Under the pieces are notes generated by a model. It saw nothing but the letters and a program-made list of their open reading frames with translations. It was not told the origin of the DNA and made no database searches. A stretch of 64,000 nt of DNA. Origin: Lachnospiraceae bacterium (lineage in GTDB: Bacteria > Bacillota > Clostridia > Lachnospirales > Lachnospiraceae). Location: assembly GCA_900168235.1 (NCBI GenBank), contig FUZG01000007.1, forward strand, positions 62,001-126,000, written 5' to 3'. How positions within the stretch are numbered: position 1 is the stretch's first letter; each line of letters starts with the position of its first letter. Of the stretch, positions 1 to 64,000 are shown piece after piece. The translations under genes were made by a program, and so were the position numbers.

Positions 1-1
1 T

Positions 2-802
2 AAGGATATCTTTCCGCAGAACGCAGTCGACCTTAAGATGATGGGAGACGGAGGACTTCTGCATCGCTATTTCAGGCAGATGGAGCGGAAGCTTTACAGG
101 GATTCTGATGTGATAGGATGTATGTCAGATGCTAATCTAAGATATATCCGCGAGAAAGAATCCTATATTCCGTCCGACAAGCTTGAGATATTCCCTAATA
201 CGGTACGTATACTTCCTGAGCAGGCAGAGACCGTAGAAGAAGATGATAAAAAACCTGTGACATTTATGTTCGGAGGAAATCTCGGACGGCCTCAGGCGGT
301 GGATTTTCTGCTTGAAGGCATCAAAGCACTGAAAGACTTCGAAGACGCAAGGTTTTTATTTATAGGTGACGGAACAGAAGCCGGAAGGATCAGAGAATTT
401 ATCGATAAAGAAAAACCGCGGAATTTAGTATTAGAGCAGCAGCTTCCGCGGGATGAATATGAAAAGCGTCTGGCTGAAGCAGATATAGGAATCGTATCCC
501 TGAGTCCCGACTTTACGATCCCGAACTATCCTTCGAGGATCCTGTCATACATGCAGCTCGCAAAGCCTGTATTTGCCGTGACAGACCGGGCAACGGATAT
601 CCACGCGCTGGTAACATATGAGGCAAGATGCGGATGGTGGTGCGCTTCCGATGATGTGGAAGGCTTCTGCAATACCGTGAAAAAGATCACGGCTGACAGA
701 GCGCAGTTCAGAGAACTCGGAAGGAACGGCAGAAATTATCTTACAGAGCACTTTGACGTAAAGAGATCCGTTAAATTACTGGAAGAAGCCGCAAAGAGAT
801 AA
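2..802 (+). CDS. Glycosyltransferase family 4, WbuB-like, 5' truncated by window
   Basis: The reading frame is open from base 2, so the gene starts before the window; the ATG at 38 is internal. About 266 residues of the C-terminal GT-B half are visible. They include the donor-domain opening (FGGNLGRPQAVDFLLEGI), the GDGTEAGR loop, and the IPNYPSRILSYMQLAKPV stretch typical of nucleotide-sugar binding in WbuB-type GT4 enzymes. It lies 53 bp upstream of the fnlA-fnlB-fnlC set. In E. coli O26 and Staphylococcus type 5/8 capsule loci a WbuB/CapL-like enzyme transfers L-FucNAc, so transfer of that sugar is a reasonable inference from context. Acceptor and linkage cannot be read from sequence. Confidence 0.85.
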   Translation, partial: KDIFPQNAVDLKMMGDGGLLHRYFRQMERKLYRDSDVIGCMSDANLRYIREKESYIPSDKLEIFPNTVRILPEQAETVEEDDKKPVTFMFGGNLGRPQAVDFLLEGIKALKDFEDARFLFIGDGTEAGRIREFIDKEKPRNLVLEQQLPRDEYEKRLAEADIGIVSLSPDFTIPNYPSRILSYMQLAKPVFAVTDRATDIHALVTYEARCGWWCASDDVEGFCNTVKKITADRAQFRELGRNGRNYLTEHFDVKRSVKLLEEAAKR

Positions 803-855
803 GACTTAGTATCTGCGAGGGTACTGATTTATATAAGCCTAGAAAAGAGGATATT

Positions 856-1896
856 GTGAACGAATCAATTTTTGATGGAAAGACACTGATGATCACAGGC
901 GGTACAGGTTCATTCGGAAACGCTGTACTTAAGAGATTTCTAAATACAGGGATCAAGGAGATCCGCATATTCTCAAGAGATGAAAAGAAACAGGATGATA
1001 TGCGCCATCTCTACAACAATCCGAAGATCAAGTATTACATCGGTAATGTACGTTCCCTGCAGTCTCTTGAAGATGCAATGTACGGCGTAGATTATATCTT
1101 CCATGCGGCTGCATTAAAGCAGGTTCCGAGCTGTGAGTTCTTCCCGGTAGAAGCAGTAAAGACAAATGTCATCGGTACTGACAACATGCTCACTGCGGCT
1201 ATTCATGCGGGTGTAAAAAAGGTAGTATGCCTTTCAACAGATAAGGCTGCATACCCTATTAATGCGATGGGAACCAGTAAGGCTATGATGGAGAAAGTAT
1301 TTGTAGCAAAGAGCCGTACCATTGAGCCTGAGCATACACTTATCTGCGGAACCCGTTACGGCAATGTAATGTGCTCACGCGGTTCTGTTATCCCGCTTTT
1401 CATTGATCAGATCATGGAAGGCAGACCGATCACTATCACAGAGCCGAAGATGACACGTTTCATCATGTCTCTGGAAGAAGCTGTTGAGCTCGTGCTTTAC
1501 GCCTTTGAAAACGCACATACAGGTGACATCATGGTTCAGAAGGCTCCGGCATGTACCATCGAGGTACTGGCTGAGGCTGTTAAGCAGCTTTTCCATGCAG
1601 AGGATCATGAGACACGTGTGATCGGTGTACGTCATGGCGAAAAGATGGCTGAGACGCTTCTTACCAGCGAAGAGTGTGCAAGAGCTATCGATGAGGGAAA
1701 TTTCTACAGAGTTCCGTCCGACAACAGAGACCTGAATTATGATAAATACTTCATCAAAGGCAATACAGAGAGACCGAAGTTTGATACATTTAACTCTGAC
1801 AACACAACTATCCTCGATGTAGAGGGAGTTAAGAAGAAGCTTCTTGAGCTTGAGTATATCCATGAGAGACTGAGAGAGGCCGGTATAGAAGAATGA
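856..1896 (+). CDS. fnlA: UDP-GlcNAc 4,6-dehydratase (5-inverting), FnlA/CapE/WbjB family
   Basis: 346 residues, the usual length for CapE/FnlA. The GTG start at 856 is chosen because AGAGG (846-850) precedes it and the protein begins just before the Rossmann motif GGTGSFG at residues 15-21. The active-site segment reads STDKAAYPINAMGTSK: Met replaces the Tyr of the common SDR YxxxK motif, which is characteristic of the CapE/PseB/FlaA1 group. Known family role: UDP-GlcNAc to UDP-2-acetamido-2,6-dideoxy-beta-L-arabino-4-hexulose, the first step to UDP-L-FucNAc. It overlaps the next gene by 4 bp (ATGA), so the two are translationally coupled. The same product is also the entry point of pseudaminic acid synthesis (see the PseG-like fusion at 15043). 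Confidence 0.93.
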   Translation: MNESIFDGKTLMITGGTGSFGNAVLKRFLNTGIKEIRIFSRDEKKQDDMRHLYNNPKIKYYIGNVRSLQSLEDAMYGVDYIFHAAALKQVPSCEFFPVEAVKTNVIGTDNMLTAAIHAGVKKVVCLSTDKAAYPINAMGTSKAMMEKVFVAKSRTIEPEHTLICGTRYGNVMCSRGSVIPLFIDQIMEGRPITITEPKMTRFIMSLEEAVELVLYAFENAHTGDIMVQKAPACTIEVLAEAVKQLFHAEDHETRVIGVRHGEKMAETLLTSEECARAIDEGNFYRVPSDNRDLNYDKYFIKGNTERPKFDTFNSDNTTILDVEGVKKKLLELEYIHERLREAGIEE

Positions 1897-3011
1897 AGAT
1901 CTTAGTTACAGGTGCTAATGGCTTTCTCGGACGAAATCTCGTCTGGAACTTAAGAAATGCAGGGTATACGGATATTTACGAATTTACCCGTGAGTCTTCT
2001 GATGAAGACCTGAAAAAATATACTGCTGACTGTGAGTTTGTTTTTCACCTTGCAGGAGTGAACCGCCCTCAGGACCCGTCTGAGTTCATGACAGGTAATG
2101 CAGGACTTACCAAAAGGCTTTTAGAGCTCCTGGAGGAGCATAAAAACTTCGTTCCGGTACTTTTATCATCATCCACTCAGGCAGGGCTTAATAACGCCTA
2201 CGGCGCGTCCAAAAGAGCTGCTGAGGAAGAAGTATTCGTATACGGAAAAGAATATGATGTTCCCGTGTATGTTTACCGTTTCCCGAACCTTTTCGGAAAG
2301 TGGAGCAGACCGAATTACAACACAGTTATCGCAACCTTCTGTCACAATATCGCCCGTGACTTTCCGATAAGCATAATTGATCCTGAGACACTGCTTCATC
2401 TCGCATACGTTGATGATGTGGTAGACCAGTTCCTGCGTATACTTAAGACCGGCATACGTCTCCCGGCAGGAGAGTTTGTGGTATTCCCGCCGAACCTTGT
2501 GTATGACGTGAAGCTCGGCGATATCGCAAAGTATATCTATGGATTCAAGGAGAGCCGTGAAAGCCTCCAGGTGCCTGATATGAAGGATCCTTTCAGAAAG
2601 AAGCTGTACAGCACTTATCTCAGCTTCCTTCCGGAAGATGCTTTTTCATATCCGCTGGATATGCACGTTGACAACAGGGGTTCATTCACAGAGTTCCTGA
2701 AATCTCCTGAGAGAGGACAGGTCAGCGTGAATATAAGCCATCCCGGCATCACAAAGGGACAGCACTGGCACAATTCGAAGAATGAGAAATTCCTTGTGGT
2801 TAAGGGAAAAGGTCTTATACAGTTCAGAAAGATCGGAACCGATGAGATCATTGATTATCATGTGTCCGGCGACAAGCTGGAAGTGATCGACATTCCCACA
2901 GGCTATACCCACAACATCATAAACGAAGGTGACGAAGATATGGTCACTGTTATGTGGGCAAATGAGGTATTTGATCCGGGACATCCGGATACTTTTGCAG
3001 AGCCTGTTTAA
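1893..3011 (+). CDS. fnlB: Bifunctional epimerase/reductase for UDP-L-FucNAc synthesis, FnlB/CapF/WbjC
   Basis: 372 residues with two parts. The N-terminal SDR domain has the glycine motif GANGFLG (residues 7-13) and YGASK (Y103, K107). The C-terminal cupin, from about residue 245, has the metal-binding GQHWH near residue 290 and PTGYTHNI further on. This SDR-plus-cupin order is diagnostic of CapF/FnlB: the cupin epimerises C3 of the 4-keto sugar and the SDR domain reduces it to UDP-N-acetyl-L-talosamine-type intermediates. It is coupled to fnlA by a 4-bp overlap and followed after 61 bp by fnlC. Confidence 0.94.
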   Translation: MKILVTGANGFLGRNLVWNLRNAGYTDIYEFTRESSDEDLKKYTADCEFVFHLAGVNRPQDPSEFMTGNAGLTKRLLELLEEHKNFVPVLLSSSTQAGLNNAYGASKRAAEEEVFVYGKEYDVPVYVYRFPNLFGKWSRPNYNTVIATFCHNIARDFPISIIDPETLLHLAYVDDVVDQFLRILKTGIRLPAGEFVVFPPNLVYDVKLGDIAKYIYGFKESRESLQVPDMKDPFRKKLYSTYLSFLPEDAFSYPLDMHVDNRGSFTEFLKSPERGQVSVNISHPGITKGQHWHNSKNEKFLVVKGKGLIQFRKIGTDEIIDYHVSGDKLEVIDIPTGYTHNIINEGDEDMVTVMWANEVFDPGHPDTFAEPV

Positions 3012-3072
3012 GTGCTCCGAGCTCGGAGCCTGACCATAAATCGCAGTAAGGGTTGGAGGAACTGACATAAAA

Positions 3073-4200
3073 ATGAGCAAGCTTAAATTAATGACAATCC
3101 TTGGCACACGTCCGGAGATCATCAGACTTTCTGCTGTGATCAAGTGTGCTGATAAATATTTTGATCATGTTCTGGTCCACACAGGACAGAATTATGATTA
3201 CACTCTGAATGAGATCTTTTTCAGTGATCTGGGACTCCGTCAGCCGGATTATTATCTGGAGAGCGTTGGTAAGGATCTTGGTGAGACAATGGGAAATATC
3301 ATTGCAAAGTCCTATTCTCTCATGCAGGAAGTTAAGCCGGATGCACTGCTGATCCTTGGTGATACAAATTCTGCTCTCGCCGCAATAAGCGCAAAGAGAT
3401 TAAAGATACCGATCTTCCACATGGAAGCCGGAAACCGCTGCTGGGATTGGAATGTTTCAGAGATGATAAACAGAAAGATCGTAGATCATATCTCCGATAT
3501 CAACATGCCCTACACAGAGCACTCCAGAAGATATCTCCTCTCAGAGGGAATCGACGGCAAGACAATGTTTGTCACCGGCTCACCCATGAAGGAAGTGTTC
3601 AACACATATAAGGACAAGATCGAGGCATCAGACGTGCTCCAGCGCCTCGGACTCGAGTCTCAGAAGTATATCCTCGTAAGTGCACACCGCGAGGAAAATA
3701 TCGATCTCGAAGAGAATTTCATGTCTCTCATGAATGCTATAAACGGCATTGCAGAGAAGTATCAGATGCCTGTTATCTACTCTACACATCCCCGTTCAAT
3801 GAAGTTCATTGAAAAGAGACAGTTTAAGTTCCATCCGCTGGTTCAGAACATGAAGCCCTTCGGATATATGGACTATAACAAGCTTCAGAAAAATGCTTTC
3901 TGCGTACTTTCTGATTCAGGTACGCTTTCTGAGGAGTCAGCAATGCTGAACTTCCCGGGAGTGCTCATCCGTACATCAACAGAGCGTCCTGAGGTTCTTG
4001 ACAAGGGAACTATCGTTATCGGCGGTATCAAGCAGGAAGACGTAGAGCAGGCAGTAGAGCTTGCAGTAGCTATGTTTGAAAATCAGGAACCTGTTGTTGA
4101 GGCTGAGGACTATGCAGACAACAACGTTTCCGTAAAGGTTATCAAGATAATCCAGAGTTATACAAAGATCGTAAATGAGACAGTATGGCTTAAGCACTGA
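3073..4200 (+). CDS. fnlC: UDP-HexNAc 2-epimerase, FnlC/CapG/WbjD
   Basis: 375 residues, matching non-hydrolysing UDP-GlcNAc 2-epimerases. Visible family motifs are GTRPEIIRLSAVIK near the start, HTGQNYDYTLNEIFF, ILGDTNSAL, HMEAGNRCWDWNVSEMINRKI, and SAHREENID followed by SDSGTLSEE. The NRCWDWNVSE variant is of the CapG type, which makes UDP-L-FucNAc by 2-epimerisation in the last step of the pathway. WecB of enterobacterial ECA is the related alternative. The position directly after fnlA and fnlB supports the FnlC assignment. AGGA at 3056-3060 in TTGGAGGAACTG is the likely ribosome site for the ATG at 3073. Confidence 0.92.
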   Translation: MSKLKLMTILGTRPEIIRLSAVIKCADKYFDHVLVHTGQNYDYTLNEIFFSDLGLRQPDYYLESVGKDLGETMGNIIAKSYSLMQEVKPDALLILGDTNSALAAISAKRLKIPIFHMEAGNRCWDWNVSEMINRKIVDHISDINMPYTEHSRRYLLSEGIDGKTMFVTGSPMKEVFNTYKDKIEASDVLQRLGLESQKYILVSAHREENIDLEENFMSLMNAINGIAEKYQMPVIYSTHPRSMKFIEKRQFKFHPLVQNMKPFGYMDYNKLQKNAFCVLSDSGTLSEESAMLNFPGVLIRTSTERPEVLDKGTIVIGGIKQEDVEQAVELAVAMFENQEPVVEAEDYADNNVSVKVIKIIQSYTKIVNETVWLKH

Positions 4201-4235
4201 TCGATACAGTGCATGCAGCACAGGAGGAACCATAC

Positions 4236-5360
4236 ATGAGGATCGTAGTATTGGATATCGCAGCAAGTAAGACCGGAGCGCTTACCGTGCTCCAGGATTT
4301 TGCTGCTTATGTACAGAAAAATGCATGTGAACATGAATGGTTCTTTGTAACCGGAGCTGAGGGACTTCTGACAGAGTCTCCGGATGCTCCGGATTTTCAT
4401 GTTATCGTAAGGTCAGACGTAAAGAAGTCAAAAATGCACCGTCTTGCCTTTGATTCTGTGAGTGGTGCGGAGTTCCTCTCAGACTTAAAACCTGATGTGG
4501 TGCTGTCGCTCCAGAATACTCTTCCCAAGGGAACAGAAAAGCTAAAAAAGGATGACGGCTCAAAGGTCCGCACGGTGCTCTATGTGCATCAGCCTCTTGG
4601 CTTTCAGAAAACAAAAAAGTTTTCGTTTTTGAAAGCGGGAGAGCGTGAGCTTGCAATGTACCAGTATCTCATTGCAAATAACATCGACAGCTCCATAAAA
4701 AAAGCAGATCACGTGATCGTCCAGACTGACTGGATGAAAAAAGCTGTAATGGAAAAGGACGGGATCCCGGAAGAGCGGATATCAGCAGTGCTTCCGAATG
4801 TTGAGGATCTGTCGGGATTTTTTGATGAGTCAGTATCATGGAAGCCGGGAAACTTTATCTTCCCTGCGGGACCTATCTACTACAAAAATCACCGGGTTAT
4901 CCTTGAAGCGTCAAAGATCCTTAGAAATGAAGGCCTTGACGGCTTCAAGACCTGCTTTACGCTGGAACCTACTGACCTTCCGTGGGTCAGAGACGATGAC
5001 TGGAGCATAGATACCATTGAGTGGCTCGGCTCCCTTCCGAAAGCCGAGCTCATGAGACGGTATCAGACTTCTACGCTTATCTTCCCGTCATATATCGAGA
5101 CTTTCGGTTATCCACCGGCAGAGGCACGGCAGTTTGGCGTACCGGTTCTTGCGGCAGATACTCCGTTTACACGTGAAGTCCTTTTCGGATACGATAATGC
5201 GCGGTTCTTTGATCCGTTTAGCCCGGAAGAGCTGGCTCAGCTTATGAGAAAGATCATCAGGCAGGAGATAAGCCCCGTTAAGCCTGAATTTGCAGCAGCA
5301 ACAGAGTCATCATGGAAAAAGATAGTGGCTCTTGCAGCAGAGGGAGAAATCAGCAGATGA
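4236..5360 (+). CDS. Glycosyltransferase, GT4-like
   Basis: 374 residues from the ATG at 4236. An upstream GTG (4209) is in frame, but AGGAGG at 4222-4227 sits 8 bases before 4236, so 4236 is preferred. The protein begins MRIVVLDIAASKTGALTV and has a GT-B layout with a donor-domain segment (FIFPAGPIYYKNHRVILEA) and a C-terminal signature PSYIETFGYPPAEARQFGVPVLAA, the E-x7-E-like region of GT4. The end overlaps the next gene by ATGA. It sits between the L-FucNAc genes and the polymerase, so it probably adds a sugar to the same repeat unit; donor and acceptor are unknown. Confidence 0.85.
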   Translation: MRIVVLDIAASKTGALTVLQDFAAYVQKNACEHEWFFVTGAEGLLTESPDAPDFHVIVRSDVKKSKMHRLAFDSVSGAEFLSDLKPDVVLSLQNTLPKGTEKLKKDDGSKVRTVLYVHQPLGFQKTKKFSFLKAGERELAMYQYLIANNIDSSIKKADHVIVQTDWMKKAVMEKDGIPEERISAVLPNVEDLSGFFDESVSWKPGNFIFPAGPIYYKNHRVILEASKILRNEGLDGFKTCFTLEPTDLPWVRDDDWSIDTIEWLGSLPKAELMRRYQTSTLIFPSYIETFGYPPAEARQFGVPVLAADTPFTREVLFGYDNARFFDPFSPEELAQLMRKIIRQEISPVKPEFAAATESSWKKIVALAAEGEISR

Positions 5361-6586
5361 AAGAAAAAGCAATGTTTTTAGCAGGTGAATGGTATTATCC
5401 TGCGATACTGCTCGTATATGTACTGAGCCTTATCTCACTGGATCTTATCCATCCCGGAGTTTTTTCAGCAGTGTTCATGCTGATATTTTGGGCATCTCTT
5501 GCTGTATTTGCTGTGAATAAGCGGGATATGATAAAGGATATTTTTAAGAAAGCCCCCGCAGTGGATGTTATAATGTGCCTTTGGCTACTGTACAATATTT
5601 TGTCAGGTATATGGACTGTGCTGGGCTCCAAAATGCCGGTGTCCGTATATCTCGGAGAGCTTTTCACAACAGCACTCCCCATGGGATTTTATTTTCTCGG
5701 ACGATTCTCTGAAAAAAGAGACACTTTCCACAGGAACTTTGTCCTTGCGGTGGCAGCCATCGGTATCCTCGGTATAGTGCTCTATATCACAGCACCGCAG
5801 TTTTATATAAACTATCTGTTCCGTCTGGAATATGTTTCGCTTCCTGATGCGCCTACGATGCGTGTCCGCATGCATTCCGTTATCGGAAGTACCCTCATGG
5901 GCTTTTTATCTGCGGCTGCGATGCTGTCCGCTGCCCACTTTTTTATAGAGTCAGAGGGAAAAAAGGGAAAGATCATATTCTTTTTCTGTGCTTTCCTTGC
6001 GTTTTTCAGTAATCAGAGAGCCGCAATGGTGGCAGCTATCGTGATAGTTCTGTACATGAATTATCTCGTGTTCTTCACCTTTGACATGCTGCCGAAGAAG
6101 TATTTTGCAGTTGAGTGCAGTATCCTGGCAGCGGGATTTTTTGGTCTCCTCATTTTGTTCAGAGGAGCGTTTGCAAAGGTTTATGCCCGTCTCGTGTCTC
6201 TCCCCGGAGCCATCGGACAGCGTTCCGACCAGTGGGTAGGCGCAGCAAATAACATGTTCAGCAAGTGGCTCGGAAACGGTCTTGGCGCAAACGGACACAG
6301 AGCCATCGGATACACGAAGCATCTCATCGCAGACGGCGGACTGGCAAAGCTTTACGTAGAAATGGGCATTATCGGAACATCACTTTTTGTATTCCTGATG
6401 CTCCTGGTATTAAAAAAAGGTTTCAAAAATCTTAAAGCTTCAGCACCGGAAGTGGGTGTTATAATCGTTACACTCCTTATCTCGATAGGTTCAAATATGA
6501 TGAGCTTTGCACTGGCAGTGCCTGTATTTTATTACGCAATAGGCGCTATAGCGAAAGAAGCAGAGCGCGGAGAAATAGATTCATGA
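5357..6586 (+). CDS. O-antigen polymerase/ligase-like membrane protein (Wzy-like)
   Basis: 409 residues from the ATG at 5357, which overlaps the previous stop (ATGA); AGGGAG at 5341-5346 is the likely ribosome site. An in-frame ATG at 5312 would overlap the previous gene further and has no site. There are about ten hydrophobic segments, starting WYYPAILLVYVLSLISLDLI, with a larger polar loop in the second half (YARLVSLPGAIGQRSDQWVGAANNMF). The segment WLGNGLGANGHRAIG with GxGxGxxxH-like spacing resembles the O-antigen ligase/Wzy_C signature. Wzy proteins diverge strongly, so the call rests on topology, this segment and context. WaaL-type ligase is the alternative. Confidence 0.75.
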   Translation: MKEKAMFLAGEWYYPAILLVYVLSLISLDLIHPGVFSAVFMLIFWASLAVFAVNKRDMIKDIFKKAPAVDVIMCLWLLYNILSGIWTVLGSKMPVSVYLGELFTTALPMGFYFLGRFSEKRDTFHRNFVLAVAAIGILGIVLYITAPQFYINYLFRLEYVSLPDAPTMRVRMHSVIGSTLMGFLSAAAMLSAAHFFIESEGKKGKIIFFFCAFLAFFSNQRAAMVAAIVIVLYMNYLVFFTFDMLPKKYFAVECSILAAGFFGLLILFRGAFAKVYARLVSLPGAIGQRSDQWVGAANNMFSKWLGNGLGANGHRAIGYTKHLIADGGLAKLYVEMGIIGTSLFVFLMLLVLKKGFKNLKASAPEVGVIIVTLLISIGSNMMSFALAVPVFYYAIGAIAKEAERGEIDS

Positions 6587-7686
6587 AGATCATAGCTATG
6601 TACCTTCCCCAGTATCACACTTTTCCTGAAAATGATGAGTGGTGGGGAAAGGGCTACACAGAGTGGACTGCTGTAAAAAGGGCAAAACCGCTCTTTAACG
6701 GACATAACCAGCCGGAAGTACCTCTTGACGGATATTACGATCTGGTAAATGACCAGCCTGAAACCTTTAAGAGACAGGCAGAACTTGCGGAAAAGTACGG
6801 AGTTTACGGCTTTTCTTTTTACCAGTACTGGTTCAGGGGCAGACAGCTCATGGAAAAGCCTATGGAGATACTGCTGTCCCATCCTGAGATAAAGCTGAAT
6901 TACTGCATCGCATGGGCGAATGAAACCTGGACCCGCACATGGTACGGTCTTCAGGAAAATGTACTCATGGCACAGGAATACGGAGAAGAAGCGGACTGGA
7001 AAAAACACTTTGAGTATAACCTTCGTTTTTTCAGGGATCCGAGATACATAAAGGTCGGAAACAGACCTGTTTTTCAGATTTACAGGACTCATGACATAGA
7101 GAAGCTTTCTGAAATGAAAGCCTGTTGGGACCGTCTCGCTGTTGAGGCAGGATTTGACGGACTTTTTTGGATCGGCGGAAATACAGCCCAGGAATCCGAT
7201 AAGAGACGAGATATCATGGACGGCTGGTACGATTTTGAACCGGGACGTACATTAAATCACCATTTCAGCAGGATAAGGCGCTTTAAGTACATTTTAGCTA
7301 TATGTTTCCGTCATATCAGGAACATGGCGGTATCAAAGCTCACCGGAGGAAAAGGACGGATGATCGTCGAGAGACGCATCCCCATAAGGTGGATCCTTGA
7401 CAGCATCGCATCCCGTCCCTACGAGGAAAATGAGTATCCGGGAATCATAGCAAAGTGGGACAACACTCCGAGGCGTGATTACAAGGGACTTATTTATACC
7501 GGAGCATCGCCTGAAGTATTTGAAAAGACGCTCCGCGCATTGAAAAATAAAGTGAGCGGACGGGAAAATGACTTTGTTTTCCTTAACGCATGGAATGAAT
7601 GGGGCGAAGGCGCCATGGTAGAGCCTACAGAACGCGACGGATATGCATGGCTTGAAGCGGTGAAAAGAGCGCAGAATAAAACTTAA
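6583..7686 (+). CDS. WbsX-like glycoside-hydrolase-99-like protein
   Basis: 367 residues, the standard length of the WbsX family (PF14307). It begins KIIAMYLPQYHTFPENDEWWGKGYTEW, and ends with the family hallmark FLNAWNEWGEGAMVEP. Internal landmarks are YGVYGFSFYQYWFRGRQLM and CIAWANETWTR. These proteins are common in O-antigen and cell-wall glycan loci. They resemble GH99 hydrolases but are often annotated as glycosyltransferases, and their reaction is not established. The ATGA overlap with the polymerase gene places it in the same operon. The stop at 7686 is the end of this coupled run: a 237-bp non-coding element follows. Confidence 0.9.
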   Translation: MKIIAMYLPQYHTFPENDEWWGKGYTEWTAVKRAKPLFNGHNQPEVPLDGYYDLVNDQPETFKRQAELAEKYGVYGFSFYQYWFRGRQLMEKPMEILLSHPEIKLNYCIAWANETWTRTWYGLQENVLMAQEYGEEADWKKHFEYNLRFFRDPRYIKVGNRPVFQIYRTHDIEKLSEMKACWDRLAVEAGFDGLFWIGGNTAQESDKRRDIMDGWYDFEPGRTLNHHFSRIRRFKYILAICFRHIRNMAVSKLTGGKGRMIVERRIPIRWILDSIASRPYEENEYPGIIAKWDNTPRRDYKGLIYTGASPEVFEKTLRALKNKVSGRENDFVFLNAWNEWGEGAMVEPTERDGYAWLEAVKRAQNKT

Positions 7687-7703
7687 ACTTGTGAAAACGT
7701 GAG

Positions 7704-7897
7704 TTCAGCTCGTGTAAATACCTCATGGAACAATCAGCCGGCAGCACTTAGCGAACACGCTGTCCGAATAGGTAATTTGTGCGAACTGTTTGAGCCGCTC
7801 ATGCGGCGAGTTTCGCACAAATTACCGTGTTTATGAGGACAGTGCGTGAGTTTAGTGTCTGTCCGAGCCGTGACATGAGGTCTTTACACGAGATGAA
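7704..7897. repeat. Long imperfect palindrome (element A)
   Basis: The gap between the WbsX-like gene and recQ folds back on itself over nearly its whole length. Outer arms: 7709-7727 (CTCGTGTAAATACCTCATG) against 7874-7892, with one mismatch. Inner arms: 7771-7785 (GGTAATTTGTGCGAA) against 7812-7826, perfect. Core: GCCGC 7794-7798 against GCGGC 7803-7807 around a TCAT loop. Partial pairing (CACGCTGTCC with GGACAGTGCGTG) links outer and inner arms. There is no run of T after the structure, so a simple terminator is unlikely. It may be a structured RNA leader or a miniature mobile element; no coding potential is seen. Confidence 0.75.
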
Positions 7898-7923
7898 CGT
7901 ATGGGTATGCCCAAAAGTAATAT

Positions 7924-9588
7924 ATGAAAACATTAAATGACGCAAAAGATATATTGAAAAAATACTACGGTTATGAGTCGTTCAGACCGGGGCAGGGGGA
8001 ACTCATTGAGGCTGTGATCTCTGGCAGGGACGCGCTTGGAATCATGCCTACCGGTGCAGGAAAATCCCTTTGCTTTCAGATACCTGCGCTTTTATCGGAT
8101 GGCATAACCATAGTCATATCGCCTCTCATATCTCTCATGAAGGATCAGGTAGCGTCGCTTAATGCCGCAGGAATACATGCTGCATATCTGAACAGCTCGC
8201 TTACGCCGGGGCAGTACGCAAAGGCGCTTGAGATCGCAAAGACAGGAAGATATAAGCTCATATATGTGGCGCCGGAGAGACTTGATACACCGAGATTTCT
8301 TGATTTTGCTCTGGATGCCAGAGTAAATATCTCATTTCTCGCGGTGGATGAAGCCCACTGCGTATCCCAGTGGGGACAGGATTTCCGACCGAGCTATTTA
8401 AAGATCATGGACTTTGTAAAACGCCTGCCGAAGAGACCTGTGATCGGTGCGTATACGGCAACAGCTACCAGGCAGGTACGTGAGGATGTAAAGAAGATCC
8501 TGGAGCTAAATGATCCTAAGTGCATCACAACAGGCTTTGACAGAGACAATCTCTACTTTGCGGTGGAGAAGCCGAAGGATAAGGATTCTGCGCTTAGCTT
8601 TTACATCCGTGAAAAGGAAGATGCCATGCCGGGGCTTTCCGGCATCGTCTACTGCGGAACCCGTAAAAACGTGGAAAAGGTTGCGGACAGGCTCATAAAG
8701 GACGGCTTTTCGGCAGCGGCTTACCACGCAGGAATGAGCGAGGAAGACAGGAGCCGCAATCAGGAAGCTTTTATAAACGGTGAAGTCCAGATAATGGTCG
8801 CGACCAATGCTTTTGGAATGGGTATCGATAAGCCTGACGTGCGATTTGTTGTACATTACAATATGCCGAAGGACATGGAGAGCTACTATCAGGAAGCGGG
8901 CAGAGCCGGTCGTGACGGCGAAATGGCTGAATGTATGATGTTTTACAGCGGTCGTGACGTCAAGATGAATGAGTTTTTTATCGAGCACGATAATGAAAAC
9001 GACGAGATGACAGAGGAAGAGCGGGAAGTCATCCGTGAGCGGGACAGAGAACGCCTGAAAAAGATGACATTCTATTGTTTCTCAAAGACCTGTCTCAGAG
9101 ATTATATCCTAAGATACTTTGGTGAAACAGGCATGGCAAAGTGCGATAACTGCTCCGTGTGCTTAGGACGCGGAACAGGAGAAGCTGTGAAGTATGCTTC
9201 AAAAGAACGCACCCGTACCCGAAGCCGTGATATCAGCTTTAATATCCCTGAGGGCATCGGAGACATCGAGTATGATTCAGAGAGAAGCGCCATGTACAGC
9301 GCTCAGGCTTCCGAAGGTCTGTCACGGAGACAGCGCAGGCAGTCAATGCTTGACAGCATGAGCAGCAGTGACAGAGAGATTTTTGAAGCACTCCGTGAAG
9401 TCCGAACCAGGCTCGCGAAGGAGCACAGAACCCACCCGTATATAATCTTCGCAGACAAAACACTTATCCTCATGAGCAAAGCGCGTCCTCACACAAAAGA
9501 GGAGATGCTGGAGATCAGCGGTGTCGGCGAATTTAAGTATGAAAAATACGGTGAAGAATTTCTTGATGCGCTGAACTCTTTTAGGTAA
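7924..9588 (+). CDS. recQ: RecQ-family ATP-dependent DNA helicase with HRDC domain, no clear winged helix
   Basis: 554 residues. Motifs in order: FRPGQ (20-24), Walker A MPTGAGKS (41-48), DEAHCVSQWGQDFRPSY (from 142), TATAT in motif III, then ATNAFGMGIDKPDVRFVVH and QEAGRAGRDG of the second RecA domain. The zinc-binding cysteines follow (CFSKTC, then CDNCSVC). After them come only about 65 polar residues before a C-terminal HRDC domain (about 475-554, ending GEFKYEKYGEEFLDAL), so the RQC winged-helix region of E. coli RecQ appears missing. RecQ unwinds DNA in 3'-5' direction in recombination repair. Its place inside a polysaccharide locus is unusual. No good Shine-Dalgarno precedes the ATG. 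Confidence 0.93.
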   Translation: MKTLNDAKDILKKYYGYESFRPGQGELIEAVISGRDALGIMPTGAGKSLCFQIPALLSDGITIVISPLISLMKDQVASLNAAGIHAAYLNSSLTPGQYAKALEIAKTGRYKLIYVAPERLDTPRFLDFALDARVNISFLAVDEAHCVSQWGQDFRPSYLKIMDFVKRLPKRPVIGAYTATATRQVREDVKKILELNDPKCITTGFDRDNLYFAVEKPKDKDSALSFYIREKEDAMPGLSGIVYCGTRKNVEKVADRLIKDGFSAAAYHAGMSEEDRSRNQEAFINGEVQIMVATNAFGMGIDKPDVRFVVHYNMPKDMESYYQEAGRAGRDGEMAECMMFYSGRDVKMNEFFIEHDNENDEMTEEEREVIRERDRERLKKMTFYCFSKTCLRDYILRYFGETGMAKCDNCSVCLGRGTGEAVKYASKERTRTRSRDISFNIPEGIGDIEYDSERSAMYSAQASEGLSRRQRRQSMLDSMSSSDREIFEALREVRTRLAKEHRTHPYIIFADKTLILMSKARPHTKEEMLEISGVGEFKYEKYGEEFLDALNSFR

Positions 9589-9600
9589 CGGTACTTAAAT

Positions 9601-9629
9601 TTGAGTAGTGAATACAATCATGGTACAAT
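9601..9629 (+). promoter_or_regulatory. Candidate sigma-A promoter downstream of recQ
   Basis: TTGAGT (9601-9606) and TACAAT (9624-9629) are separated by exactly 17 bases. The ATG of the next gene is at 9639, only 10 bases after the -10 hexamer, so a transcript from here would have almost no leader. The ribosome site for that ATG is also weak (AGGTCAG). It could restart transcription after recQ; the short distance keeps confidence low. Confidence 0.4.
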
Positions 9630-9638
9630 AGGTCAGTT

Positions 9639-10676
9639 ATGGATAAAAAACAAGTGACAAAACCGAAATTAGGGCCGAAAGTATCGGTCATTTCAATAAT
9701 TGCAGGGGTTGCACCGTATCTTCCAAAGTGCATTGACAGTCTCCTTGCCCAGGATTGGAAAAATCTGGAGATCATTCTCGTAGTGGGCGTAGAAGACACT
9801 GCGCACCCGGACTATGATGACTGTTACGAGGTCGTCAGGGAAAAAACAGATTTCGATGACAGAGTAAAGACCATCGTGATAAAAAAGAACGGCGTGGGTG
9901 ATGCCAGAAACCGCGGACTTAAGGAAGCTACAGGTCAGTACATCGCATTCGTAGACGGTGATGACTGGGTAGAGCCGGGCTTTGTAAGCCATCAGATGAA
10001 GATGCTTCAGGAGCACCTTGCAGATATAGCAGTCTGCGGAAAATGGAGCGAATATCCTGATGGTTCTGTAGCTGACGCCTATAAGCCGGTGCAGGAACTC
10101 AATGCAGAGGCTTCATTCCGCATGATCCTTGAAGGCACAGGCTTCTTTTTCCATTGCTGGGATAAGCTCTTCAAGGCTGAGCTCTGGGAAGGAGTGACAT
10201 TCCCCACAGACCGCTATGTAGAGGACAGATATATAGTCGGAAGTATCGTGGAAAAAGCGAATAAGATCGTTTTTGACAGAACACCTCTGTATCACTTCCG
10301 TGTAAGGTCAGATTCTCTGTCCAGGATAAGCACTATGTCAGAGCTCAATACAGAAGCAGACATAGAATTTTGCAAGTACACAGAGAAGAGATTTCCGTCA
10401 CTTAAGGAGCAGTGCGAGGCATTTCTCCTTTATGACCATATTACCTGTGTCCAGAATGCTCTCGTGAACGGAAGCTTCACCGAAGAGAGCGCTTCAGAGC
10501 ATCTCTCATACATACGTGAGCACAGGAAAAACGCTTCAAAAAACAGTTATATAAACCGGAATACTCGTATAAAAGCATTCCTTGCAATATATTTCAGACC
10601 GGGCTTAAAGCTCATTACCAAGCGCGGACAGCAGCGCGCGGAGAAACAACATGAAAAGTTCAGTATTTCAGAATAA
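9639..10676 (+). CDS. Glycosyltransferase family 2
   Basis: 345 residues. The GT-A domain begins KVSVISIIAGVAPYLPKCIDSLLAQDW, carries NGVGDARNRGLKEATGQYIAFVDGDDW (acceptor helix and DxD-type metal/nucleotide site GDDW), and later VEDRYIVGSIVEK and the FRVRSDSLS segment seen in WcaA/EpsJ-type GT2 enzymes. The 3' end overlaps the next gene by 26 bp, so it is translated together with the KpsS-like protein. The first residues before KVSV are polar and may not matter for folding. Donor and acceptor cannot be inferred. Confidence 0.9.
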   Translation: MDKKQVTKPKLGPKVSVISIIAGVAPYLPKCIDSLLAQDWKNLEIILVVGVEDTAHPDYDDCYEVVREKTDFDDRVKTIVIKKNGVGDARNRGLKEATGQYIAFVDGDDWVEPGFVSHQMKMLQEHLADIAVCGKWSEYPDGSVADAYKPVQELNAEASFRMILEGTGFFFHCWDKLFKAELWEGVTFPTDRYVEDRYIVGSIVEKANKIVFDRTPLYHFRVRSDSLSRISTMSELNTEADIEFCKYTEKRFPSLKEQCEAFLLYDHITCVQNALVNGSFTEESASEHLSYIREHRKNASKNSYINRNTRIKAFLAIYFRPGLKLITKRGQQRAEKQHEKFSISE

Positions 10677-12369
10677 AAAGATCCTGTTCATCTGCAGAGA
10701 GACATACTCTAAGCCCCTTTGGTTCCTTGCAAGGGATCTGGCGCAGGATAACAAAGTCGGCGCATTTTATATCATGTCCAGCGAGAGCCATTTCGCAAAG
10801 TGCTACTATAACGAGCATACCATCTGGGAATTTCGTGAAAACCTGCCTGAGTGCAAGCTTTACGACGTAAGCGATATCTGCGATAAGTTCGTAGAGGGCA
10901 TAGAGAGATTCAGAAATGCAGGCGGTATAGATGCGGCAGGACACGGAAAGCGCAGCCGTACGCTTCTCGACAGACCCATTGATCCTTCAGTAAAAGGACC
11001 TGCGGATCTTGATTTTTTGAAAGATATCGAGAGAGACTACACACATTTCAAGACTCTCGGACTCCAGCTCATGAGCTCTCAGGAGAATACCAAGCACTAT
11101 CACTGGAGAGAGTACTGGCCTGTAACAAGTGATGAAGAAAACCAGTACTGGCTGGAACTTAACTATAAAAAGATATTCGCTGTACTTGATGATTTTCAGC
11201 CGGACGTGATCCTGGACCTTGATAATGCAGAGCTTCAGAGAACGATACTCTGCGAAGTCGCATGGAAGAGAAAGATACCGTATCTCACGATCGAATATGG
11301 AAAATACGGTTACTGGAAGTATCCCAGTTTCCAAAATTCCTTTGGTATCGACCCTTATTTCAGGAAAATTTACGAGGAAAAGCTCAGGCTCTCTGACAGC
11401 GAGATGCAGGAGTCGCTCGATTACATAAAGGATTTCAGAGAAAAATCCGACATCATGAACCCTGAATTTGCAGGTTCTGTAACAACCCAGTATGAGAGAG
11501 ACAGCTGGATATGGATTCTCCGCGTGATGCGCGGTAAGTGGAATTACTTTATGGATCAGGACCGCAAGGGAAATAACAGAGCCTTAAAGAAAAAGAGCAA
11601 CATGCTTTACGCAAAGACATGGCCCTATCTCAAGTACTATTGGAATGCCATGAAGCGTAAGAGAAAGTTCCTTGTGCCGAACGGCTTATTTGAAGTTCCG
11701 GTGGAAGGCGAAGACTATGTTTATATGCCGCTTCACCTGATCCCCGAGTCATCCGTATTTGTAAAGGCATCATATTACGTGGATGAGCTGAACCTTATCG
11801 AGCAGGTCAGCAAGTCACTTCCGGTTGGCTGGAAACTCTATGTAAAGGAGCATCAGGCAATGCTCGGTGAGCGTGATCCTGAGTTTTACAGAAAAGCCGG
11901 AGAGATCGCAAATGTCCGTGTAGTTCAGATAAATCATTATAAAGACCCGAAGCCCTGGATCGCAAAAGCAAAGGGCGTCGTGACTATAACAGGAACAGCT
12001 GCATATGAGGCAGCTCTCCTCGGAAAGAGATCCATCGTATTCGGTGATGTTCCGTTCTCGATAATCGACGGTGTCACAAGGATACGTTCATATGAGGATC
12101 TGCCGGAAGCAATCCGTTCATTTGGATCGATCGACAATATCCATTCGGCTGCAGCTTATCTGGAGGCAGTTAAGGAAGCCGGCGCGGAAGTGAAGATATT
12201 TGAGCTGATGGACGGCGCAGAAGATATTTTTGCAGGTAAGACAAAAGAAACACCGGAGTTTGACGAAATGCTTCAGGAACTCCTTTATTTCTATGAAAAG
12301 GGATATCAGAGGTGGCTTAACGGAGAAATCCGTGATGACGTGCCGAAGGATGGAGGAAGAAATGAGTAA
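10651..12369 (+). CDS. Capsule_synth (KpsS/KpsC/LipB-like) glycosyltransferase
   Basis: 572 residues; ATG with CGGAG at 10639-10643 inside the end of the previous gene. The C-terminal third has the features of the Capsule_synth family (PF05159): LYVKEHQAMLGERDPEFYRKAG, then KGVVTITGTAAYEAALLGKRSIVFGDVPF, the loop that holds the nucleotide-sugar in KpsS/KpsC-type beta-Kdo transferases. The N-terminal part (about 300 residues) is not recognised. The gene overlaps the NeuB-type synthase by 8 bp. Since known relatives use CMP-Kdo and this gene is coupled to CMP-nonulosonate synthesis, transfer of a nonulosonic acid is a fair inference, not shown by sequence alone. Confidence 0.75.
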   Translation: MKSSVFQNKKILFICRETYSKPLWFLARDLAQDNKVGAFYIMSSESHFAKCYYNEHTIWEFRENLPECKLYDVSDICDKFVEGIERFRNAGGIDAAGHGKRSRTLLDRPIDPSVKGPADLDFLKDIERDYTHFKTLGLQLMSSQENTKHYHWREYWPVTSDEENQYWLELNYKKIFAVLDDFQPDVILDLDNAELQRTILCEVAWKRKIPYLTIEYGKYGYWKYPSFQNSFGIDPYFRKIYEEKLRLSDSEMQESLDYIKDFREKSDIMNPEFAGSVTTQYERDSWIWILRVMRGKWNYFMDQDRKGNNRALKKKSNMLYAKTWPYLKYYWNAMKRKRKFLVPNGLFEVPVEGEDYVYMPLHLIPESSVFVKASYYVDELNLIEQVSKSLPVGWKLYVKEHQAMLGERDPEFYRKAGEIANVRVVQINHYKDPKPWIAKAKGVVTITGTAAYEAALLGKRSIVFGDVPFSIIDGVTRIRSYEDLPEAIRSFGSIDNIHSAAAYLEAVKEAGAEVKIFELMDGAEDIFAGKTKETPEFDEMLQELLYFYEKGYQRWLNGEIRDDVPKDGGRNE

Positions 12370-13435
12370 AAGTGTCATTGTTGACCGTCTGAAAGAGGGA
12401 AAGTTTACACTGATCGCTGAGATCGGAGTAAATTATTACGATATTGCGGCAGAGAAGGGCATTTCCAATATGGATGCGGCGAAGCTCATGATAAAAGAAG
12501 CTGCCGAGGCAGGAATCCATGCGGTAAAATTCCAGACCTATAAGGCAGGAACTCTCGCAGCAAAGGCTTCACCGGCATATTGGGACAGAACAGAGGAACC
12601 GACAGGTTCACAGTACGAACTTTTCCAAAAATTCGATTCTTTTGGTGAAAAAGAGTACAGAGAACTTAAAGAGTATTCAGACTCGATCGGCATAGAGTTT
12701 TTATCAACTGCTTTTGATTTTGAATCTGCAGATTATCTGGATCCGCTGATGGAGGTATATAAGATCTCATCATCAGATCTTTCAAACCTGCCGTTCATCG
12801 AATATCAGGCACGTAAAAATAAGCCGATCCTTCTGTCTGTAGGTGCATCAAACCTCGATGAGATCCATCGTGCAGTAGACCTGATCCATAGCGTTAATGA
12901 TAAGAAAGTCACACTGCTTCACTGTGTTCTTGAGTATCCGACACCGCTTAAGGATGCAAACCTCTTGAAGATCGAGTCTCTTAAAAAGGAGTTCCCGGAC
13001 TGCTATATCGGTTATTCCGATCATACAAAGCCTCAGCCGGGATTTGATGTGCTGAAAACTGCCTATAATCTTGGCGCAGTTGTAATAGAAAAGCATTTCA
13101 CGCTGAATAAATCACTTGTCGGAAATGATCACTATCATGCGATGGATCCTGAGGATGCAAGAGATATCCTTGATGGCATCGCACTTATTGATATGATCCG
13201 CGGAAACAGTGAGATAAAAGCACTCGAAACAGAGAGTGCCGCAAGAGCAAATGCAAGAAGATCGATCGTCACAACCTGTGATATCAAGGCAGGTACAGTT
13301 ATCACAAAAGATATGCTCACTTTCAAGCGCCCGGGCACAGGCATTTCACCGTCGGACATCGATAAGGTTGTAGGCAGAAAGGCAGCGGCAGATATCGCAG
13401 AGGATACGATCCTTATGTGTGATATGTTGGGTTGA
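12362..13435 (+). CDS. NeuB-family nonulosonic acid synthase (first copy)
   Basis: 357 residues from the ATG at 12362, preceded by GGAGGAAG at 12352-12359; the longer in-frame ATG at 12230 lies well inside the previous gene and has no site. The TIM-barrel part has FTLIAEIGVNY, AVKFQTYKAG, KISSSDLSNLPFIE, CVLEYPTP, GYSDHT and VIEKHFTLNKS followed by GNDHYHAMDP, keeping both metal-ligand histidines of N. meningitidis NeuB. The C-terminal SAF (antifreeze-like) domain contains IKAGTVITKDMLTFKRPGTGI. The enzyme condenses phosphoenolpyruvate with an N-acyl hexosamine. With the cytidylyltransferase-PseG fusion at 15043, a pseudaminic acid synthase (PseI) role is possible; sialic or legionaminic acid cannot be excluded. 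Confidence 0.88.
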   Translation: MSKSVIVDRLKEGKFTLIAEIGVNYYDIAAEKGISNMDAAKLMIKEAAEAGIHAVKFQTYKAGTLAAKASPAYWDRTEEPTGSQYELFQKFDSFGEKEYRELKEYSDSIGIEFLSTAFDFESADYLDPLMEVYKISSSDLSNLPFIEYQARKNKPILLSVGASNLDEIHRAVDLIHSVNDKKVTLLHCVLEYPTPLKDANLLKIESLKKEFPDCYIGYSDHTKPQPGFDVLKTAYNLGAVVIEKHFTLNKSLVGNDHYHAMDPEDARDILDGIALIDMIRGNSEIKALETESAARANARRSIVTTCDIKAGTVITKDMLTFKRPGTGISPSDIDKVVGRKAAADIAEDTILMCDMLG

Positions 13436-13461
13436 TCTGTGAAAAATAAATTTGAAGTACA

Positions 13462-13598
13462 GTTGTAAATATTTAACAGTTCCAAAAGAGGGGAATATAA
13501 AACGTCAGTTCTTGCACCGCGTATTTGGCGGTGCTAGTACCGTTACGTTTTATCTTTCAGCGAGAGCGTCCCTCGTTGGAATGTTCAATATTTACAAC
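13462..13598. repeat. Imperfect palindrome (element B)
   Basis: Non-coding DNA between the NeuB gene and the flippase. Outer arms are GTTGTAAATATT (13462-13473) against AATATTTACAAC (13587-13598), perfect, and pairing continues inward: AACA/TGTT, TTCCAA/TTGGAA, GAGGG/CCCTC and ATAAAACGT/ACGTTTTAT. A hairpin CACCGC/GCGGTG lies at the centre, and the right arm holds an extra hairpin AGCGAG/CTCGTT. The left arm contains a good promoter, so the right part would lie in the mRNA leader of the flippase gene. Confidence 0.75.
13473..13501 (+). promoter_or_regulatory. Sigma-A promoter within element B
   Basis: TTAACA (13473-13478) and TATAAA (13496-13501) are separated by 17 bases; each differs from consensus at one position. 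Transcription would begin near 13508 and give a leader of about 110 bases before the flippase ATG at 13622. It probably drives the run wzx to the membrane protein ending at 26106. Confidence 0.6.
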
Positions 13599-13621
13599 GT
13601 CACTTTACGAAAGATTATTTT

Positions 13622-15046
13622 ATGGAAAACAACAGTACAAAGGCTGTAAAGTCCGGTTTCTGGTATGTGATCAGTAATGTGCTCATTCGATCGGTGGGGA
13701 TCATAACCGCACCTATATATTCAAAACTGCTTACAACTGAGGAAACCGGATATGCCAACAGTTTTTTAAGTTATGTATCGATCATTACAGTAGTGACCTG
13801 TTTATGCCTGATCTACAGTGTAGGTCGGGCAAAGCTTGACTTTAAGGATGAATTTGATGAGTTCATGTCATCAATACAGACTTTGTCCAGCGGTTTTGGA
13901 TTAATTGTAATGATACTTATGATGATCATCTGCCCGGCAGAAGGAATGATGAATTTCCCAAGGTACGTGGTCATCATGCTTTTTGCATATCTTACGATAT
14001 TTCCGTCTATCGACTATATGCAGTATAAATACCGTTTTGAGTACCGGTATAAAGAAAATATAGCGATATCTGTATTTATCACCATTTCAACGGTAGTACT
14101 GACGGTCGCTTTTATACTGCTTTTTCCCTCAGATAAGGGACTGATGAAGATACTAGGAACACTCGTCCCGAGTTCGGCTGTAGCTATCTGGTGCTATATC
14201 AATATTCTGAAAAGCGGAAAGACATTATATAAAAAGAAGTATTGGGTGTATGCGCTAAAAATCGGTTTACCCATGATACCGCATGGCCTGTCGCTTAGTA
14301 TCCTGTCAAGAATCGATACGACGATGGTGCAAAATACATGCGGTTTTTCGGATGCTGGTCTTTATACATCTGGTTATACCATCGGAACATTGCTCACGTT
14401 CATAATCGGTGCAGTGGGGCAGGCCTGGCTTCCGTGGTTTAATGAGCAAATGTATGCGGAGAACAGAGATGCGATCCGCGAGAAGAATAAGATCCTTATG
14501 TTTTACGGCTGTGTGCTGACTATATTTTTCATAGCAGCAGCGCCGGAAGCTGTGAAGATATTATTCATGTTCAACAGGACATATTGGGATTCCATGTGGG
14601 TCGTTCCGCCGGTGGCACTTGGAACGCTGTGTCAGTATTTCTATACAAATTATGTAAATCTTGAGCTTTATACTAAAAAGACAGCATTGATCGCCGGAAA
14701 CTCTGTGATCGCTGCGATCATAAATATAGGGCTGAATGCTTACTACATACCGAGATACGGATATATAGCAGCTGCATATACAACTCTTGCCGGTTACTTT
14801 ATTCTGATGATAATGCACTACCTGTGCACCAGATTTATCCTTAAGGAAAAGGTTTATGCAGACGGGCTGTACTTTATCATGGTCATCGTGACCAGTGCGG
14901 TCGGAATAGAACTGTCAGTACTTTATCCCAACTGGATACTGCGGTACGTGCTCCTCACGGCAGTAGCCCTTATTTTGGCAATTATAAAAAAGAATGATAT
15001 AATCATGGCGATTTATTTCGTCCGGAGGAAATTTTTTAAGTCATGA
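13622..15046 (+). CDS. Polysaccharide flippase, Wzx/MATE-like (first copy)
   Basis: 474 residues with about 12-14 hydrophobic segments and the usual start of the family: STKAVKSGFWYVISNVLIRSVGIITAPIYSKLLTTEETG. The charged DYMQYKYRFEYRYKE loop and a paired second half (IPHGLSLSILSRIDTTMVQ) fit Wzx-type translocases of undecaprenyl-linked repeat units. Codon use is more AT-rich than in neighbouring genes by eye. The start lacks a clear Shine-Dalgarno (only GAAAG). It ends in an ATGA overlap with the cytidylyltransferase fusion. A second flippase lies at 22376, so two different lipid-linked oligosaccharides may be exported. Confidence 0.88.
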   Translation: MENNSTKAVKSGFWYVISNVLIRSVGIITAPIYSKLLTTEETGYANSFLSYVSIITVVTCLCLIYSVGRAKLDFKDEFDEFMSSIQTLSSGFGLIVMILMMIICPAEGMMNFPRYVVIMLFAYLTIFPSIDYMQYKYRFEYRYKENIAISVFITISTVVLTVAFILLFPSDKGLMKILGTLVPSSAVAIWCYINILKSGKTLYKKKYWVYALKIGLPMIPHGLSLSILSRIDTTMVQNTCGFSDAGLYTSGYTIGTLLTFIIGAVGQAWLPWFNEQMYAENRDAIREKNKILMFYGCVLTIFFIAAAPEAVKILFMFNRTYWDSMWVVPPVALGTLCQYFYTNYVNLELYTKKTALIAGNSVIAAIINIGLNAYYIPRYGYIAAAYTTLAGYFILMIMHYLCTRFILKEKVYADGLYFIMVIVTSAVGIELSVLYPNWILRYVLLTAVALILAIIKKNDIIMAIYFVRRKFFKS

Positions 15047-16704
15047 AGATACTTGTGTGTATCCCTGCGCGGGGCGGTTCTAAGCGTATTCCGCGAAAAA
15101 ATGTGAGACTCATGAACGGCAGACCGCTGATACTTTATTCAGTGGAAAATGCCTGTGCTCTCACAGAGAAATATGATGTAGACGTGGTGGTTTCAACTGA
15201 TGATGAAGAGCTTTCAAGCATCGTTGAAAATACTGGCGTTGATGTAGTTATGCGTGATCCCGCGCTTGCCACCGATGGTGTCACACTCGATCCCGTGATC
15301 TATGATGCAGTCTGCAAAATGGAAGAGCGTAAGGGCGTAAAGTACGACACTGTTATCACTATGCAGGCTACTTCGCCGACTCTTAAAGTAAAAACGGTTC
15401 TTTCTGCTATCGCATATTTTGAGAGAGAAGGCTTTGACACAGTCATAAGTGTCGTAAATAAGCCGCATCTCTCATGGACAGAGAAGGATGGACAGATCGT
15501 AAAGAATTACGAGGAAAGACTCAATTCCCAGTTCCTTCCGAAGAATTATTTGGAAACAGGCGGATTCCTTATCACAAAGCGTGAATGTGTAAATGAGAAA
15601 GGCCGTATCGGAGAAAATGTCTCTGTTTATGAGACAAAGCCCGAGGAAGCTGTGGATATCGATACCTACGAGGACTGGATCACAGCAGAGGCGATCCTCG
15701 GCAGAAAGAAGATCCTTTTCCGTACAGTAGGAAAGCGTCGTCTCGGAATGGGTCATATTTACAGATGCCTCTCCCTTGCGTATAAGCTCATCGGTCATGA
15801 GCTTTTATTTGTGACGGATTCAGAAAGTGAGATGGGTATTGAAAGGCTCAAGAGCTCTTTCTTCCCCTTTGAAGTCATCTCAAATGATACTGAATATGAG
15901 CAGGTACTTGCGACTTATAAGCCTGACATCGTGATAAACGATATCCTCGACACAGAGGAGTCACTTATCCGTCTTGAGAGAAAATATACAGACAGGATCG
16001 TAAATTTCGAGGACACAGGAAGCGGTGCGCGTCTTGCGGACGCAGTCATAAATGCCCTTTATGAGAATCACACCGATCGTCCCGGAAACGTATACGAAGG
16101 TTCTGACTATTACTTTATCCGCGATGAGTTCCTTGAGGAAAAACCGAAGAAGTTCTCAGAGCAGTGCAGGAATATCATGATAATCTTCGGAGGATCTGAT
16201 CCTGCGGACCTTACAGGCCGTCTCTATGAGATCACAAAGAAGCTTCATGATGAGATGCCGGAGACTGCGTTCCACTTTATCACAGGCTTTGGATACGCTC
16301 ATAAGGATCTGGTGGTCGACGTTCCTGAGAAGAATATTTTTGTACATAACGATGTAAAGCGTGTTTCTGCGTTCATGAAAAATGCGGATCTTGCTGTAAC
16401 AAGCCAGGGACGTACCATCTATGAGCTTGCGAGCATGGGTGTTCCGGCTATCGTTCTCGCTCAGAACGAGCGTGAAGCACAGCACGTATTCGGCGGTATC
16501 CAGAACGGATTCATAAATCTCGGTCTCGGCACGAGAACTGATGATGCTACAGTGATCCAGACTATCCGCTGGCTTGTTGACACTCCGAATGTCCGCCGTG
16601 AGATGCGTTCAGCGGAGCTTACAAAGAAATTTGAAAACGGACAGAAGCGCGTTATCGATCTGATCCTTGAAGAGCCTGATCCGGCAGTAGGTACACGAAA
16701 GTGA
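15043..16704 (+). CDS. Fusion: CMP-nonulosonate cytidylyltransferase (NeuA/PseF) + PseG-like UDP-sugar hydrolase
   Basis: 553 residues, about the sum of two separate enzymes. Residues 1-220 are a NeuA/PseF-type cytidylyltransferase: CIPARGGSKRIPRKN at 6-20, VVSTDDEELSSI, MQATSPTLK and VDIDTYEDW. Residues 223-550 resemble PseG/SpsG, a GT-B-fold hydrolase: RRLGMGHIYRCL with the GxGHxxR motif at 235-241, IMIIFGGSDPADLT, and TSQGRTIYELASMGVPAIVLA. In the pseudaminic acid pathway PseG releases UDP from 2,4-diacetamido-2,4,6-trideoxy-L-altrose before NeuB-type condensation, and PseF activates the product with CTP. Both steps flank the synthase at 12362. No PseC aminotransferase or PseH acetyltransferase is in the window. 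Confidence 0.88.
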   Translation: MKILVCIPARGGSKRIPRKNVRLMNGRPLILYSVENACALTEKYDVDVVVSTDDEELSSIVENTGVDVVMRDPALATDGVTLDPVIYDAVCKMEERKGVKYDTVITMQATSPTLKVKTVLSAIAYFEREGFDTVISVVNKPHLSWTEKDGQIVKNYEERLNSQFLPKNYLETGGFLITKRECVNEKGRIGENVSVYETKPEEAVDIDTYEDWITAEAILGRKKILFRTVGKRRLGMGHIYRCLSLAYKLIGHELLFVTDSESEMGIERLKSSFFPFEVISNDTEYEQVLATYKPDIVINDILDTEESLIRLERKYTDRIVNFEDTGSGARLADAVINALYENHTDRPGNVYEGSDYYFIRDEFLEEKPKKFSEQCRNIMIIFGGSDPADLTGRLYEITKKLHDEMPETAFHFITGFGYAHKDLVVDVPEKNIFVHNDVKRVSAFMKNADLAVTSQGRTIYELASMGVPAIVLAQNEREAQHVFGGIQNGFINLGLGTRTDDATVIQTIRWLVDTPNVRREMRSAELTKKFENGQKRVIDLILEEPDPAVGTRK

Positions 16705-17918
16705 AGAAAGTCCTTTTTATAAATTCCATCGTTGGCAGCGGAAGCACCGGACGTATAATCACGGGGCTTATGGATGTACTTCAGGAAAAAGGGATTGAAA
16801 GCGTCTGTGCCTATGGACGTAACGGTGCGCCTGATAACTACAGGACTTACAGGATAGGTCCCGACAGTGATGTCTATTTCCACGGAGCAGTGAGCCGTAT
16901 CACAGACAGGCACGGTATGTATTCCATAGGTGCCACGAAAAAGCTCATTGAGTTCATCCGTGCGGAAGAGCCGGACATGATCCATCTCCATAATGTCCAC
17001 GGGTACTACGTAAATATCAGGATGCTTTTTCAGTATCTGAAGGACGAGTACATGAAGAAGCCCGGGCGCAGGATCGTCTGGACTCTGCATGACTGCTGGA
17101 CATTTACAGGTCACTGCACCCATTTTGCATATATAGGGTGTGACAGATGGAAAAAAGAGGGATGCCATAACTGCCCGCAGAAGGATCAGTATCCGGCGTC
17201 ACTCTTAATTGATTCATCAAAGAGGAATTTTAAGGAGAAAAAGGAGCTTTTCACAGGGATCCCTGAAATGGAGCTCGTGACTCCTTCCGCATGGCTTAAA
17301 GACATGGTCAGTGAGTCATTCCTTAAAGACTATCCAGTGAGCGTCGTTCCCACAGGAATAGATCTGAAGAGATTCCGTTATCTGGACTCTGATCTCCGCA
17401 CGAGATTTGGAATCGGAGACAGACTGCTCTTACTTGGCGTTGCAAATCCGTGGCGCGAACGCAAGGGCATAGATGACTTTATGGAAATGGCGAACCGTCT
17501 GGGGGACAGCGCCCGTATCGTCATGGTAGGGCTTAAGCCGGGGCAGATGAAAAATCTTCCGGCAAATGTCATCGGTATCGGTCACACAGACAGTATCGAA
17601 GAAATGGTAGAGTGGTACAGCACATCGGATATCTATGTGAATCTCACACTTGAAGATACATTCCCGACTACAAATCTGGAATCAATGGCATGCGGTACGC
17701 CTGTCATAACCTATGAAACAGGCGGAAGTCCTGAATCGCTTACGCCTGACACGGGGATCGTCGTGCCTGTCCGGGATATGGACGGCGTGATAAATGCCAT
17801 AAACGAGTTGAAGGCACGGGATAATAAGAAAACAGCGATGCTCTGCCGTGAAAGAGCGGAGCAGTACAGCGCAGAAGTCAGATTTAAGGAGTACCTTAGA
17901 ACGGTCTACAGAGTATGA
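16701..17918 (+). CDS. Glycosyltransferase family 4 with cysteine-rich loop
   Basis: 405 residues; GTG start overlapping the previous stop (GTGA). The N-terminal domain begins KKVLFINSIVGSGSTGRII and has the TLHDCWTFTGHCTHF segment followed by cysteines (CDRWKKEGCHNCPQ), typical of a WcaC-like subgroup of GT4. The donor domain shows LLGVANPWRERKGIDDFME and NLTLEDTFPTTNLESMACGTPVITYETGGSPE, the E-x7-E motif. Retaining GT-B enzyme acting on the lipid-linked repeat unit; the sugar is unknown. It overlaps the next gene by ATGA. Confidence 0.9.
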   Translation: MKKVLFINSIVGSGSTGRIITGLMDVLQEKGIESVCAYGRNGAPDNYRTYRIGPDSDVYFHGAVSRITDRHGMYSIGATKKLIEFIRAEEPDMIHLHNVHGYYVNIRMLFQYLKDEYMKKPGRRIVWTLHDCWTFTGHCTHFAYIGCDRWKKEGCHNCPQKDQYPASLLIDSSKRNFKEKKELFTGIPEMELVTPSAWLKDMVSESFLKDYPVSVVPTGIDLKRFRYLDSDLRTRFGIGDRLLLLGVANPWRERKGIDDFMEMANRLGDSARIVMVGLKPGQMKNLPANVIGIGHTDSIEEMVEWYSTSDIYVNLTLEDTFPTTNLESMACGTPVITYETGGSPESLTPDTGIVVPVRDMDGVINAINELKARDNKKTAMLCRERAEQYSAEVRFKEYLRTVYRV

Positions 17919-19285
17919 AGAAATTTTTGAGTCGTTTTCAGAACAGCATAATGACATTTATCAAATTCCTGCTCTATGGCGGTTCCATGGCGCTCTTTTT
18001 TGTGATGCTCGGGATCGAGAACAGGCAGGTCCGCGTTCTCTCCAGAACATCGGTTATCATGGGTGTAATGTATGTGATCATGGCATTTGCCCTGACACGT
18101 ATCTACGGAAGCTTTGATGTGGGACGAAGGAAAAACAGGACGATAGTCCTGGCGATGGAGCTCACACTGTTCTTTACGGCAGTCGGCACCTATCTCGTTT
18201 TCCTCATCATGAATGTCAATGATGCGAACGGAAGGGTGTTCCGCCTCACATCATTCGGATTTTTCCTGCTGTCGTTGATATTACAGGGGATACTCGTGAT
18301 CCTTATGGTTCACATAGGCAATAAGTTTTATCTCTATGTGACACCGGAAGAGCACACAACAGTCATCATTGCAAATACTGCTGAAAAAGCCAACATCGAG
18401 CGTGTCATTGGCTCTTTCAGACAGAGATACGTGATAGAAAACATAGTGCGTTATGATGATCCTGATATCAAAAAGATGGTGAAGGAGTCTGATGCGGTAT
18501 TCTTTTATGATGTGCCGGCAGGAGAGCGCACAGAGCTTGTGAACTACTGCTACAAGCATCAGATAAATATTTATCTGAACCCTGATATCTCCGACATCGT
18601 GGAGATGACGAGCCGTGAGATGATGTTTGGTGATGTGCCTTTTCTTGCACATGAAGCACGGAAGATGACCTTTGAACAGCGCATAGTAAAGCGCCTTGCT
18701 GATATTGGAATCTCAGCATTTTTTGTGATCCTTCTGAGCCCGCTTTTCCTTATCTCTGCGATACTGATACATGCGGAGGACGGCGGAAGCGTATTTTTCC
18801 GTCAGAAGAGAGCGACCATTCATGGACGGGTATTTGAAATTTATAAATTCCGTACCATGAAGGAGAATGTACAAAATTTTTCTGCTACATCTGGAGACGA
18901 CCGTATCACAAAGATAGGGCATTTTCTTCGTAAATACAGGATCGATGAGCTGCCGCAGCTCCTTAATATCATTCGCGGAGACATGTCTCTCGTAGGTCCG
19001 AGACCCGAGATGCTCGAAAATGTCAGCGAGTATGAGCGGGAAATGCCTGAGTTCCGTTACAGGCTCCGCATGAAAGCCGGACTCACGGGACTTGCTCAGA
19101 TCGTTGGCAGATACAATACTTCATCCAGAGACAAGCTGATACTGGACCTCATGTACATCGAGGATTTCAGCCTGCTCTTAGATATCCGCCTTTTATTCCA
19201 GACGGTTCTCGTGCTCTTTAATGCAGACGATTCTACAGAGGGCTTTGAGAGCGCGGGTGAAAGCGCTGAAGAGAAAAATGAGTGA
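17915..19285 (+). CDS. Polyprenyl glycosylphosphotransferase (initiating enzyme)
   Basis: 456 residues. Four N-terminal membrane segments, a CoA-binding-like middle region (about 145-235), a further membrane anchor (263-286) and the catalytic bacterial sugar transferase domain: FFRQKRATIHGRVFEIYKFRTM (KFRTM at 311-315), DELPQLLNIIRGDMSLVGPRPE (344-365), and MKAGLTGLAQIVGR. This is the WbaP/WcaJ-type architecture that moves a sugar phosphate from UDP-sugar to undecaprenyl phosphate and so starts each repeat unit. It is the only such enzyme in the window. In cells of this type it acts at the cytoplasmic face of the membrane. The first sugar (Glc, Gal or an N-acetyl sugar) cannot be told from sequence. 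Confidence 0.95.
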   Translation: MKKFLSRFQNSIMTFIKFLLYGGSMALFFVMLGIENRQVRVLSRTSVIMGVMYVIMAFALTRIYGSFDVGRRKNRTIVLAMELTLFFTAVGTYLVFLIMNVNDANGRVFRLTSFGFFLLSLILQGILVILMVHIGNKFYLYVTPEEHTTVIIANTAEKANIERVIGSFRQRYVIENIVRYDDPDIKKMVKESDAVFFYDVPAGERTELVNYCYKHQINIYLNPDISDIVEMTSREMMFGDVPFLAHEARKMTFEQRIVKRLADIGISAFFVILLSPLFLISAILIHAEDGGSVFFRQKRATIHGRVFEIYKFRTMKENVQNFSATSGDDRITKIGHFLRKYRIDELPQLLNIIRGDMSLVGPRPEMLENVSEYEREMPEFRYRLRMKAGLTGLAQIVGRYNTSSRDKLILDLMYIEDFSLLLDIRLLFQTVLVLFNADDSTEGFESAGESAEEKNE

Positions 19286-19313
19286 TCAGTAACAATAGAC
19301 ACAGGAGTAGGTA

Positions 19314-20048
19314 ATGCTGGTTTCTATCATAACAGTATGCTTTAATTCAGAAAAAACGGTGGCGCGTACCGTAGAATCAGTACTTGCGCAGAGCGCCGAA
19401 AATATAGAGTATCTGATCGTTGACGGCGGGAGCACAGACAGAACGCTTGAGATCATAGAGAGCTACCGTCCAAAATTCGAAGAAAAGGGCTATACCCTTG
19501 ATATAAAGAGCGGACCGGATAAAGGTATCTATGATGCCATGAATAAGGGAATCGACCGCGCTCATGGTGACATCATCGGTATCATCAACAGTGATGACTG
19601 GTATGAGCCGGAAGCGGTAGCGACTATGATACGTACTTTCAGGGAAACAGGCTGTGATCTGGCATTTGCAGATATCAGGATGCATATGAGGGACGGAAAG
19701 ACCTTCATCAAGCATGCGAAGGTACGTAAGTACACCACCAGCCGTGACTGGAACCATCCGACACAGTTTGTGAGCAAAAAAGTGTACGAAAAGTTCCGTT
19801 ATCGCTGCAGGGATATAAGCGATGACATGGATCTTTATTTCAAGGTAAAACGCGCAGGATACAAGATCGTTGCAGTTCCCCGCGTGCTTGCTGATTTTCA
19901 GATGGGAGGAGTCAGCAGCAGGATTCCTGCAAAGGAGATCATCCCCCGCATAAAGCGCAGGTTTAGGATTTACAGAGAGAACGGCTACAGCCCGCTCTAT
20001 ATCTTTGAATGTGTCGCATTTGAACTGATAAAATTTGTTCTGGCTTAA
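19314..20048 (+). CDS. Glycosyltransferase family 2, WcaA/WcaE-like
   Basis: 244 residues, compact GT-A enzyme. Motifs: MLVSIITVCFNSEKTVARTVESVL, EYLIVDGGSTDRTLEII, GPDKGIYDAMNKGIDRAHGDIIGIINSDDWY (nucleotide/metal site SDDW), and HPTQFVSKKVYEKF. The GIYDAMNKG signature is typical of family 2 enzymes that often act second after the initiating transferase. AGGAG at 19302-19306 precedes the ATG. It lies 28 bp after the initiating phosphotransferase, which fits that role. Confidence 0.9.
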   Translation: MLVSIITVCFNSEKTVARTVESVLAQSAENIEYLIVDGGSTDRTLEIIESYRPKFEEKGYTLDIKSGPDKGIYDAMNKGIDRAHGDIIGIINSDDWYEPEAVATMIRTFRETGCDLAFADIRMHMRDGKTFIKHAKVRKYTTSRDWNHPTQFVSKKVYEKFRYRCRDISDDMDLYFKVKRAGYKIVAVPRVLADFQMGGVSSRIPAKEIIPRIKRRFRIYRENGYSPLYIFECVAFELIKFVLA

Positions 20049-20080
20049 CAAGGTAGATTAACAGGGTAGATAAGTAGACA

Positions 20081-21250
20081 ATGAAAACACTGACTTTTTT
20101 CTCGAACTATTTTAATCATCATCAGGAAGCACTCTGTAATGCGTTTTACAGTCTTTTGGGAGATGGCTTTACATTTGTGGAAACAGAGCCAATGGAGCAG
20201 TTCCGCTCTGATATGGGATGGGGCAGAAAAGCACCTTCATATGTATTAAAGTCATATGAATCTGATGAAAATCTGAAGAAAGCTTACGAGCTTGGAGAAA
20301 AAAGTGATGTAGTGATCATGGGAACAGCTCCCGAGGACATGATCGCAAAGCGTATGGAGCTCAATAAACTGACCTTCCGTTATTCCGAGCGTCCCCTTAA
20401 AGAGGGCAGGATAAAGGTCTTTATCCCGCGCCTTGCGAAGAAGTTTTATCATAACCACTACCAGAACAGGGACAAAAATCTGTACCTGCTGGCTGCCAGC
20501 GCATATTGTGCATCAGACTACAAATTTATGCACTCCTATATCGGGAAATGCTATAAATTCGGCTATTTTCCAACAGCAGAAAAGAAGTCCTTTGCAGAGC
20601 TTACCGAGCTTAAAAAGAAGAATAAGCCTGTAAAGATCCTGTGGGCAGGCCGTTTCCTTAGGCTTAAGAGAGCAGATCTCCTTATCCGTGCGGCGAAGAG
20701 ATGCCGTGATGAGGGATATGATTTCCGTTTGGAATTTGTAGGAGACGGAGTAGAAGAAAAGCGACTGATGAAGCTCGTTCGCGAGTTAAAGCTTGATGAC
20801 ATCACAGAGTTTAAGGGATTTCTGAGCCCTGAGGAAACAAGGACAGAGATGGAAAAAGCAAATATCTTTGTCATGACAAGTAACTTCCTTGAGGGATGGG
20901 GTTCCGTGATATATGAGGGACTTTCAGCAGGATGCGCGGTCATTGCGAGCCATGCTGCGGGAGCAACACCCTTCCTCGTGTCCCAGGGACGTACAGGCTT
21001 TGTTTTTAAGAGCGGTGATGAGGACAGCCTTACAGATAAGCTCCTGACCCTCTTAAAGAGCCCTGAAACAGCTCAGGAGCTTGGAAGAGCAGCGTACCAG
21101 AACATGCAGACCTACTGGAATCCCGAGGTTGCAGCATCGAGGATCGTTGAGATGTCAGATGCCATGCTTTCAGGTTCCATGAAGAACTATGAAGAGGGAC
21201 CGCTTTCTCCCTGCTCATATCTCTACAATAACTGGTATCGTGAGAGATGA
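20081..21250 (+). CDS. Glycosyltransferase family 4
   Basis: 389 residues with GT-B layout. The N-terminal part starts KTLTFFSNYFNHHQEALCNAF, an unusual opening with a His-rich patch. The donor domain has KILWAGRFLRLKRADLLIRAAKR, LEFVGDGVEEKRLMKLV and NFLEGWGSVIYEGLSAGCAVIAS (E-x7-E region). Retaining transferase on the lipid-linked glycan; specificity unknown. It overlaps the next GT4 gene by ATGA. Confidence 0.88.
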   Translation: MKTLTFFSNYFNHHQEALCNAFYSLLGDGFTFVETEPMEQFRSDMGWGRKAPSYVLKSYESDENLKKAYELGEKSDVVIMGTAPEDMIAKRMELNKLTFRYSERPLKEGRIKVFIPRLAKKFYHNHYQNRDKNLYLLAASAYCASDYKFMHSYIGKCYKFGYFPTAEKKSFAELTELKKKNKPVKILWAGRFLRLKRADLLIRAAKRCRDEGYDFRLEFVGDGVEEKRLMKLVRELKLDDITEFKGFLSPEETRTEMEKANIFVMTSNFLEGWGSVIYEGLSAGCAVIASHAAGATPFLVSQGRTGFVFKSGDEDSLTDKLLTLLKSPETAQELGRAAYQNMQTYWNPEVAASRIVEMSDAMLSGSMKNYEEGPLSPCSYLYNNWYRER

Positions 21251-22374
21251 TAGGAGTGAAGGATTTGAAAAAAGTTGTTTATCTCATGGAATATCCCATA
21301 GATCTGCCGGGAGGAGCACAGCTTTCTACCATCAGTATCTGCAATGCCCTTATTGAGCATCCGGAATGTGGATATGAGCCGGTTGTGATCTGTCCGGAGC
21401 TTCTGAATAAAGAATCTCATTATGATTTCACGGTGCGGACTTATCCCATGGGAGAGAGCCGCATCAAAAATCTTTTTATAAGGATAAAGGCTTTTTTACG
21501 GCTTATACGCGAGGAAAAGCCGGATCTCATCCACATCGAAATGTCAGAGTCTCTTATAACTTACGGCTTTATCCGTAAGTTTTTTAAGAATATCCCGTAT
21601 CTTTACACGGACAGAGGCATGTATTTCGGCTACAGGACGCGGTCAAAGATCTTTATGATGCCGGTATTAAAAGACGCATCGATGCTCGTCACGACTACAG
21701 AAAAGAACCGCGGTCTGTGGGAATCAAACTCAACTATCAGACCTTTGAACGTTATATATAACACGATAAGTCCTGTATTCAGTGAGTATGATGAGAGCAG
21801 GAAAAAGCGTGACGGTATGTTCACTATCGGGTTTGCAGGAAGGATCTGCATCGAAAAGGACTGGCCGTTCGTGCCTGTTTTCGTGAAAGCGCTTCATGAC
21901 GCAGGATTAAAGTTCCGTGTACATCTCGTGCTGTCACTTTTTGAAAAAGGTGATGCAGAGCAGGCAGCGGAACTTCGTCAGAAGATCGGCGGTATTATCG
22001 GAGAAGAGAATCTGATATACGAGGAAGATCTCTCTCAGGAAGAAATGAGCCGTTACTATTATGGTCTCGATCTGTTCCTCATGACTTCGCAGTTTGAATC
22101 CTTTGGAAAAGCAGCAGTTGAGGCAATGAGCCGTAAGTGTGCGGTTCTTTCCACAGAGGTCGGAGGACTGCCTGAAGTCATCGGCGATCCTCAGTATCTC
22201 TACACAAAGGATCACCCTGAGATCGCAGTGGAGCGGGTAAAGAGCATGATGGACGATCCTGAGGTGCTGAGACGCGCTCAGGAGTACTTCTATATGCGTT
22301 ACAGGGATAACTTTACCGAAAGCGCTTACCTTGAAAAACATCTCCGGGTGTACCGTGAGATACTCGGAGTTTGA
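21247..22374 (+). CDS. Glycosyltransferase family 4
   Basis: 375 residues from the ATG at 21247, which overlaps the previous stop. The start is uncertain: GTG (21256) and TTG (21265) are in frame, and conserved sequence begins only at KKVVYLMEYPIDLPGGAQLS. Motifs: PGGAQLS near the acceptor glycine loop, FTIGFAGRICIEKDWPFV, and SQFESFGKAAVEAMSRKCAVLSTEVGGLPEV, the E-x7-E donor-site signature. Coupled between another GT4 gene and the second flippase. Specificity unknown. Confidence 0.9.
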   Translation: MIGVKDLKKVVYLMEYPIDLPGGAQLSTISICNALIEHPECGYEPVVICPELLNKESHYDFTVRTYPMGESRIKNLFIRIKAFLRLIREEKPDLIHIEMSESLITYGFIRKFFKNIPYLYTDRGMYFGYRTRSKIFMMPVLKDASMLVTTTEKNRGLWESNSTIRPLNVIYNTISPVFSEYDESRKKRDGMFTIGFAGRICIEKDWPFVPVFVKALHDAGLKFRVHLVLSLFEKGDAEQAAELRQKIGGIIGEENLIYEEDLSQEEMSRYYYGLDLFLMTSQFESFGKAAVEAMSRKCAVLSTEVGGLPEVIGDPQYLYTKDHPEIAVERVKSMMDDPEVLRRAQEYFYMRYRDNFTESAYLEKHLRVYREILGV

Positions 22375-22375
22375 T

Positions 22376-23851
22376 ATGAGCAATAAAAAATCAGCCTTTG
22401 GCGGATTCCTGACCTTTTTTTACGGAAACTTCATAGTACTGCTCCTGGGCTTTATACAGACACCGATAGTCACACGTCTGATGTCTACTGACGAGTATGG
22501 AAGGACAGGTATATTCGAGATCGCAGTGTCCTGCATCTATATTTTTGCGGTACTGGGGCTCGATCAGTCATATATCCGCTATTATTACAAGAAAAATGTG
22601 GATCGCGCGGCACTTATGAGAAGCTGCCTGCGTCCTGCGCTCATGATAGTATCAGGGCTTATCCTCATCTACATTTTCGCATCAGGTGAGGTAAATTACT
22701 GGTTATTTAAAAAGAGCGGTGTGGATATCACGATCCTTGTGATCGCCTATACTTTGATATCTATCTTTGAAAGATTTCTGTTTCTTGATGTCAGGATGTC
22801 TCAGAACGGAAAGCTCTATTCCAACATCAATATTGCCCAGAAGGTCCTGAACATATTAATGATACTGGGAGCTGTCACGATCCTTGGAAATGATTTCCGC
22901 GTAGTGCTCTATGCTATGACCTTTTCATGGGGGGCCACAACGCTGTTCCTTGGTATCAGATATCTTGTGATACGTGCAAAGGAAACAAAGACACGTGACA
23001 AAAACAGCTCTGAAAACGAGAGTACAGAGGCGGTTCCCATAGGTGAACTGGTGCGTTACGGCTATCCGTTCATCATGGTCCTCCTGATGGAATGGCTCTT
23101 ATCAAGCTGTGACAGTCTGGCACTGAAAAACTGGGCTGACTATGACGAACTCGGCGTATATAGCGCGGCAATGAAGATAATCGGTCTTATCATCGTTTTC
23201 AAAAATACTTTTCTTGCATACTGGTCTCCGGTCGCTATGGAGAGATATGAAAACGGAAAAGAAGATGAGACCAAGGCGTTTTTCAGACAGGCATTCCGGC
23301 TGGTGCGCTTTTTATGTGTAATGGGGGCGTCAGGGCTTATCCTGTTCAGGAGAGTCATAGTACTGCTCCTTGGCGAAAATTACAGAGGGGCGGACAAGAT
23401 GATACCGTTCCTTACCCTTATGCCGATATTTGCCATGATGTTTGAGATAACGGTACAGGGAATAAAGTTCCAGAAGAAAAATATGTACCTTAATGCGGCA
23501 AGTGCAGTGACGATCATCTGCAATATCTGCGGAAATGCGCTCCTGGTTCCCGTGTTAAAGGGCGTTGGCGCATCACTTACAACAGGTATTTCATACATGA
23601 TCTATTTTGCCATGGGATCACTGTTTTCAGAAAAGGTCTACAGGGTAAAGTATGATTTTGTGAGGACAGCGATAGGCGGAGCACTTCTTTTAGCGCTTGC
23701 TGCAGCGTCAGCGTTTATCGACAATATCATGATCACTTCCGTCATGGCAGTCGTTGTCATGGTGGTATTCTGCATCATAGAGAGAGACAGCCTCATGCTT
23801 TCTGTAAATTACGGGCTGTCATTTATCCAAAAGTTCATGAAAAAGCGTTGA
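22376..23851 (+). CDS. Polysaccharide flippase, Wzx/MATE-like (second copy)
   Basis: 491 residues from the ATG at 22376, 1 bp after the previous stop, with CGGAG at 22365-22369. An in-frame ATG at 22331 would lie wholly inside the previous gene. About 12-14 membrane segments; the start FGGFLTFFYGNFIVLLLGFIQTPIVTRLMSTDEYGRTGIFEI is the typical first helix pair of Wzx proteins. Sequence is clearly different from the flippase at 13622 (for example GLDQSYIRYYYKKN here), so it is not a recent copy. It is the product most likely to export the repeat unit made by the enzymes just upstream. Confidence 0.88.
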   Translation: MSNKKSAFGGFLTFFYGNFIVLLLGFIQTPIVTRLMSTDEYGRTGIFEIAVSCIYIFAVLGLDQSYIRYYYKKNVDRAALMRSCLRPALMIVSGLILIYIFASGEVNYWLFKKSGVDITILVIAYTLISIFERFLFLDVRMSQNGKLYSNINIAQKVLNILMILGAVTILGNDFRVVLYAMTFSWGATTLFLGIRYLVIRAKETKTRDKNSSENESTEAVPIGELVRYGYPFIMVLLMEWLLSSCDSLALKNWADYDELGVYSAAMKIIGLIIVFKNTFLAYWSPVAMERYENGKEDETKAFFRQAFRLVRFLCVMGASGLILFRRVIVLLLGENYRGADKMIPFLTLMPIFAMMFEITVQGIKFQKKNMYLNAASAVTIICNICGNALLVPVLKGVGASLTTGISYMIYFAMGSLFSEKVYRVKYDFVRTAIGGALLLALAAASAFIDNIMITSVMAVVVMVVFCIIERDSLMLSVNYGLSFIQKFMKKR

Positions 23852-23890
23852 TCTAAGAGTATGTCAAAGAGACTTATCTGAGGAGAAGAT

Positions 23891-24604
23891 TTGAAGCAAA
23901 ACGGGAAAAATCAAAACCTAATATTTATCGCAGGGGGATTAGCTGCCGGGCTGATTCTCTTAAATCTTGTCATGGTCCCGAAGCATCTGTCAGAGGAGCT
24001 GGAGCTTTTTCAGCATAAAAAACAGACTATGTATGCTAAGGAGTTTCTGGCTGACGGACAGTACCCTGATCTCTTTTTAAGAGTGTATCTGAAGAACAGG
24101 ACTGTCGTGGTGTCACAGGAAGTTAAGACCTATGACATGTACGGAACCTACGGTAAAGATGAGATGGACGGAAATCCCTTTGACAGAAATTATCTCATAG
24201 AAAATGACTATACACTGTGGTTCAGGCAGTTTGCCGGAAGTGTAGAATTGGATGATTCTCTCGTAAGAGATGGAGCAGTTTCAGAGAATTTCCTTCCTCA
24301 TCAGGGCGAATTTTTGCATCTCGGACGTGCGAATGACATGCTCCGCTACGCTTTTCCTTTGAATAAGGACCACGTACAGCAGGCAACAGCTTTCTGGTAC
24401 TCCTGGTACTACCACGCATTTGCGGAGAAACGTGAAAAGGAGCGTGGACAGGATCTTTATCCTGACATCTATGTGATGCTCGATAACGACTCTCCAGAGA
24501 AAAAGCTGATCGCAGTGTGGGGAGAGGATCAGGATCTCTATCTCATGACAGAAGACTATTATAAAAGCACGGTTCATAGTGCCGGAAAGGAGAATGTCAA
24601 ATGA
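23891..24604 (+). CDS. Unrecognised membrane-anchored extracytoplasmic protein
   Basis: 237 residues from a TTG start with AGGAG at 23881-23885; no ATG occurs before Val-Met at about residue 28, so TTG is needed to keep the signal anchor. Residues 10-28 (NLIFIAGGLAAGLILLNLV) form a single membrane anchor. The rest is soluble, rich in Asp, Tyr and Trp (YDMYGTYGKDEMDGNPFD; TAFWYSWYYHAF), and probably faces outside. No family is recognised. It is coupled by ATGA to the polytopic protein at 24601 and the two may work together. Confidence 0.8.
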   Translation: MKQNGKNQNLIFIAGGLAAGLILLNLVMVPKHLSEELELFQHKKQTMYAKEFLADGQYPDLFLRVYLKNRTVVVSQEVKTYDMYGTYGKDEMDGNPFDRNYLIENDYTLWFRQFAGSVELDDSLVRDGAVSENFLPHQGEFLHLGRANDMLRYAFPLNKDHVQQATAFWYSWYYHAFAEKREKERGQDLYPDIYVMLDNDSPEKKLIAVWGEDQDLYLMTEDYYKSTVHSAGKENVK

Positions 24605-26106
24605 ATGAAGTTATGACGACTCTTTTCCAGGGATCAAAGATTGCATATATCAGTCAGGTCCTTGTGATCTTTGCACTGTTCCTTATAGGACATATTTTTG
24701 TACAACTGATAAGGGACAGGATAAGCGGTATATGGACAGCACTGCTCTCATACCCTGTGGGACTGGCTTTTTATGCATTAAGCGGTTACACACTCCTCCT
24801 TGTCGGAATCAGGTTTGAAGTCATGACTATCCTGATATTTATGGGACTTGTCATGATCCTTCTCGGGATCATAAGGATAAAGCGTGGTAAAAGTCTTAGT
24901 GATTTTGATGTTAGAACCTTTGTATTATCAGGGCTTGCGGCATTTTTGATCGCGCTTATAGCAGCATCGGGACTTCTTCCTGTGGCTGTTTCAAATGATT
25001 CGGTTTATTATTATTCAACTTATCCAGCTATCCTCACATCCGAAAAGTTCTATGTGTCCACGCTTGATTCGTTTTTAAGTAATGTGGGACAGACGACAGC
25101 GGTAGTGAACTGTCTGCCTTTCCTTTTCGGATTTGATGAGACCTTTGGTATCCAGTGGTTTTTGAACATAAATTTTGTGCTCATTTTCTTTGAGGCATGC
25201 AGGGAAGAAGCGCAGAGGAGAAATATCACAGCTAAGATGGCGGCAGCGGCAGCGGTTTTATCTGCGCTTGTACTCGCGACCAGCGAGCCTTTCCTCGGTA
25301 CGGCAGTATGGGTACTGTCAAACGCATATTTCATGGAGTACTTTTTCGTAGCTTTCTATCTCGCAGTCAAGATGGCGGAGGAAGATACGGAAACAAGCGA
25401 CTATCTCGTGATACAGGCTTTATTTGTGGGTATGATATCGATGCTCCGTATGGAGGGCGGTGTCATAATGACAGTATTTACGGTACTTATCTCTGTTTAC
25501 AAAACTGAGAGAAAGAAACTGCTCTTAACATATTGTCTGCCTCTGTTCCTTACGGTTGCGGGTTATTACATGATGTTCTTTGGACGAATGGGTATCGATC
25601 CGCTCTACAGCTTCCTTGACTGGAAAAAGGCAGCGATGATGATCGCCATGGTGGCAGGTCTAGTGGTATATGTGGCAGTGATACGGCGCTTTGTGCCGGG
25701 AGACTATATACCGACACTCCTCGTGGCATTACTCCTTCTCGGAAATGCGGGAATATTCGTTATCAGCAGAGAACGTTATGTAACAGACGTGAAAGCTTTT
25801 ATCCTGAACGTGCGTCAGGGCAACGGATGGGGAATTTTCGGAGCAGTGGTTTTGATACTGTTCATATTTACAGCAGTTGATTTCATAAAAAATAAGGGAA
25901 AACTCAGCTGTGTTTCAGCGGTCGTCCCTGTAGTGATACTCTCATCCATCGCAGTATGCTGGGCAAGAGGCGGTGTTCTTGCGATCCGCATGAGTGACTC
26001 TGGAAACCGTGTCATGATGCAGGTCGCACCGCTTGTAGTATTCGTGCTTTATAGATATGTCCTTGAGATATCAGGCTTCAGATCCATCCGCCGTCAAGAC
26101 CGATGA
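24601..26106 (+). CDS. Polytopic membrane protein, possibly GT-C type
   Basis: 501 residues with about 12 hydrophobic segments beginning at residue 15. After the third or fourth helix is the loop LLPVAVSNDSVYYYSTYPAILTSEKFYVSTLDSFLSN, which resembles the first periplasmic loop of GT-C glycosyltransferases, though no clear catalytic DE or DD motif stands out (NDS is the only candidate). The family is not recognised. The 3' end overlaps the convergent SDR gene by 29 bp, so no terminator separates the two. Confidence 0.75.
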   Translation: MNEVMTTLFQGSKIAYISQVLVIFALFLIGHIFVQLIRDRISGIWTALLSYPVGLAFYALSGYTLLLVGIRFEVMTILIFMGLVMILLGIIRIKRGKSLSDFDVRTFVLSGLAAFLIALIAASGLLPVAVSNDSVYYYSTYPAILTSEKFYVSTLDSFLSNVGQTTAVVNCLPFLFGFDETFGIQWFLNINFVLIFFEACREEAQRRNITAKMAAAAAVLSALVLATSEPFLGTAVWVLSNAYFMEYFFVAFYLAVKMAEEDTETSDYLVIQALFVGMISMLRMEGGVIMTVFTVLISVYKTERKKLLLTYCLPLFLTVAGYYMMFFGRMGIDPLYSFLDWKKAAMMIAMVAGLVVYVAVIRRFVPGDYIPTLLVALLLLGNAGIFVISRERYVTDVKAFILNVRQGNGWGIFGAVVLILFIFTAVDFIKNKGKLSCVSAVVPVVILSSIAVCWARGGVLAIRMSDSGNRVMMQVAPLVVFVLYRYVLEISGFRSIRRQDR

Positions 26107-26773
26107 TCTGACCTGTTAAGTAGTTATTTGCCTTAGAGAGGCTGAGTATGAGATCGGCAACATCCTGCGGAGTTCCCATTCTGCATGCAGGGATCTCGTC
26201 GATCAGAGCGCTCCTCTCGTCTTCGGTGAAGCATTTATTCATATCGGTATCGATGACACCGCATGCTACAGCGTTTACCTGTATGTTGCTTGGCGCGAGC
26301 TCTTTTGCGAGCGCACGGGTCAGGGCGTTTACACCGCCTTTTGAAGCGGAATAAGCAACCTCGGTTGATGCTCCGACATTTCCCCATGCAGAGGAGATAT
26401 TGAGGATACGGCCTCTCTGAGCCTGAACCATCTTCGGAATGGCATTGCGGCAGGTATTGAACACTCCTGAAAGGTTGGTGCGGATGACATTGTCCCACTC
26501 ATCGGGAGTCATGTCCTGCAGGAGTCCGATCCATGAGATACCTGCATTATTTACCACGACATCAACGGTTGGCATCTGATCGATAATGTCACGCACAAAA
26601 GCGAAGTCGCCGACGTCACCTGCAAAGTGGTGTCCCGGCAGATCGTCAAGGGATCGGACGTCTTTACGGCATATCAGCCAGAGGGTCACGTTATCGCCGT
26701 ATTCTTCGATAAATCGTTCGGCAACAGCGCGGCCGATACCGCGGGAGGCTCCTGTTATCAGGACGTTCAGCAT
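26078..26773 (-). CDS. SDR-family reductase, FabG/YmfI-like
   Basis: 231 residues if translation starts at 26773, giving MLNVLITGASRGIGRAVAERF. In-frame ATGs at 26821, 26818 and 26803 would add 10-16 polar residues; the frame stays open further up but without family likeness. Motifs: TGASRGIG, NNAG, and NISSAWGNVGASTEVAYSASKGGVNALTRALAKELAP with the Ser-Tyr-Lys catalytic set. The SSxWGxxGAS(x)EVxYSAxKG wording resembles YmfI, the EF-P 5-aminopentanone reductase of Firmicutes, more than FabG of fatty-acid synthesis. A GTG-free ending LTGQIIGLDGGW is standard. It is the only minus-strand gene in the window and is probably unrelated to the glycan pathway. Confidence 0.88.
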   Translation of the reverse strand: MLNVLITGASRGIGRAVAERFIEEYGDNVTLWLICRKDVRSLDDLPGHHFAGDVGDFAFVRDIIDQMPTVDVVVNNAGISWIGLLQDMTPDEWDNVIRTNLSGVFNTCRNAIPKMVQAQRGRILNISSAWGNVGASTEVAYSASKGGVNALTRALAKELAPSNIQVNAVACGVIDTDMNKCFTEDERSALIDEIPACRMGTPQDVADLILSLSKANNYLTGQIIGLDGGWI

Positions 26774-26827
26774 CTGTTCGTCTTCTGTGAAGTTATTTGT
26801 CATATTTGTTGTATTCATCATGACATG

Positions 26828-26857
26828 ATTATAACGCTGAGCCGTGGATTCTGTACA
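26828..26857 (-). promoter_or_regulatory. Promoter for the SDR gene (minus strand)
   Basis: On the minus strand TGTACA (26857-26852) and a perfect TATAAT (26833-26828) are 18 bases apart. Transcription would start near 26821, right at the cluster of upstream ATGs, and leave a leader of about 45 bases if translation starts at 26773. The -35 hexamer is palindromic and is shared with the forward promoter. Confidence 0.55.
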
Positions 26858-26880
26858 TAAAATTGAAAACACGTTATAAT
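26852..26880 (+). promoter_or_regulatory. Forward promoter reading into element C
   Basis: TGTACA (26852-26857) and a perfect TATAAT (26875-26880) are 17 bases apart. The predicted start, near 26887, is about 30 bases before the large inverted-repeat element. The transcript would be a leader of roughly 690 bases before the YfhO gene at 27579, or a separate non-coding RNA. Confidence 0.55.
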
Positions 26881-26915
26881 ACGGACGACAAAATTGTTGT
26901 TTTGGGTGTTTGCGG

Positions 26916-27529
26916 TGACGGAATCGGTGTTCGCTGTTTCCAACACATCCCGGGGAAGCACTTGCTGTATTTGACGGCACAGGCAGGGACATTATCGTAC
27001 ACGCGGATACGTTGCCTCGTCGTCAGCGCTCCGCCGCCTATCATCAGGCGCGTTCCGCAACTCGGGCACTTTGCTTTCATGCCACGGGCGATGCACAAAG
27101 TGCCCTCAAACAGTGCTCCACACGCCTGAGCTATGCTCGCGCTTCTGTCCTCGGCTGCCAAGTACCCGCTTAGTACGATAATGTACCTGCCCGTGCCTGT
27201 TCTTCGAAAAACAGGAAGTGGAGAGCGTTGCTTTCCATAAGCATCCCGTAAAGAACCGCACAGGTGAGATCCACAGTATGAATCAGCAGGAAGCGCAACG
27301 CCGCTGACTGCGTAAGAACGTGAAGTGGGAGTGAGCGCATTATTCGCCGTAGGCGAATCTCCATTAATGCGCGAAGTAGTTACTGACGCGAGTCTTAAGC
27401 GAGCGACAGTAGCTACAAGAGATATACTGGAAGCGAATGTCCTGCGTGCTTATGTCGGAGTCAGCAGTTAGCTCACCGTCGTGTCGGTTCCCCGGGATGT
27501 GTTGGAAACAACGCTCCCCGCTTCCGTCA
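26916..27529 (+). repeat. Large nested inverted-repeat element (element C), candidate structured RNA
   Basis: This 757-bp gap has no convincing gene. Outer arms 26916-26955 and 27490-27529 are about 40 bp each and pair with roughly one mismatch in six; they include TTTCCAACACATCCCGGGG against its complement. Nested inside: 26976-27000 against 27173-27197 (25 bp, two mismatches), GTTGC 27011-27015 with GCAAC 27057-27061 around CGCCT/AGGCG (27035-27050), GGGCACTTTG/CAAAGTGCCC (27064-27105), GCGCATTA/TAATGCGC (27335-27372) enclosing ATTCGCC/GGCGAAT, and 27376-27416 (GTAGTTACTG with CAGTAGCTAC). It looks richer in GC than its surroundings. The many imperfect but ordered stems resemble a multibranched RNA more than a mobile element. 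A decayed transposon is the alternative. Confidence 0.65.
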
Positions 27530-27578
27530 CTATCTAAGAAAAAACTCAAAAACCTAAAAGAGAATCGACCAAAAAATC

Positions 27579-30314
27579 ATGAAAGAAAAGCTGAAGAGAA
27601 ATTACATACTGCAGTGCCTGGCGCCTGCGTTCATGACTCTCATGATATTCATGGGAGTTTTACTTGTTAAGGGTATATTTCCTTTTGGAGAGGGGACCAT
27701 AGATTATTATGACATGGGGCAGACCAATGCCCCGCTGTATTATCACCTGTGGGATGTGCTTCATGGAAAAAGCGCCCTGTTTTATGACTGGTATATAAAC
27801 GAAGGACAGAATCTGTCCATGGGAAGCGCGATACAGTGGAATATATCGCCGTTTAATCTGTTTTTCCTGTTTGTTCCTAGGAATCTGGTGATGAAGAGCC
27901 TGTCCGTGTTTATGGGGCTTCACCTTGCGGGAATGGCTTGCACCATGTATGTATTCGTGACATACGTGAAAAAAGAAGCGCCTTACCATGCGCGGTTCAT
28001 TGCAGCCCTGTCTTATGGTCTCTGCGGATATACGCTTACCCACTATACGATACCGACATATCTTGATACATCAGTGTTTCTTCCCATACTGGCGCTTGGA
28101 TTTTACAGGCTGATGAAAGAAGGAAAAGCCTACCTTTATGCGGTAATGCTGGGATTCACAACGGCGCTGAGCTATTATCTCGGCTTCATGCACCTCATAT
28201 ATATACTTATCTTTTCGGGTGTATGGATGTTTGTTCTTCTCGGAGGGCGTGAAAATGCAGGTGTCCGCCGTGACAGGGCATTGAAGATAGCGCTGGGAAC
28301 CCTTGGCGGTCTTGCGCTTTCTGCGGTAATGCTGATACCTGCGGTGCTCCAGATGACCATGTCATCAAGGTTCAATTCAAACCTTAGCGGAGGTCCGGTA
28401 GATACCATAGTGTCTATCCTTAATTCCGTAGGTGCAGATGAATATTATGTAAAAGGCTGGCAGGTATACGGCCTTGAGTGCGCTCTTGCAGTCATCATCT
28501 TTGGTGCAGTTCATTTTAGAAAAGATATAAAAAGGACGGTCACAGTTCTCTTCATGGTGTTTATCCCATGCGCGCTGATACCCTTTGAGTCCATAAATAT
28601 CCTGTGGCACTTTGGAACCTATTATCATTATCCTATCAGATGCGCGTATCTTATACCCTTTGCGATACTTACAGGTGCGGTATATTTTGCGGGCGCATTT
28701 GCAGAGGAAAGCGGAAACAGTGAACTTCAGTGCAAAAAAATGATCATTCCTGCAGGGATAGGCATTATCTCAGCCGCAGTACTGACAGCAGGAGTCCTTA
28801 ACTATTATTTCAGACATGATGTCTGGACGGTTCAGGAGCTTTACAGCTTTTGGATCAAGGCAGCGGCAATGCTTTTCATTGTGTTTGCTGTCTGCACAGT
28901 GGTCCGTTACGGAAAAATAAAGGCATTAAGCCATGTTTTTATAAAGAATACAGCGCTCTGTCTCATGGTGCTGATACCTGCTGCGGAGCTCATTATCGGA
29001 GCCGCCATAGGATACGGAAATCCTCACTTTACCGACAGGTTTTTTGGTGATCCTGAGCAGTCGGGAACTTATGTGACTACTGCGGTGGAGCTTGCAGAGG
29101 CACTTACGCTTACAGAAGATCCTGAGACTGACAGGATACAGAGGTTAAAGAACCCTGATACAGAGCTTAATACAAACTATGGAATGGTAATGGGACGCGC
29201 AACCTTCACAGGGTGGGCAAATACAGTTACCGGAACCCAGCAGAAGAGCGCTGAAAAGCTCGGATACGGAACACATTTCATGCGTATCCTTGATTCCGGC
29301 GGAACATTTTTTACTGATTCTCTGCTTGGTGTCACTGACACTGTGACAAGCGTGCCGTTTGAAGCAGATGCCCCGATCCTGGAAAAAACAGGCGAAGCAG
29401 AAACATCAGACGGAGTATTCAGTCTGTATCATAATAAGGCTTCATTTCCTTCGGTGATCGCAGCAGAAAGAAGCAGTATAGAGGACTTTGACCCTTCAGA
29501 AATGAATCTCGATGATATCCAGAATCTGCTCTATAGTGCTGTAAACGGAGAGGAAGGCATTATTCTGGAACGTGCAGAGAGTGACGGCGGTTCAGAGCGG
29601 AACATTTCCGTCGATGGAAGCAAAGCCCTGTACATGAAGGGCGGACATACCGAAGCGATAAAGGTGAACGGAGAGACAGTTCCCGTACCGACTATCGGAG
29701 AAGTGGACAATACTGAGTATCCTGCATGGTTTAATATGAGCCTTGTTTATCTTGGTTCCTTTGAAAATGAGACCGTGACAGTGGAATGTCCTGAAAAAGC
29801 ACGTATTTATATGCTGGACCTTGAAAAGCTTCAGGCACTTAGTGATAAACTGAATGCAGAAAACAGCAAGGTTACGGTAGAGAAATCCGCATTAAAAGCC
29901 ACAGTCACAGGTTCAGACAAGCAGAACCTCGCTATACTCCCTATCCATGCAGATCCGGGCTTTACGGCAAGAGTAAACGGGGAAAAGCATGATGTTATTG
30001 ATATCGCAGGGGTATTTACCGGAGTACCGATATCTGACGGCGTAAATGAGATAACACTGACATTTATGCCTAGAGGACTGGTTTTTGGCGCAGTGATCAC
30101 CATTATTACAGCTCTTATCATGTGCCTGCTCTACCTTTATGAGAGACGGAGAAAAGAGACAGCTGAATTGTTTATAAAACTTTCAGAAAATCCTGTCGGA
30201 GTCTCAGTCTATTATCTGTACATGGCGGGATTCGCCGCATTTACAGCAGTTTTCTACATTATTCCAATCTGCTGGTTTGCGGTTCATCAGGTGCTGAAAC
30301 GCCTGCCGTTCTGA
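27579..30314 (+). CDS. YfhO-family GT-C membrane protein (first of three)
   Basis: 911 residues, normal YfhO length (PF09586). N-terminal half with about 13 membrane segments; the first outside loop has GTIDYYDMGQTNAPLYYHLWDVLHGKSALFYDWYINEGQNLSMG, containing the acidic residues expected at the GT-C active site. Then a large outside domain with repeated Asp/Glu/Tyr-rich sequence and a final membrane pair with an outside part ending FTARVNGEKHDVIDIAGVFTGVPISDGVNEITLTF, the standard YfhO tail. In B. subtilis YfhO works with CsbB to glycosylate lipoteichoic acid. The ribosome site is weak (AAGAGA about 16 bases upstream), just after element C. Confidence 0.9.
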   Translation: MKEKLKRNYILQCLAPAFMTLMIFMGVLLVKGIFPFGEGTIDYYDMGQTNAPLYYHLWDVLHGKSALFYDWYINEGQNLSMGSAIQWNISPFNLFFLFVPRNLVMKSLSVFMGLHLAGMACTMYVFVTYVKKEAPYHARFIAALSYGLCGYTLTHYTIPTYLDTSVFLPILALGFYRLMKEGKAYLYAVMLGFTTALSYYLGFMHLIYILIFSGVWMFVLLGGRENAGVRRDRALKIALGTLGGLALSAVMLIPAVLQMTMSSRFNSNLSGGPVDTIVSILNSVGADEYYVKGWQVYGLECALAVIIFGAVHFRKDIKRTVTVLFMVFIPCALIPFESINILWHFGTYYHYPIRCAYLIPFAILTGAVYFAGAFAEESGNSELQCKKMIIPAGIGIISAAVLTAGVLNYYFRHDVWTVQELYSFWIKAAAMLFIVFAVCTVVRYGKIKALSHVFIKNTALCLMVLIPAAELIIGAAIGYGNPHFTDRFFGDPEQSGTYVTTAVELAEALTLTEDPETDRIQRLKNPDTELNTNYGMVMGRATFTGWANTVTGTQQKSAEKLGYGTHFMRILDSGGTFFTDSLLGVTDTVTSVPFEADAPILEKTGEAETSDGVFSLYHNKASFPSVIAAERSSIEDFDPSEMNLDDIQNLLYSAVNGEEGIILERAESDGGSERNISVDGSKALYMKGGHTEAIKVNGETVPVPTIGEVDNTEYPAWFNMSLVYLGSFENETVTVECPEKARIYMLDLEKLQALSDKLNAENSKVTVEKSALKATVTGSDKQNLAILPIHADPGFTARVNGEKHDVIDIAGVFTGVPISDGVNEITLTFMPRGLVFGAVITIITALIMCLLYLYERRRKETAELFIKLSENPVGVSVYYLYMAGFAAFTAVFYIIPICWFAVHQVLKRLPF

Positions 30315-30330
30315 GGAAGGCTCCTGTGTG

Positions 30331-30359
30331 TTTTAAAAGCCGGGGGCTTATGATATAAT
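30331..30359 (+). promoter_or_regulatory. Candidate promoter for the rfbFGH operon
   Basis: A perfect TATAAT at 30354-30359 is preceded, 17 bases away, by TTTTAA (30331-30336), a weak -35. Transcription would begin near 30366. The leader of about 75 bases contains a possible hairpin CCGG..TGAG/CTCA CCGG (30391-30419). A short inverted repeat AAGCC/GGCTT at 30337-30349 lies between the hexamers. Confidence 0.5.
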
Positions 30360-30439
30360 CAATGTTTAAGTGCGTATTCATATGCGCGATCCGGCATATA
30401 TGAGTTTTGACCTCACCGGAAATAAGAAAGGGATATCGT

Positions 30440-31213
30440 ATGAAAGTCGTTATTCTCGCGGGCGGTCTCGGAACAAGAATTTCCGAAGAGAGCCATTTAA
30501 AACCGAAGCCAATGATCGAGATCGGAGATAAGCCGATCCTCTGGCACATAATGAAAGAATATTCTCATTATGGATTTAATGAGTTTGTTATCTGTCTTGG
30601 ATATAAACAGCATATGGTAAAAGAGTTCTTCGCTGATTATTATCTGTATTCGTCAGATGTTACATTTGACCTTGCGGAAAACTCCATGGAAGTACACAAT
30701 CACTATGCAGAGCCCTGGAAAGTGACTCTCGTTGATACAGGTCTCCATACCATGACAGGCGGACGAGTTCGCCGTATCCGTGATTATATCGGTGACGAGA
30801 CATTTATGCTCACCTATGGTGACGGAGTTTCTGATGTAAATATCGCAGAACTTCTTAAGTTCCATAAGCAGCATGGACGTGTCGGAACCATCACAGCTAT
30901 TTCCGTAGATCAGAGATTTGGAGTCCTGGATCTCGGACACAGCGGTCAGGTTCATGAGTTTGCGGAAAAAGAGGAAAAGGATGCCGGAGTCGTAAACGGC
31001 GGATACATGGTATTTGAGCCTGCGGTATTTGACCTTATCGAGGGCGATGATACGGTATTTGAAAAAGGACCTCTTCCGAAGCTTGCAGAGGAAGGACAGC
31101 TCATGGCATACCGTCATGACGGCTTCTGGAAGTGCATGGATACCCAGCGCGAAAAGGAACAGCTTGAAAAACTCTGGGCTTCAGGTCATGCTCCGTGGAA
31201 GACCTGGGATTGA
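30440..31213 (+). CDS. rfbF: Glucose-1-phosphate cytidylyltransferase
   Basis: 257 residues from the ATG at 30440, chosen because GAAAGGGA (30427-30434) precedes it and the protein begins at the conserved MKVVILAGGLGTRISEESHLKPKPMIEIG. An upstream in-frame start at 30407 adds only unrelated residues. Other RfbF landmarks: LWHIMKEYSHYGFNEFVICLGYK, LVDTGLHTMTGGRVRRI, TYGDGVSDV and HDGFWKCMDTQREK. Converts CTP and glucose-1-phosphate to CDP-glucose, the first step to 3,6-dideoxyhexoses. Followed after 6 bp by rfbG. Confidence 0.96.
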   Translation: MKVVILAGGLGTRISEESHLKPKPMIEIGDKPILWHIMKEYSHYGFNEFVICLGYKQHMVKEFFADYYLYSSDVTFDLAENSMEVHNHYAEPWKVTLVDTGLHTMTGGRVRRIRDYIGDETFMLTYGDGVSDVNIAELLKFHKQHGRVGTITAISVDQRFGVLDLGHSGQVHEFAEKEEKDAGVVNGGYMVFEPAVFDLIEGDDTVFEKGPLPKLAEEGQLMAYRHDGFWKCMDTQREKEQLEKLWASGHAPWKTWD

Positions 31214-31219
31214 GGTAAT

Positions 31220-32302
31220 ATGTTAGATCTTTCTTTTTATAAAAATAAAAAAGTGCTGATAACCGGTCACACAGGATTTAAGGGAAGCTGGCTCACAAAG
31301 CTCATGCTGATGGCAGGAGCCGGAGTCACAGGCTACTCTCTTGAAGCACCTACAGAACCGTCGCTTTTCGATATGCTTTTTGATGAAGGCGAATTTCGTT
31401 CTGAGATCGGTGACATTCGTGATTATGAGCACTTAAACCGCGTATTTGATGAGGAACAGCCGGAGATAGTTTTCCATCTCGCGGCTCAGCCCATCGTCAG
31501 AACATCATATAAAGAACCCCGTTATACCTATGAAACGAACGTCATGGGTACGGTAAATCTCCTGGAATGTGTGAGAAATCACGCATCAGTGAGGTCGGTT
31601 CTCAATGTCACAACCGATAAGGTTTATCTTAACAGGGATGATGACACTGCATTTAAGGAGGATATGCCTCTCGACGGTTATGATCCCTATTCAAATTCAA
31701 AGTCCTGCTCGGAGCTTGTGACACACAGTTATGTGAAGTCATTTTTCTCAGAAAAGGACAGCCCAGCAATATCAACGGCAAGAGCCGGAAATGTTATCGG
31801 CGGCGGTGATTTTGCGGTAGATCGTCTGATTCCTGACTGTGTCCGCGCGGCAGAGGCAGGAACTCCGATAATCATCAGAAATCCGCAGGCTACCAGACCT
31901 TTCCAGCATGTACTGGAGCCTCTTGCGGTCTATATGGAGATCGCACAGAAGCAGTACGAGGATAAGGAAAAGTACGCAGATTACTATAATGTGGGACCGG
32001 AACTCAGCGATGTAAAGAGCGCCGGAGAGCTTGCAGATCTTTTCTGCAAAGCATACGGCGACGGACTCGTATGGGAGAATCACAGTGACGGAGGCCCTCA
32101 TGAGGCATCTTTCCTGAAGCTTGACTGCACAAAGATAAAGGATAAGATAGGCTGGCATCCGGTATGGCGCGTCGGCGAAGCTGTGCGCAAGACTGCAAAG
32201 TGGAGCCACGTATATCTGTCAGGCGGTGACGTAAAGGCAGAGACAGAGAAAGAAATAAAGGAATACCTTCAGGACATGGAAGAATCGGTTTTCCGTGTGT
32301 GA
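31220..32302 (+). CDS. rfbG: CDP-glucose 4,6-dehydratase
   Basis: 360 residues, the family's usual length. SDR motifs: VLITGHTGFKGSWLTKLM (NAD-binding glycine loop), FHLAAQPIVRTSY, NVTTDKVY and GYDPYSNSKSCSE (Tyr-xxx-Lys). NVIGGGDFAVDRLIPDCVRA and RPFQHVLEPL are typical of CDP-glucose dehydratase rather than dTDP-glucose dehydratase. Product is CDP-4-keto-6-deoxyglucose. GAGG at 31212-31215, spanning the previous stop, serves as ribosome site. Confidence 0.96.
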   Translation: MLDLSFYKNKKVLITGHTGFKGSWLTKLMLMAGAGVTGYSLEAPTEPSLFDMLFDEGEFRSEIGDIRDYEHLNRVFDEEQPEIVFHLAAQPIVRTSYKEPRYTYETNVMGTVNLLECVRNHASVRSVLNVTTDKVYLNRDDDTAFKEDMPLDGYDPYSNSKSCSELVTHSYVKSFFSEKDSPAISTARAGNVIGGGDFAVDRLIPDCVRAAEAGTPIIIRNPQATRPFQHVLEPLAVYMEIAQKQYEDKEKYADYYNVGPELSDVKSAGELADLFCKAYGDGLVWENHSDGGPHEASFLKLDCTKIKDKIGWHPVWRVGEAVRKTAKWSHVYLSGGDVKAETEKEIKEYLQDMEESVFRV

Positions 32303-32324
32303 TGTTTTGGTAAAGAGGAATACA

Positions 32325-33674
32325 ATGGATTTTAATAATATGACTGAAAAAGAGGCACGTCAGCAGATCCTTGATGCTGTTGCCGATTATGCAAAGAAGT
32401 ACCACTGCGAAAAGAAGCCCTACGAAGAAGGACAGAGGATTCCCTATGCGAGCCGTGTTTATGATGAGAAGGAGATCTTGAATCTCGTTGATTCTTCTCT
32501 TGAGTTCTGGCTCACATCAGGAAGATATACTAACCGGTTTGAGAAAAAGTTTGGCGAGTATCTCGGTGTTCCCTATGTGTCTATCGTAAACTCCGGCTCC
32601 AGCGCAAATCTCCTTGCATTTATGACTCTTACCAGTCCGCTCCTCGGAGACCGCAGGATCAAGCGCGGTGATGAGATCATAACTGTAGCAGCTGGATTCC
32701 CGACAACAGTAGCACCTGCGATCCAGTACGGTGCAGTTCCTGTTTTTGTTGACGTTACTATCCCGCAGTACAATATCGATGTTACACGCCTTGAGGAAGC
32801 TTATTCCGAAAAGACAAAGGCTGTAATGATTGCTCATACTCTCGGAAATCCTTTTGACCTCGGCGTAGTAAAAGAGTTCTGTGACCGTCACGGTCTCTGG
32901 CTCGTAGAGGATAACTGTGACGCACTCGGCACTGTTTATACTATTAACGGTGAAGACAAGCTCACAGGTACTATCGGTGATATCGGAACATCAAGCTTCT
33001 ATCCTCCGCACCATATGACAATGGGCGAAGGCGGCGCAGTTTATACATCAAACCCGCTCCTTCACAAGATAATCCGTTCCATGAGAGACTGGGGAAGAGA
33101 GTGCAGCTGTCCTTCAGGAGTAGATAATTCCTGCGGACACCGTTATGACGGTCAGTACGGACTTCTTCCGAAGGGCTATGATCATAAATATGTATATTCC
33201 CACTTTGGATTCAATCTCAAGCCTACTGATATGCAGGCTGCTGTGGGATGTGCTCAGCTTGAGAAATTCCCGAACTTCGTAAAGAGAAGAAGGGAAAACT
33301 TTGAAACACTTTATAACGGACTTAAGGACCTTTCAGACAGACTGATACTTCCTGAACCCTGTGAAAATTCAAAGCCTTCATGGTTTGGTTTCCTTATCAC
33401 AGTGAAGGAAGGAAGCGGACTCAGCCGTAACGAAATGGTTCAGGAAATAGAAAGAGAAGGCGTTCAGACAAGAATGTTATTCTCAGGAAATCTTTTAAGA
33501 CATCCGTGCTTTGATGAGATGAGGGATGACACCACCGCATACCGTGTTGTGGGAGACCTTACAAACACTGACCTCATCATGCAGAATACATTCTGGATCG
33601 GTGTATATCCGGGAATGGATGAAGCACGTCTTGATCGCATGATCCGTGTTATCCGCCATGCAGCAAAGGCGTGA
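32325..33674 (+). CDS. rfbH: CDP-4-keto-6-deoxyglucose 3-dehydrase (E1), PLP/2Fe-2S
   Basis: 449 residues from the ATG at 32325 with AAGAGGAA (32312-32319); the frame opens at 32295 but that start overlaps rfbG and lacks a site. The fold is aminotransferase-like, but the PLP-lysine position carries histidine: SFYPPHHMTMGEGGAV, with His229/His230, the hallmark of E1/RfbH/AscC. Cysteines CSCPSGVDNSC fit the iron-sulphur ligand region. It removes the 3-OH to give CDP-4-keto-3,6-dideoxyglucose together with an E3-type reductase, which is not encoded in this window. No abequose, paratose, tyvelose or ascarylose synthase follows; the next genes suggest another fate for the product. Confidence 0.96.
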   Translation: MDFNNMTEKEARQQILDAVADYAKKYHCEKKPYEEGQRIPYASRVYDEKEILNLVDSSLEFWLTSGRYTNRFEKKFGEYLGVPYVSIVNSGSSANLLAFMTLTSPLLGDRRIKRGDEIITVAAGFPTTVAPAIQYGAVPVFVDVTIPQYNIDVTRLEEAYSEKTKAVMIAHTLGNPFDLGVVKEFCDRHGLWLVEDNCDALGTVYTINGEDKLTGTIGDIGTSSFYPPHHMTMGEGGAVYTSNPLLHKIIRSMRDWGRECSCPSGVDNSCGHRYDGQYGLLPKGYDHKYVYSHFGFNLKPTDMQAAVGCAQLEKFPNFVKRRRENFETLYNGLKDLSDRLILPEPCENSKPSWFGFLITVKEGSGLSRNEMVQEIEREGVQTRMLFSGNLLRHPCFDEMRDDTTAYRVVGDLTNTDLIMQNTFWIGVYPGMDEARLDRMIRVIRHAAKA

Positions 33675-33697
33675 AACGGTATTAAGCAAGGAGAAAA

Positions 33698-35311
33698 ATG
33701 AGAAATATAAGATTACTTGACTGCACATTAAGAGACGGCGGTTTTGTAAATGACTGGAGATTCGGACGCGGAGACATCATAAACCTTTTCGAGCGTTCAG
33801 TTTCCGCAGGAATAGACTATATCGAGGTTGGTTTCCTCGATGAGAGAGAGCCTTTTGATCCGGACAGGACGATGACACCGGACAGCGAGGGTATTGACAG
33901 GATCTTTGCCGGTCTTGATCACAGAAATGCCCAGATCTTCGGTATGATCGATTACGGCACATGCGATCTCTCGCACATCAAGGACGCAAAGGATTCCGTG
34001 CTTGACGGTATCCGCGTCATGATAAAGAAAAAGACCAGACATGAAGCTATAGCTTTCTGTAAAGAGCTTAAGAAAAAGGGCTATCTCGTCGGAGCACAGC
34101 CTGTATCAGTTACAGGCTATACTGATGAAGAAATGGCAGAGCTTGTTGAAGAGATAAATGACCTTCATCCCATCGCCATGTATATCGTGGATACCTATGG
34201 ACTGCTGGACCGCAGAGAGCTTCTTCATATTTATGACCTTATCGACAGCCGTCTTGATCCTGACATCGCTATCGGTTATCATGCCCACAACAATTTCCAG
34301 CAGGCATTTTCCAATACGGTTGCACTTATGGAGATGGAGTCAGAGCGTGATCTAGTAATCGACGGATCTGCATACGGAATAGGAAAGTCTGCGGGAAACT
34401 GCCCGCTCGAGCTCCTTACCATGTGGATGAATGAGCACGAATATGCTCACTATCACACAAGCCAGGTGCTTGAGATGATCGACACATGCATTATGAAAAT
34501 CTATGAGAAGAATCCGTGGGGCTATCAGATGCAGTACTTCCTTTGCGCCAGCAATGACTGTCATCCGAAGTATGCCCAGTATCTTATTCAGAAAAAGACT
34601 CTTTCCGTAAAGTCCATTAATGAGATCCTCGCCATGATCACAAAGGAAGAGGCGCTGGCATTTAATCAGGAATATATCGAAAAGCTTTATCTTGAATATC
34701 AGAACAATACGATAAATGATGATTCGGATAAAACAAGACTTTCAGAGGCACTTAAGGGTAAGCGTGTACTGGTGCTCGGCCCCGGTCCGTCTGTAGTAAG
34801 TGAGAGAGAAAAGATCACAGACTACATCGCATCAGAGGCACCGGTGCTCATGGCGATCAACTTTATGCCTGAGAAATACCACCTGGATTATCTGTTCTTA
34901 AGTAATTCAAAGCGCTACATGCAGCTTTCATCAAGACTTGCGAAGCTCGCATCAGACGGCAGTTCCGATATGAAGATCGTTGCTACGTCTAATGTGACTC
35001 CGGCATCAGGAAGCTTTGATTACACTATGGATTATTCAGGTCTTGTTGACATGAAGTTCGAAATACCGGATAATTCACTTCCTATGCTTTTAAGACTCCT
35101 GTCAGAAACAGGCGCAGAGGAAGTAGTGCTCGCAGGATTTGACGGATACGTGTCCGAGTCCGGCAGAAACTATGCAGAGTCCGGCATGGAGTATGAGTTT
35201 GCAGCAGATTATGCTATGAAGCTCAATCATTACACAGGTGAAGTAGTGCGTACGCTTAAGGGCAAGGGAATGAATATCCGTTTCCTCACGACTACAAAGT
35301 ACGAGATATAA
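33698..35311 (+). CDS. HMGL/DRE-TIM aldolase fused to a MptE/DUF115-like domain
   Basis: 537 residues in two parts. Residues 1-345 form an HMGL-like (DRE-TIM) barrel: IRLLDCTLRDGGFVNDWRFG at the start, YIEVGFLDERE, VDTYGLLDRREL and the metal-binding GYHAHNNFQQA (HAHNN at 195-199). Close relatives are 4-hydroxy-2-oxovalerate aldolases, which split or join a 2-oxo acid and an aldehyde. Residues 355-537 look like a Rossmann-type domain of the MptE/DUF115 group: VLVLGPGPS (GPGPS 361-365), ... INFMPEKYHLDYLFLSN and EVVLAGFDGYV. That second domain may bind a nucleotide or sugar. It sits 23 bp after rfbH. Substrate is unknown; action on a CDP-dideoxysugar or its side chain is an inference. Confidence 0.82.
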   Translation: MRNIRLLDCTLRDGGFVNDWRFGRGDIINLFERSVSAGIDYIEVGFLDEREPFDPDRTMTPDSEGIDRIFAGLDHRNAQIFGMIDYGTCDLSHIKDAKDSVLDGIRVMIKKKTRHEAIAFCKELKKKGYLVGAQPVSVTGYTDEEMAELVEEINDLHPIAMYIVDTYGLLDRRELLHIYDLIDSRLDPDIAIGYHAHNNFQQAFSNTVALMEMESERDLVIDGSAYGIGKSAGNCPLELLTMWMNEHEYAHYHTSQVLEMIDTCIMKIYEKNPWGYQMQYFLCASNDCHPKYAQYLIQKKTLSVKSINEILAMITKEEALAFNQEYIEKLYLEYQNNTINDDSDKTRLSEALKGKRVLVLGPGPSVVSEREKITDYIASEAPVLMAINFMPEKYHLDYLFLSNSKRYMQLSSRLAKLASDGSSDMKIVATSNVTPASGSFDYTMDYSGLVDMKFEIPDNSLPMLLRLLSETGAEEVVLAGFDGYVSESGRNYAESGMEYEFAADYAMKLNHYTGEVVRTLKGKGMNIRFLTTTKYEI

Positions 35312-35341
35312 AGATACGTTTTCAAAGAAAGACAAGGATTT

Positions 35342-36004
35342 ATGGCATCATTAAAATATAAGGCAGCATTATGGGATATGGATGGTACACTTTTTTTTAC
35401 AAAAAGGGGTATCGTAAAGGCAGTAGATGATGCTTCAAAAGAAGCCGGACTTCCGATGGTGGACCGTGACAAGGTTGATATGTTCATTGGTCCGCCGATC
35501 CAGTTCGGTTTTAAGGATTATTATGGTCTGAGGCTTGAGGACGCAAAGCTCGTAGCTGATCTCTTCCGTAAGTCTTACCGTGAAAAAGGCTATGTTCTTG
35601 AGTGTGATCCCTATGAGGGTGTTATCGAATCCTTAAAAACACTGAAGGAAGCAGGCGTAAAGCTTGCGGTCGCAACACTTAAAAAGCAGGATATGGCAGA
35701 GCGCATCTGTGAGAAGTTCGGACTTGATACTGTATTTGACTGCATATACGGTTCTGATGCTCAGGATAACCTGAAAAAATGCGATATCATCGATCTCTGC
35801 TGTAAAGAACTTGGTGTTGATAAATCAGAAGCGGTAATGATAGGTGATACTGTTTTTGACGCAGAGGGAGCTGAAAAGGCTGGAAGTCCGTTCCTTGCGG
35901 TGACTTACGGATTTGGATTCCACAGCCCGGAGGACCTCGATGGTCATGAGACAGTCGGTATCGCAGAAACAGCATCAGATATCGCGGGATTTTTTATAGA
36001 TTAA
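35342..36004 (+). CDS. HAD-family phosphatase, phosphoglycolate-phosphatase-like
   Basis: 220 residues. HAD motif I ALWDMDGTLFF (Asp12 nucleophile, Asp14), motif II near LAVATLKKQDMAERI, Lys in KKCDIIDLC, and motif IV MIGDTVFDAEGAEKAG. The cap domain placement (after motif I) is that of HAD subfamily IA. It should dephosphorylate a small substrate. It lies 30 bp after the aldolase fusion and may belong to the same sugar or precursor route; the substrate cannot be read. Confidence 0.9.
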   Translation: MASLKYKAALWDMDGTLFFTKRGIVKAVDDASKEAGLPMVDRDKVDMFIGPPIQFGFKDYYGLRLEDAKLVADLFRKSYREKGYVLECDPYEGVIESLKTLKEAGVKLAVATLKKQDMAERICEKFGLDTVFDCIYGSDAQDNLKKCDIIDLCCKELGVDKSEAVMIGDTVFDAEGAEKAGSPFLAVTYGFGFHSPEDLDGHETVGIAETASDIAGFFID

Positions 36005-36031
36005 TGATTCACAGGTTTTTTAACCGGGGGA

Positions 36032-38827
36032 ATGATGAATAATTGTATCAGTAAAGCAAAAAACATACTGGAAAGCTTTCGCGCAAAAAAATGTGCATAT
36101 TTTATCAGCTATACCGTACTCTTTGCAGTGTCCGCACTGCTGGTGTACGGGTATTTTGTGTTATACGGAAAGACTATGATCTGGGAAGGAGACGGCATAA
36201 AACAGCACTATAATGCCGTTCTCTATATCAGCAGATATCTTAAACAGGTTGTGCATACTCTTATGTCGGAGCACAAGCTGGTCCTTCCCATGTGGGATTA
36301 TTTCACAGGATATGGCGCGGATATCCTCACAACATATCATTACTATGGTATGGGTGATCCTTTCATGCTGTTTTCGGCGCTGGTTCCCGAAAACCTCATG
36401 GAGGAATTTTATGCTCTGCTTTTCTTTGAAAGGCTTTTTATCGGCGGATTAGGTTTTTCCTTATTCTCATTTATGCATGGAAATAAGCGGAGTTCCACAC
36501 TTATCGGTGCCATGATGTATTGCTTTTCAGCATATCCCATGGTCCTTGCGACGATGCATTCCGGCTTTCTTATCCCGGTAGCGTATTTTCCGTGGATACT
36601 GTACGGAGCGGAAAAGATCTTTAGAAAGAAGAGCCCTGTACCGTTTATCCTTGCTATAGGAATATCAGGATTAAGTAATTTCTATTTCTTTTACATGCAG
36701 GCTCTGCTCCTGGTGCTCTACTGCGTATTCAGATATCTCCGCATATACAAGGGTATCCGTATAAAAGAGCTGGTGCCGGTGCTTACAAAATTTATCGTAA
36801 TGAGTATGATCGGCGTGCTGTTTACGCTTCCGATTATCATACCTGCAGCCGGCGTGATGCTTTCAGCAGGAAGAGTCAGCACAAAAAAAGCGGTCCCGAT
36901 ACTTTATGATTTCAGCTATTATGTACGTTTTTTTGCATACTTTATGAACACCCAGAGACCGGGTTCATGGACTCTTATGGGTTACACAGCAGTCGGACTT
37001 TTTTGTGTTATCGTTCTGTTTTTACATAAGGAAAAGGAGTGGACCGGTTACAGGATCGCATTTATCATCTCCACACTGATAGCACTCATACCTGCATGTG
37101 GTTTTGCCCTGACAGGTTTTTCATACGTCGTAAACCGATGGATGTGGGCTTACGGTGCTGTAGTAGGAATGATAACAGCAGCGGTCATTTCCAGACTTCA
37201 TGAAGTGACAAAGGACGAGAAAAAGCGAATTTCAGCAGTTGCTATGATACTTATGCTGATATCGGTTTTCTTTGCACAGTTAAGAAGCGAAGAGACCATG
37301 TTTTCCTATGCATGCCTCTTATCACTTGTGATGCTCTTTATGCTGTTTTCAATGATCTTTGAAAATGCCCTCCAGCGTTTTACTGTGATGACGGTATTTT
37401 TCCTTTTGGGAGCAGGCGCAAATGGAATGTACAGATATTCCATTACAGAAGGCGACATGACGGAAAACTTTATCGACAGAAACGCCGCAAACAGACTGCT
37501 TACCACGGATAATGCGGACCAGCTCCTTGATGAGATCGATGATCAGGGTGTTTACCGCATAGATGAGTCTGCGCTTCAGATTGTACAAAATTCTGCCATC
37601 GAGAGAAAAAAGCGCGCGAACGCGTACTATTTCTCGCTGATAAACGGAGTAGAGGTGGACTATACTGCAAAGCTGTTCTTCAATGTAACAGAAGAGTGGA
37701 ATTATAACGGAGTAGGAAGCAGGAGTGCGCTTGAGCTCCTTACAGGTGTGAAGTACTATCTCTCCGAAGAGGGAAATGAAGGCATGATCCCGGTGCAGTT
37801 CACAGAAAAAGCTGCTGAGGGAGATACGCCTGTAGGACATGTGTCTGTATGGAAAGATCCCAATGCACTTCCGCTCGGATACACCTATGACAGCTATGTG
37901 CCCGATGATAAGTTCAGTGAAATGAGCATATCTGAGCGTACATCAGCGCTGCTCACCGGTGCGGTAATGGATGACAGCAGTTTTCCGGAAGCGACTGTTC
38001 AGGATAAATCCCGTTCTATCCTGAAAAGCATAGAGACAAAGGGAAATGCCCAGGTCACAGACCATTCATTTGTGATCGGTCAGGGAGGATCCCTTGTAAT
38101 AAAGCTTGATCAGGTGGAAGACTCCGAGGTTCATGTGGTATTCAACAAGCTGAAATACAGGAGCATGAAGGAAAGAGATTCCTATACTGAAGCCGGATGG
38201 GCAGCTCTTACAGAGTATGAAAAGCAGAATGTTTACCGCAAGGATACATTTGCGTCAGAGGTTCTGGACAGCTCTATCATGATCGATGACGGAACTGATA
38301 AGAATTTTGTAGGAGTGCTCACAGCAAGAGCATCTACTTATAGCGGAAGACATAATTTCCTCTGTAACCTTGGATACGATGAGAAGACTCCTGAGGAGAT
38401 AACTCTGTCTTTCCGCAATATGGGTACTTACAGCTTTGATTCCTTTGACGTGATCGCTGAACCTATGTCAGAAGTACGAGAGGCAGAAAAGAAGCTGGGT
38501 GAAGAAGTTCTTACAAATGTCATTGAGGATACAGATCATATATCCGGTGATATCACAGTCGGTACGGATAAGATCCTTGTGATATCAATGCCTTATAAAG
38601 ACGGATGGAGAGCATGGGTCGATGGAGAAGAAGTAAAGGTCCATCGTGCAAATGTATTAATGATGGGGCTTGAATTAAAGGAAGGCTCGCATCATATTGA
38701 GCTTCGCTATGCTCAGCCTTTTGCTGAAACAGGAATAGCATGTTTTGCAGCCGCTGTCATATTAACGATGGCAGTATCAGGTTTTTATCTTGTAAGGCGT
38801 AAAAAGAACGTTGAAACAGCAGAGTAA
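36032..38827 (+). CDS. YfhO-family GT-C membrane protein (second of three)
   Basis: 931 residues; GGGGG at 36026-36030 precedes ATG 36032 and ATG 36035, and either could be used. N-terminal membrane half with the first loop KTMIWEGDGIKQHYNAVLYISRYLKQ and MWDYFTGYGADILTTYHYYGMGDPF, the Asp-Gly-Ile-Lys-Gln-His cluster being conserved with the neighbouring copy. Large outside domain, then the tail VISMPYKDGWRAWVDGEEVKVHRANVLMMGLELKEG and one last helix before RRKKN. Probably transfers a sugar from polyprenyl phosphate to an outside polymer. It is adjacent to a related gene of equal size, so the pair looks like an old tandem duplication. Confidence 0.9.
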   Translation: MMNNCISKAKNILESFRAKKCAYFISYTVLFAVSALLVYGYFVLYGKTMIWEGDGIKQHYNAVLYISRYLKQVVHTLMSEHKLVLPMWDYFTGYGADILTTYHYYGMGDPFMLFSALVPENLMEEFYALLFFERLFIGGLGFSLFSFMHGNKRSSTLIGAMMYCFSAYPMVLATMHSGFLIPVAYFPWILYGAEKIFRKKSPVPFILAIGISGLSNFYFFYMQALLLVLYCVFRYLRIYKGIRIKELVPVLTKFIVMSMIGVLFTLPIIIPAAGVMLSAGRVSTKKAVPILYDFSYYVRFFAYFMNTQRPGSWTLMGYTAVGLFCVIVLFLHKEKEWTGYRIAFIISTLIALIPACGFALTGFSYVVNRWMWAYGAVVGMITAAVISRLHEVTKDEKKRISAVAMILMLISVFFAQLRSEETMFSYACLLSLVMLFMLFSMIFENALQRFTVMTVFFLLGAGANGMYRYSITEGDMTENFIDRNAANRLLTTDNADQLLDEIDDQGVYRIDESALQIVQNSAIERKKRANAYYFSLINGVEVDYTAKLFFNVTEEWNYNGVGSRSALELLTGVKYYLSEEGNEGMIPVQFTEKAAEGDTPVGHVSVWKDPNALPLGYTYDSYVPDDKFSEMSISERTSALLTGAVMDDSSFPEATVQDKSRSILKSIETKGNAQVTDHSFVIGQGGSLVIKLDQVEDSEVHVVFNKLKYRSMKERDSYTEAGWAALTEYEKQNVYRKDTFASEVLDSSIMIDDGTDKNFVGVLTARASTYSGRHNFLCNLGYDEKTPEEITLSFRNMGTYSFDSFDVIAEPMSEVREAEKKLGEEVLTNVIEDTDHISGDITVGTDKILVISMPYKDGWRAWVDGEEVKVHRANVLMMGLELKEGSHHIELRYAQPFAETGIACFAAAVILTMAVSGFYLVRRKKNVETAE

Positions 38828-38840
38828 AGAGGATTAACGG

Positions 38841-41633
38841 ATGAAAGACGTCCTTTTAGCCGCAGAGAAGCGGTTCAGAGAAAAGAAATATTCATTTTGG
38901 ATGTTGTACAGTGCAGCATTTACAGGTATGTTCCTGCTGTGTTTTTCATGGTTTTTTATTGCCCATAAGACATTCGTATGGAAATTTGATGCAATAGAAC
39001 AGCACTATATGGGAATGTTGTATTGCAGCCGGTTATTTAAGGCTATAATAAAAAATCTGATGTCAGGGGCAGGATTTGTCATCCCGATGTGGGACATGTC
39101 CATAGGATTCGGTTCAGATGTATTTACTGCCATGAATTACTATGGACTTGGTGATCCTTTTACGATCCTTACAGTGGTCGTTCCCGAACATCATATGGAT
39201 AAGTTCTACATTGTCCTGTTTTTCATAAAGCTGTACACCGCAGGATGGGGCTTTACCATTTTTTCAAGGAGACATAAGGCAGGAAGGCTGGAATCTGTTG
39301 CAGGAGCTTTACTCTACTGCTTTTCCATGTGGGCTCTTTTCATCTGCCTTCACCAGTACTGCTTTTTACTGCCCCTTTTATGGTTTCCGTATATCCTGAA
39401 CGGTGTGGATAATGTTCTTGAACAGAAAAATCCTCTGCCGTTTATCCTTCCGCTTACAGCTGCAGCCATCAGTAATTTTTATTTTCTTTACATGATGGTG
39501 GTACTGGCGGTAGGCTACGCGGTATTCCGCTATGTGACAGAGTTCAGACCTATAATTTTTAAGGATGCGGCAAGTACCGTACTGAGGTTTTTGGTATATG
39601 GTGCGGCATCCATGATGAGTGCGTCCATCATTCTTTATCCTGCGGTCAGGGTAATGATGACATCATCGAGATATGGTGCAGACAGGATAGTATCTGTATT
39701 TTATCCGCTCAAATTTTATCTGGAGCTGCTGCCGTCATTTGCAGGAGACTTTATCCCGTCATCATATACACTGCTTGGTTATACACCTATCGGTTTAATA
39801 GCAGTTGTGCTGATGTTTACGCTTAAGGGACAGTACCGCAGATTAAAAATAGTGTTCTGCGCACTTACGCTCTGTCTGGTGATCCCGTTCTTTGGTTTTG
39901 CGTTAAATGGATTTGCATATGCAACAAACAGGTGGGGCTGGTGCTACACACTGCTTATAAGTTATATTGTTGCAAGGATGATCCCGCACTTTACTGAGCT
40001 TTCACTTAGTCAGAAAAAAGTGATAGCAGTGTCAGCGTGCGTTTTTGTCTTAAATACCGCGCTTACGAAGTTTACCAGGACAAAGGGCGGAGTTTCTCTC
40101 TGCGTGCTGTATGCATCGATAGTCCTGATCCTCTTAATGACTTCTGAAATGAAAAAGAGGATGATAAACTATGTTGTTATCGCATGTCTTCTCGCGGGTA
40201 TTTTCGTGAATGCTTATAACGAGTATTCTGAATACGGAGACAATGCAGGCGTAGCGCCGTTCTTGTATTTCCACGAATCAAATGAGCGTCTCACCGCTTA
40301 TGGTGCGGACTCTCTTACTGAAGATGATGATTCGGCGTACAGGATAGAGGAGATCGGGACAGATTTTACCAGAAACAGTTCGGATATCCGCGGAAAAATG
40401 ACCACAAACTACTATCTTAGTATGACGGAAAAGTACGTTCCTGAGTTTATACTGAAAAGCGGTCTTAATGCTGAAAGAACTTACATGTACCAGAATCTTG
40501 GAGACCGCAGTATCCTTCAGAAACTGCTTGGTATAAAGTATCTGTATGTGAAGGATGGAAGCGAAGACCGTGTGCCGGCAGATTTCCGCGATACAGGAAA
40601 AACAGTTGATGCAAACGGAGAAACAGTGCATCTTTATGAAGCGGATAATGCTCTGGGTCTTGGGTTTATGCTCCCTTCGTATATCACAAGGTCTGAATGG
40701 GAAGAAATGTCGCTTTCTGAAAGACAGACGGCGCTGTTAAATGCCGTAGTCATCGAAGATAAGGATTCGGATGCGGTAACTGTACCCCATGCAGATGCTG
40801 AGAAAGTATCAGCAGGCGCTGTATCAGTCATGCAGGATATTGAGGGCAGCAGTGCTGTAGAAATAAAAGAAGATAAAATTTTTGTAAAAAAATCCGGGGC
40901 ATCTATTAAAATAAAAATAAATCCCGCAAAAAACAGTGAACTATATGTTATCTTTAAGGGATTAGATTTTCAAAATAAATCTAAGAGAGAAGAGTACAGG
41001 GAAAGCGAATGGAATAATCTTTCTTTCTATGAAAGGGCAGCAGTCCGGGATGAAGATTTTCTCTCAGATGAAGATGATACAGTAAATATCGGCGCTTCTG
41101 TGGGCGACGATATGGAACACTACCGTTCCATCAATTTCATGAATCACAGAAATATTTATTACTGCGGTCAGGAGGATTTCCTGCTGAGTCTCGGTGATTT
41201 TGAGGACACGGGAGATACAGTGCGGATTCATTTCCAGAAAGCCGGAGTATATGATCTTTCGGATATAGATGTGGTCGCAGAGCCTGTTGACAGTATAGAA
41301 AGTGCGGCAGAAAGAGCATCTAAGGAACAGATCACTGATCTTACGATCGGAACTAACACTATAAGCGGTACCATTTCAGCAGAGAATGACGGGCTTTTGT
41401 TTTTATCCATCCCGTATAATACCGGATGGAAGGCTTTTGTTGACGGTGCGGAGACAGAGATCCATCAGTCTGATGCCGCATTTATGTCTCTTGATATCAA
41501 GGAAGGAACACATGCTGTAGAGCTTCGGTATGAGTCTCCTGATATAAGGACCGGAGCACTTCTGTCGATGGGAGGCATCCTTTTGACAGTGGTTTCCATG
41601 ATCCTCTTTATGATAAAAAAGAAAAAAGGTTAA
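38841..41633 (+). CDS. YfhO-family GT-C membrane protein (third of three)
   Basis: 930 residues, 13 bp after its paralogue. The same landmarks occur at the same places: KTFVWKFDAIEQHYMGMLYCSRLFKA, MWDMSIGFGSDVFTAMNYYGLGDPF, and the C-terminal FLSIPYNTGWKAFVDGAETEIHQSDAAFMSLDIKEG, followed by a final helix and a Lys-rich end. Identity to the second copy is moderate by eye, so they have probably separated in substrate. Same predicted role: extracytoplasmic glycosyl transfer from a polyprenyl-phosphate sugar, fed by the GtrB-like enzyme at 43481. Confidence 0.9.
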   Translation: MKDVLLAAEKRFREKKYSFWMLYSAAFTGMFLLCFSWFFIAHKTFVWKFDAIEQHYMGMLYCSRLFKAIIKNLMSGAGFVIPMWDMSIGFGSDVFTAMNYYGLGDPFTILTVVVPEHHMDKFYIVLFFIKLYTAGWGFTIFSRRHKAGRLESVAGALLYCFSMWALFICLHQYCFLLPLLWFPYILNGVDNVLEQKNPLPFILPLTAAAISNFYFLYMMVVLAVGYAVFRYVTEFRPIIFKDAASTVLRFLVYGAASMMSASIILYPAVRVMMTSSRYGADRIVSVFYPLKFYLELLPSFAGDFIPSSYTLLGYTPIGLIAVVLMFTLKGQYRRLKIVFCALTLCLVIPFFGFALNGFAYATNRWGWCYTLLISYIVARMIPHFTELSLSQKKVIAVSACVFVLNTALTKFTRTKGGVSLCVLYASIVLILLMTSEMKKRMINYVVIACLLAGIFVNAYNEYSEYGDNAGVAPFLYFHESNERLTAYGADSLTEDDDSAYRIEEIGTDFTRNSSDIRGKMTTNYYLSMTEKYVPEFILKSGLNAERTYMYQNLGDRSILQKLLGIKYLYVKDGSEDRVPADFRDTGKTVDANGETVHLYEADNALGLGFMLPSYITRSEWEEMSLSERQTALLNAVVIEDKDSDAVTVPHADAEKVSAGAVSVMQDIEGSSAVEIKEDKIFVKKSGASIKIKINPAKNSELYVIFKGLDFQNKSKREEYRESEWNNLSFYERAAVRDEDFLSDEDDTVNIGASVGDDMEHYRSINFMNHRNIYYCGQEDFLLSLGDFEDTGDTVRIHFQKAGVYDLSDIDVVAEPVDSIESAAERASKEQITDLTIGTNTISGTISAENDGLLFLSIPYNTGWKAFVDGAETEIHQSDAAFMSLDIKEGTHAVELRYESPDIRTGALLSMGGILLTVVSMILFMIKKKKG

Positions 41634-41649
41634 AAAGGAGATAACGGGT

Positions 41650-43458
41650 ATGAAGGTAAAGATCGCACAGTATATTGCCGATTTTCTTGCGTCCCATGGT
41701 GTGGATACGGTATTCACAGTAACAGGCGGAGGTGCAATGCACCTTAATGATGCATTCGGTCATCATAGTGATCTGCACTGCATCTATAATCACCATGAGC
41801 AGGGCTCTGCCATTGCAGCAGAGGGATATACGAGACTCACGGGAAAGATCGCGGCAGTATGCGTAACAAGCGGCCCCGGCGGAACAAATGCCATTACAGG
41901 CGCATTCGACTGCTGGGTTGATTCTGTTCCCATGTTCGTGATCTCCGGACAGGTTAAGCGTGAGACTACCATGTGGTCCACGGATGTTCCGCTCCGCCAG
42001 CTTGGTGATCAGGAGGGAAATATCACTGAGATGGTGAAGTCCATCACTAAGTTTGCAGTGATGATAACTAATCCGAATGAGATCAGATATCAGCTTGAAA
42101 AAGCATGGTATCTTGCAAATCACGGTAGAAAAGGACCGGTTTGGATCGATGTGCCCCTTGATATCCAGGCAGCTATCGTAGATACCGACGAGCTTTCAGG
42201 ATTTTCTCCGGAAAATACAAAGAAGAAGGAACAGCCTGTATTCAGAAAGACAGATGCAGACAAGATCCTTGAGCATATAGAAGCAGCGAGAAGACCTGTT
42301 ATCCTTGCAGGTGAAGGTATCCGCTTAGGTGATGCATATCCTGAGTTCCTCGAAGCTACACATGCATTAAGTATCCCGATCCTTACAGCATGGAATGCTC
42401 AGGACCTTTTGTGGGATGCGAACCCTTACTATGTAGGAATCCCCGGAACAGTAGGACAGAGAGGTGCGAATTTCATCGTTCAGAATGCGGATCTCCTGCT
42501 CGTCCTCGGATGCCGTATGAATATCCGTATCATAAGCTACAACCGCCATCAGTTCGCGAAGGATGCTTACAAGATCCAGGTGGATATCGATGAGAACGAG
42601 CTTCATAAGCCTACAGTAAATATCGACATGCCTATCCATGCTGACGTAAAGGAAGTTCTTGCAGAGCTTGCGCATGCTTCAACAGACGAGGTTGGAGATC
42701 ATCAGGAGTGGCTTAAGTGGTGCAGAAATATTTATAAAAAGTATTCTGCAAATCTGCCTGAGTACAGCAAGGTTCCGAAGCCCATGAACCCGTACCCGTT
42801 CCTTAAGGAGCTTTCCGATCACATGAAGGAAAATGATGTGGTGATCTGTGGTAACGGTGCAGCATGTGTTCAGACATTCCAGGCGTTTGAAGTGAGAAAG
42901 GGCGTTCGTATCTTTACAAATTCAGGTTCTGCAGCAATGGGATTCGGTTTCCCGGCAGCTCTCGGAGCATCCGTTGCCCGCGGTAAAAAGAGGACTATCT
43001 GCATAGATGGTGACGGAAGCTTCATGATGAATATCCAGGAGCTTCAGACAGCGGTATATAACAACCTGAACTTAAAGATATTTATCCTTAATAACAACGG
43101 ATACCATTCCATCCGTCAGACCCAGAAGAACCTCTTCAAGGGCCGTGAGCTCATCGGTATCAGCGACGGAAATGGTGTGAGCTTCCCTTCATTCAAGAAG
43201 ATAGCGTCAGCATTTGGTGTAACATATGTAAAAATCGATTCACTGAATGATGCATCTAAAAAGATAGACGAAGTGCTTGAGAGCACAGGTCCTGTTATCT
43301 GCGAGGCATTTGTTGATCCGGATCAGAACTTTGAACCGAAGCTTTCATCCAAGGTAAATCCTGACGGAACTATCGTTTCACCGCCTCTTGATGACATGTT
43401 CCCGTTCCTTCCGGAAGAAGAGTATAAGAGGATCCGCAAGGAAGCACAGAGCATTTGA
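41650..43458 (+). CDS. Thiamine-diphosphate enzyme, acetolactate-synthase-like (YerE-type candidate)
   Basis: 602 residues with the three TPP-enzyme domains. Catalytic Glu50 lies in YNHHEQGSAIAAEGYTR; FVISGQVKRET follows; the TPP-binding motif is GDGSFMMNIQELQTA with NNNGYHS about 27 residues later (from residue 454). YerE of Yersinia is a member of this family that adds a two-carbon unit from pyruvate to C4 of CDP-4-keto-3,6-dideoxyglucose, making yersiniose. RfbF, RfbG and RfbH supply that substrate in this same block, so a YerE-like carbon-branching role is the leading inference. No acetolactate synthase small subunit is nearby, which speaks against amino-acid synthesis. No YerF-like reductase is seen. 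Confidence 0.85.
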   Translation: MKVKIAQYIADFLASHGVDTVFTVTGGGAMHLNDAFGHHSDLHCIYNHHEQGSAIAAEGYTRLTGKIAAVCVTSGPGGTNAITGAFDCWVDSVPMFVISGQVKRETTMWSTDVPLRQLGDQEGNITEMVKSITKFAVMITNPNEIRYQLEKAWYLANHGRKGPVWIDVPLDIQAAIVDTDELSGFSPENTKKKEQPVFRKTDADKILEHIEAARRPVILAGEGIRLGDAYPEFLEATHALSIPILTAWNAQDLLWDANPYYVGIPGTVGQRGANFIVQNADLLLVLGCRMNIRIISYNRHQFAKDAYKIQVDIDENELHKPTVNIDMPIHADVKEVLAELAHASTDEVGDHQEWLKWCRNIYKKYSANLPEYSKVPKPMNPYPFLKELSDHMKENDVVICGNGAACVQTFQAFEVRKGVRIFTNSGSAAMGFGFPAALGASVARGKKRTICIDGDGSFMMNIQELQTAVYNNLNLKIFILNNNGYHSIRQTQKNLFKGRELIGISDGNGVSFPSFKKIASAFGVTYVKIDSLNDASKKIDEVLESTGPVICEAFVDPDQNFEPKLSSKVNPDGTIVSPPLDDMFPFLPEEEYKRIRKEAQSI

Positions 43459-43480
43459 GGATTAGAAAATAGAAAGAACC

Positions 43481-44488
43481 ATGAAAGACACAAATAAGAG
43501 AAAAAAGATCAGCATCATGATCCCGTGTTACAACGAGATCGAAAATGTAGGCCCCATGAGTGAGGCCGTGACAAAGATCATGACAGAGCAGCTTTCAAAG
43601 TATGATTGGGAGCTGCTGTTCATCGATAACTGTTCTGAGGATGGAACCAGAGAAAAGCTTGAGGAGATCTGTGAAGGAAATCCTCATGTGCGCGCTATCC
43701 TTAATGTTACAAATTTTGGACAGTTCAACTCTCCTTTTTACGGCATGTGCCAGACAACAGGAGACGCGACTATCTCAATGGCATGTGACTTCCAGGATCC
43801 GCCGGAACTCATTCCTGAATTTGTAAAGTGGTGGGAAGAGGGCTACAAGATCGTAAGCGCCATAAAGACCACCAGTAAGGAAAATAAGCTGATCTACTTC
43901 CTTCGTACCTGCTATTACAAGATGATCAGAAATATGTCCACAGTAAAGCTCATCGAGAACTTTACCGGAACAGGTCTCTATGATAAGTCCTTTATAAACC
44001 TTCTCCGTCAGCTGGACGATCCGATCCCGTTCCTCAGAGGTATCGTGGCTGAGTACAATTTCAAGAGAAAGGAGATACCTTTCGACCAGCCGAAGCGCCG
44101 TGCGGGAAAGACCAGCAATAATTTTTACCTGCTTTATGATGCAGCGATGCTTTCCATCACATCATATACAAAGGTTGGTCTCCGTCTTGCTACATTTGCA
44201 GGATTTATCGCTTCTGCCGTAAGTTTTCTCGTGGCAGTGGTATACCTTGTGATGAAGCTTACCCACTGGCATGAATTTTCAGCAGGATATGCACCAATGG
44301 TCATTGGTGTGTTCCTCTTAGGTTCGCTTCAGTTATTTTTCATAGGCTTTATGGGAGAATACATCCTTAATATCAATACCCGTATCATGAACCGGCCGCT
44401 GGTCGTTGAGGAGCGGAGGCTGAACTTCGACAAGGATACATCATCTGAGGCAGAAGAAAAGGAAGGATCAGCTGAGCATGAAGCTTGA
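43481..44488 (+). CDS. GtrB/DPM1-like polyprenyl-phosphate glycosyltransferase
   Basis: 335 residues. N-terminal GT2 domain (KISIMIPCYNEIENVGPMSEAV, WELLFIDNCSEDGT, MACDFQDPPELIPEF), then two C-terminal membrane helices (GLRLATFAGFIASAVSFLVAVVYLV and PMVIGVFLLGSLQLFFIGFMGEYIL). This is the GtrB/CsbB/ArnC architecture: sugar is moved from a nucleotide donor to undecaprenyl phosphate at the inner face of the membrane. The three YfhO proteins and the ArnT-like protein nearby are natural users. The 3' end overlaps the GT8 gene by 11 bp. Confidence 0.93.
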   Translation: MKDTNKRKKISIMIPCYNEIENVGPMSEAVTKIMTEQLSKYDWELLFIDNCSEDGTREKLEEICEGNPHVRAILNVTNFGQFNSPFYGMCQTTGDATISMACDFQDPPELIPEFVKWWEEGYKIVSAIKTTSKENKLIYFLRTCYYKMIRNMSTVKLIENFTGTGLYDKSFINLLRQLDDPIPFLRGIVAEYNFKRKEIPFDQPKRRAGKTSNNFYLLYDAAMLSITSYTKVGLRLATFAGFIASAVSFLVAVVYLVMKLTHWHEFSAGYAPMVIGVFLLGSLQLFFIGFMGEYILNINTRIMNRPLVVEERRLNFDKDTSSEAEEKEGSAEHEA

Positions 44489-45494
44489 CGTACTCTACCA
44501 GTTCAATGAAAAATATGCTCCTTACGCGGGAGCGAGTATTACATCGTTATTTGAAAATAACCGTCATGCAGACAGGATAAGAGTTTTCATACTTGGTGAG
44601 GATCTGTCGCCTGATTCTGAAGCAAAGCTCAGATCTCTCGCAGCAGGATACAGGCGCTGTCTCTGCTTCATTGATACAAAAGAGCTGGTATTCAGAATGA
44701 AGCAGATGAACATGCCGAAGTACCGCGGTTCTTATGCTGCAAATATGAGACTCTTCCTGCCGTGGCTCTTAAATGAGGACGTAGAGAGGATTCTGTATCT
44801 GGACGCGGATACTATTGTAAGTGCTCCGCTGGATGCGTTAAATGATCTGGATATGGAAGGTCATCCTCTTGCGATGTCACTGGACTCACTGGTCCGTCTT
44901 CATAAGAGACGCCTTGGTTTTTCCAGAGACGATTATTATTACAATTCCGGAGTGATCCTTTTTGACATGAAAAAATGGCGCAGTGCCCGCTGCTCTGAAA
45001 GGATCGCAAATCACGTGAGAAATGTCCGTGCCTGGTATCCGTCACCGGATCAGGATCTCTTAAATGTTGTGCTCAAGGGCGAGATCATGAGACTTCCTGC
45101 GGAGTACAATATCGAACCGGCGTATCTTGCTTTTTCCTTAAGGGATTACTTTAATACATTCGGAGGAAGAGGTTTCTACAGTGTTGACGAACTTCGTGAC
45201 GCCCTTCAGAAACCGGTCATCTTCCACTTTTTCCGATTTGTCGGAGAGTTTCCTTGGCACAGGGATAATGTGCATCCTGACAATGCGCTTTTTGACAAGT
45301 ACATTGCCATGTCTCCCTGGAGAGGCTACAGAAAAGTTCCGGCAGAGGCAGGTCCTGTGCTGAAATTTGAAAAGATCCTGTACAGACGTATACCAAGATC
45401 TGCGTTCATACGTCTGTTCCGTCTGGCTTACGAGCTTTTTATCAGGAAAGCAAATCAGGATTCGCTTAAGTATAAAACCAACAGAACTATGTAA
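44478..45494 (+). CDS. Glycosyltransferase family 8
   Basis: 338 residues; ATG inside the end of the previous gene with GGAAGGA at 44461-44467. GT8 hallmarks: LDVLYQFNEKYAPYAGASITSLFENN, ILYLDADTIV (DxD metal site), YYYNSGVILFDMKKWR, and SPDQDLLNVVL, as in LgtC/WaaJ-type retaining galactosyl- or glucosyltransferases. The His-rich tail FHFFRFVGEFPWHRDN completes the nucleotide site. Probably adds a hexose to the glycan; acceptor unknown. Confidence 0.93.
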   Translation: MKLDVLYQFNEKYAPYAGASITSLFENNRHADRIRVFILGEDLSPDSEAKLRSLAAGYRRCLCFIDTKELVFRMKQMNMPKYRGSYAANMRLFLPWLLNEDVERILYLDADTIVSAPLDALNDLDMEGHPLAMSLDSLVRLHKRRLGFSRDDYYYNSGVILFDMKKWRSARCSERIANHVRNVRAWYPSPDQDLLNVVLKGEIMRLPAEYNIEPAYLAFSLRDYFNTFGGRGFYSVDELRDALQKPVIFHFFRFVGEFPWHRDNVHPDNALFDKYIAMSPWRGYRKVPAEAGPVLKFEKILYRRIPRSAFIRLFRLAYELFIRKANQDSLKYKTNRTM

Positions 45495-45530
45495 GGGAGG
45501 ACAGACAACAGTCTGGTATTCGCCTGAAAT

Positions 45531-46586
45531 ATGAAAATATCAGTGATAATCCCGGTCTATAACGTAAAGACAGGGTATCTTGAAAAGTGCATAGAGAGTC
45601 TTGAAGATCAGAAAGGCATGGACCGGAGTGAGTATGAAGTCATCGCAGTGGATGACGGATCACGTGCGGAAACTGCGGAAGCGCTGGACAGGCTCGAGAA
45701 AGACAATACATGTCTGAAAGTCATCCATCAGGAAAACGGAGGGACATCTGTTGCCAGAAATACAGGACTGGATGCGGCAGCGGGAGAGTACGTACTCTTT
45801 GTTGACGGTGATGACTGGATCTCTGATGACTGTCTTTCAACTATCCTGTCTGACATGGAAAGAGATCCGGTGGATATCCTGTTTTTTGGTTATGCAACGA
45901 GCTATACAAATAGGGAGATGAACCGGGTACTCCAGGAGCCTCCTACAGGAATATGGAACCGTGAGACGCTGGAGCTCGCAGTGTTGGAAGGAAATCCTGC
46001 TCTTGGACCGGTCGAGGTCGGAGCGCCCTGGGGAAAGCTTGTTAAGAGACAGGCGATAGAAGAGGGTCACGTAAGATATACGCCGGGACTCAGAAAGGGT
46101 CAGGATACGGTATTTGTTCTGCATCTTTTGGAGCATTGCAGTAAATTCCGTTATCTTCCATATCTCGGATATCACTACCGTATATCAGGAAGCTCTGTAA
46201 GTAAGAGATTTAATCCTGAGATCGTCGAGATAATGGAAAAGACTCTCACAGAGTACAGGAAGTTTACTGAAAAGTACGGCAAGGATAAAAGGTTCGTTGA
46301 TGCAGTGAACAGGAAGTATTACAAGGTCCTTACAGGAGAGTATCAGGAGCTTTACTTCACTCATAGGGAAAATCACGAACCGGAAAAGAAACGTATACAG
46401 GGATTTTATAAGCTTATTATGAGATCTCCCTATAAAGAAGCAGTAAGGGATGTCAGCTCCGATGGGTTAAGTGCGTTTAACCGCCTTCAGCTTCATCTCA
46501 TCAGGAAAAAGAAGATAGGCTTTTTATTCCTTGTTAGAAAAATGGAGAATATTTTAAGAAATACAGTGGTGAGAAAATATGACTGA
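45531..46586 (+). CDS. Glycosyltransferase family 2
   Basis: 351 residues. The ATG at 45531 fits the family because the protein begins directly with KISVIIPVYN, although the only good ribosome site (GGGAGG, 45494-45499) is about 30 bases away. Motifs: YEVIAVDDGSRAET, GGTSVARNTGLDAAAGEYVLFVDGDDW, and RKGQDTVFVLHLLE. A typical cytoplasmic GT-A enzyme of EpsJ/WcaA type. The last bases overlap the ArnT-like gene by 8 bp. Confidence 0.9.
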   Translation: MKISVIIPVYNVKTGYLEKCIESLEDQKGMDRSEYEVIAVDDGSRAETAEALDRLEKDNTCLKVIHQENGGTSVARNTGLDAAAGEYVLFVDGDDWISDDCLSTILSDMERDPVDILFFGYATSYTNREMNRVLQEPPTGIWNRETLELAVLEGNPALGPVEVGAPWGKLVKRQAIEEGHVRYTPGLRKGQDTVFVLHLLEHCSKFRYLPYLGYHYRISGSSVSKRFNPEIVEIMEKTLTEYRKFTEKYGKDKRFVDAVNRKYYKVLTGEYQELYFTHRENHEPEKKRIQGFYKLIMRSPYKEAVRDVSSDGLSAFNRLQLHLIRKKKIGFLFLVRKMENILRNTVVRKYD

Positions 46587-48171
46587 TAATAGACGAGACA
46601 CAACAATTCTTACACCCATTAAAAAGTATCATTTCTGGCTTATCTGCGGAGTTCTGATCTTTGTCCAGCTTTTGTTTTCACTTCGTTTTATGGGAAGGCA
46701 GTATTTTAATCTCGACGAAGTATCACAGATCGGATTTATAGCAAAGAAGCTGAGCGTAGGCGGAATACTTGATTATTACCTTACAAGTGAGGTTACGAAT
46801 CTCCCTCTGTTCCCGCTTCTCGCGGCACTCTGGTACAGAGTGGTGCCCTATGGTGAAGGCTGGATGAGATTATTAACTGTCATACTCACAACGGGAGCGA
46901 TCGTTTTTCTGATAAAAATGGCTGTTGCCATAGGAGATGAATACACAGGTTATCTCATGGCAGTGCTGTCCGTAAGCTCTGCAACTATCATGCAGAAGTG
47001 CGGTCTTACTTTCAGAGTACATGCTTTCTGGCTGCTCTTTACAGCTCTTGTGCTTTATTTATATATCAAGAGGCAGGAGAATCAGGGAAGTGAATCATGG
47101 ATGAGTGTCATATGTCTCGGACTGGCAATGGCAGGACTTGCATGGTCACACTATTTTGGATGTATAACCATCGTGTACATGTTTTTGATGGATGTGGTAC
47201 TCCTTATCGCTAAGAGGATACGTATCCGTACGATACTTTCCTACGTGATAGCAGGAGGAACGCTGCTTCCGTGGTTTATCCTGATGCTCATACGAAGGAC
47301 TATGAATCTTTCTGAGTTCTGGCCGAAAACACCCACATTTGCGTCAATTCCGCATGCATTAATGTATATCGTGAGCAACGATACACCTGTATATGTGATC
47401 CTGATCCTTGGAATGATCACATCTGTGCTCGCATCCGCATGGCGTATCCTTCAGCTGAAACCTGATTTCCGCAAGGGCTTTATCCGTCTTGGATTTGCAA
47501 TGATGCCATTAGCGTTCATCGTCGGAAACTATGTTTACAGCGCACATATCGCGTCAAACGGAGGAATTTTTGTTACACGTTATTTCCTGTCTGTCGTACC
47601 GGCAGCGCTGCTCACAGTGAGCCTCACGATCCAGGATATCATCCGTTTCGTGATCCGTGTCAGCACCAGAGATGACGTATTTGTAGACTCCGATAAGGTA
47701 AAGGATGACGGCCTGCAGATAGGCTTCACTCAGTTTATGCTCTATGGCTCAGTGGTACTGATGATACTGTTTTTCATCGGAGCACCGAATTATTACTATG
47801 ACGTAAAGGATGAAGTCAGTGCGCCATATGACAACACCTATGGAAATGTAAGGGATGAAGTTCTGTCAGTGGATGGAGCAGAGGAAGCGATCCGCAGCGG
47901 ACGTACTGTTGTGGCGATCAATGCAAACCGCGCAAATGCTGACGGATTTGAAGAGTATTATTTTGAATATGCCGGTACAGGAGAGGAACTCCATGTGGTT
48001 TCAAATGATGATGAGGATATGGCAGAACGCATAAAGAATGCGGACCGTATCTATATCTATCAGGTAATGAAGGGAACACCGGATGTATTTACAGATCTGA
48101 TGGGGGATGATTTTGAGCAGAGCTCATTTGATAAAAATCTCAGACTGTACGAGTTTGAAAGGGTAAAGTAA
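46579..48171 (+). CDS. GT-C glycosyltransferase, ArnT/PMT-like (family 39-like)
   Basis: 530 residues with about 11 membrane helices. After the first helix comes QYFNLDEVSQIGFIAKKLS, where Asp-Glu is the catalytic pair of ArnT/PMT-type GT-C enzymes. Then a soluble C-terminal outside domain (about 410-530) follows. The family moves sugars from polyprenyl phosphates to outside acceptors, so it could use the product of the GtrB-like enzyme at 43481. It ends 1 bp before the CapA-like gene. Acceptor unknown. Confidence 0.85.
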   Translation: MTDNRRDTTILTPIKKYHFWLICGVLIFVQLLFSLRFMGRQYFNLDEVSQIGFIAKKLSVGGILDYYLTSEVTNLPLFPLLAALWYRVVPYGEGWMRLLTVILTTGAIVFLIKMAVAIGDEYTGYLMAVLSVSSATIMQKCGLTFRVHAFWLLFTALVLYLYIKRQENQGSESWMSVICLGLAMAGLAWSHYFGCITIVYMFLMDVVLLIAKRIRIRTILSYVIAGGTLLPWFILMLIRRTMNLSEFWPKTPTFASIPHALMYIVSNDTPVYVILILGMITSVLASAWRILQLKPDFRKGFIRLGFAMMPLAFIVGNYVYSAHIASNGGIFVTRYFLSVVPAALLTVSLTIQDIIRFVIRVSTRDDVFVDSDKVKDDGLQIGFTQFMLYGSVVLMILFFIGAPNYYYDVKDEVSAPYDNTYGNVRDEVLSVDGAEEAIRSGRTVVAINANRANADGFEEYYFEYAGTGEELHVVSNDDEDMAERIKNADRIYIYQVMKGTPDVFTDLMGDDFEQSSFDKNLRLYEFERVK

Positions 48172-48172
48172 A

Positions 48173-49249
48173 ATGAGACTTTTGTTTCTCGGAGATCTTG
48201 CGTATGATTACAGCGATGTAAAAGAAGATATAAAAAAAATAGGCAGAACCATACGGGAAAATGATCTTAGAGCTGTGATAAATCTCGAGGGACCCATATG
48301 TGACGGAACAGAGAGACAGAGGATAAAAAGGGGCTCCCACCTGCATCAGGGCAAGGGAGTCATAGATGTACTGAAGGAACTTTCGGCTATCGGCGTCACG
48401 CTCAGCAATAACCACATGATGGATTTCGGCAGCCTTGGATGCAGAAAGACCATAGAGAGACTCGATGATGCAGGTATCCTTTACTGCGGTGCAGGAAGTG
48501 ATATACATTCAGCTGTCGAACCCATGATCCTGAAGGATGAAATGGGAGAGACTGCGGTATTTAATTTCGGCTGGGCAGGAGAAGAGACTGTTTATGCAGG
48601 AAAGTGCAGTTACGGCTGTTCTCCGAGAGAGAATAAGATCGTGCTGGACAATGTAAAGCACTACGCGGTAACCCATCCTCAAAACAGCGTTATCGTAACT
48701 CTTCACTGGGGTTTTGAATTTAATGCGTATCCGATGCCGTATGATATAGATCTCGGACACAAGCTTTTAGAAATCCCAAATGTAAGGATAGTGATAGGAC
48801 ATCATCCTCACTGCCCTCAGACAGTTGAAGAGTATAAAGGCAAAAAAATCTATTATTCGCTTGGAAACTTTTATTTTGGCTCCAGACGGAAAAAGTTTTC
48901 GATGAAGAAATTTCCCACAGAGCCCGTGGACAGAAGTAATTACGGAATAGCTGTCGTGTTTGACACAGTGACAGGGGAATCTTCTGAAAAAATAGTATTC
49001 TATGATGAAAAAAAGGATGAGTCCTATTTTACAGAGTGCGGAAAGATGCCGGAAAAGCAGCCTGACGCAGATCCTTTATCCAAGGACTACCTGAAACTTT
49101 ACAGAAATACTGCTCTTAAGGGTAATCCGTTCCTTGGAACAGATGAAAAAATGAACAGGAAGATGACAGCGCAGTTTAATTTTGCGAGAAATGTATTACG
49201 ATTTGTTCCGTTCACAAACGTTTTATTAAAGTTGGTTAAAAGAAAATGA
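48173..49249 (+). CDS. CapA/PgsA-like metallophosphatase-fold protein
   Basis: 358 residues, without signal peptide or membrane helix. CapA-family motifs in order: LLFLGDLAYDY, VINLEGPICDG, TLSNNHMMDFGSLG, VTLHWGFEFNAYP, VIGHHPHCPQTVEEYKGKKIYYSLGNFYFGS. These give the metal-binding set of calcineurin-like/PGA_cap proteins. In Bacillus CapA/PgsA helps make or export poly-gamma-glutamate, but CapB/CapC partners are absent here. Cytoplasmic CapA-like proteins in polysaccharide loci may act on amide-linked or phosphate substituents. The exact reaction is unknown. Overlaps the next gene by ATGA. Confidence 0.9.
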   Translation: MRLLFLGDLAYDYSDVKEDIKKIGRTIRENDLRAVINLEGPICDGTERQRIKRGSHLHQGKGVIDVLKELSAIGVTLSNNHMMDFGSLGCRKTIERLDDAGILYCGAGSDIHSAVEPMILKDEMGETAVFNFGWAGEETVYAGKCSYGCSPRENKIVLDNVKHYAVTHPQNSVIVTLHWGFEFNAYPMPYDIDLGHKLLEIPNVRIVIGHHPHCPQTVEEYKGKKIYYSLGNFYFGSRRKKFSMKKFPTEPVDRSNYGIAVVFDTVTGESSEKIVFYDEKKDESYFTECGKMPEKQPDADPLSKDYLKLYRNTALKGNPFLGTDEKMNRKMTAQFNFARNVLRFVPFTNVLLKLVKRK

Positions 49250-50160
49250 AAAAAGTAAGTTGTGTGATAACAAGCTATAAAAGAGATATTTCTGTGGTCC
49301 GTAGGGCTTTGATGAGTGTACTTTCACAAACTTGGGAAAATATCGAAGTTTTTCTTGTTGATGACAACAGAGGCGCCGGTTCAGAGAAATACAGTGAGCC
49401 GATAAAGGCACTCGCAGAGGAGTTTGATAACGTTAAGTATCTTAAGACCATCGATCCTGTAGGCGCTCAGGCAGCGAGAAACCTGGGAATAAAAAATGCC
49501 GATGGAGATTTCGTAGCATTTCTGGATGATGATGATGAGTGGCTTCCGCAGAAAATTGAGAAGCAGGTGAAGCTCCTTGAAGAAAATCCTGATGCGGGAA
49601 TGAGCTACTGCATAGGATATACCATTAATGAGGCGAAGGCGAACGTTAAGGACGGAGAGATCTACGGAAAGGCTTTTAAGCCTGAGGTTACATACAGGGA
49701 TCTCTTAAGGGACGACACAATAGGAACAACCACCCAGGCTGTTATCAGACGTGAAGTTTTTGATAAAGTCGGCGGTTTTGATGAAGCATTTCCTGCAAGA
49801 CAGGATTATGAAATGTGGATCAGGATCAGTAAGTCTTACAGGGTGATAGGTATAAAAGAGCCTTTATTCAAGTACTACAAGAATATGTCGGGAGTGAAGC
49901 ACACACAGATATCCCACAGTGCAGAGAAATGCATAAGAGGATATGAGCTGCTCCTTGAAAAATATCATGATGACATAGTAAAGGATGCAGGCGCGAGATT
50001 TAACATAGTTTTTCATCTGGCTCATTTTTACAGGCTTGGAGGAGACAAGGCTAAGGGCTATAAGGAATATATCCACTCATTTTTCTGCTCTCCCATTCTC
50101 TTTATGAATCAGGCGAGAATAGCGGTAAGAGACAGGATAAAATGCTATAGGGCAAAGTGA
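49246..50160 (+). CDS. Glycosyltransferase family 2
   Basis: 304 residues; ATGA overlap with the CapA-like gene. Motifs: KVSCVITSYKRDISVVRRALMSVLSQTWENIEVFLVDDN, GAQAARNLGIKNADGDFVAFLDDDDEWLPQKIEKQ (DDDD metal site), and FDEAFPARQDYEMWIRISKSY. A soluble GT-A enzyme of the family 2 group common in capsule loci. It is the last gene of this transcription unit: a strong promoter follows it. Confidence 0.9.
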   Translation: MKKVSCVITSYKRDISVVRRALMSVLSQTWENIEVFLVDDNRGAGSEKYSEPIKALAEEFDNVKYLKTIDPVGAQAARNLGIKNADGDFVAFLDDDDEWLPQKIEKQVKLLEENPDAGMSYCIGYTINEAKANVKDGEIYGKAFKPEVTYRDLLRDDTIGTTTQAVIRREVFDKVGGFDEAFPARQDYEMWIRISKSYRVIGIKEPLFKYYKNMSGVKHTQISHSAEKCIRGYELLLEKYHDDIVKDAGARFNIVFHLAHFYRLGGDKAKGYKEYIHSFFCSPILFMNQARIAVRDRIKCYRAK

Positions 50161-50176
50161 TCTGAAATTTACGAAC

Positions 50177-50205
50177 TTGAAAAGAATAATCAGGATTGCT
50201 ATACT
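50177..50205 (+). promoter_or_regulatory. Sigma-A promoter for the uronate/nonulosonate operon
   Basis: TTGAAA (50177-50182) and TATACT (50200-50205) are 17 bases apart, both close to consensus. Transcription would start near 50212 and leave a leader of about 38 bases with AAGGAAG (50229-50235) further upstream of the ATG at 50250. It serves the block 50250-55523. Confidence 0.65.
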
Positions 50206-50249
50206 TTTTAAGTTATGGCATGAATTATAAGGAAGTCAGGTAAAATAAG

Positions 50250-51569
50250 ATGTCGTTATACGAGGATATAGTAAATCATAAAGAGAAGCTTTCACTGGTA
50301 GGACTTGGATATGTCGGAATGCCTATCGCTGTTTCTTTTGCTGACAAGATCGATGTCATCGGTTTTGATATCAATGCTGAAAAGATCGAGAAGTACAAGG
50401 CAGGATTCGACCCGACAAACGAAGTCGGAAATGACAGGATCAAAAACTCAAAGGTTGATTTTACATCCGACGAGACAAGGCTTAAGGAAGCAAAGTTTCA
50501 CATTGTTGCAGTTCCTACACCTGTAAATCCGGATCATACACCGGATCTCACTCCTGTTGAGGGAGCAAGCCGTGTTCTTGGACGCAATCTTACAAAGGGC
50601 TCCATCGTCGTATATGAGTCAACAGTATATCCGGGAGTAACAGAGGATATCTGTGTTCCGATCCTTGAGAAAGAGTCCGGTCTTAAGTGCGGAGTTGATT
50701 TTAAGGTTGGATATTCACCTGAGCGTATAAATCCCGGTGATAAGGTTCACCGTCTCGAAACTATCATAAAGATCGTTTCCGGTATGGATGAGGACACTCT
50801 CGAAGAGATCGCAAATGTTTACAGCCTTGTAGTTGAGGCCGGTGTATATAGAGCAGAATCAATAAAGGTTGCAGAGGCAGCAAAGGTTATTGAGAACAGC
50901 CAGAGAGATATCAATATCGCATTCATGAATGAGCTCTCAATGATCTTTAATAAAATGAACATCGATACACAGGCTGTTCTGAAGGCAGCGGGAACAAAGT
51001 GGAATTTCCTTCCGTTCCGTCCGGGACTTGTAGGCGGTCACTGTATCGGTGTAGATCCGTACTATCTCACATATAAGGCTGAGCAGCTCGGTTATCACAG
51101 CCAGATCATCCTTTCCGGCCGTCGTATCAACGATGATATGGGTAAGTATGTGGCAGAGAGCCTTGTAAAGAATCTTATCCGCGCAGAGGCTCCTATCCGC
51201 AATGCAAAGGTTGCGATCCTCGGATTCACATTTAAGGAGAACTGCCCGGATACCAGAAATACAAAGGTCATCGATATCGTGAACGAGCTTCGTGAATATG
51301 GTATCGAGCCTGTGATCGCTGATCCGGAAGCTGATGCAGCAGAGGCAGAAGCACTTTACGGTATCAAGTTTACGGATATGAAGGACATCAAGGATTGTGA
51401 CGCCGTTATCCTTGCAGTTCAGCATGATGTATTTGCGGAGTTCACTCCTGCTGATTTTGACAAGATGTACAAAACAGAGGATGCACACCAGAAGATCCTT
51501 TCTGACGTAAAGGGTATCCTTGACCGCAAGACATACGAAAATGCAGGATATATCTACTGGAGACTGTAA
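50250..51569 (+). CDS. tviB: UDP-N-acetylhexosamine 6-dehydrogenase, TviB/WbpO/WbpA-like
   Basis: 439 residues, standard for UDP-sugar dehydrogenases. NAD site [18 protein letters not shown] (from residue 15), [37 protein letters not shown], and the catalytic-cysteine motif [13 protein letters not shown]-terminal UDP-binding domain follows ([18 protein letters not shown]). The [17 protein letters not shown] wording matches the Vi antigen TviB and WbpO group, which make UDP-N-acetylgalactos- or glucosaminuronate. The TviC-like epimerase at 54546 supports a UDP-GalNAcA product. Confidence 0.93.
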
Positions 51570-51589
51570 GGAAGAGGTAATTCCTAAAG

Positions 51590-52597
51590 ATGGATTTTAA
51601 TAAAAGAAAGATAATAGCTGAGCTTGGAATGACTCATGACGGAAGTCTCGGACAGGCAAAAGCGATGATAATAGCAGCAGCGGAATGTGGTGTGGACGCA
51701 GTAAAGCTTCAGACACACATTTCCGAGGCAGAGACCATTCATAATGCTCCCCAGCCGCCTTATTTCACGGCAGAGCCCAGATATGAGTATTTTAAGCGTA
51801 CAGCTTTCAATATGGATCAGTGGAAAGAGCTGAAGGAATGTGCGAAGGAAAATAATGTTGAATTTATTTCTTCTCCGTTTTCTATCGAGGCGATAGATTT
51901 TCTGCTGGAGCTGGGCATTGACTGCTTCAAGGTACCGAGCGGTGAGATCACAAATATCCCGTACCTTGAGCATCTTGCAGACGCAGGCGTTCCGGTCATC
52001 GTTTCCAGCGGAATGAGCAGTCTGGAAGAGCTTGATGAGTGTATGCAGATCTTTTTAAGAAAGAACTGTAACGTGTCTCTTATGCAGTGTACATCCGAGT
52101 ATCCCTGTGATCCGAAGCACGTAGGATTAAATATAATCGACCTCTTTAAGGAAAAGTATCCGGGGGTTCCTCTTGGATTTTCGGATCATTCATCAGGAGA
52201 GTGGGCAGCTATCGCAGCTTTCCAGAAGGGTGCGCATCTTATCGAGAAGCACTTCACACTCAGCAAAAAAATGTACGGTCCTGATGCGAAAATGTCTATG
52301 GAGCCTGCTGAGATGACGCAGCTCACTGATTCTATAAAGAATCTTGAGATCGCTCTTGCAAATCCTGTAGATAAGTCAAGTGCTGATGAATTTTCCAACA
52401 TGAAGGAGATCTTCCAGAAGAGTATCGTATCCATTACGGATATTCCTGCGGGAACTCCCATTACAGAGGATATGCTGGGATATAAAAAGCCGGGAACAGG
52501 ACTTCCTACAAAGTACTATAAGGAAATCCTTGGTCATACGGCTAAGAGAGACCTGCACTTTGATGACATTATAAATAAAGAGGACATTAACTGGTAA
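51590..52597 (+). CDS. neuB: NeuB-family nonulosonic acid synthase (second copy, altered metal site)
   Basis: 335 residues. TIM barrel with KIIAELGMTHDGSLGQAKAM, AVKLQTHISEAETI, FKVPSGEITNIPYLE, QCTSEYPCDP, GFSDHSSGEWAAIAA and LIEKHFTLSKKM; then a short SAF domain (IPAGTPITEDMLGYKKPGTGLP). One residue is odd: the second metal-ligand His of N. meningitidis NeuB (GPDH) is Ala here (GPDAK, Ala233), while His221 remains. With neuC and neuA following, sialic acid synthesis (ManNAc + PEP) is the simple reading. The substitution could mean a different substrate. Only about 45% of positions look alike with the copy at 12362 by eye. Confidence 0.88.
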   Translation: MDFNKRKIIAELGMTHDGSLGQAKAMIIAAAECGVDAVKLQTHISEAETIHNAPQPPYFTAEPRYEYFKRTAFNMDQWKELKECAKENNVEFISSPFSIEAIDFLLELGIDCFKVPSGEITNIPYLEHLADAGVPVIVSSGMSSLEELDECMQIFLRKNCNVSLMQCTSEYPCDPKHVGLNIIDLFKEKYPGVPLGFSDHSSGEWAAIAAFQKGAHLIEKHFTLSKKMYGPDAKMSMEPAEMTQLTDSIKNLEIALANPVDKSSADEFSNMKEIFQKSIVSITDIPAGTPITEDMLGYKKPGTGLPTKYYKEILGHTAKRDLHFDDIINKEDINW

Positions 52598-52663
52598 AAG
52601 CTGTTGCTGAAACGTGCATAAAGCCGTAAAACAGTGAACCCGTGTCAAATAGAAGGGAATATT

Positions 52664-53818
52664 ATGAGAAAAATCTGTGTATTTATCGGAGGAAGAGCAA
52701 ACTACAGCTCCATCAAGTCTGCCATGCAGGCTATCCAGAAGCATCCTGATCTTCAGCTTCAGGTAGTTCTTGGCGGCTCAGGTCTTGTAGATAAGTTCGG
52801 TAATCTGGAAAAGATCCTGGTAAACGATGGTTTTCCTATCGATGAAAAGGTTTACATGCAGGTAGAGGGTGACAAGCCTAATGCCATGGTTAAGACAGCC
52901 GGTCTCGGTATGCTTGGCCTTGCAGACGTTTTCGAGCGTTTAGAGCCTGATTTCGTTATCGTTATCGGTGACCGTTATGAGGTTATGGCTGCAACTATCG
53001 CAGCAGCATATATGAATATCCGTGTTGCTCATACAATGGGCGGTGAGGTAACAGGTACTATCGATGAGAGTATCCGTCATGCCATCACAAAGTTCGCTCA
53101 TGTTCACTTCCCTGCAAATAAAGAGGCAGGCGAGCGTATCGAGAAGCTCGGTGAGCGTAAAGAGGATGTTTATGTAGTAGGATGTCCCCGCGTAGATAAC
53201 GTAAAGAGGATACTTGACGCTGATTCATCCATGCCTATGGATATCTATGATACACAGGGCGGTGTAGGTCCGAAGTTCGACCTTTCAGAGCCTTTTATCC
53301 TTATCTCACAGCACCCTGTTACAACAGAGTATTCTGAAGCTAAGGAGCAGATTACAGAGACTCTTAAGGCTGCAATGAAGACAGGGCTTAATATCATCAT
53401 GCTCTGGCCTAACGCAGATGCAGGTTCTGAGGGTATCTCAAAGGGTATCAGAAGATATCGTGAAGCATATCCTGATGCAAAGATCCACGTATTTAAGAAC
53501 CTTCCGATCAGCGTTTACGTACGTCTCATGAAGAACACAGCATGTCTCGTAGGTAACTCATCCAGCGGTATCCGTGAGGGTGCGTTCATCGGAACACCTG
53601 TTGTAAACGTAGGAACAAGACAGAACGGCCGTGAGAGAGGACAGAACGTTATCGACTGTCCGGATGAAGAGAATGCAATCTATGAGGCTATCCAGAAGCA
53701 GATCGCTCACGGTGCATACGTATCAGAGCCGATCTACGGTGACGGACATGCAGGTGAGAGAATTGCTGATATCCTGAGCAAAGTAGAAGTTCCGATTCAG
53801 AAGAGGATAGTATACTAA
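52664..53818 (+). CDS. neuC: UDP-GlcNAc 2-epimerase, hydrolysing (NeuC/LegG-like)
   Basis: 384 residues from the ATG at 52664 with AGAAGGGA at 52651-52658; the frame extends to 52634 without support. Motifs: GGRANYSSIKSAMQAI near the start, FVIVIGDRYEVMAATIAAAYMN, HTMGGEVTGTIDESIRHAITKFAHVHFPANKEAGERI, ILISQHPVTTEY, and GNSSSGIREGAFIGTPVVNVGTRQNGRE. The GGE-x-T-x-IDE-x-IRH signature marks the hydrolysing group (UDP-GlcNAc to ManNAc in NeuC; a bacillosamine derivative in LegG). No LegB/LegC enzymes are in the window, favouring ManNAc. Codons are notably regular, rich in GTT, CGT and ATC, suggesting high expression. Confidence 0.92.
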   Translation: MRKICVFIGGRANYSSIKSAMQAIQKHPDLQLQVVLGGSGLVDKFGNLEKILVNDGFPIDEKVYMQVEGDKPNAMVKTAGLGMLGLADVFERLEPDFVIVIGDRYEVMAATIAAAYMNIRVAHTMGGEVTGTIDESIRHAITKFAHVHFPANKEAGERIEKLGERKEDVYVVGCPRVDNVKRILDADSSMPMDIYDTQGGVGPKFDLSEPFILISQHPVTTEYSEAKEQITETLKAAMKTGLNIIMLWPNADAGSEGISKGIRRYREAYPDAKIHVFKNLPISVYVRLMKNTACLVGNSSSGIREGAFIGTPVVNVGTRQNGRERGQNVIDCPDEENAIYEAIQKQIAHGAYVSEPIYGDGHAGERIADILSKVEVPIQKRIVY

Positions 53819-54522
53819 TGAACATACTTGCTATCGTTCCTGCGAGAGGCGGTTCTAAAGGCATCCCGGGGAAAAATATGGTGGATCTGAACGGAAAGCC
53901 CCTTATGCAGTATACTTTTGATGCTGCAAAGGGCAGCCGTATGATAAATAAGATCCTGCTTTCAACAGATGATGAGAGCTTTGCACAGTTCGGACGCAGT
54001 CAGGGCGTTGACGTAGAGATGCGCCCGGAAGAGCTTGCATCAGACACTGCACCCATGAAGGATGTTATAAATTATCATTTGGATAAGCTTGAGAAAGAAG
54101 GATATCATCCTGATATCTTCATACTTCTCCAGCCTACTTCACCTCTCCGCACATCAGAGCATATTGATGAAGCGCTGGGGCTCCTTACAGAGGATGAGAC
54201 TGCTGATGCTATAGTCAGCGTTGTCGACATCCCTCATCAGTATCTGCCCATGAAGATCATGGAAAAGGATGAAACAGGAGCGCTGAAGTTTTATCAGGAA
54301 GATGGCGAAAAGTACACCACAAGACAGGCACTTCCGCATCTCTATGCGCGAAACGGTGCTGCGATCTATGCGGTTTATACAGATATTTACAGAAAGACGG
54401 GAAGCCTTTACGGAACCCGCTGCCTGCCCTATGTGATGCAGGAAGAGGAATCAGTAGATATCGACACACGATTTGATCTCTTTCTTGCAGACTGTATCCT
54501 GAAGAGCAGAGATAAAATATGA
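53818..54522 (+). CDS. neuA: CMP-N-acylneuraminate cytidylyltransferase
   Basis: 234 residues, the size of single-domain NeuA. Starts by TAATG overlap with neuC. Motifs: LAIVPARGGSKGIPGKNMVDLNGKPLM, KILLSTDDESFA, ILLQPTSPLRTSEHIDEAL, NGAAIYAVY and EEESVDIDTRFDL. Activates the nonulosonic acid with CTP to the CMP-sugar donor. Together with the adjacent neuB and neuC it forms a complete minimal route from UDP-GlcNAc to a CMP-sialic-acid-type donor. It is separate from the cytidylyltransferase domain in the fusion at 15043. Confidence 0.94.
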   Translation: MNILAIVPARGGSKGIPGKNMVDLNGKPLMQYTFDAAKGSRMINKILLSTDDESFAQFGRSQGVDVEMRPEELASDTAPMKDVINYHLDKLEKEGYHPDIFILLQPTSPLRTSEHIDEALGLLTEDETADAIVSVVDIPHQYLPMKIMEKDETGALKFYQEDGEKYTTRQALPHLYARNGAAIYAVYTDIYRKTGSLYGTRCLPYVMQEEESVDIDTRFDLFLADCILKSRDKI

Positions 54523-54545
54523 TTGCTGTTCGGAGGCAAAGATAA

Positions 54546-55523
54546 ATGTCATATACAGAAGTAAATTTTGAACCCGATGAAGTGTTTCTCGTAACCGGAG
54601 CTGCCGGATTCATCGGTTCAAACCTTGTTGAGGCGCTGCTTAAAAAGGGTCAGAAGGTTCGTGCTCTTGATGACCTTTCTACCGGTAAGCAGGAAAATAT
54701 CGACCTTTTTAAGGATGACCCTAATTTCACTTTTATAAAGGGAGATATCAAAGACCTTGATACATGTATGAAAGCAACAGAAGGCGTTTCATACGTTCTT
54801 AATCAGGCGGCTTGGGGATCTGTACCCCGCAGTATTGAAATGCCTCTTTTCTACGAGGAGAATAATATCCGCGGAACACTGAACATGATGGAGGCATCCA
54901 GACAGAACGGAGTAAAGAAGTTTGTATATGCTTCAAGCTCATCTGTTTATGGTGATCATCCGGTTCTTCCGAAGAAAGAAGGACAGGAAGGAAATCTTCT
55001 TTCTCCTTATGCACTGACTAAGAGAGTTGATGAAGAATACGGAAAGCTTTATTATAAGCTTTATGGGCTGGATACTTACGGACTTCGTTATTTCAACGTA
55101 TTTGGAAGACGTCAGGATCCTAACGGTGCATATGCAGCCGTTATCCCGAAGTTTATAAAGCAGCTTCTTGACGGCGATGTACCGACTATCAATGGTGACG
55201 GAAAGCAGAGCCGTGACTTCACATATATCGAGAACGTTATCGAAGGAAATCTGAAAGCTTGCAAGGCATCACACGAGGCAGGCGGTGAAGCTTTTAATAT
55301 TGCGGCAGGCGGAAGAGAGTATCTTATCGATATTTATCATCGTCTTGCAGAAGCTCTTGGAAAGGGCGATGTTGAGCCTATCTTTGGACCGCCTCGTGCA
55401 GGTGATATCCGTCACAGCAATGCAGATATCAGTAAGGCAAGAGAGCTCCTGGGATATGATCCGGAGTACGATTTTGAGCGCGGTATAAAAGAAGCAATCG
55501 ACTGGTATAAAAATAATCTGTAA
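54546..55523 (+). CDS. tviC: UDP-N-acetylhexosamine(uronate) 4-epimerase, TviC/WbpP-like
   Basis: 325 residues, extended SDR. NAD motif FLVTGAAGFIGSNLVEALL, VLNQAAWGSVPRSIEMPLFYEENNIRGTLNM, ASSSSVYG (catalytic Ser), SPYALTKRVDE (Tyr-Lys), and RYFNVFGRRQDPNGAYAAVIPKF with GDGKQSRDFTYIENV. The Q-AA-x-GSVPRS segment is characteristic of TviC/WbpP C4-epimerases that act on UDP-GlcNAc or its uronate. It pairs with the dehydrogenase at 50250. AGGCAAAG upstream gives a usable ribosome site. Last gene of this operon before the cell-envelope block. Confidence 0.92.
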   Translation: MSYTEVNFEPDEVFLVTGAAGFIGSNLVEALLKKGQKVRALDDLSTGKQENIDLFKDDPNFTFIKGDIKDLDTCMKATEGVSYVLNQAAWGSVPRSIEMPLFYEENNIRGTLNMMEASRQNGVKKFVYASSSSVYGDHPVLPKKEGQEGNLLSPYALTKRVDEEYGKLYYKLYGLDTYGLRYFNVFGRRQDPNGAYAAVIPKFIKQLLDGDVPTINGDGKQSRDFTYIENVIEGNLKACKASHEAGGEAFNIAAGGREYLIDIYHRLAEALGKGDVEPIFGPPRAGDIRHSNADISKARELLGYDPEYDFERGIKEAIDWYKNNL

Positions 55524-55544
55524 GAAATATAAGGCAGGAACGAA

Positions 55545-57815
55545 TTGAGAAAAGTAATTTCTGAAAACAGGATCAGAATCGCAGGAATCGCGCTTTTTCT
55601 CGTCGTTGCTGCCTTTTGCATGTCTTCAGCAGGGCTGATCGGCGAGAAAGACGTTATCCTGATAAACGAAGTCTGCTCGTCAAATCTCTCTGTGATCGCT
55701 GATGAAAACGGAAAATATCCCGGTTGGATCGAGCTTTACAATCCGGGAGATCATGATATTTCTCTTGAAGGCTGGAGTATTTCGAACTCGGGGAAGAAGC
55801 TTAGAAAGTATGTGTTTCCTGATGTGACCATACCTGCAGACGGATATCTTGTGGTGTATGCGGACAAGACAGAGGTAAAGGAAAAGAATGATCCTGATGC
55901 TCCATTCAGCATAAAAGAGTACATCATGACCGGAAGAGGAAGTGTGGTCACGGAAGACGTGACTGAGATCCATCTTCCATTTTCTCTTTCGGGAGACGGA
56001 GAGAGGCTTTATTTATCGGGAAAGTCAAAAGAGATCGTTGATTCCGTAAAGGTCAGCTCGCTTGATTACAATACATCCTGGGGACGGATCTATGACGGCG
56101 TTGATCAATTTTCTGTACTGGATCCAACGCCGGGTTACAGCAACAATAAGGCTGAGAGCGTAACAGAGAAAAAACTTACGCCTCCAGTATTTTCTGCGAA
56201 AAGCGGATTTTATGATGAGCCCTTTGAACTGTCTCTTACAGCCATGGAAGGTAAGGAGATACGCTACACTACGGATGGCAGTGTTCCGACGGAAGACTCA
56301 GAGCTTTACAGCGGACCTATTTATATAAAGGACCGTTCGGATGAAGAAAACCTTTATGCCGGACGGACAGATACATCTGTTGATTTCCTGCCCTATGGAG
56401 AAGCCCAGTGGGATCTTCCTGATTCTCCGGTAGATAAGTGTACTGTTATCCGCGCGGCAGTATTTGATGACAGCGGAAACAGCAGTAAGACAGTTACGGT
56501 ATCGTATTTTGTCGGCTTCGATGAAAAGCACGATTATGACGGATGCGGGATAATATCACTTGTTACAGATCCGGATAACCTTTTTGACCATGAAAAGGGC
56601 ATATATGTAGTAGGAAAGACGGGAGAAGATTACTTTAAAGAGCAGGTGTCATTAAGCTCCGATGCAGTAAAATATCTGGAAGAAAATCCTGATACTCCGC
56701 TTGACGGTTCTGTAAGTATCTGCGGTATCACTCTTAATGACTGGACACCGTCAAACTACACTAACCGCGGACCTGAATGGGAAAGAGAAACAGAGGTCGC
56801 TGTTTTCAGTGCCGATACGCGAAAGCTCTTGATGGAGCAGACTGCGGGACTTCGCATAAAGGGAAACAGGACCAGAAACTATGCGCAGAAGAGCTTTAAC
56901 CTTTTTGCCAGAAAGATATACGGCAGAGACACATTTGCAGTACCTTTCCTTGATGGCGACAAGGGAGAAAGCAGTATAACGCTTTATACAGGTGCAAATG
57001 ATGAGCGTACAAAGACAAAGGACCGTATCGTATCAGAGCTTACGAACGAGCTGGATTTTGGAACAATAAAGTATGGTCCGCTTTATCATGTATTCCTCGA
57101 CGGAGAATACTGGGGCGTCTATGAAGCCGCAGAACGTCAGAATGCTGAGTACATCGAGAAGCATTATGGTGTAAAGAAAGATGACGTCGTGATGGTAAAG
57201 AACGGAATGATGTCAGAAGGCCTTGCAGAGGACGAAGAGCTCTATAATGACCTGAAGCACTATCTTTATACTTATGGCGATAAATTTGCGGATGACGAGG
57301 TCTACAGACGCTTTACAGAGATGGTTGATATTGACAGCATGATCGACTACTATGCCGCGAGGATCTACATAGAGTCAGGTGCTGACTGGCCTGCATCCAA
57401 CATCGCATTCTGGAGATCAAGGGAAGTTACGGGTTCACCATATGAAGACGGTAAATGGCGTTTTCTTATGTTTGACAACAACCTCAACATGCTGGGTTCA
57501 TCCGTCAGCAAAAATATGATCGAATTTGCATCGTCGGGAGGAGATATGTTTGCGTCATGCATGCAGAATGAAAGCTTCCGAAATGCTTTTGCGGAACGGA
57601 TGACATCGATCATGGGAACAGTGTATGATCCGTCGGAGACAGAGCGTGTCATTGAAGAAGTATCGGAAATGACTGCAAAAGCCGCAGTGAGCAGTGAGAA
57701 ACGCTGGTATGGTAAAAATGCGGATGAAACATATTTCGAGAGAAGAATGAAAGAGATTTCAGACTTTTTTATCGAGAGACCGAAGTGGATCAGCGAGTTT
57801 CTGGAAAAAATGTAA
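55545..57815 (+). CDS. CotH-kinase-family surface protein with lamin-tail domain
   Basis: 756 residues from a TTG start with GGCAGGA upstream. An N-terminal membrane anchor (about 10-27) is followed by a lamin-tail-like domain (LINEVCSSN, GWIELYNPGDHDISLEGWSIS), a chitobiase-like segment (IRYTTDGSVPTEDSELYSGPI), and a CotH domain from about 425 (LRIKGNRTRNYAQKSFNLFARKIYGR; HVFLDGEYWGVYEAAERQNAEYIEKHYG; FLMFDNNLNML). CotH proteins are protein kinase-like; in spore coats CotH phosphorylates partners. Here it is probably exposed outside the membrane and may modify a surface protein or glycan. It follows tviC by 21 bp. Confidence 0.88.
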   Translation: MRKVISENRIRIAGIALFLVVAAFCMSSAGLIGEKDVILINEVCSSNLSVIADENGKYPGWIELYNPGDHDISLEGWSISNSGKKLRKYVFPDVTIPADGYLVVYADKTEVKEKNDPDAPFSIKEYIMTGRGSVVTEDVTEIHLPFSLSGDGERLYLSGKSKEIVDSVKVSSLDYNTSWGRIYDGVDQFSVLDPTPGYSNNKAESVTEKKLTPPVFSAKSGFYDEPFELSLTAMEGKEIRYTTDGSVPTEDSELYSGPIYIKDRSDEENLYAGRTDTSVDFLPYGEAQWDLPDSPVDKCTVIRAAVFDDSGNSSKTVTVSYFVGFDEKHDYDGCGIISLVTDPDNLFDHEKGIYVVGKTGEDYFKEQVSLSSDAVKYLEENPDTPLDGSVSICGITLNDWTPSNYTNRGPEWERETEVAVFSADTRKLLMEQTAGLRIKGNRTRNYAQKSFNLFARKIYGRDTFAVPFLDGDKGESSITLYTGANDERTKTKDRIVSELTNELDFGTIKYGPLYHVFLDGEYWGVYEAAERQNAEYIEKHYGVKKDDVVMVKNGMMSEGLAEDEELYNDLKHYLYTYGDKFADDEVYRRFTEMVDIDSMIDYYAARIYIESGADWPASNIAFWRSREVTGSPYEDGKWRFLMFDNNLNMLGSSVSKNMIEFASSGGDMFASCMQNESFRNAFAERMTSIMGTVYDPSETERVIEEVSEMTAKAAVSSEKRWYGKNADETYFERRMKEISDFFIERPKWISEFLEKM

Positions 57816-57860
57816 CAGGTCATCAGGATGAAGACAGAAAAGAAGTAAAAGGATTAAAAA

Positions 57861-59672
57861 ATGAAAGTTGTTACGTTAAACGAAGAGCATAAAAAGATAA
57901 AGAACAGGATAATGTTTGTTGTGATACCGATACTGATCTTTTACTTATCACAGCTTCTGGTACGCAGGCATTCCCTGGAAATGTCATGGAAAATGCAGCT
58001 CGTAAACATTGTTTTGTTTGAGTTTATAGCATTTGCCCTGTTCTTTCTTCTTGGAACGGCGAGAAGGGCTCTTTACACGGAATCTGTCATTTTTTGGTTC
58101 TGCGCAGTCTTAAATTCATACATTTATAGTTTTAGAAATTCGTATATCATGCCGTGGGATGTGGCTTCTGCGGGAACGGCAATGAATGTTGCGGGTAATT
58201 ATGATTACACTCCCACAACCAGAATGGTCGTATTCACATTATTATTTTGTTTGCTTTGGGCAGGGATTTACTTCTGCGACCTTAAGGCAGGTAAAAAGAT
58301 CGGATTCAGAACAGCCGGTTTTGTTATAAGCGTCATACTGTTTTTGGGCCTTGGATTGTCCCTTCAGAAAAATTCAGTTGTTAAGCTTTTAGGTATATAT
58401 ACTATCCAGTTTGATTCCAGGGGCATGATCAAAGAGAACGGCATGCTCGCCAACTTTTTTTACGAATTTAAGTATTTAAAGATGGAAAAACCGGAAGGCT
58501 ATTCAAAGAAAGAGATACAGGACAAACTCGCAGAAGCAGAGAAAGAGCAGGATACTGTATCAGGAACAGAGTATCCTGATATCGTTGTCATTATGGATGA
58601 AGCGTTTTCAGATCCTGCGGTTGACGGCAAATTTACCACAAATGAAGACTATATGCCTTTCGTACATTCACTTCAGAATGGTGCGGAAAATACTATAACA
58701 GGTTATATGAATGTATCTGTTATAGGCGGAAATACACCGAATACGGAATTTGAGTTCCTTACAGGAAATACCATGGGATTCCTTCCGAAGGGAAGCATAC
58801 CCTTCCAGCAGTTCGTCCAGAGAAAAATGGAATCAATGCCATGGGAGCTGAAGGAACTTGGATACCAGACTATTGCCATGCATCCTTATAAATCAAACGG
58901 ATGGAACAGACCGGCAGCATATCCGAGACTCGGTTTTGACACTATTTATTTTCAGGAGCATTTTGAGGATCTGGAAGTTGAAAATATCAGAAAGTATATT
59001 TCGGATGAGAGCTTTTTTGATGAAATAATAGCGCAGGTTGATAAACTTGGTAAAAACGGTCCGGTATTTTCATTTAACGTTACTATGCAGAATCATTCCG
59101 GATATGATACGAAATATGATAATTTCCCGTTAGACATAACTGTTGACGGAACAGAGGGCTCAGAAGAAATATCAGCTGTCCGCGTAAACACATATCTGTC
59201 TCTCATGAAAAAGACAGATGAAGCTTTTGAAAAGCTCATCAATCATTACAAAGAATCCGACAGACCGGTAATAGTCGTTTTCTTTGGAGATCATCAGCCG
59301 GAATCACAGGTGCTCGATGAAATATGGCAGCAGAACGGCATCTACTGGGAGAATATCAGCGGTCAGGACAGATACAATTCATATAAAGTACCATTTGTTA
59401 TCTGGGCTAATTTTGATATCAGCGAGGACTCGGGAATCGATACCAGTGCAAACTATCTTGGAAACAAGGTGCTTAAAGAAGCGGGAATACCGCTGCCCGG
59501 CTATCGGAAAGAGATTGAGGGATTTGAAAAAAATTATCCTGTGATCTCTGCGATACAGGCAACGGACAGTGAAGGAAACACCTTTGAGATCGATGATAAG
59601 CTGGATGAAAAAAGTGTGCTCGAGTACCGTAAAATGCAGTATTTTATTATGTTTGACGACCGTAGGAATTGA
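57861..59672 (+). CDS. LTA-synthase-like alkaline phosphatase superfamily protein
   Basis: 603 residues. Five N-terminal membrane helices are followed from about 240 by an outside sulfatase/alkaline-phosphatase domain: PDIVVIMDEAFSDPAV (metal Glu), VIGGNTPNTEFEFLTGNT (nucleophile Thr), IAMHPYKSNGWNRPAAYPRLGFD, SFNVTMQNHSGYD and VVFFGDHQPES (metal Asp and His). This is the LtaS layout, and such enzymes move glycerol-phosphate or other phosphate-linked groups from membrane lipids. Substrate could be lipoteichoic acid or the polysaccharide made here. The promoter of the next gene overlaps its last codons. Confidence 0.92.
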   Translation: MKVVTLNEEHKKIKNRIMFVVIPILIFYLSQLLVRRHSLEMSWKMQLVNIVLFEFIAFALFFLLGTARRALYTESVIFWFCAVLNSYIYSFRNSYIMPWDVASAGTAMNVAGNYDYTPTTRMVVFTLLFCLLWAGIYFCDLKAGKKIGFRTAGFVISVILFLGLGLSLQKNSVVKLLGIYTIQFDSRGMIKENGMLANFFYEFKYLKMEKPEGYSKKEIQDKLAEAEKEQDTVSGTEYPDIVVIMDEAFSDPAVDGKFTTNEDYMPFVHSLQNGAENTITGYMNVSVIGGNTPNTEFEFLTGNTMGFLPKGSIPFQQFVQRKMESMPWELKELGYQTIAMHPYKSNGWNRPAAYPRLGFDTIYFQEHFEDLEVENIRKYISDESFFDEIIAQVDKLGKNGPVFSFNVTMQNHSGYDTKYDNFPLDITVDGTEGSEEISAVRVNTYLSLMKKTDEAFEKLINHYKESDRPVIVVFFGDHQPESQVLDEIWQQNGIYWENISGQDRYNSYKVPFVIWANFDISEDSGIDTSANYLGNKVLKEAGIPLPGYRKEIEGFEKNYPVISAIQATDSEGNTFEIDDKLDEKSVLEYRKMQYFIMFDDRRN

Positions 59673-59697
59673 CATATATTAAGTAAAGTGTTACTAT
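59669..59697 (+). promoter_or_regulatory. Strong sigma-A promoter for the NlpC/P60 gene
   Basis: Consensus TTGACA (59669-59674) and TACTAT (59692-59697), 17 bases apart. It overlaps the stop codon of the previous gene. Predicted start near 59704 gives a leader of about 130 bases before the ATG at 59833. Confidence 0.7.
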
Positions 59698-59762
59698 TTT
59701 TTTCGTAGTCTTAACAAAATTGTAATATATTAGTAGGTGTTAGGTTATTGTAGGGAGAGAGA

Positions 59763-59793
59763 CCGGCGTTTACGGAATGGAGAGCCGTGCCGG
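59763..59793 (+). promoter_or_regulatory. Two-step hairpin in the NlpC/P60 mRNA leader
   Basis: CCGGC (59763-59767) pairs with GCCGG (59789-59793) and, inside, ACGG (59772-59775) with CCGT (59785-59788) around a purine-rich loop AATGGAGAG. No U-run follows, so it is not a terminator. Firmicute NlpC/P60 genes often carry c-di-AMP riboswitches, but this leader does not show that family's conserved blocks. A protein-binding or stability hairpin is possible. Confidence 0.4.
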
Positions 59794-59832
59794 ACAATTC
59801 AGAGAAGTTAGACGTAAAGAGGATTCGATCAA

Positions 59833-61392
59833 ATGAAAAAAGTAGCAGTCAAGTTTGCAGCGGCATGCCTGGTGGGCGTCATGCTTGCAACAAGTTCGCC
59901 TTATTCTGCAGCGGCGAGTACGCTCAATTCTGAGCTTCCTGCAGCAGGGGCAGCGAGAGCACTGAGTGAGGGAAAATCAGTTACAGCTCTCAGAGCAGAG
60001 AAAATTCTTGCAACCGGAAAGGTTGATGCATCCGATGTTTCAGCTGTTACACTTGCAGCTGAGGAATCGGCGGAAAAAGAAAGTTCCGAATCAAAAACGG
60101 AAAAGAGCAGTAAGTCAGAGGAATCATCAGAAACACCGTCTGCAGGAGCAGGAAATTATGAAACTGAGACAGACGGAGACCTGACGACCAGCAGTACACA
60201 GGCAACAGCAGGTGATCCTGAGGAATCTGCTGATTCTGACAACAGCAAAAAAGAAGAAAAGTCAAAGTCAAAATCTAAGTCTTCTGTAAAGGCTGATGAG
60301 GCTGAAAGCATTTCAGCAGGTGCCGGAACAGAAGTAAAGACTGATGACGATGATGACGGAGACATGAATCTCGTTGATGCGGTTACAAAGGCTGAGAACG
60401 AAAAGGAAGAAGAGTACGAAGACCTCGTAGTTGCTCAGGTTGATAACTTTGTAAATGTCCGTACAGAAGCATCTGAGGATTCCGAAGTTGCAGGTAAGCT
60501 TTATGCTAATTCTGTAGGTGAGAACCTCGGTACAAAGGGTGACTGGATCAAGATCCGTTCCGGTAATACCGAAGGTTATGTTAAGAGTGAGTTTGTTGTT
60601 ACAGGTGATAAGGCAAAGGAACTTGCTAAGAAGGTAGGTACCAGAACAGCACGTGTTACAACAACAACACTTTATGTAAGACAGGATCATTCAACAGAGG
60701 CTGAAGTTCTTGGTATGGTTCCCATGGACGATCAGCTTACAGTTCTCGAGGAGACAGATGACGGTTGGGCAAAGGTTTCCATCGAGGAAGGTGAAGGATA
60801 CGTAAATACACAGTTCGTTCATCTCTTTACAGAGTATGTATATGCTGAGTCCAAGGCAGAAGAGGAAGCTCGTCTGGCTCGTGAGGAAGCAGAGAGAGAG
60901 GCCGCAAGAGAAGCTGCAAGAAAGGCAGCAGAGAAGGCTGCAAAGAACAGCTCCAAGGGTGGAAAGTCATCTTCAAAGGGTGGCGCATCAGGAAAGAGCA
61001 GTTCCGGTTCTTCAGGCGGTGTATCATATTCCGCAAGCGGAAGCGGTTCAGGTTCATCAGTTGCAAATTATGCACTCAAGTTTGTCGGAAATCCGTATGT
61101 TTACGGCGGAACATCCCTTACAAACGGTGCTGACTGCTCAGGTTTCGTTATGAGCGTTTACAGAAACTTTGGTATTTCACTGCCGCATAGCTCCGGTGCA
61201 GACAGAAGCGTTGGTTCTGCAGTATCCGGCGGTCTTGCAAATGCTCAGGCTGGTGATATCGTATGCTACTCAGGTCACGTTGCGATCTATATCGGTAATG
61301 GTCAGATCGTACATGCTTCTACAGCAAAGACCGGTATCAAGGTTTCAAATGCAAACTACAGAACTCCGGTAGCAGTAAGACGAGTATTCTAA
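59833..61392 (+). CDS. Secreted NlpC/P60 endopeptidase with two SH3b domains
   Basis: 519 residues. Signal peptide 1-28 (ending YSAAAS); an acidic Ser/Glu/Lys-rich low-complexity region (75-195); SH3b domains at about 199-258 and 272-332 (FVNVRTEASEDSEVAGKL; LYVRQDHSTEAEVLG); an Ala/Glu/Arg coiled region (338-372); a Ser/Gly linker; and the NlpC/P60 domain 410-519 with Cys435 (ADCSGF), His482 (GHVAIYIG) and His494 (IVHAST). Cleaves peptidoglycan stem peptides (gamma-D-Glu-diaminopimelate type in known relatives) outside the cell. Monocistronic: own promoter and a clear terminator. AGAGG upstream of the ATG is the likely ribosome site. Confidence 0.95.
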   Translation: MKKVAVKFAAACLVGVMLATSSPYSAAASTLNSELPAAGAARALSEGKSVTALRAEKILATGKVDASDVSAVTLAAEESAEKESSESKTEKSSKSEESSETPSAGAGNYETETDGDLTTSSTQATAGDPEESADSDNSKKEEKSKSKSKSSVKADEAESISAGAGTEVKTDDDDDGDMNLVDAVTKAENEKEEEYEDLVVAQVDNFVNVRTEASEDSEVAGKLYANSVGENLGTKGDWIKIRSGNTEGYVKSEFVVTGDKAKELAKKVGTRTARVTTTTLYVRQDHSTEAEVLGMVPMDDQLTVLEETDDGWAKVSIEEGEGYVNTQFVHLFTEYVYAESKAEEEARLAREEAEREAAREAARKAAEKAAKNSSKGGKSSSKGGASGKSSSGSSGGVSYSASGSGSGSSVANYALKFVGNPYVYGGTSLTNGADCSGFVMSVYRNFGISLPHSSGADRSVGSAVSGGLANAQAGDIVCYSGHVAIYIGNGQIVHASTAKTGIKVSNANYRTPVAVRRVF

Positions 61393-61410
61393 AATTTATA
61401 ATGATAGCAG

Positions 61411-61444
61411 AAAAGCTGTCCTTCGTATGAAGGGCAGCTTTTTT
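61411..61444 (+). terminator. Rho-independent terminator after NlpC/P60
   Basis: Stem AAAAGCTGTCCTTC / GAAGGGCAGCTT around GTAT (61411-61440), one G-T pair, followed by a run of T (to 61444). It ends the NlpC/P60 transcript 19 bases after the stop. Confidence 0.88.
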
Positions 61445-61675
61445 ATGTGGAATACCGGCCTGGGTTTTCTCAAGGCTGGTGTGGCTTACTGTATGCGGAA
61501 TGGTGGATAAGTGACTTTCAATATGCATGCAGTATACAATAACGACTGAATGATATGCATCTGCGACAAAAATGACAGACAGGGATTTTGGTGAACAATG
61601 AATACATGTACCAAACAAGAATAAAAGTGCACAAAATAGTACAATCTTCATACATCGTTTGCATTAAAAGAATAG

Positions 61676-61758
61676 TTATCAACAAAATTTATCCACAAAC
61701 ACACATTAAAAACCATGCATAAATGCACTTATACACCAAGTTATACACTTTATCCACA
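61676..61758 (+). promoter_or_regulatory. Cluster of DnaA-box sequences
   Basis: Two perfect DnaA boxes TTATCCACA (61689-61697, 61750-61758) and three near-matches, TTATCAACA (61676-61684), TTATACACC (61729-61737) and TTATACACT (61741-61749), all in one orientation within 83 bases of AT-rich DNA. This could bind DnaA. No dnaA, dnaN or plasmid rep gene is in the window. Confidence 0.55.
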
Positions 61759-61809
61759 AAAGTACATCCAAAGAAACAATATTTGTTTGTATCGATATTA
61801 GTACTTTTG
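61757..61809. repeat. AT-rich palindrome next to the DnaA boxes
   Basis: Outer arms CAAAAGTAC (61757-61765) and GTACTTTTG (61801-61809) are perfect; inside lies the palindrome AAACAA-TAT-TTGTTT (61774-61788). It touches the last DnaA box. Could be an operator for a dimeric regulator or part of a replication-type site. Confidence 0.5.
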
Positions 61810-62004
61810 TTTTGTTTAAATATTATAAATAACGAGTGCGTCACAAGAAATGTTTGTAAAAGTATTGACTGAGGAATTGTATAAACAATAAACGATTTCG
61901 GATGTGCAAAAATATGTCCCTAAATGTTGGGATTGACAGGGGAATAAGTGAAATGGCATCATATTGTAGAATCTCGGGTTTAGAGATGGAAGGAGTCTGA
62001 AATC

Positions 62005-62895
62005 ATGGCGATTGACAGAAAGAGCTGGTTCAGAAAACAGCTGGCAGTTTGGCACGAAAGTATCGTACCGCCTTTTTTATATCCTATTGCATTAAAGAAC
62101 TGGTTTAGAAAGTGCACAGGAAGAGAGCTTGATCTCAAAAATCCAAAGACCTATTGTGACAAGATCAACTGGATCAAACTCTATGGAGTAACTCCTGAGA
62201 TGACACGGCTTTCTGACAAGCTTCTCGTGAGGGACTTTGTTGCAGAAAAGATCGGTGAGCAGTATCTTGTGCCTGTATTGGGATCCTGGGACAGATTTGA
62301 CGATATAGACTTTGATTCTCTTCCGAAAAAATTTGCGCTCAAGACGAATCATGGTTCTGCGACAAATATAATCGTTGAGGATAAAGAAGCACTTGATATG
62401 AAAGAAGCCAGAGAAAAAATGAATTTCTGGATGAGCTTAAACTTTGCGTTTGAGTTTGGATATCAGCTTCAGTACAGAGATATAAAGAGAAAGATCATTG
62501 CGGAAGAGTTTATAGAGAACAGCGGTAATGACCTTTTTGATTACAAGTTCCACTGCTTTAACGGTAAACCTCTCTATATAGAATACATAGGCGGAAGAAA
62601 GAGCTCTGCCCGTGAGATATATCTTGATACAGAGTGGAATCCGGTGGATTTTTATGACGCAGTATTTCCGAGATACGAGAAAGTGCCTGAAAAGCCTGTG
62701 TGCCTTGAAAAACTTGTAGAGCTGGCATCCACATTGAGCGAAGGCTGGAATTACGTCAGAGTGGATTTTTACGTACTCGATAACGGTGATATCAAATTCG
62801 GAGAAATGACATTTACACCGGGATCAGGCCAGTATACATGGAATCCGCCTGAAGCAGATTTGTTCATGGGAGAAAAGATAGAACTTCCAATATAA
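62005..62895 (+). CDS. TupA-like ATP-grasp protein
   Basis: 296 residues, matching TupA-like ATP-grasp proteins (PF14305). AAGGAG (61989-61994) lies 10 bases before the ATG. Landmarks: LKNPKTYCDKINWIKLY, LSDKLLVRDFVAEKIGEQYLVPVLGSWDRFDDIDFDSLPKKFALKTNHGS (ATP-binding Lys), IIAEEFIEN, and WNYVRVDFYVLDNGDIKFGEMTFTPGSG, the C-terminal metal-site segment. TupA takes part in teichuronopeptide synthesis in alkaliphilic Bacillus; family members are thought to join an amino acid or similar group to a glycan. Here it could modify carboxyl groups of the HexNAcA or nonulosonate; this is an inference. Confidence 0.9.
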   Translation: MAIDRKSWFRKQLAVWHESIVPPFLYPIALKNWFRKCTGRELDLKNPKTYCDKINWIKLYGVTPEMTRLSDKLLVRDFVAEKIGEQYLVPVLGSWDRFDDIDFDSLPKKFALKTNHGSATNIIVEDKEALDMKEAREKMNFWMSLNFAFEFGYQLQYRDIKRKIIAEEFIENSGNDLFDYKFHCFNGKPLYIEYIGGRKSSAREIYLDTEWNPVDFYDAVFPRYEKVPEKPVCLEKLVELASTLSEGWNYVRVDFYVLDNGDIKFGEMTFTPGSGQYTWNPPEADLFMGEKIELPI

Positions 62896-62899
62896 AATA

Positions 62900-62928
62900 T
62901 TGCATGCTGATATGCAGACTGCTACAAT
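62900..62928 (+). promoter_or_regulatory. Candidate promoter for the acyl-carrier-protein gene
   Basis: TTGCAT (62900-62905) and TACAAT (62923-62928) are 17 bases apart, just after the stop of the TupA-like gene. Start near 62935, leader about 80 bases. Confidence 0.45.
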
Positions 62929-63014
62929 AACAGCGAAGAAATCTGTTATATAAGTAAGGGGAAAATTTTGAACCTTACATCAATATATATGTGTAATTGA
63001 AAGCGAGGATTTAA

Positions 63015-63242
63015 ATGGACGAATTACTTGATCTTCTGTCCGAGATCAGACCGGATGTTGATTTTCAGAATGAAGAGGCACTTATCGATGACGAGATACT
63101 TGAGTCTGATGATATCGCGTCTATCGTGAGCGAGATTAACGACCAGTTCAATATCGATATCGATGTTAATGATGTTCTCCCTGAGAACTTCAATACAGTT
63201 GAAGCTATGTGGGATTATATTCAGAAGCTTCAGAATGAATAA
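63015..63242 (+). CDS. Small acyl/aminoacyl carrier protein (ACP/DltC-like)
   Basis: 75 residues, acidic, four-helix carrier-protein pattern: LLDLLSEIRPDVDFQNEEALIDDEILESDDIASIVSEI with a second helix pair ending VLPENFNTVEAMWDYIQKL. Ser in ILESDDI is at the place of the phosphopantetheine serine of the DSL/DSF-D motif, but Asp is replaced by Glu before it and the following hydrophobic residue by Asp. GAGG is the ribosome site. DltC-like proteins carry D-alanine for cell-wall esters; no DltA, DltB or MBOAT gene is in the window. Context after a TupA-like ligase suggests surface-polymer modification. Confidence 0.82.
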   Translation: MDELLDLLSEIRPDVDFQNEEALIDDEILESDDIASIVSEINDQFNIDIDVNDVLPENFNTVEAMWDYIQKLQNE

Positions 63243-63280
63243 AAATAAGTTATTCTTAATAAAGAATTAAGGTGGATAGA

Positions 63281-63313
63281 ACGGCTGATTCCTTGAAGGG
63301 GTCAGCCGTTTTC
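63281..63313 (+). terminator. Terminator after the carrier-protein gene
   Basis: ACGGCTGA (63281-63288) pairs with TCAGCCGT (63302-63309) and is followed by TTTTC. A smaller hairpin ATTCTT-AATA-AAGAAT precedes it. The T-run is short, but position just after the stop supports a terminator. Confidence 0.7.
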
Positions 63314-63321
63314 GCTATAAT
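63293..63321 (+). promoter_or_regulatory. Promoter of the secreted-protein gene
   Basis: TTGAAG (63293-63298) and a perfect TATAAT (63316-63321) are 17 bases apart. The -35 lies in the loop of the preceding terminator hairpin. Start near 63328 gives a leader of 120 bases before ATG 63448. Confidence 0.65.
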
Positions 63322-63447
63322 ATAGAACGTTGAATGTTGTTGAAGGAACATTCAGCTAAACCATATTTTTGTACAGAAACAAAAATCAGCGCACAAAGGA
63401 TCACAATTTTTTGAACGGTGATAATGTTTCGGAATGGGAGAGTAAAC

Positions 63448-64000
63448 ATGAGAAGAAGAACAGGAAAGATGATTTCCATGCTTCTTGCTGCTGCCATGGT
63501 ATTTACCATGAACACTTCAGTTTTTGCTGAAGAGATCAGCGGTGTGGAAGAAGAGATTGAGGCAGTAGAACAGACTGCGGACTTTGAAGAAGCTGCAGAA
63601 GCAGAGATCTGTTCCACAAATACTCCGGTCAGAGAGCTTTTAAGCGGTAATGTTATTCTTACTGTAAGTGATGATCAGCTTGAGGATATCTGGGCTCTTT
63701 CAGACAATACAGTTGAAGAGACAACTATTTCTGATGCTGTATATGCATTAACAGAAGTTGAGAGCAACGGAAAGAAATACAAACTTGTCTCAGAAAACAA
63801 CGGTAAGTGGAGACTGACAGATGGTAAGAACACATCTGAGACTATTTCCTCCGGTAACCTAAAGATGACTTACGGCATCAAGGATTTTGGAAAGACAACC
63901 AGCACACCGGTTGAAGTAAAGAACGGAAAGCTTCTCGGAATCACAGGTAACCAGACTATCGTATTTACACTGACTCTCGACAAGATCAATGATGAGAAGA
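63448..64000 (+). CDS. Secreted protein of unknown function, 3' truncated by window
   Basis: The frame opens with ATG at 63448 (GGGAG at 63436-63440) and stays open to the window end, giving 184 residues. Signal peptide: MRRRTGKMISMLLAAAMVF, with likely cleavage after SVFA. The mature part begins with an acidic stretch (EEISGVEEEIEAVEQ) and continues with a beta-rich region (GKYKL-type strands, KWRLTDGKNTSETISSGN, LGITGNQTIVFTLTLDK). No family is recognised. It has its own promoter and is likely exported or cell-wall associated. Confidence 0.85.
   Translation, partial: MRRRTGKMISMLLAAAMVFTMNTSVFAEEISGVEEEIEAVEQTADFEEAAEAEICSTNTPVRELLSGNVILTVSDDQLEDIWALSDNTVEETTISDAVYALTEVESNGKKYKLVSENNGKWRLTDGKNTSETISSGNLKMTYGIKDFGKTTSTPVEVKNGKLLGITGNQTIVFTLTLDKINDEK

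What the first reader, a model, noticed from the sequence alone, without database searches (positions are those of the whole stretch)
30440..43458. CDP-dideoxysugar, TPP enzyme and aldolase-fusion cassette: candidate pathway to an undescribed branched-chain sugar
Seen: rfbF, rfbG and rfbH are followed by a DRE-TIM aldolase fused to a DUF115-like domain, a HAD phosphatase and, after two YfhO genes, an acetolactate-synthase-like enzyme with catalytic Glu50 and the GDGS TPP motif. Known: Yersinia YerE, of the same TPP family, adds a two-carbon branch to CDP-4-keto-3,6-dideoxyglucose. Inference: this locus makes a C4-branched 3,6-dideoxyhexose. The aldolase would supply or extend the branch (pyruvate/acetaldehyde chemistry), so the product could differ from yersiniose. 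Neither a YerF reductase nor any abequose/paratose-type synthase is present.
Basis: partly seen in the sequence, partly recalled or inferred. Interest (0 to 1): 0.8.

Follow-up and report, generated by a model that had tools for sequence, protein, structure and literature searches.

The report
Aldolase-fed cassette for long-branched sugars
A gut-type bacterium carries a gene set that probably first builds a small sugar-acid with an aldolase and then grafts it, through a vitamin-B1 enzyme, onto a modified glucose, giving an unusual long-branched surface sugar; the sugar itself has not been seen.

Summary
In detail: rfbF, rfbG, rfbH, a DRE-TIM aldolase with an extra C-terminal domain, a HAD phosphatase, two YfhO genes and a ThDP enzyme lie in one run (30440-43458). 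The ThDP enzyme is not an acetolactate synthase: its closest solved relative is JanthE, a YerE-like enzyme, and the four ALS references fall across a 99-100 branch. The genes co-occur: 61 of the 80 best aldolase loci from named genomes have the ThDP gene on the same strand. The main new point is the aldolase's role. Its relatives have two alternative partners never seen together: the ThDP enzyme (78 of 124 loci) or a KdsB/PseF-like cytidylyltransferase (34; both 0; neither 12). In the second setting it often lies between that gene and a phosphatase, where KdsA would be expected. In some other ThDP loci a HpcH/HpaI- or NeuB-type aldolase is found instead. So the aldolase most likely makes a 4-hydroxy-2-oxo acid that the ThDP enzyme uses as donor, as reported for ErwE, giving a long C4 branch with a 2'-deoxy carbon like caryophyllose. 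The aldehyde, and so the product, is unknown. New variant of a known kind.

The parts
30440..31213 (+). rfbF, glucose-1-phosphate cytidylyltransferase
   Evidence: TIGR02623 401.9 bits, cut-off 300.25
31220..32302 (+). rfbG, CDP-glucose 4,6-dehydratase
   Evidence: TIGR02622 429.2 bits, cut-off 278.45
32325..33674 (+). rfbH, 3-dehydrase giving CDP-4-keto-3,6-dideoxyglucose
   Evidence: NF011936 717.2 bits, cut-off 423; PPHH in place of the usual PLP-lysine stretch seen in the sequence (meaning recalled)
33698..34717 (+). DRE-TIM aldolase part of the fusion (about residues 1-340)
   Evidence: PF00682; AlphaFold model pLDDT 92, Foldseek best 3dxi E 8.6e-16, then 4-hydroxy-2-oxovalerate aldolases
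34718..35311 (+). C-terminal MptE/SteA/GT42-like Rossmann domain of the fusion, role unknown
35342..36004 (+). HAD phosphatase (phosphoglycolate-phosphatase-like)
   Evidence: PF13419; HAD genes accompany 51 of 88 ThDP genes with aldolase and 2 of 28 without
36032..38827 (+). YfhO membrane protein, probable GT-C glycosyltransferase
   Evidence: PF09586 E 1.3e-86
38841..41633 (+). YfhO membrane protein, probable GT-C glycosyltransferase
   Evidence: PF09586 E 2.7e-94
41650..43458 (+). JanthE/YerE-like ThDP carboligase
   Evidence: 8rph E 2e-117; trees; E50 and GDGS
43481..44488 (+). GT2 of the PgfS/GtrB kind, probable loader of the sugar onto undecaprenyl phosphate
   Evidence: PF00535; NF047588 PgfS 171.6 bits, below its cut-off 500
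27579..30314 (+). upstream YfhO gene, possibly part of the same transfer machinery
   Evidence: PF09586 E 2.2e-75; a YfhO gene upstream of rfbF also in L081 and L084

Best explanation
The cassette makes a 3,6-dideoxyhexose with a long branch at C4. RfbF, RfbG and RfbH make CDP-4-keto-3,6-dideoxyglucose (family assignment, strong). The aldolase adds pyruvate to a small, probably phosphorylated aldehyde, giving a 4-hydroxy-2-oxo acid, that is a 3-deoxy-2-ulosonic acid; the HAD enzyme removes the phosphate (both inferred from partners). The ThDP enzyme decarboxylates that acid and adds its acyl carbanion to C4 of the CDP-sugar (inferred; reported for ErwE on a sugar analogue). The result is a 4-C-(1-oxo-2-deoxy-polyhydroxyalkyl) branch. 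The next GT2 probably loads the sugar on undecaprenyl phosphate and the YfhO proteins pass it to a surface polymer (inferred from the Gram-positive multi-component systems). The aldehyde, the branch length and any final reduction are not known.
For: ThDP enzyme is JanthE-like: 396 bits vs 263 for the best ALS; the four ALS references lie across a 99-100 branch. Partner test: of 124 aldolase loci (window and duplicates left out) 78 have the ThDP gene, 34 a cytidylyltransferase, 0 both, 12 neither; with at least 4 kb on both sides 61/27/0/9 of 97; fewest switches on the aldolase tree 5. In the second setting the neighbour is KdsB-like (19 loci; one example 308 vs cut-off 193 bits) or PseF/KdsB-like (15 loci; example below cut-off), often followed by a PGP- (11) or KdsC-type (9) phosphatase, and a NeuB query found none in 35. 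In the ThDP-first set a HpcH/HpaI (3) or NeuB (8) gene lies within 6 kb, abutting in L194 and L196. In the window's 64-row ThDP clade 62 have an aldolase; the other 2 lie at contig ends. HAD 51 of 88 with aldolase, 2 of 28 without. ErwE prefers 4-hydroxy-2-oxo acids (PMC12247030). Caryophyllose has a 1,3,4,5-tetrahydroxyhexyl branch, so its 2' carbon is deoxy (PMC5706390, passages), as expected of a pyruvate aldol.
Against: No chemistry is shown. The aldolase scores far below the 4-hydroxy-2-oxovalerate aldolase cut-off (69 vs 286 bits) and, by motif, has Phe16 where DmpG has its catalytic His21 (recalled). 28 of 41 ThDP genes in the ThDP-first set have no aldolase of the three kinds within 6 kb, so the ThDP family as a whole does not need one. 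One of the two aldolase-less members of the window's clade (L169) shows 2.9 kb upstream without an aldolase; only its downstream side is missing. HAD is missing from 37 of 88 ThDP genes with aldolase. Six of the eight NeuB genes are 0.8-3.8 kb away and might serve another sugar. An RfbI-type electron donor for RfbH was not seen in the window; own-genome Fer2 hits lie elsewhere.
Confidence: 0.66

Rival explanations
1. Yersiniose-type pathway: the ThDP enzyme uses plain pyruvate and adds a two-carbon acetyl branch; the aldolase and HAD make another sugar of the same polymer.
For: YerE uses pyruvate (PMC12247030). The sister ThDP clade is mostly without aldolase (19 of 31) and may well be of this kind.
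Against: In the window's own ThDP clade 62 of 64 have an aldolase and the other 2 lie at contig ends; in 124 loci the aldolase never occurs together with the cytidylyltransferase that would activate a separate ulosonic acid; the two ThDP clades differ at residues 103, 104 and 117, near position 120, which aligns with the JanthE active-site residue V121.
Confidence: 0.18
2. The aldolase acts after the ThDP enzyme and lengthens the acetyl branch on the CDP-sugar, perhaps with the sugar held by the C-terminal MptE/GT42-like domain.
For: The C-terminal domain resembles CMP-binding proteins at fold level, and both main settings involve cytidine nucleotides.
Against: Relatives in cytidylyltransferase operons have no ThDP gene nearby and so no such branch to extend; known relatives act on aldehydes (recalled), and the acetyl branch is a ketone; non-homologous aldolases occur in similar places.
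Confidence: 0.08
3. The ThDP enzyme is a divergent acetolactate synthase unrelated to the sugar.
For: Best NCBIfam profile is TIGR00118 at 374.4 bits.
Against: That score is below the cut-off of 538.35; phylogeny; the genome has two other ThDP genes that fall with ALS; recurrent rfb neighbours.
Confidence: 0.03

Closest known systems
JanthE (Janthinobacterium; taken to be PDB 8rph because of its CDG motif)
   Same: closest solved ThDP enzyme, shared C-terminal tail; equivalents of Y297 and K567 present in the window and in 93 and 110 of 115 relatives
   Different: GDG instead of CDG, Asp120 for Val121, Val268 for Tyr268, Arg293 for Pro293; gene neighbourhood of JanthE not checked
ErwE / erwiniose (Pectobacterium)
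   Same: YerE-like enzyme reported to use 4-hydroxy-2-oxo acids as donor with CDP-4-keto-3,6-dideoxyglucose as sugar (PMC12247030)
   Different: sequence and gene cluster not available here; none of the three 'aldolase' places in that review concerns a gene cluster
Caryophyllose pathway (MMAR_2332, M. marinum)
   Same: 3,6-dideoxyhexose with a 4-C polyhydroxyhexyl branch whose 2' carbon is deoxy (PMC5706390, passages)
   Different: product structure known there, unknown here; cluster not compared
YerE/YerF yersiniose pathway
   Same: same CDP-sugar acceptor and enzyme superfamily (PMC12247030)
   Different: two-carbon donor, reductase YerF (recalled); here an aldolase and phosphatase, no reductase in the cassette
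KdsA/KdsC/KdsB (CMP-Kdo)
   Same: the aldolase family often lies beside KdsB- or PseF-like and KdsC- or PGP-like genes in its other setting
   Different: DRE-TIM, presumably pyruvate-dependent, aldolase instead of PEP-dependent KdsA
BVU_2661 (PDB 3dxi), putative aldolase
   Same: closest solved relative of the aldolase part
   Different: only its N-terminal domain was solved, no function in the entry title

Membership tests
YerE-like ketone-accepting ThDP lyases | groups with YerE/JanthE rather than acetolactate synthases | tested here: met
   exact place of JanthE and PpYerE is unsure because of long branches
YerE-like ketone-accepting ThDP lyases | catalytic Glu and GDG ThDP motif | tested here: met
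   E50 in 115 of 115, GDGS at 454
YerE-like ketone-accepting ThDP lyases | genes for a deoxy-keto-sugar nucleotide nearby | tested here: met
   rfbF, rfbG, rfbH
YerE-like ketone-accepting ThDP lyases | carboligation to a ketone | not testable with these tools
   needs purified enzyme
CDP-3,6-dideoxyhexose pathway (RfbFGH) | RfbF, RfbG, RfbH above curated cut-offs | tested here: met
CDP-3,6-dideoxyhexose pathway (RfbFGH) | dedicated RfbI-type reductase for RfbH | tested here: inconclusive
   not among the window genes scanned; four Fer2 hits elsewhere in the genome, not examined further
4-hydroxy-2-oxovalerate aldolase (TIGR03217) | equivalog cut-off 286 bits | tested here: not met
   69 bits; it may work like one but is not filed as one
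DRE-TIM (HMGL-like) superfamily | PF00682 and conserved R-D and H-x-H metal/pyruvate site | tested here: met
   73.4 vs 29 bits; invariant residues
MptE-like (DUF115) / GT42 fold, C-terminal domain | PF01973 above cut-off | tested here: not met
   no hit in the window domain; 1 of 50 relatives at E 0.0016
MptE-like (DUF115) / GT42 fold, C-terminal domain | fold similarity | tested here: inconclusive
   Foldseek 8sd5 E 1.9e-3 TM 0.44, 1ro7 E 7.6e-3 TM 0.48, SteA E 2.7e-5 TM 0.48

The most novel reading that the evidence does not exclude
The fused aldolase is a third kind of synthase feeding ulosonic-acid pathways, pyruvate-dependent and unrelated to KdsA and NeuB, whose product is exchanged between two sugar pathways: activated whole as a CMP-ulosonate, or decarboxylated by a JanthE-type enzyme and grafted on a CDP-dideoxyhexose. 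Its C-terminal MptE/GT42-like domain binds the cytidine nucleotide common to both pathways and docks or gates the aldolase.
Probability: 0.35. Interest if true: 0.78.

Novelty: new variant of a known kind. Interest (0 to 1): 0.62.

Why it matters
Long-branched sugars are known from a few structures, and a recent review says that for the vast majority of YerE-like genes no product structure is known (PMC12247030). The partner-swap pattern gives a testable rule: ThDP plus aldolase predicts a long branch with a 2'-deoxy carbon, ThDP without aldolase a short one. It also points to a possible new route to ulosonic acids (the cytidylyltransferase type was seen in Bacillota, Bacteroidales, a Fusobacterium and Gastranaerophilales-type cyanobacteria), and to a two-enzyme C-C bond-forming pair of use in biocatalysis.

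Tried and rejected
Acetolactate synthase reading: rejected by score and trees. Reductase inside the window: the SDR genes at 54546 and 26078 look like WbpP/TviC and YmfI; those at 856 and 1893 score only 32 and 23 bits with the reductase profile and were not pursued. The best own-genome match to that reductase family (f3) lies on contig C27 beside a zinc-type dehydrogenase, with none of the cassette genes among the ORFs scanned there, at 47% identity to one member. A DUF115 assignment by Pfam failed. A plasmid search for the ThDP enzyme gave nothing at E<=1e-100. I could not check the published ErwE, JanthE and MMAR_2332 gene neighbourhoods: I had no Pectobacterium or Janthinobacterium locus and could not centre a search there, and three key papers (Steitz 2022, Krug 2024, Lanza 2024) are not held. 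So I cannot say whether the aldolase link is proposed there. Library searches combining aldolase with YerE, branched sugar, CDP-glucose or ulosonic terms listed 0, 1, 1 and 10 of 17 papers; by title and abstract none of those listed is about such a cassette, and only the review was opened.

Limits of the counts: loci are related by descent, so Fisher p-values overstate certainty. The ThDP-first set left out places already known to have the fusion, and also the last 13 weak or split rows and two rows (G350, G372). In one search I entered 46 where the table gives 47. NeuB absence in the cytidylyltransferase loci was tested with a NeuB query only; KdsA was not searched for, it is only not among the families that recur there. 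KdsB, PseF and KdsC labels rest on one or two examples per cluster. Trees are of the quick LG+G4 kind with long branches for JanthE and PpYerE.
Full report
What is there. A PgfS-like GT2 follows at 43481 and a third YfhO precedes at 27579. Much of the rest of the window is glycan genes: glycosyltransferases, two NeuB genes and cytidylyltransferases near them. The window lies on contig C5 of a 3.79 Mb, 99.93% complete genome; the nearest named relative found is Lachnospiraceae bacterium NK4A144 (aldolase 87%, ThDP enzyme 96%).

The ThDP enzyme. Its best solved relative is 8rph at 396 bits, against 263 for the best acetolactate synthase and 262 for 5ahk. I take 8rph as JanthE because its sequence carries the CDG motif that PMC12247030 (parts 1 and 2 of 5, section 9 and part 1 of the reference list read) and PMC12188165 (part 1 of 3 and passages) describe, and 5ahk as PpYerE from recall. 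In a tree of 71 rows the four ALS references, two of them the genome's own, lie on one side of a 99 branch and the 65 cassette enzymes with JanthE and PpYerE on the other; the same split has 100 in a tree of 122 rows. Glu50 is invariant in 115 of 115 aligned relatives and the GDG motif is kept (D in 110, E in 5). Of the JanthE hot spots, K567 is kept in 110 of 115 and Y297 in 93 of 115; V121 is Asp in 84 of 115 and in all 61 aldolase-bearing relatives of the window's clade that were compared.

Co-occurrence. Searching 200 genomes of the family found an aldolase-fusion relative at E<=1e-60 in 46. Of these 80, 61 carry the ThDP gene on the same strand within the fetched stretch, 49 HAD, 42 rfbH, 41 rfbF, 39 rfbG and 40 the GT2; many stretches are cut by contig ends. 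Loci with the ThDP gene include Lachnospiraceae, Oscillospiraceae, Clostridium, Selenomonas, Treponema, Fibrobacter, a Bacteroidales MAG and, on the opposite strand, a Methanomassiliicoccaceae archaeon (L159); a second archaeal locus (L133) has the aldolase with rfbG and HAD but no ThDP gene in reach.

What the aldolase does. Some relatives, including a second copy in this genome (34% identical), have no ThDP gene but a cytidylyltransferase of the KdsB/NeuA family (PF02348) next to them. Counting within 6 kb on the same strand and dropping duplicates and the window, 78 of 124 loci have ThDP, 34 the cytidylyltransferase, 12 neither and none both; with 4 kb on both sides 61, 27, 9 and 0 of 97. 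On a tree of 125 aldolases the two labels need at least five changes (rows with neither left out), so partners were probably swapped repeatedly. In the cytidylyltransferase setting (35 loci, one contig counted twice) the neighbours fall in a cluster of 19, whose tested example scores as KdsB (308 vs 193 bits), and one of 15, whose tested example scores weakly as PseF/KdsB; a phosphatase often follows, PGP-like in 11 and KdsC-like in 9 of 35; a NeuB query found none. The aldolase thus seems to occupy the place of KdsA. Both settings make sense if its product is a 3-deoxy-2-ulosonic acid, that is a 4-hydroxy-2-oxo acid.

The reciprocal test. Starting from the ThDP gene in family and phylum genomes (60 of 200 and 13 of 398 genomes at E<=1e-95) I fetched 40 regions not already in hand. 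Of 41 ThDP genes there, 28 have no aldolase of the three kinds within 6 kb, 8 a NeuB gene, 3 a HpcH/HpaI gene and 2 a DRE-TIM aldolase. In L194 and L196 the NeuB gene abuts the ThDP gene; in the other six it is 0.8 to 3.8 kb away and might belong to another sugar. In the ThDP tree the window's clade of 64 holds 60 with the DRE-TIM aldolase, 2 with HpcH/HpaI and 2 with none. These two lie within 250 bases of a contig end: L170 lacks its upstream side and has a HAD gene right after the ThDP gene; L169 lacks its downstream side but shows 2.9 kb upstream without an aldolase. The sister clade of 31 holds 19 without and 12 with aldolase. With a wide HAD profile, HAD accompanies 51 of 88 ThDP genes that have an aldolase and 2 of 28 that have none; with 5 kb on both sides 36 of 66 and 1 of 20 (the narrower first count was 47 of 88 and 0 of 28). 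So aldolase and phosphatase tend to belong together, and ThDP genes without them may make a short, yersiniose-like branch.

Fit with known chemistry. ErwE is reported not to use pyruvate but 4-hydroxy-2-oxo acids, with CDP-4-keto-3,6-dideoxyglucose as the sugar and the reaction shown on an analogue (PMC12247030); JanthE also accepts 4-hydroxy-2-oxovalerate with benzaldehyde (PMC12188165). Caryophyllose is given as 3,6-dideoxy-4-C-(1,3,4,5-tetrahydroxyhexyl)hexose (PMC5706390, passages): the missing oxygen at C2' is what a pyruvate aldol donor would leave. I infer the same pattern here with an unknown aldehyde. The GT2 plus YfhO pair resembles the Gram-positive multi-component systems in which a GT-A enzyme makes a C55-P-sugar and a GT-C enzyme such as YfhO transfers it outside (PMC8035078, passages).

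Reduction step. An unbiased neighbour clustering found an extended SDR in 43 of 80 loci, 41 of the 63 with a ThDP gene on either strand, downstream of that gene in 34 of the 41. It is also common beside ThDP genes without aldolase (12 of 20 with full flanks), so it may be the counterpart of YerF. The window and its near relatives L081, L082 and L085 lack it in the stretch seen (L083 is cut inside the ThDP gene); the product may keep its keto group or be reduced by an enzyme encoded elsewhere.

The C-terminal domain. It is present in both partner settings. Its model (pLDDT 92.6, pTM 0.88) resembles SteA, archaeal HPPK/MptE and the CMP-bound sialyltransferase CstII, at modest scores; a profile search points weakly the same way (8sd5 E 0.047, 9c08 E 0.094). 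A cytidine-nucleotide-binding role is therefore possible but unproven.

Verdict. The role of the aldolase is now better defined. Long-branched 3,6-dideoxyhexoses made by YerE-like enzymes are a known kind; the fused, partner-swapping aldolase that appears to feed them was not found described in the held library, with the caveat that three of the most relevant papers could not be read.

Noticed in passing
L070:7783-11482 (own genome G000:C11): Second aldolase fusion of this genome lies between a cytidylyltransferase (PF02348) and a KdsC-type phosphatase (TIGR01670 168 vs 107 bits): a likely unusual CMP-ulosonic acid operon.
   Followed up: partly
L168:5846-10014 (Desulfobaculum bizertense plasmid NZ_CP090010.1): rfbH, a split transketolase and an unfused aldolase of the same superfamily in a row: a third possible ThDP partner.
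   Followed up: partly
L196:7576-9105, L194:7205-8746: NeuB-type synthases of about 510 aa (L196 with a C-terminal cupin domain) directly abutting a JanthE-like ThDP gene.
   Followed up: partly
L199:7487-8278, L200:10594-11526, L203:10738-11553: HpcH/HpaI-type aldolases beside the ThDP gene in three genomes of the same phylum, with no DRE-TIM fusion detected in the stretch.
   Followed up: yes
L086:6292-7215 and 42 other loci: Extended SDR family usually downstream of the ThDP gene, absent from the window's cassette; candidate reductase of the branch keto group.
   Followed up: partly
L133, L159: Cassette members in Methanomassiliicoccaceae archaea (MAGs), which may point to spread across domains.
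   Followed up: no
L091:5489-6463: PseD/Maf-like protein near the cytidylyltransferase-type aldolase locus of Robinsoniella peoriensis; possible transferase of the CMP-ulosonate.
   Followed up: no
window 12230-13435 and 51590-54522: Two NeuB genes in the window, one with NeuC and a PseF-like cytidylyltransferase: a separate nonulosonic acid is probably part of the surface glycans.
   Followed up: no
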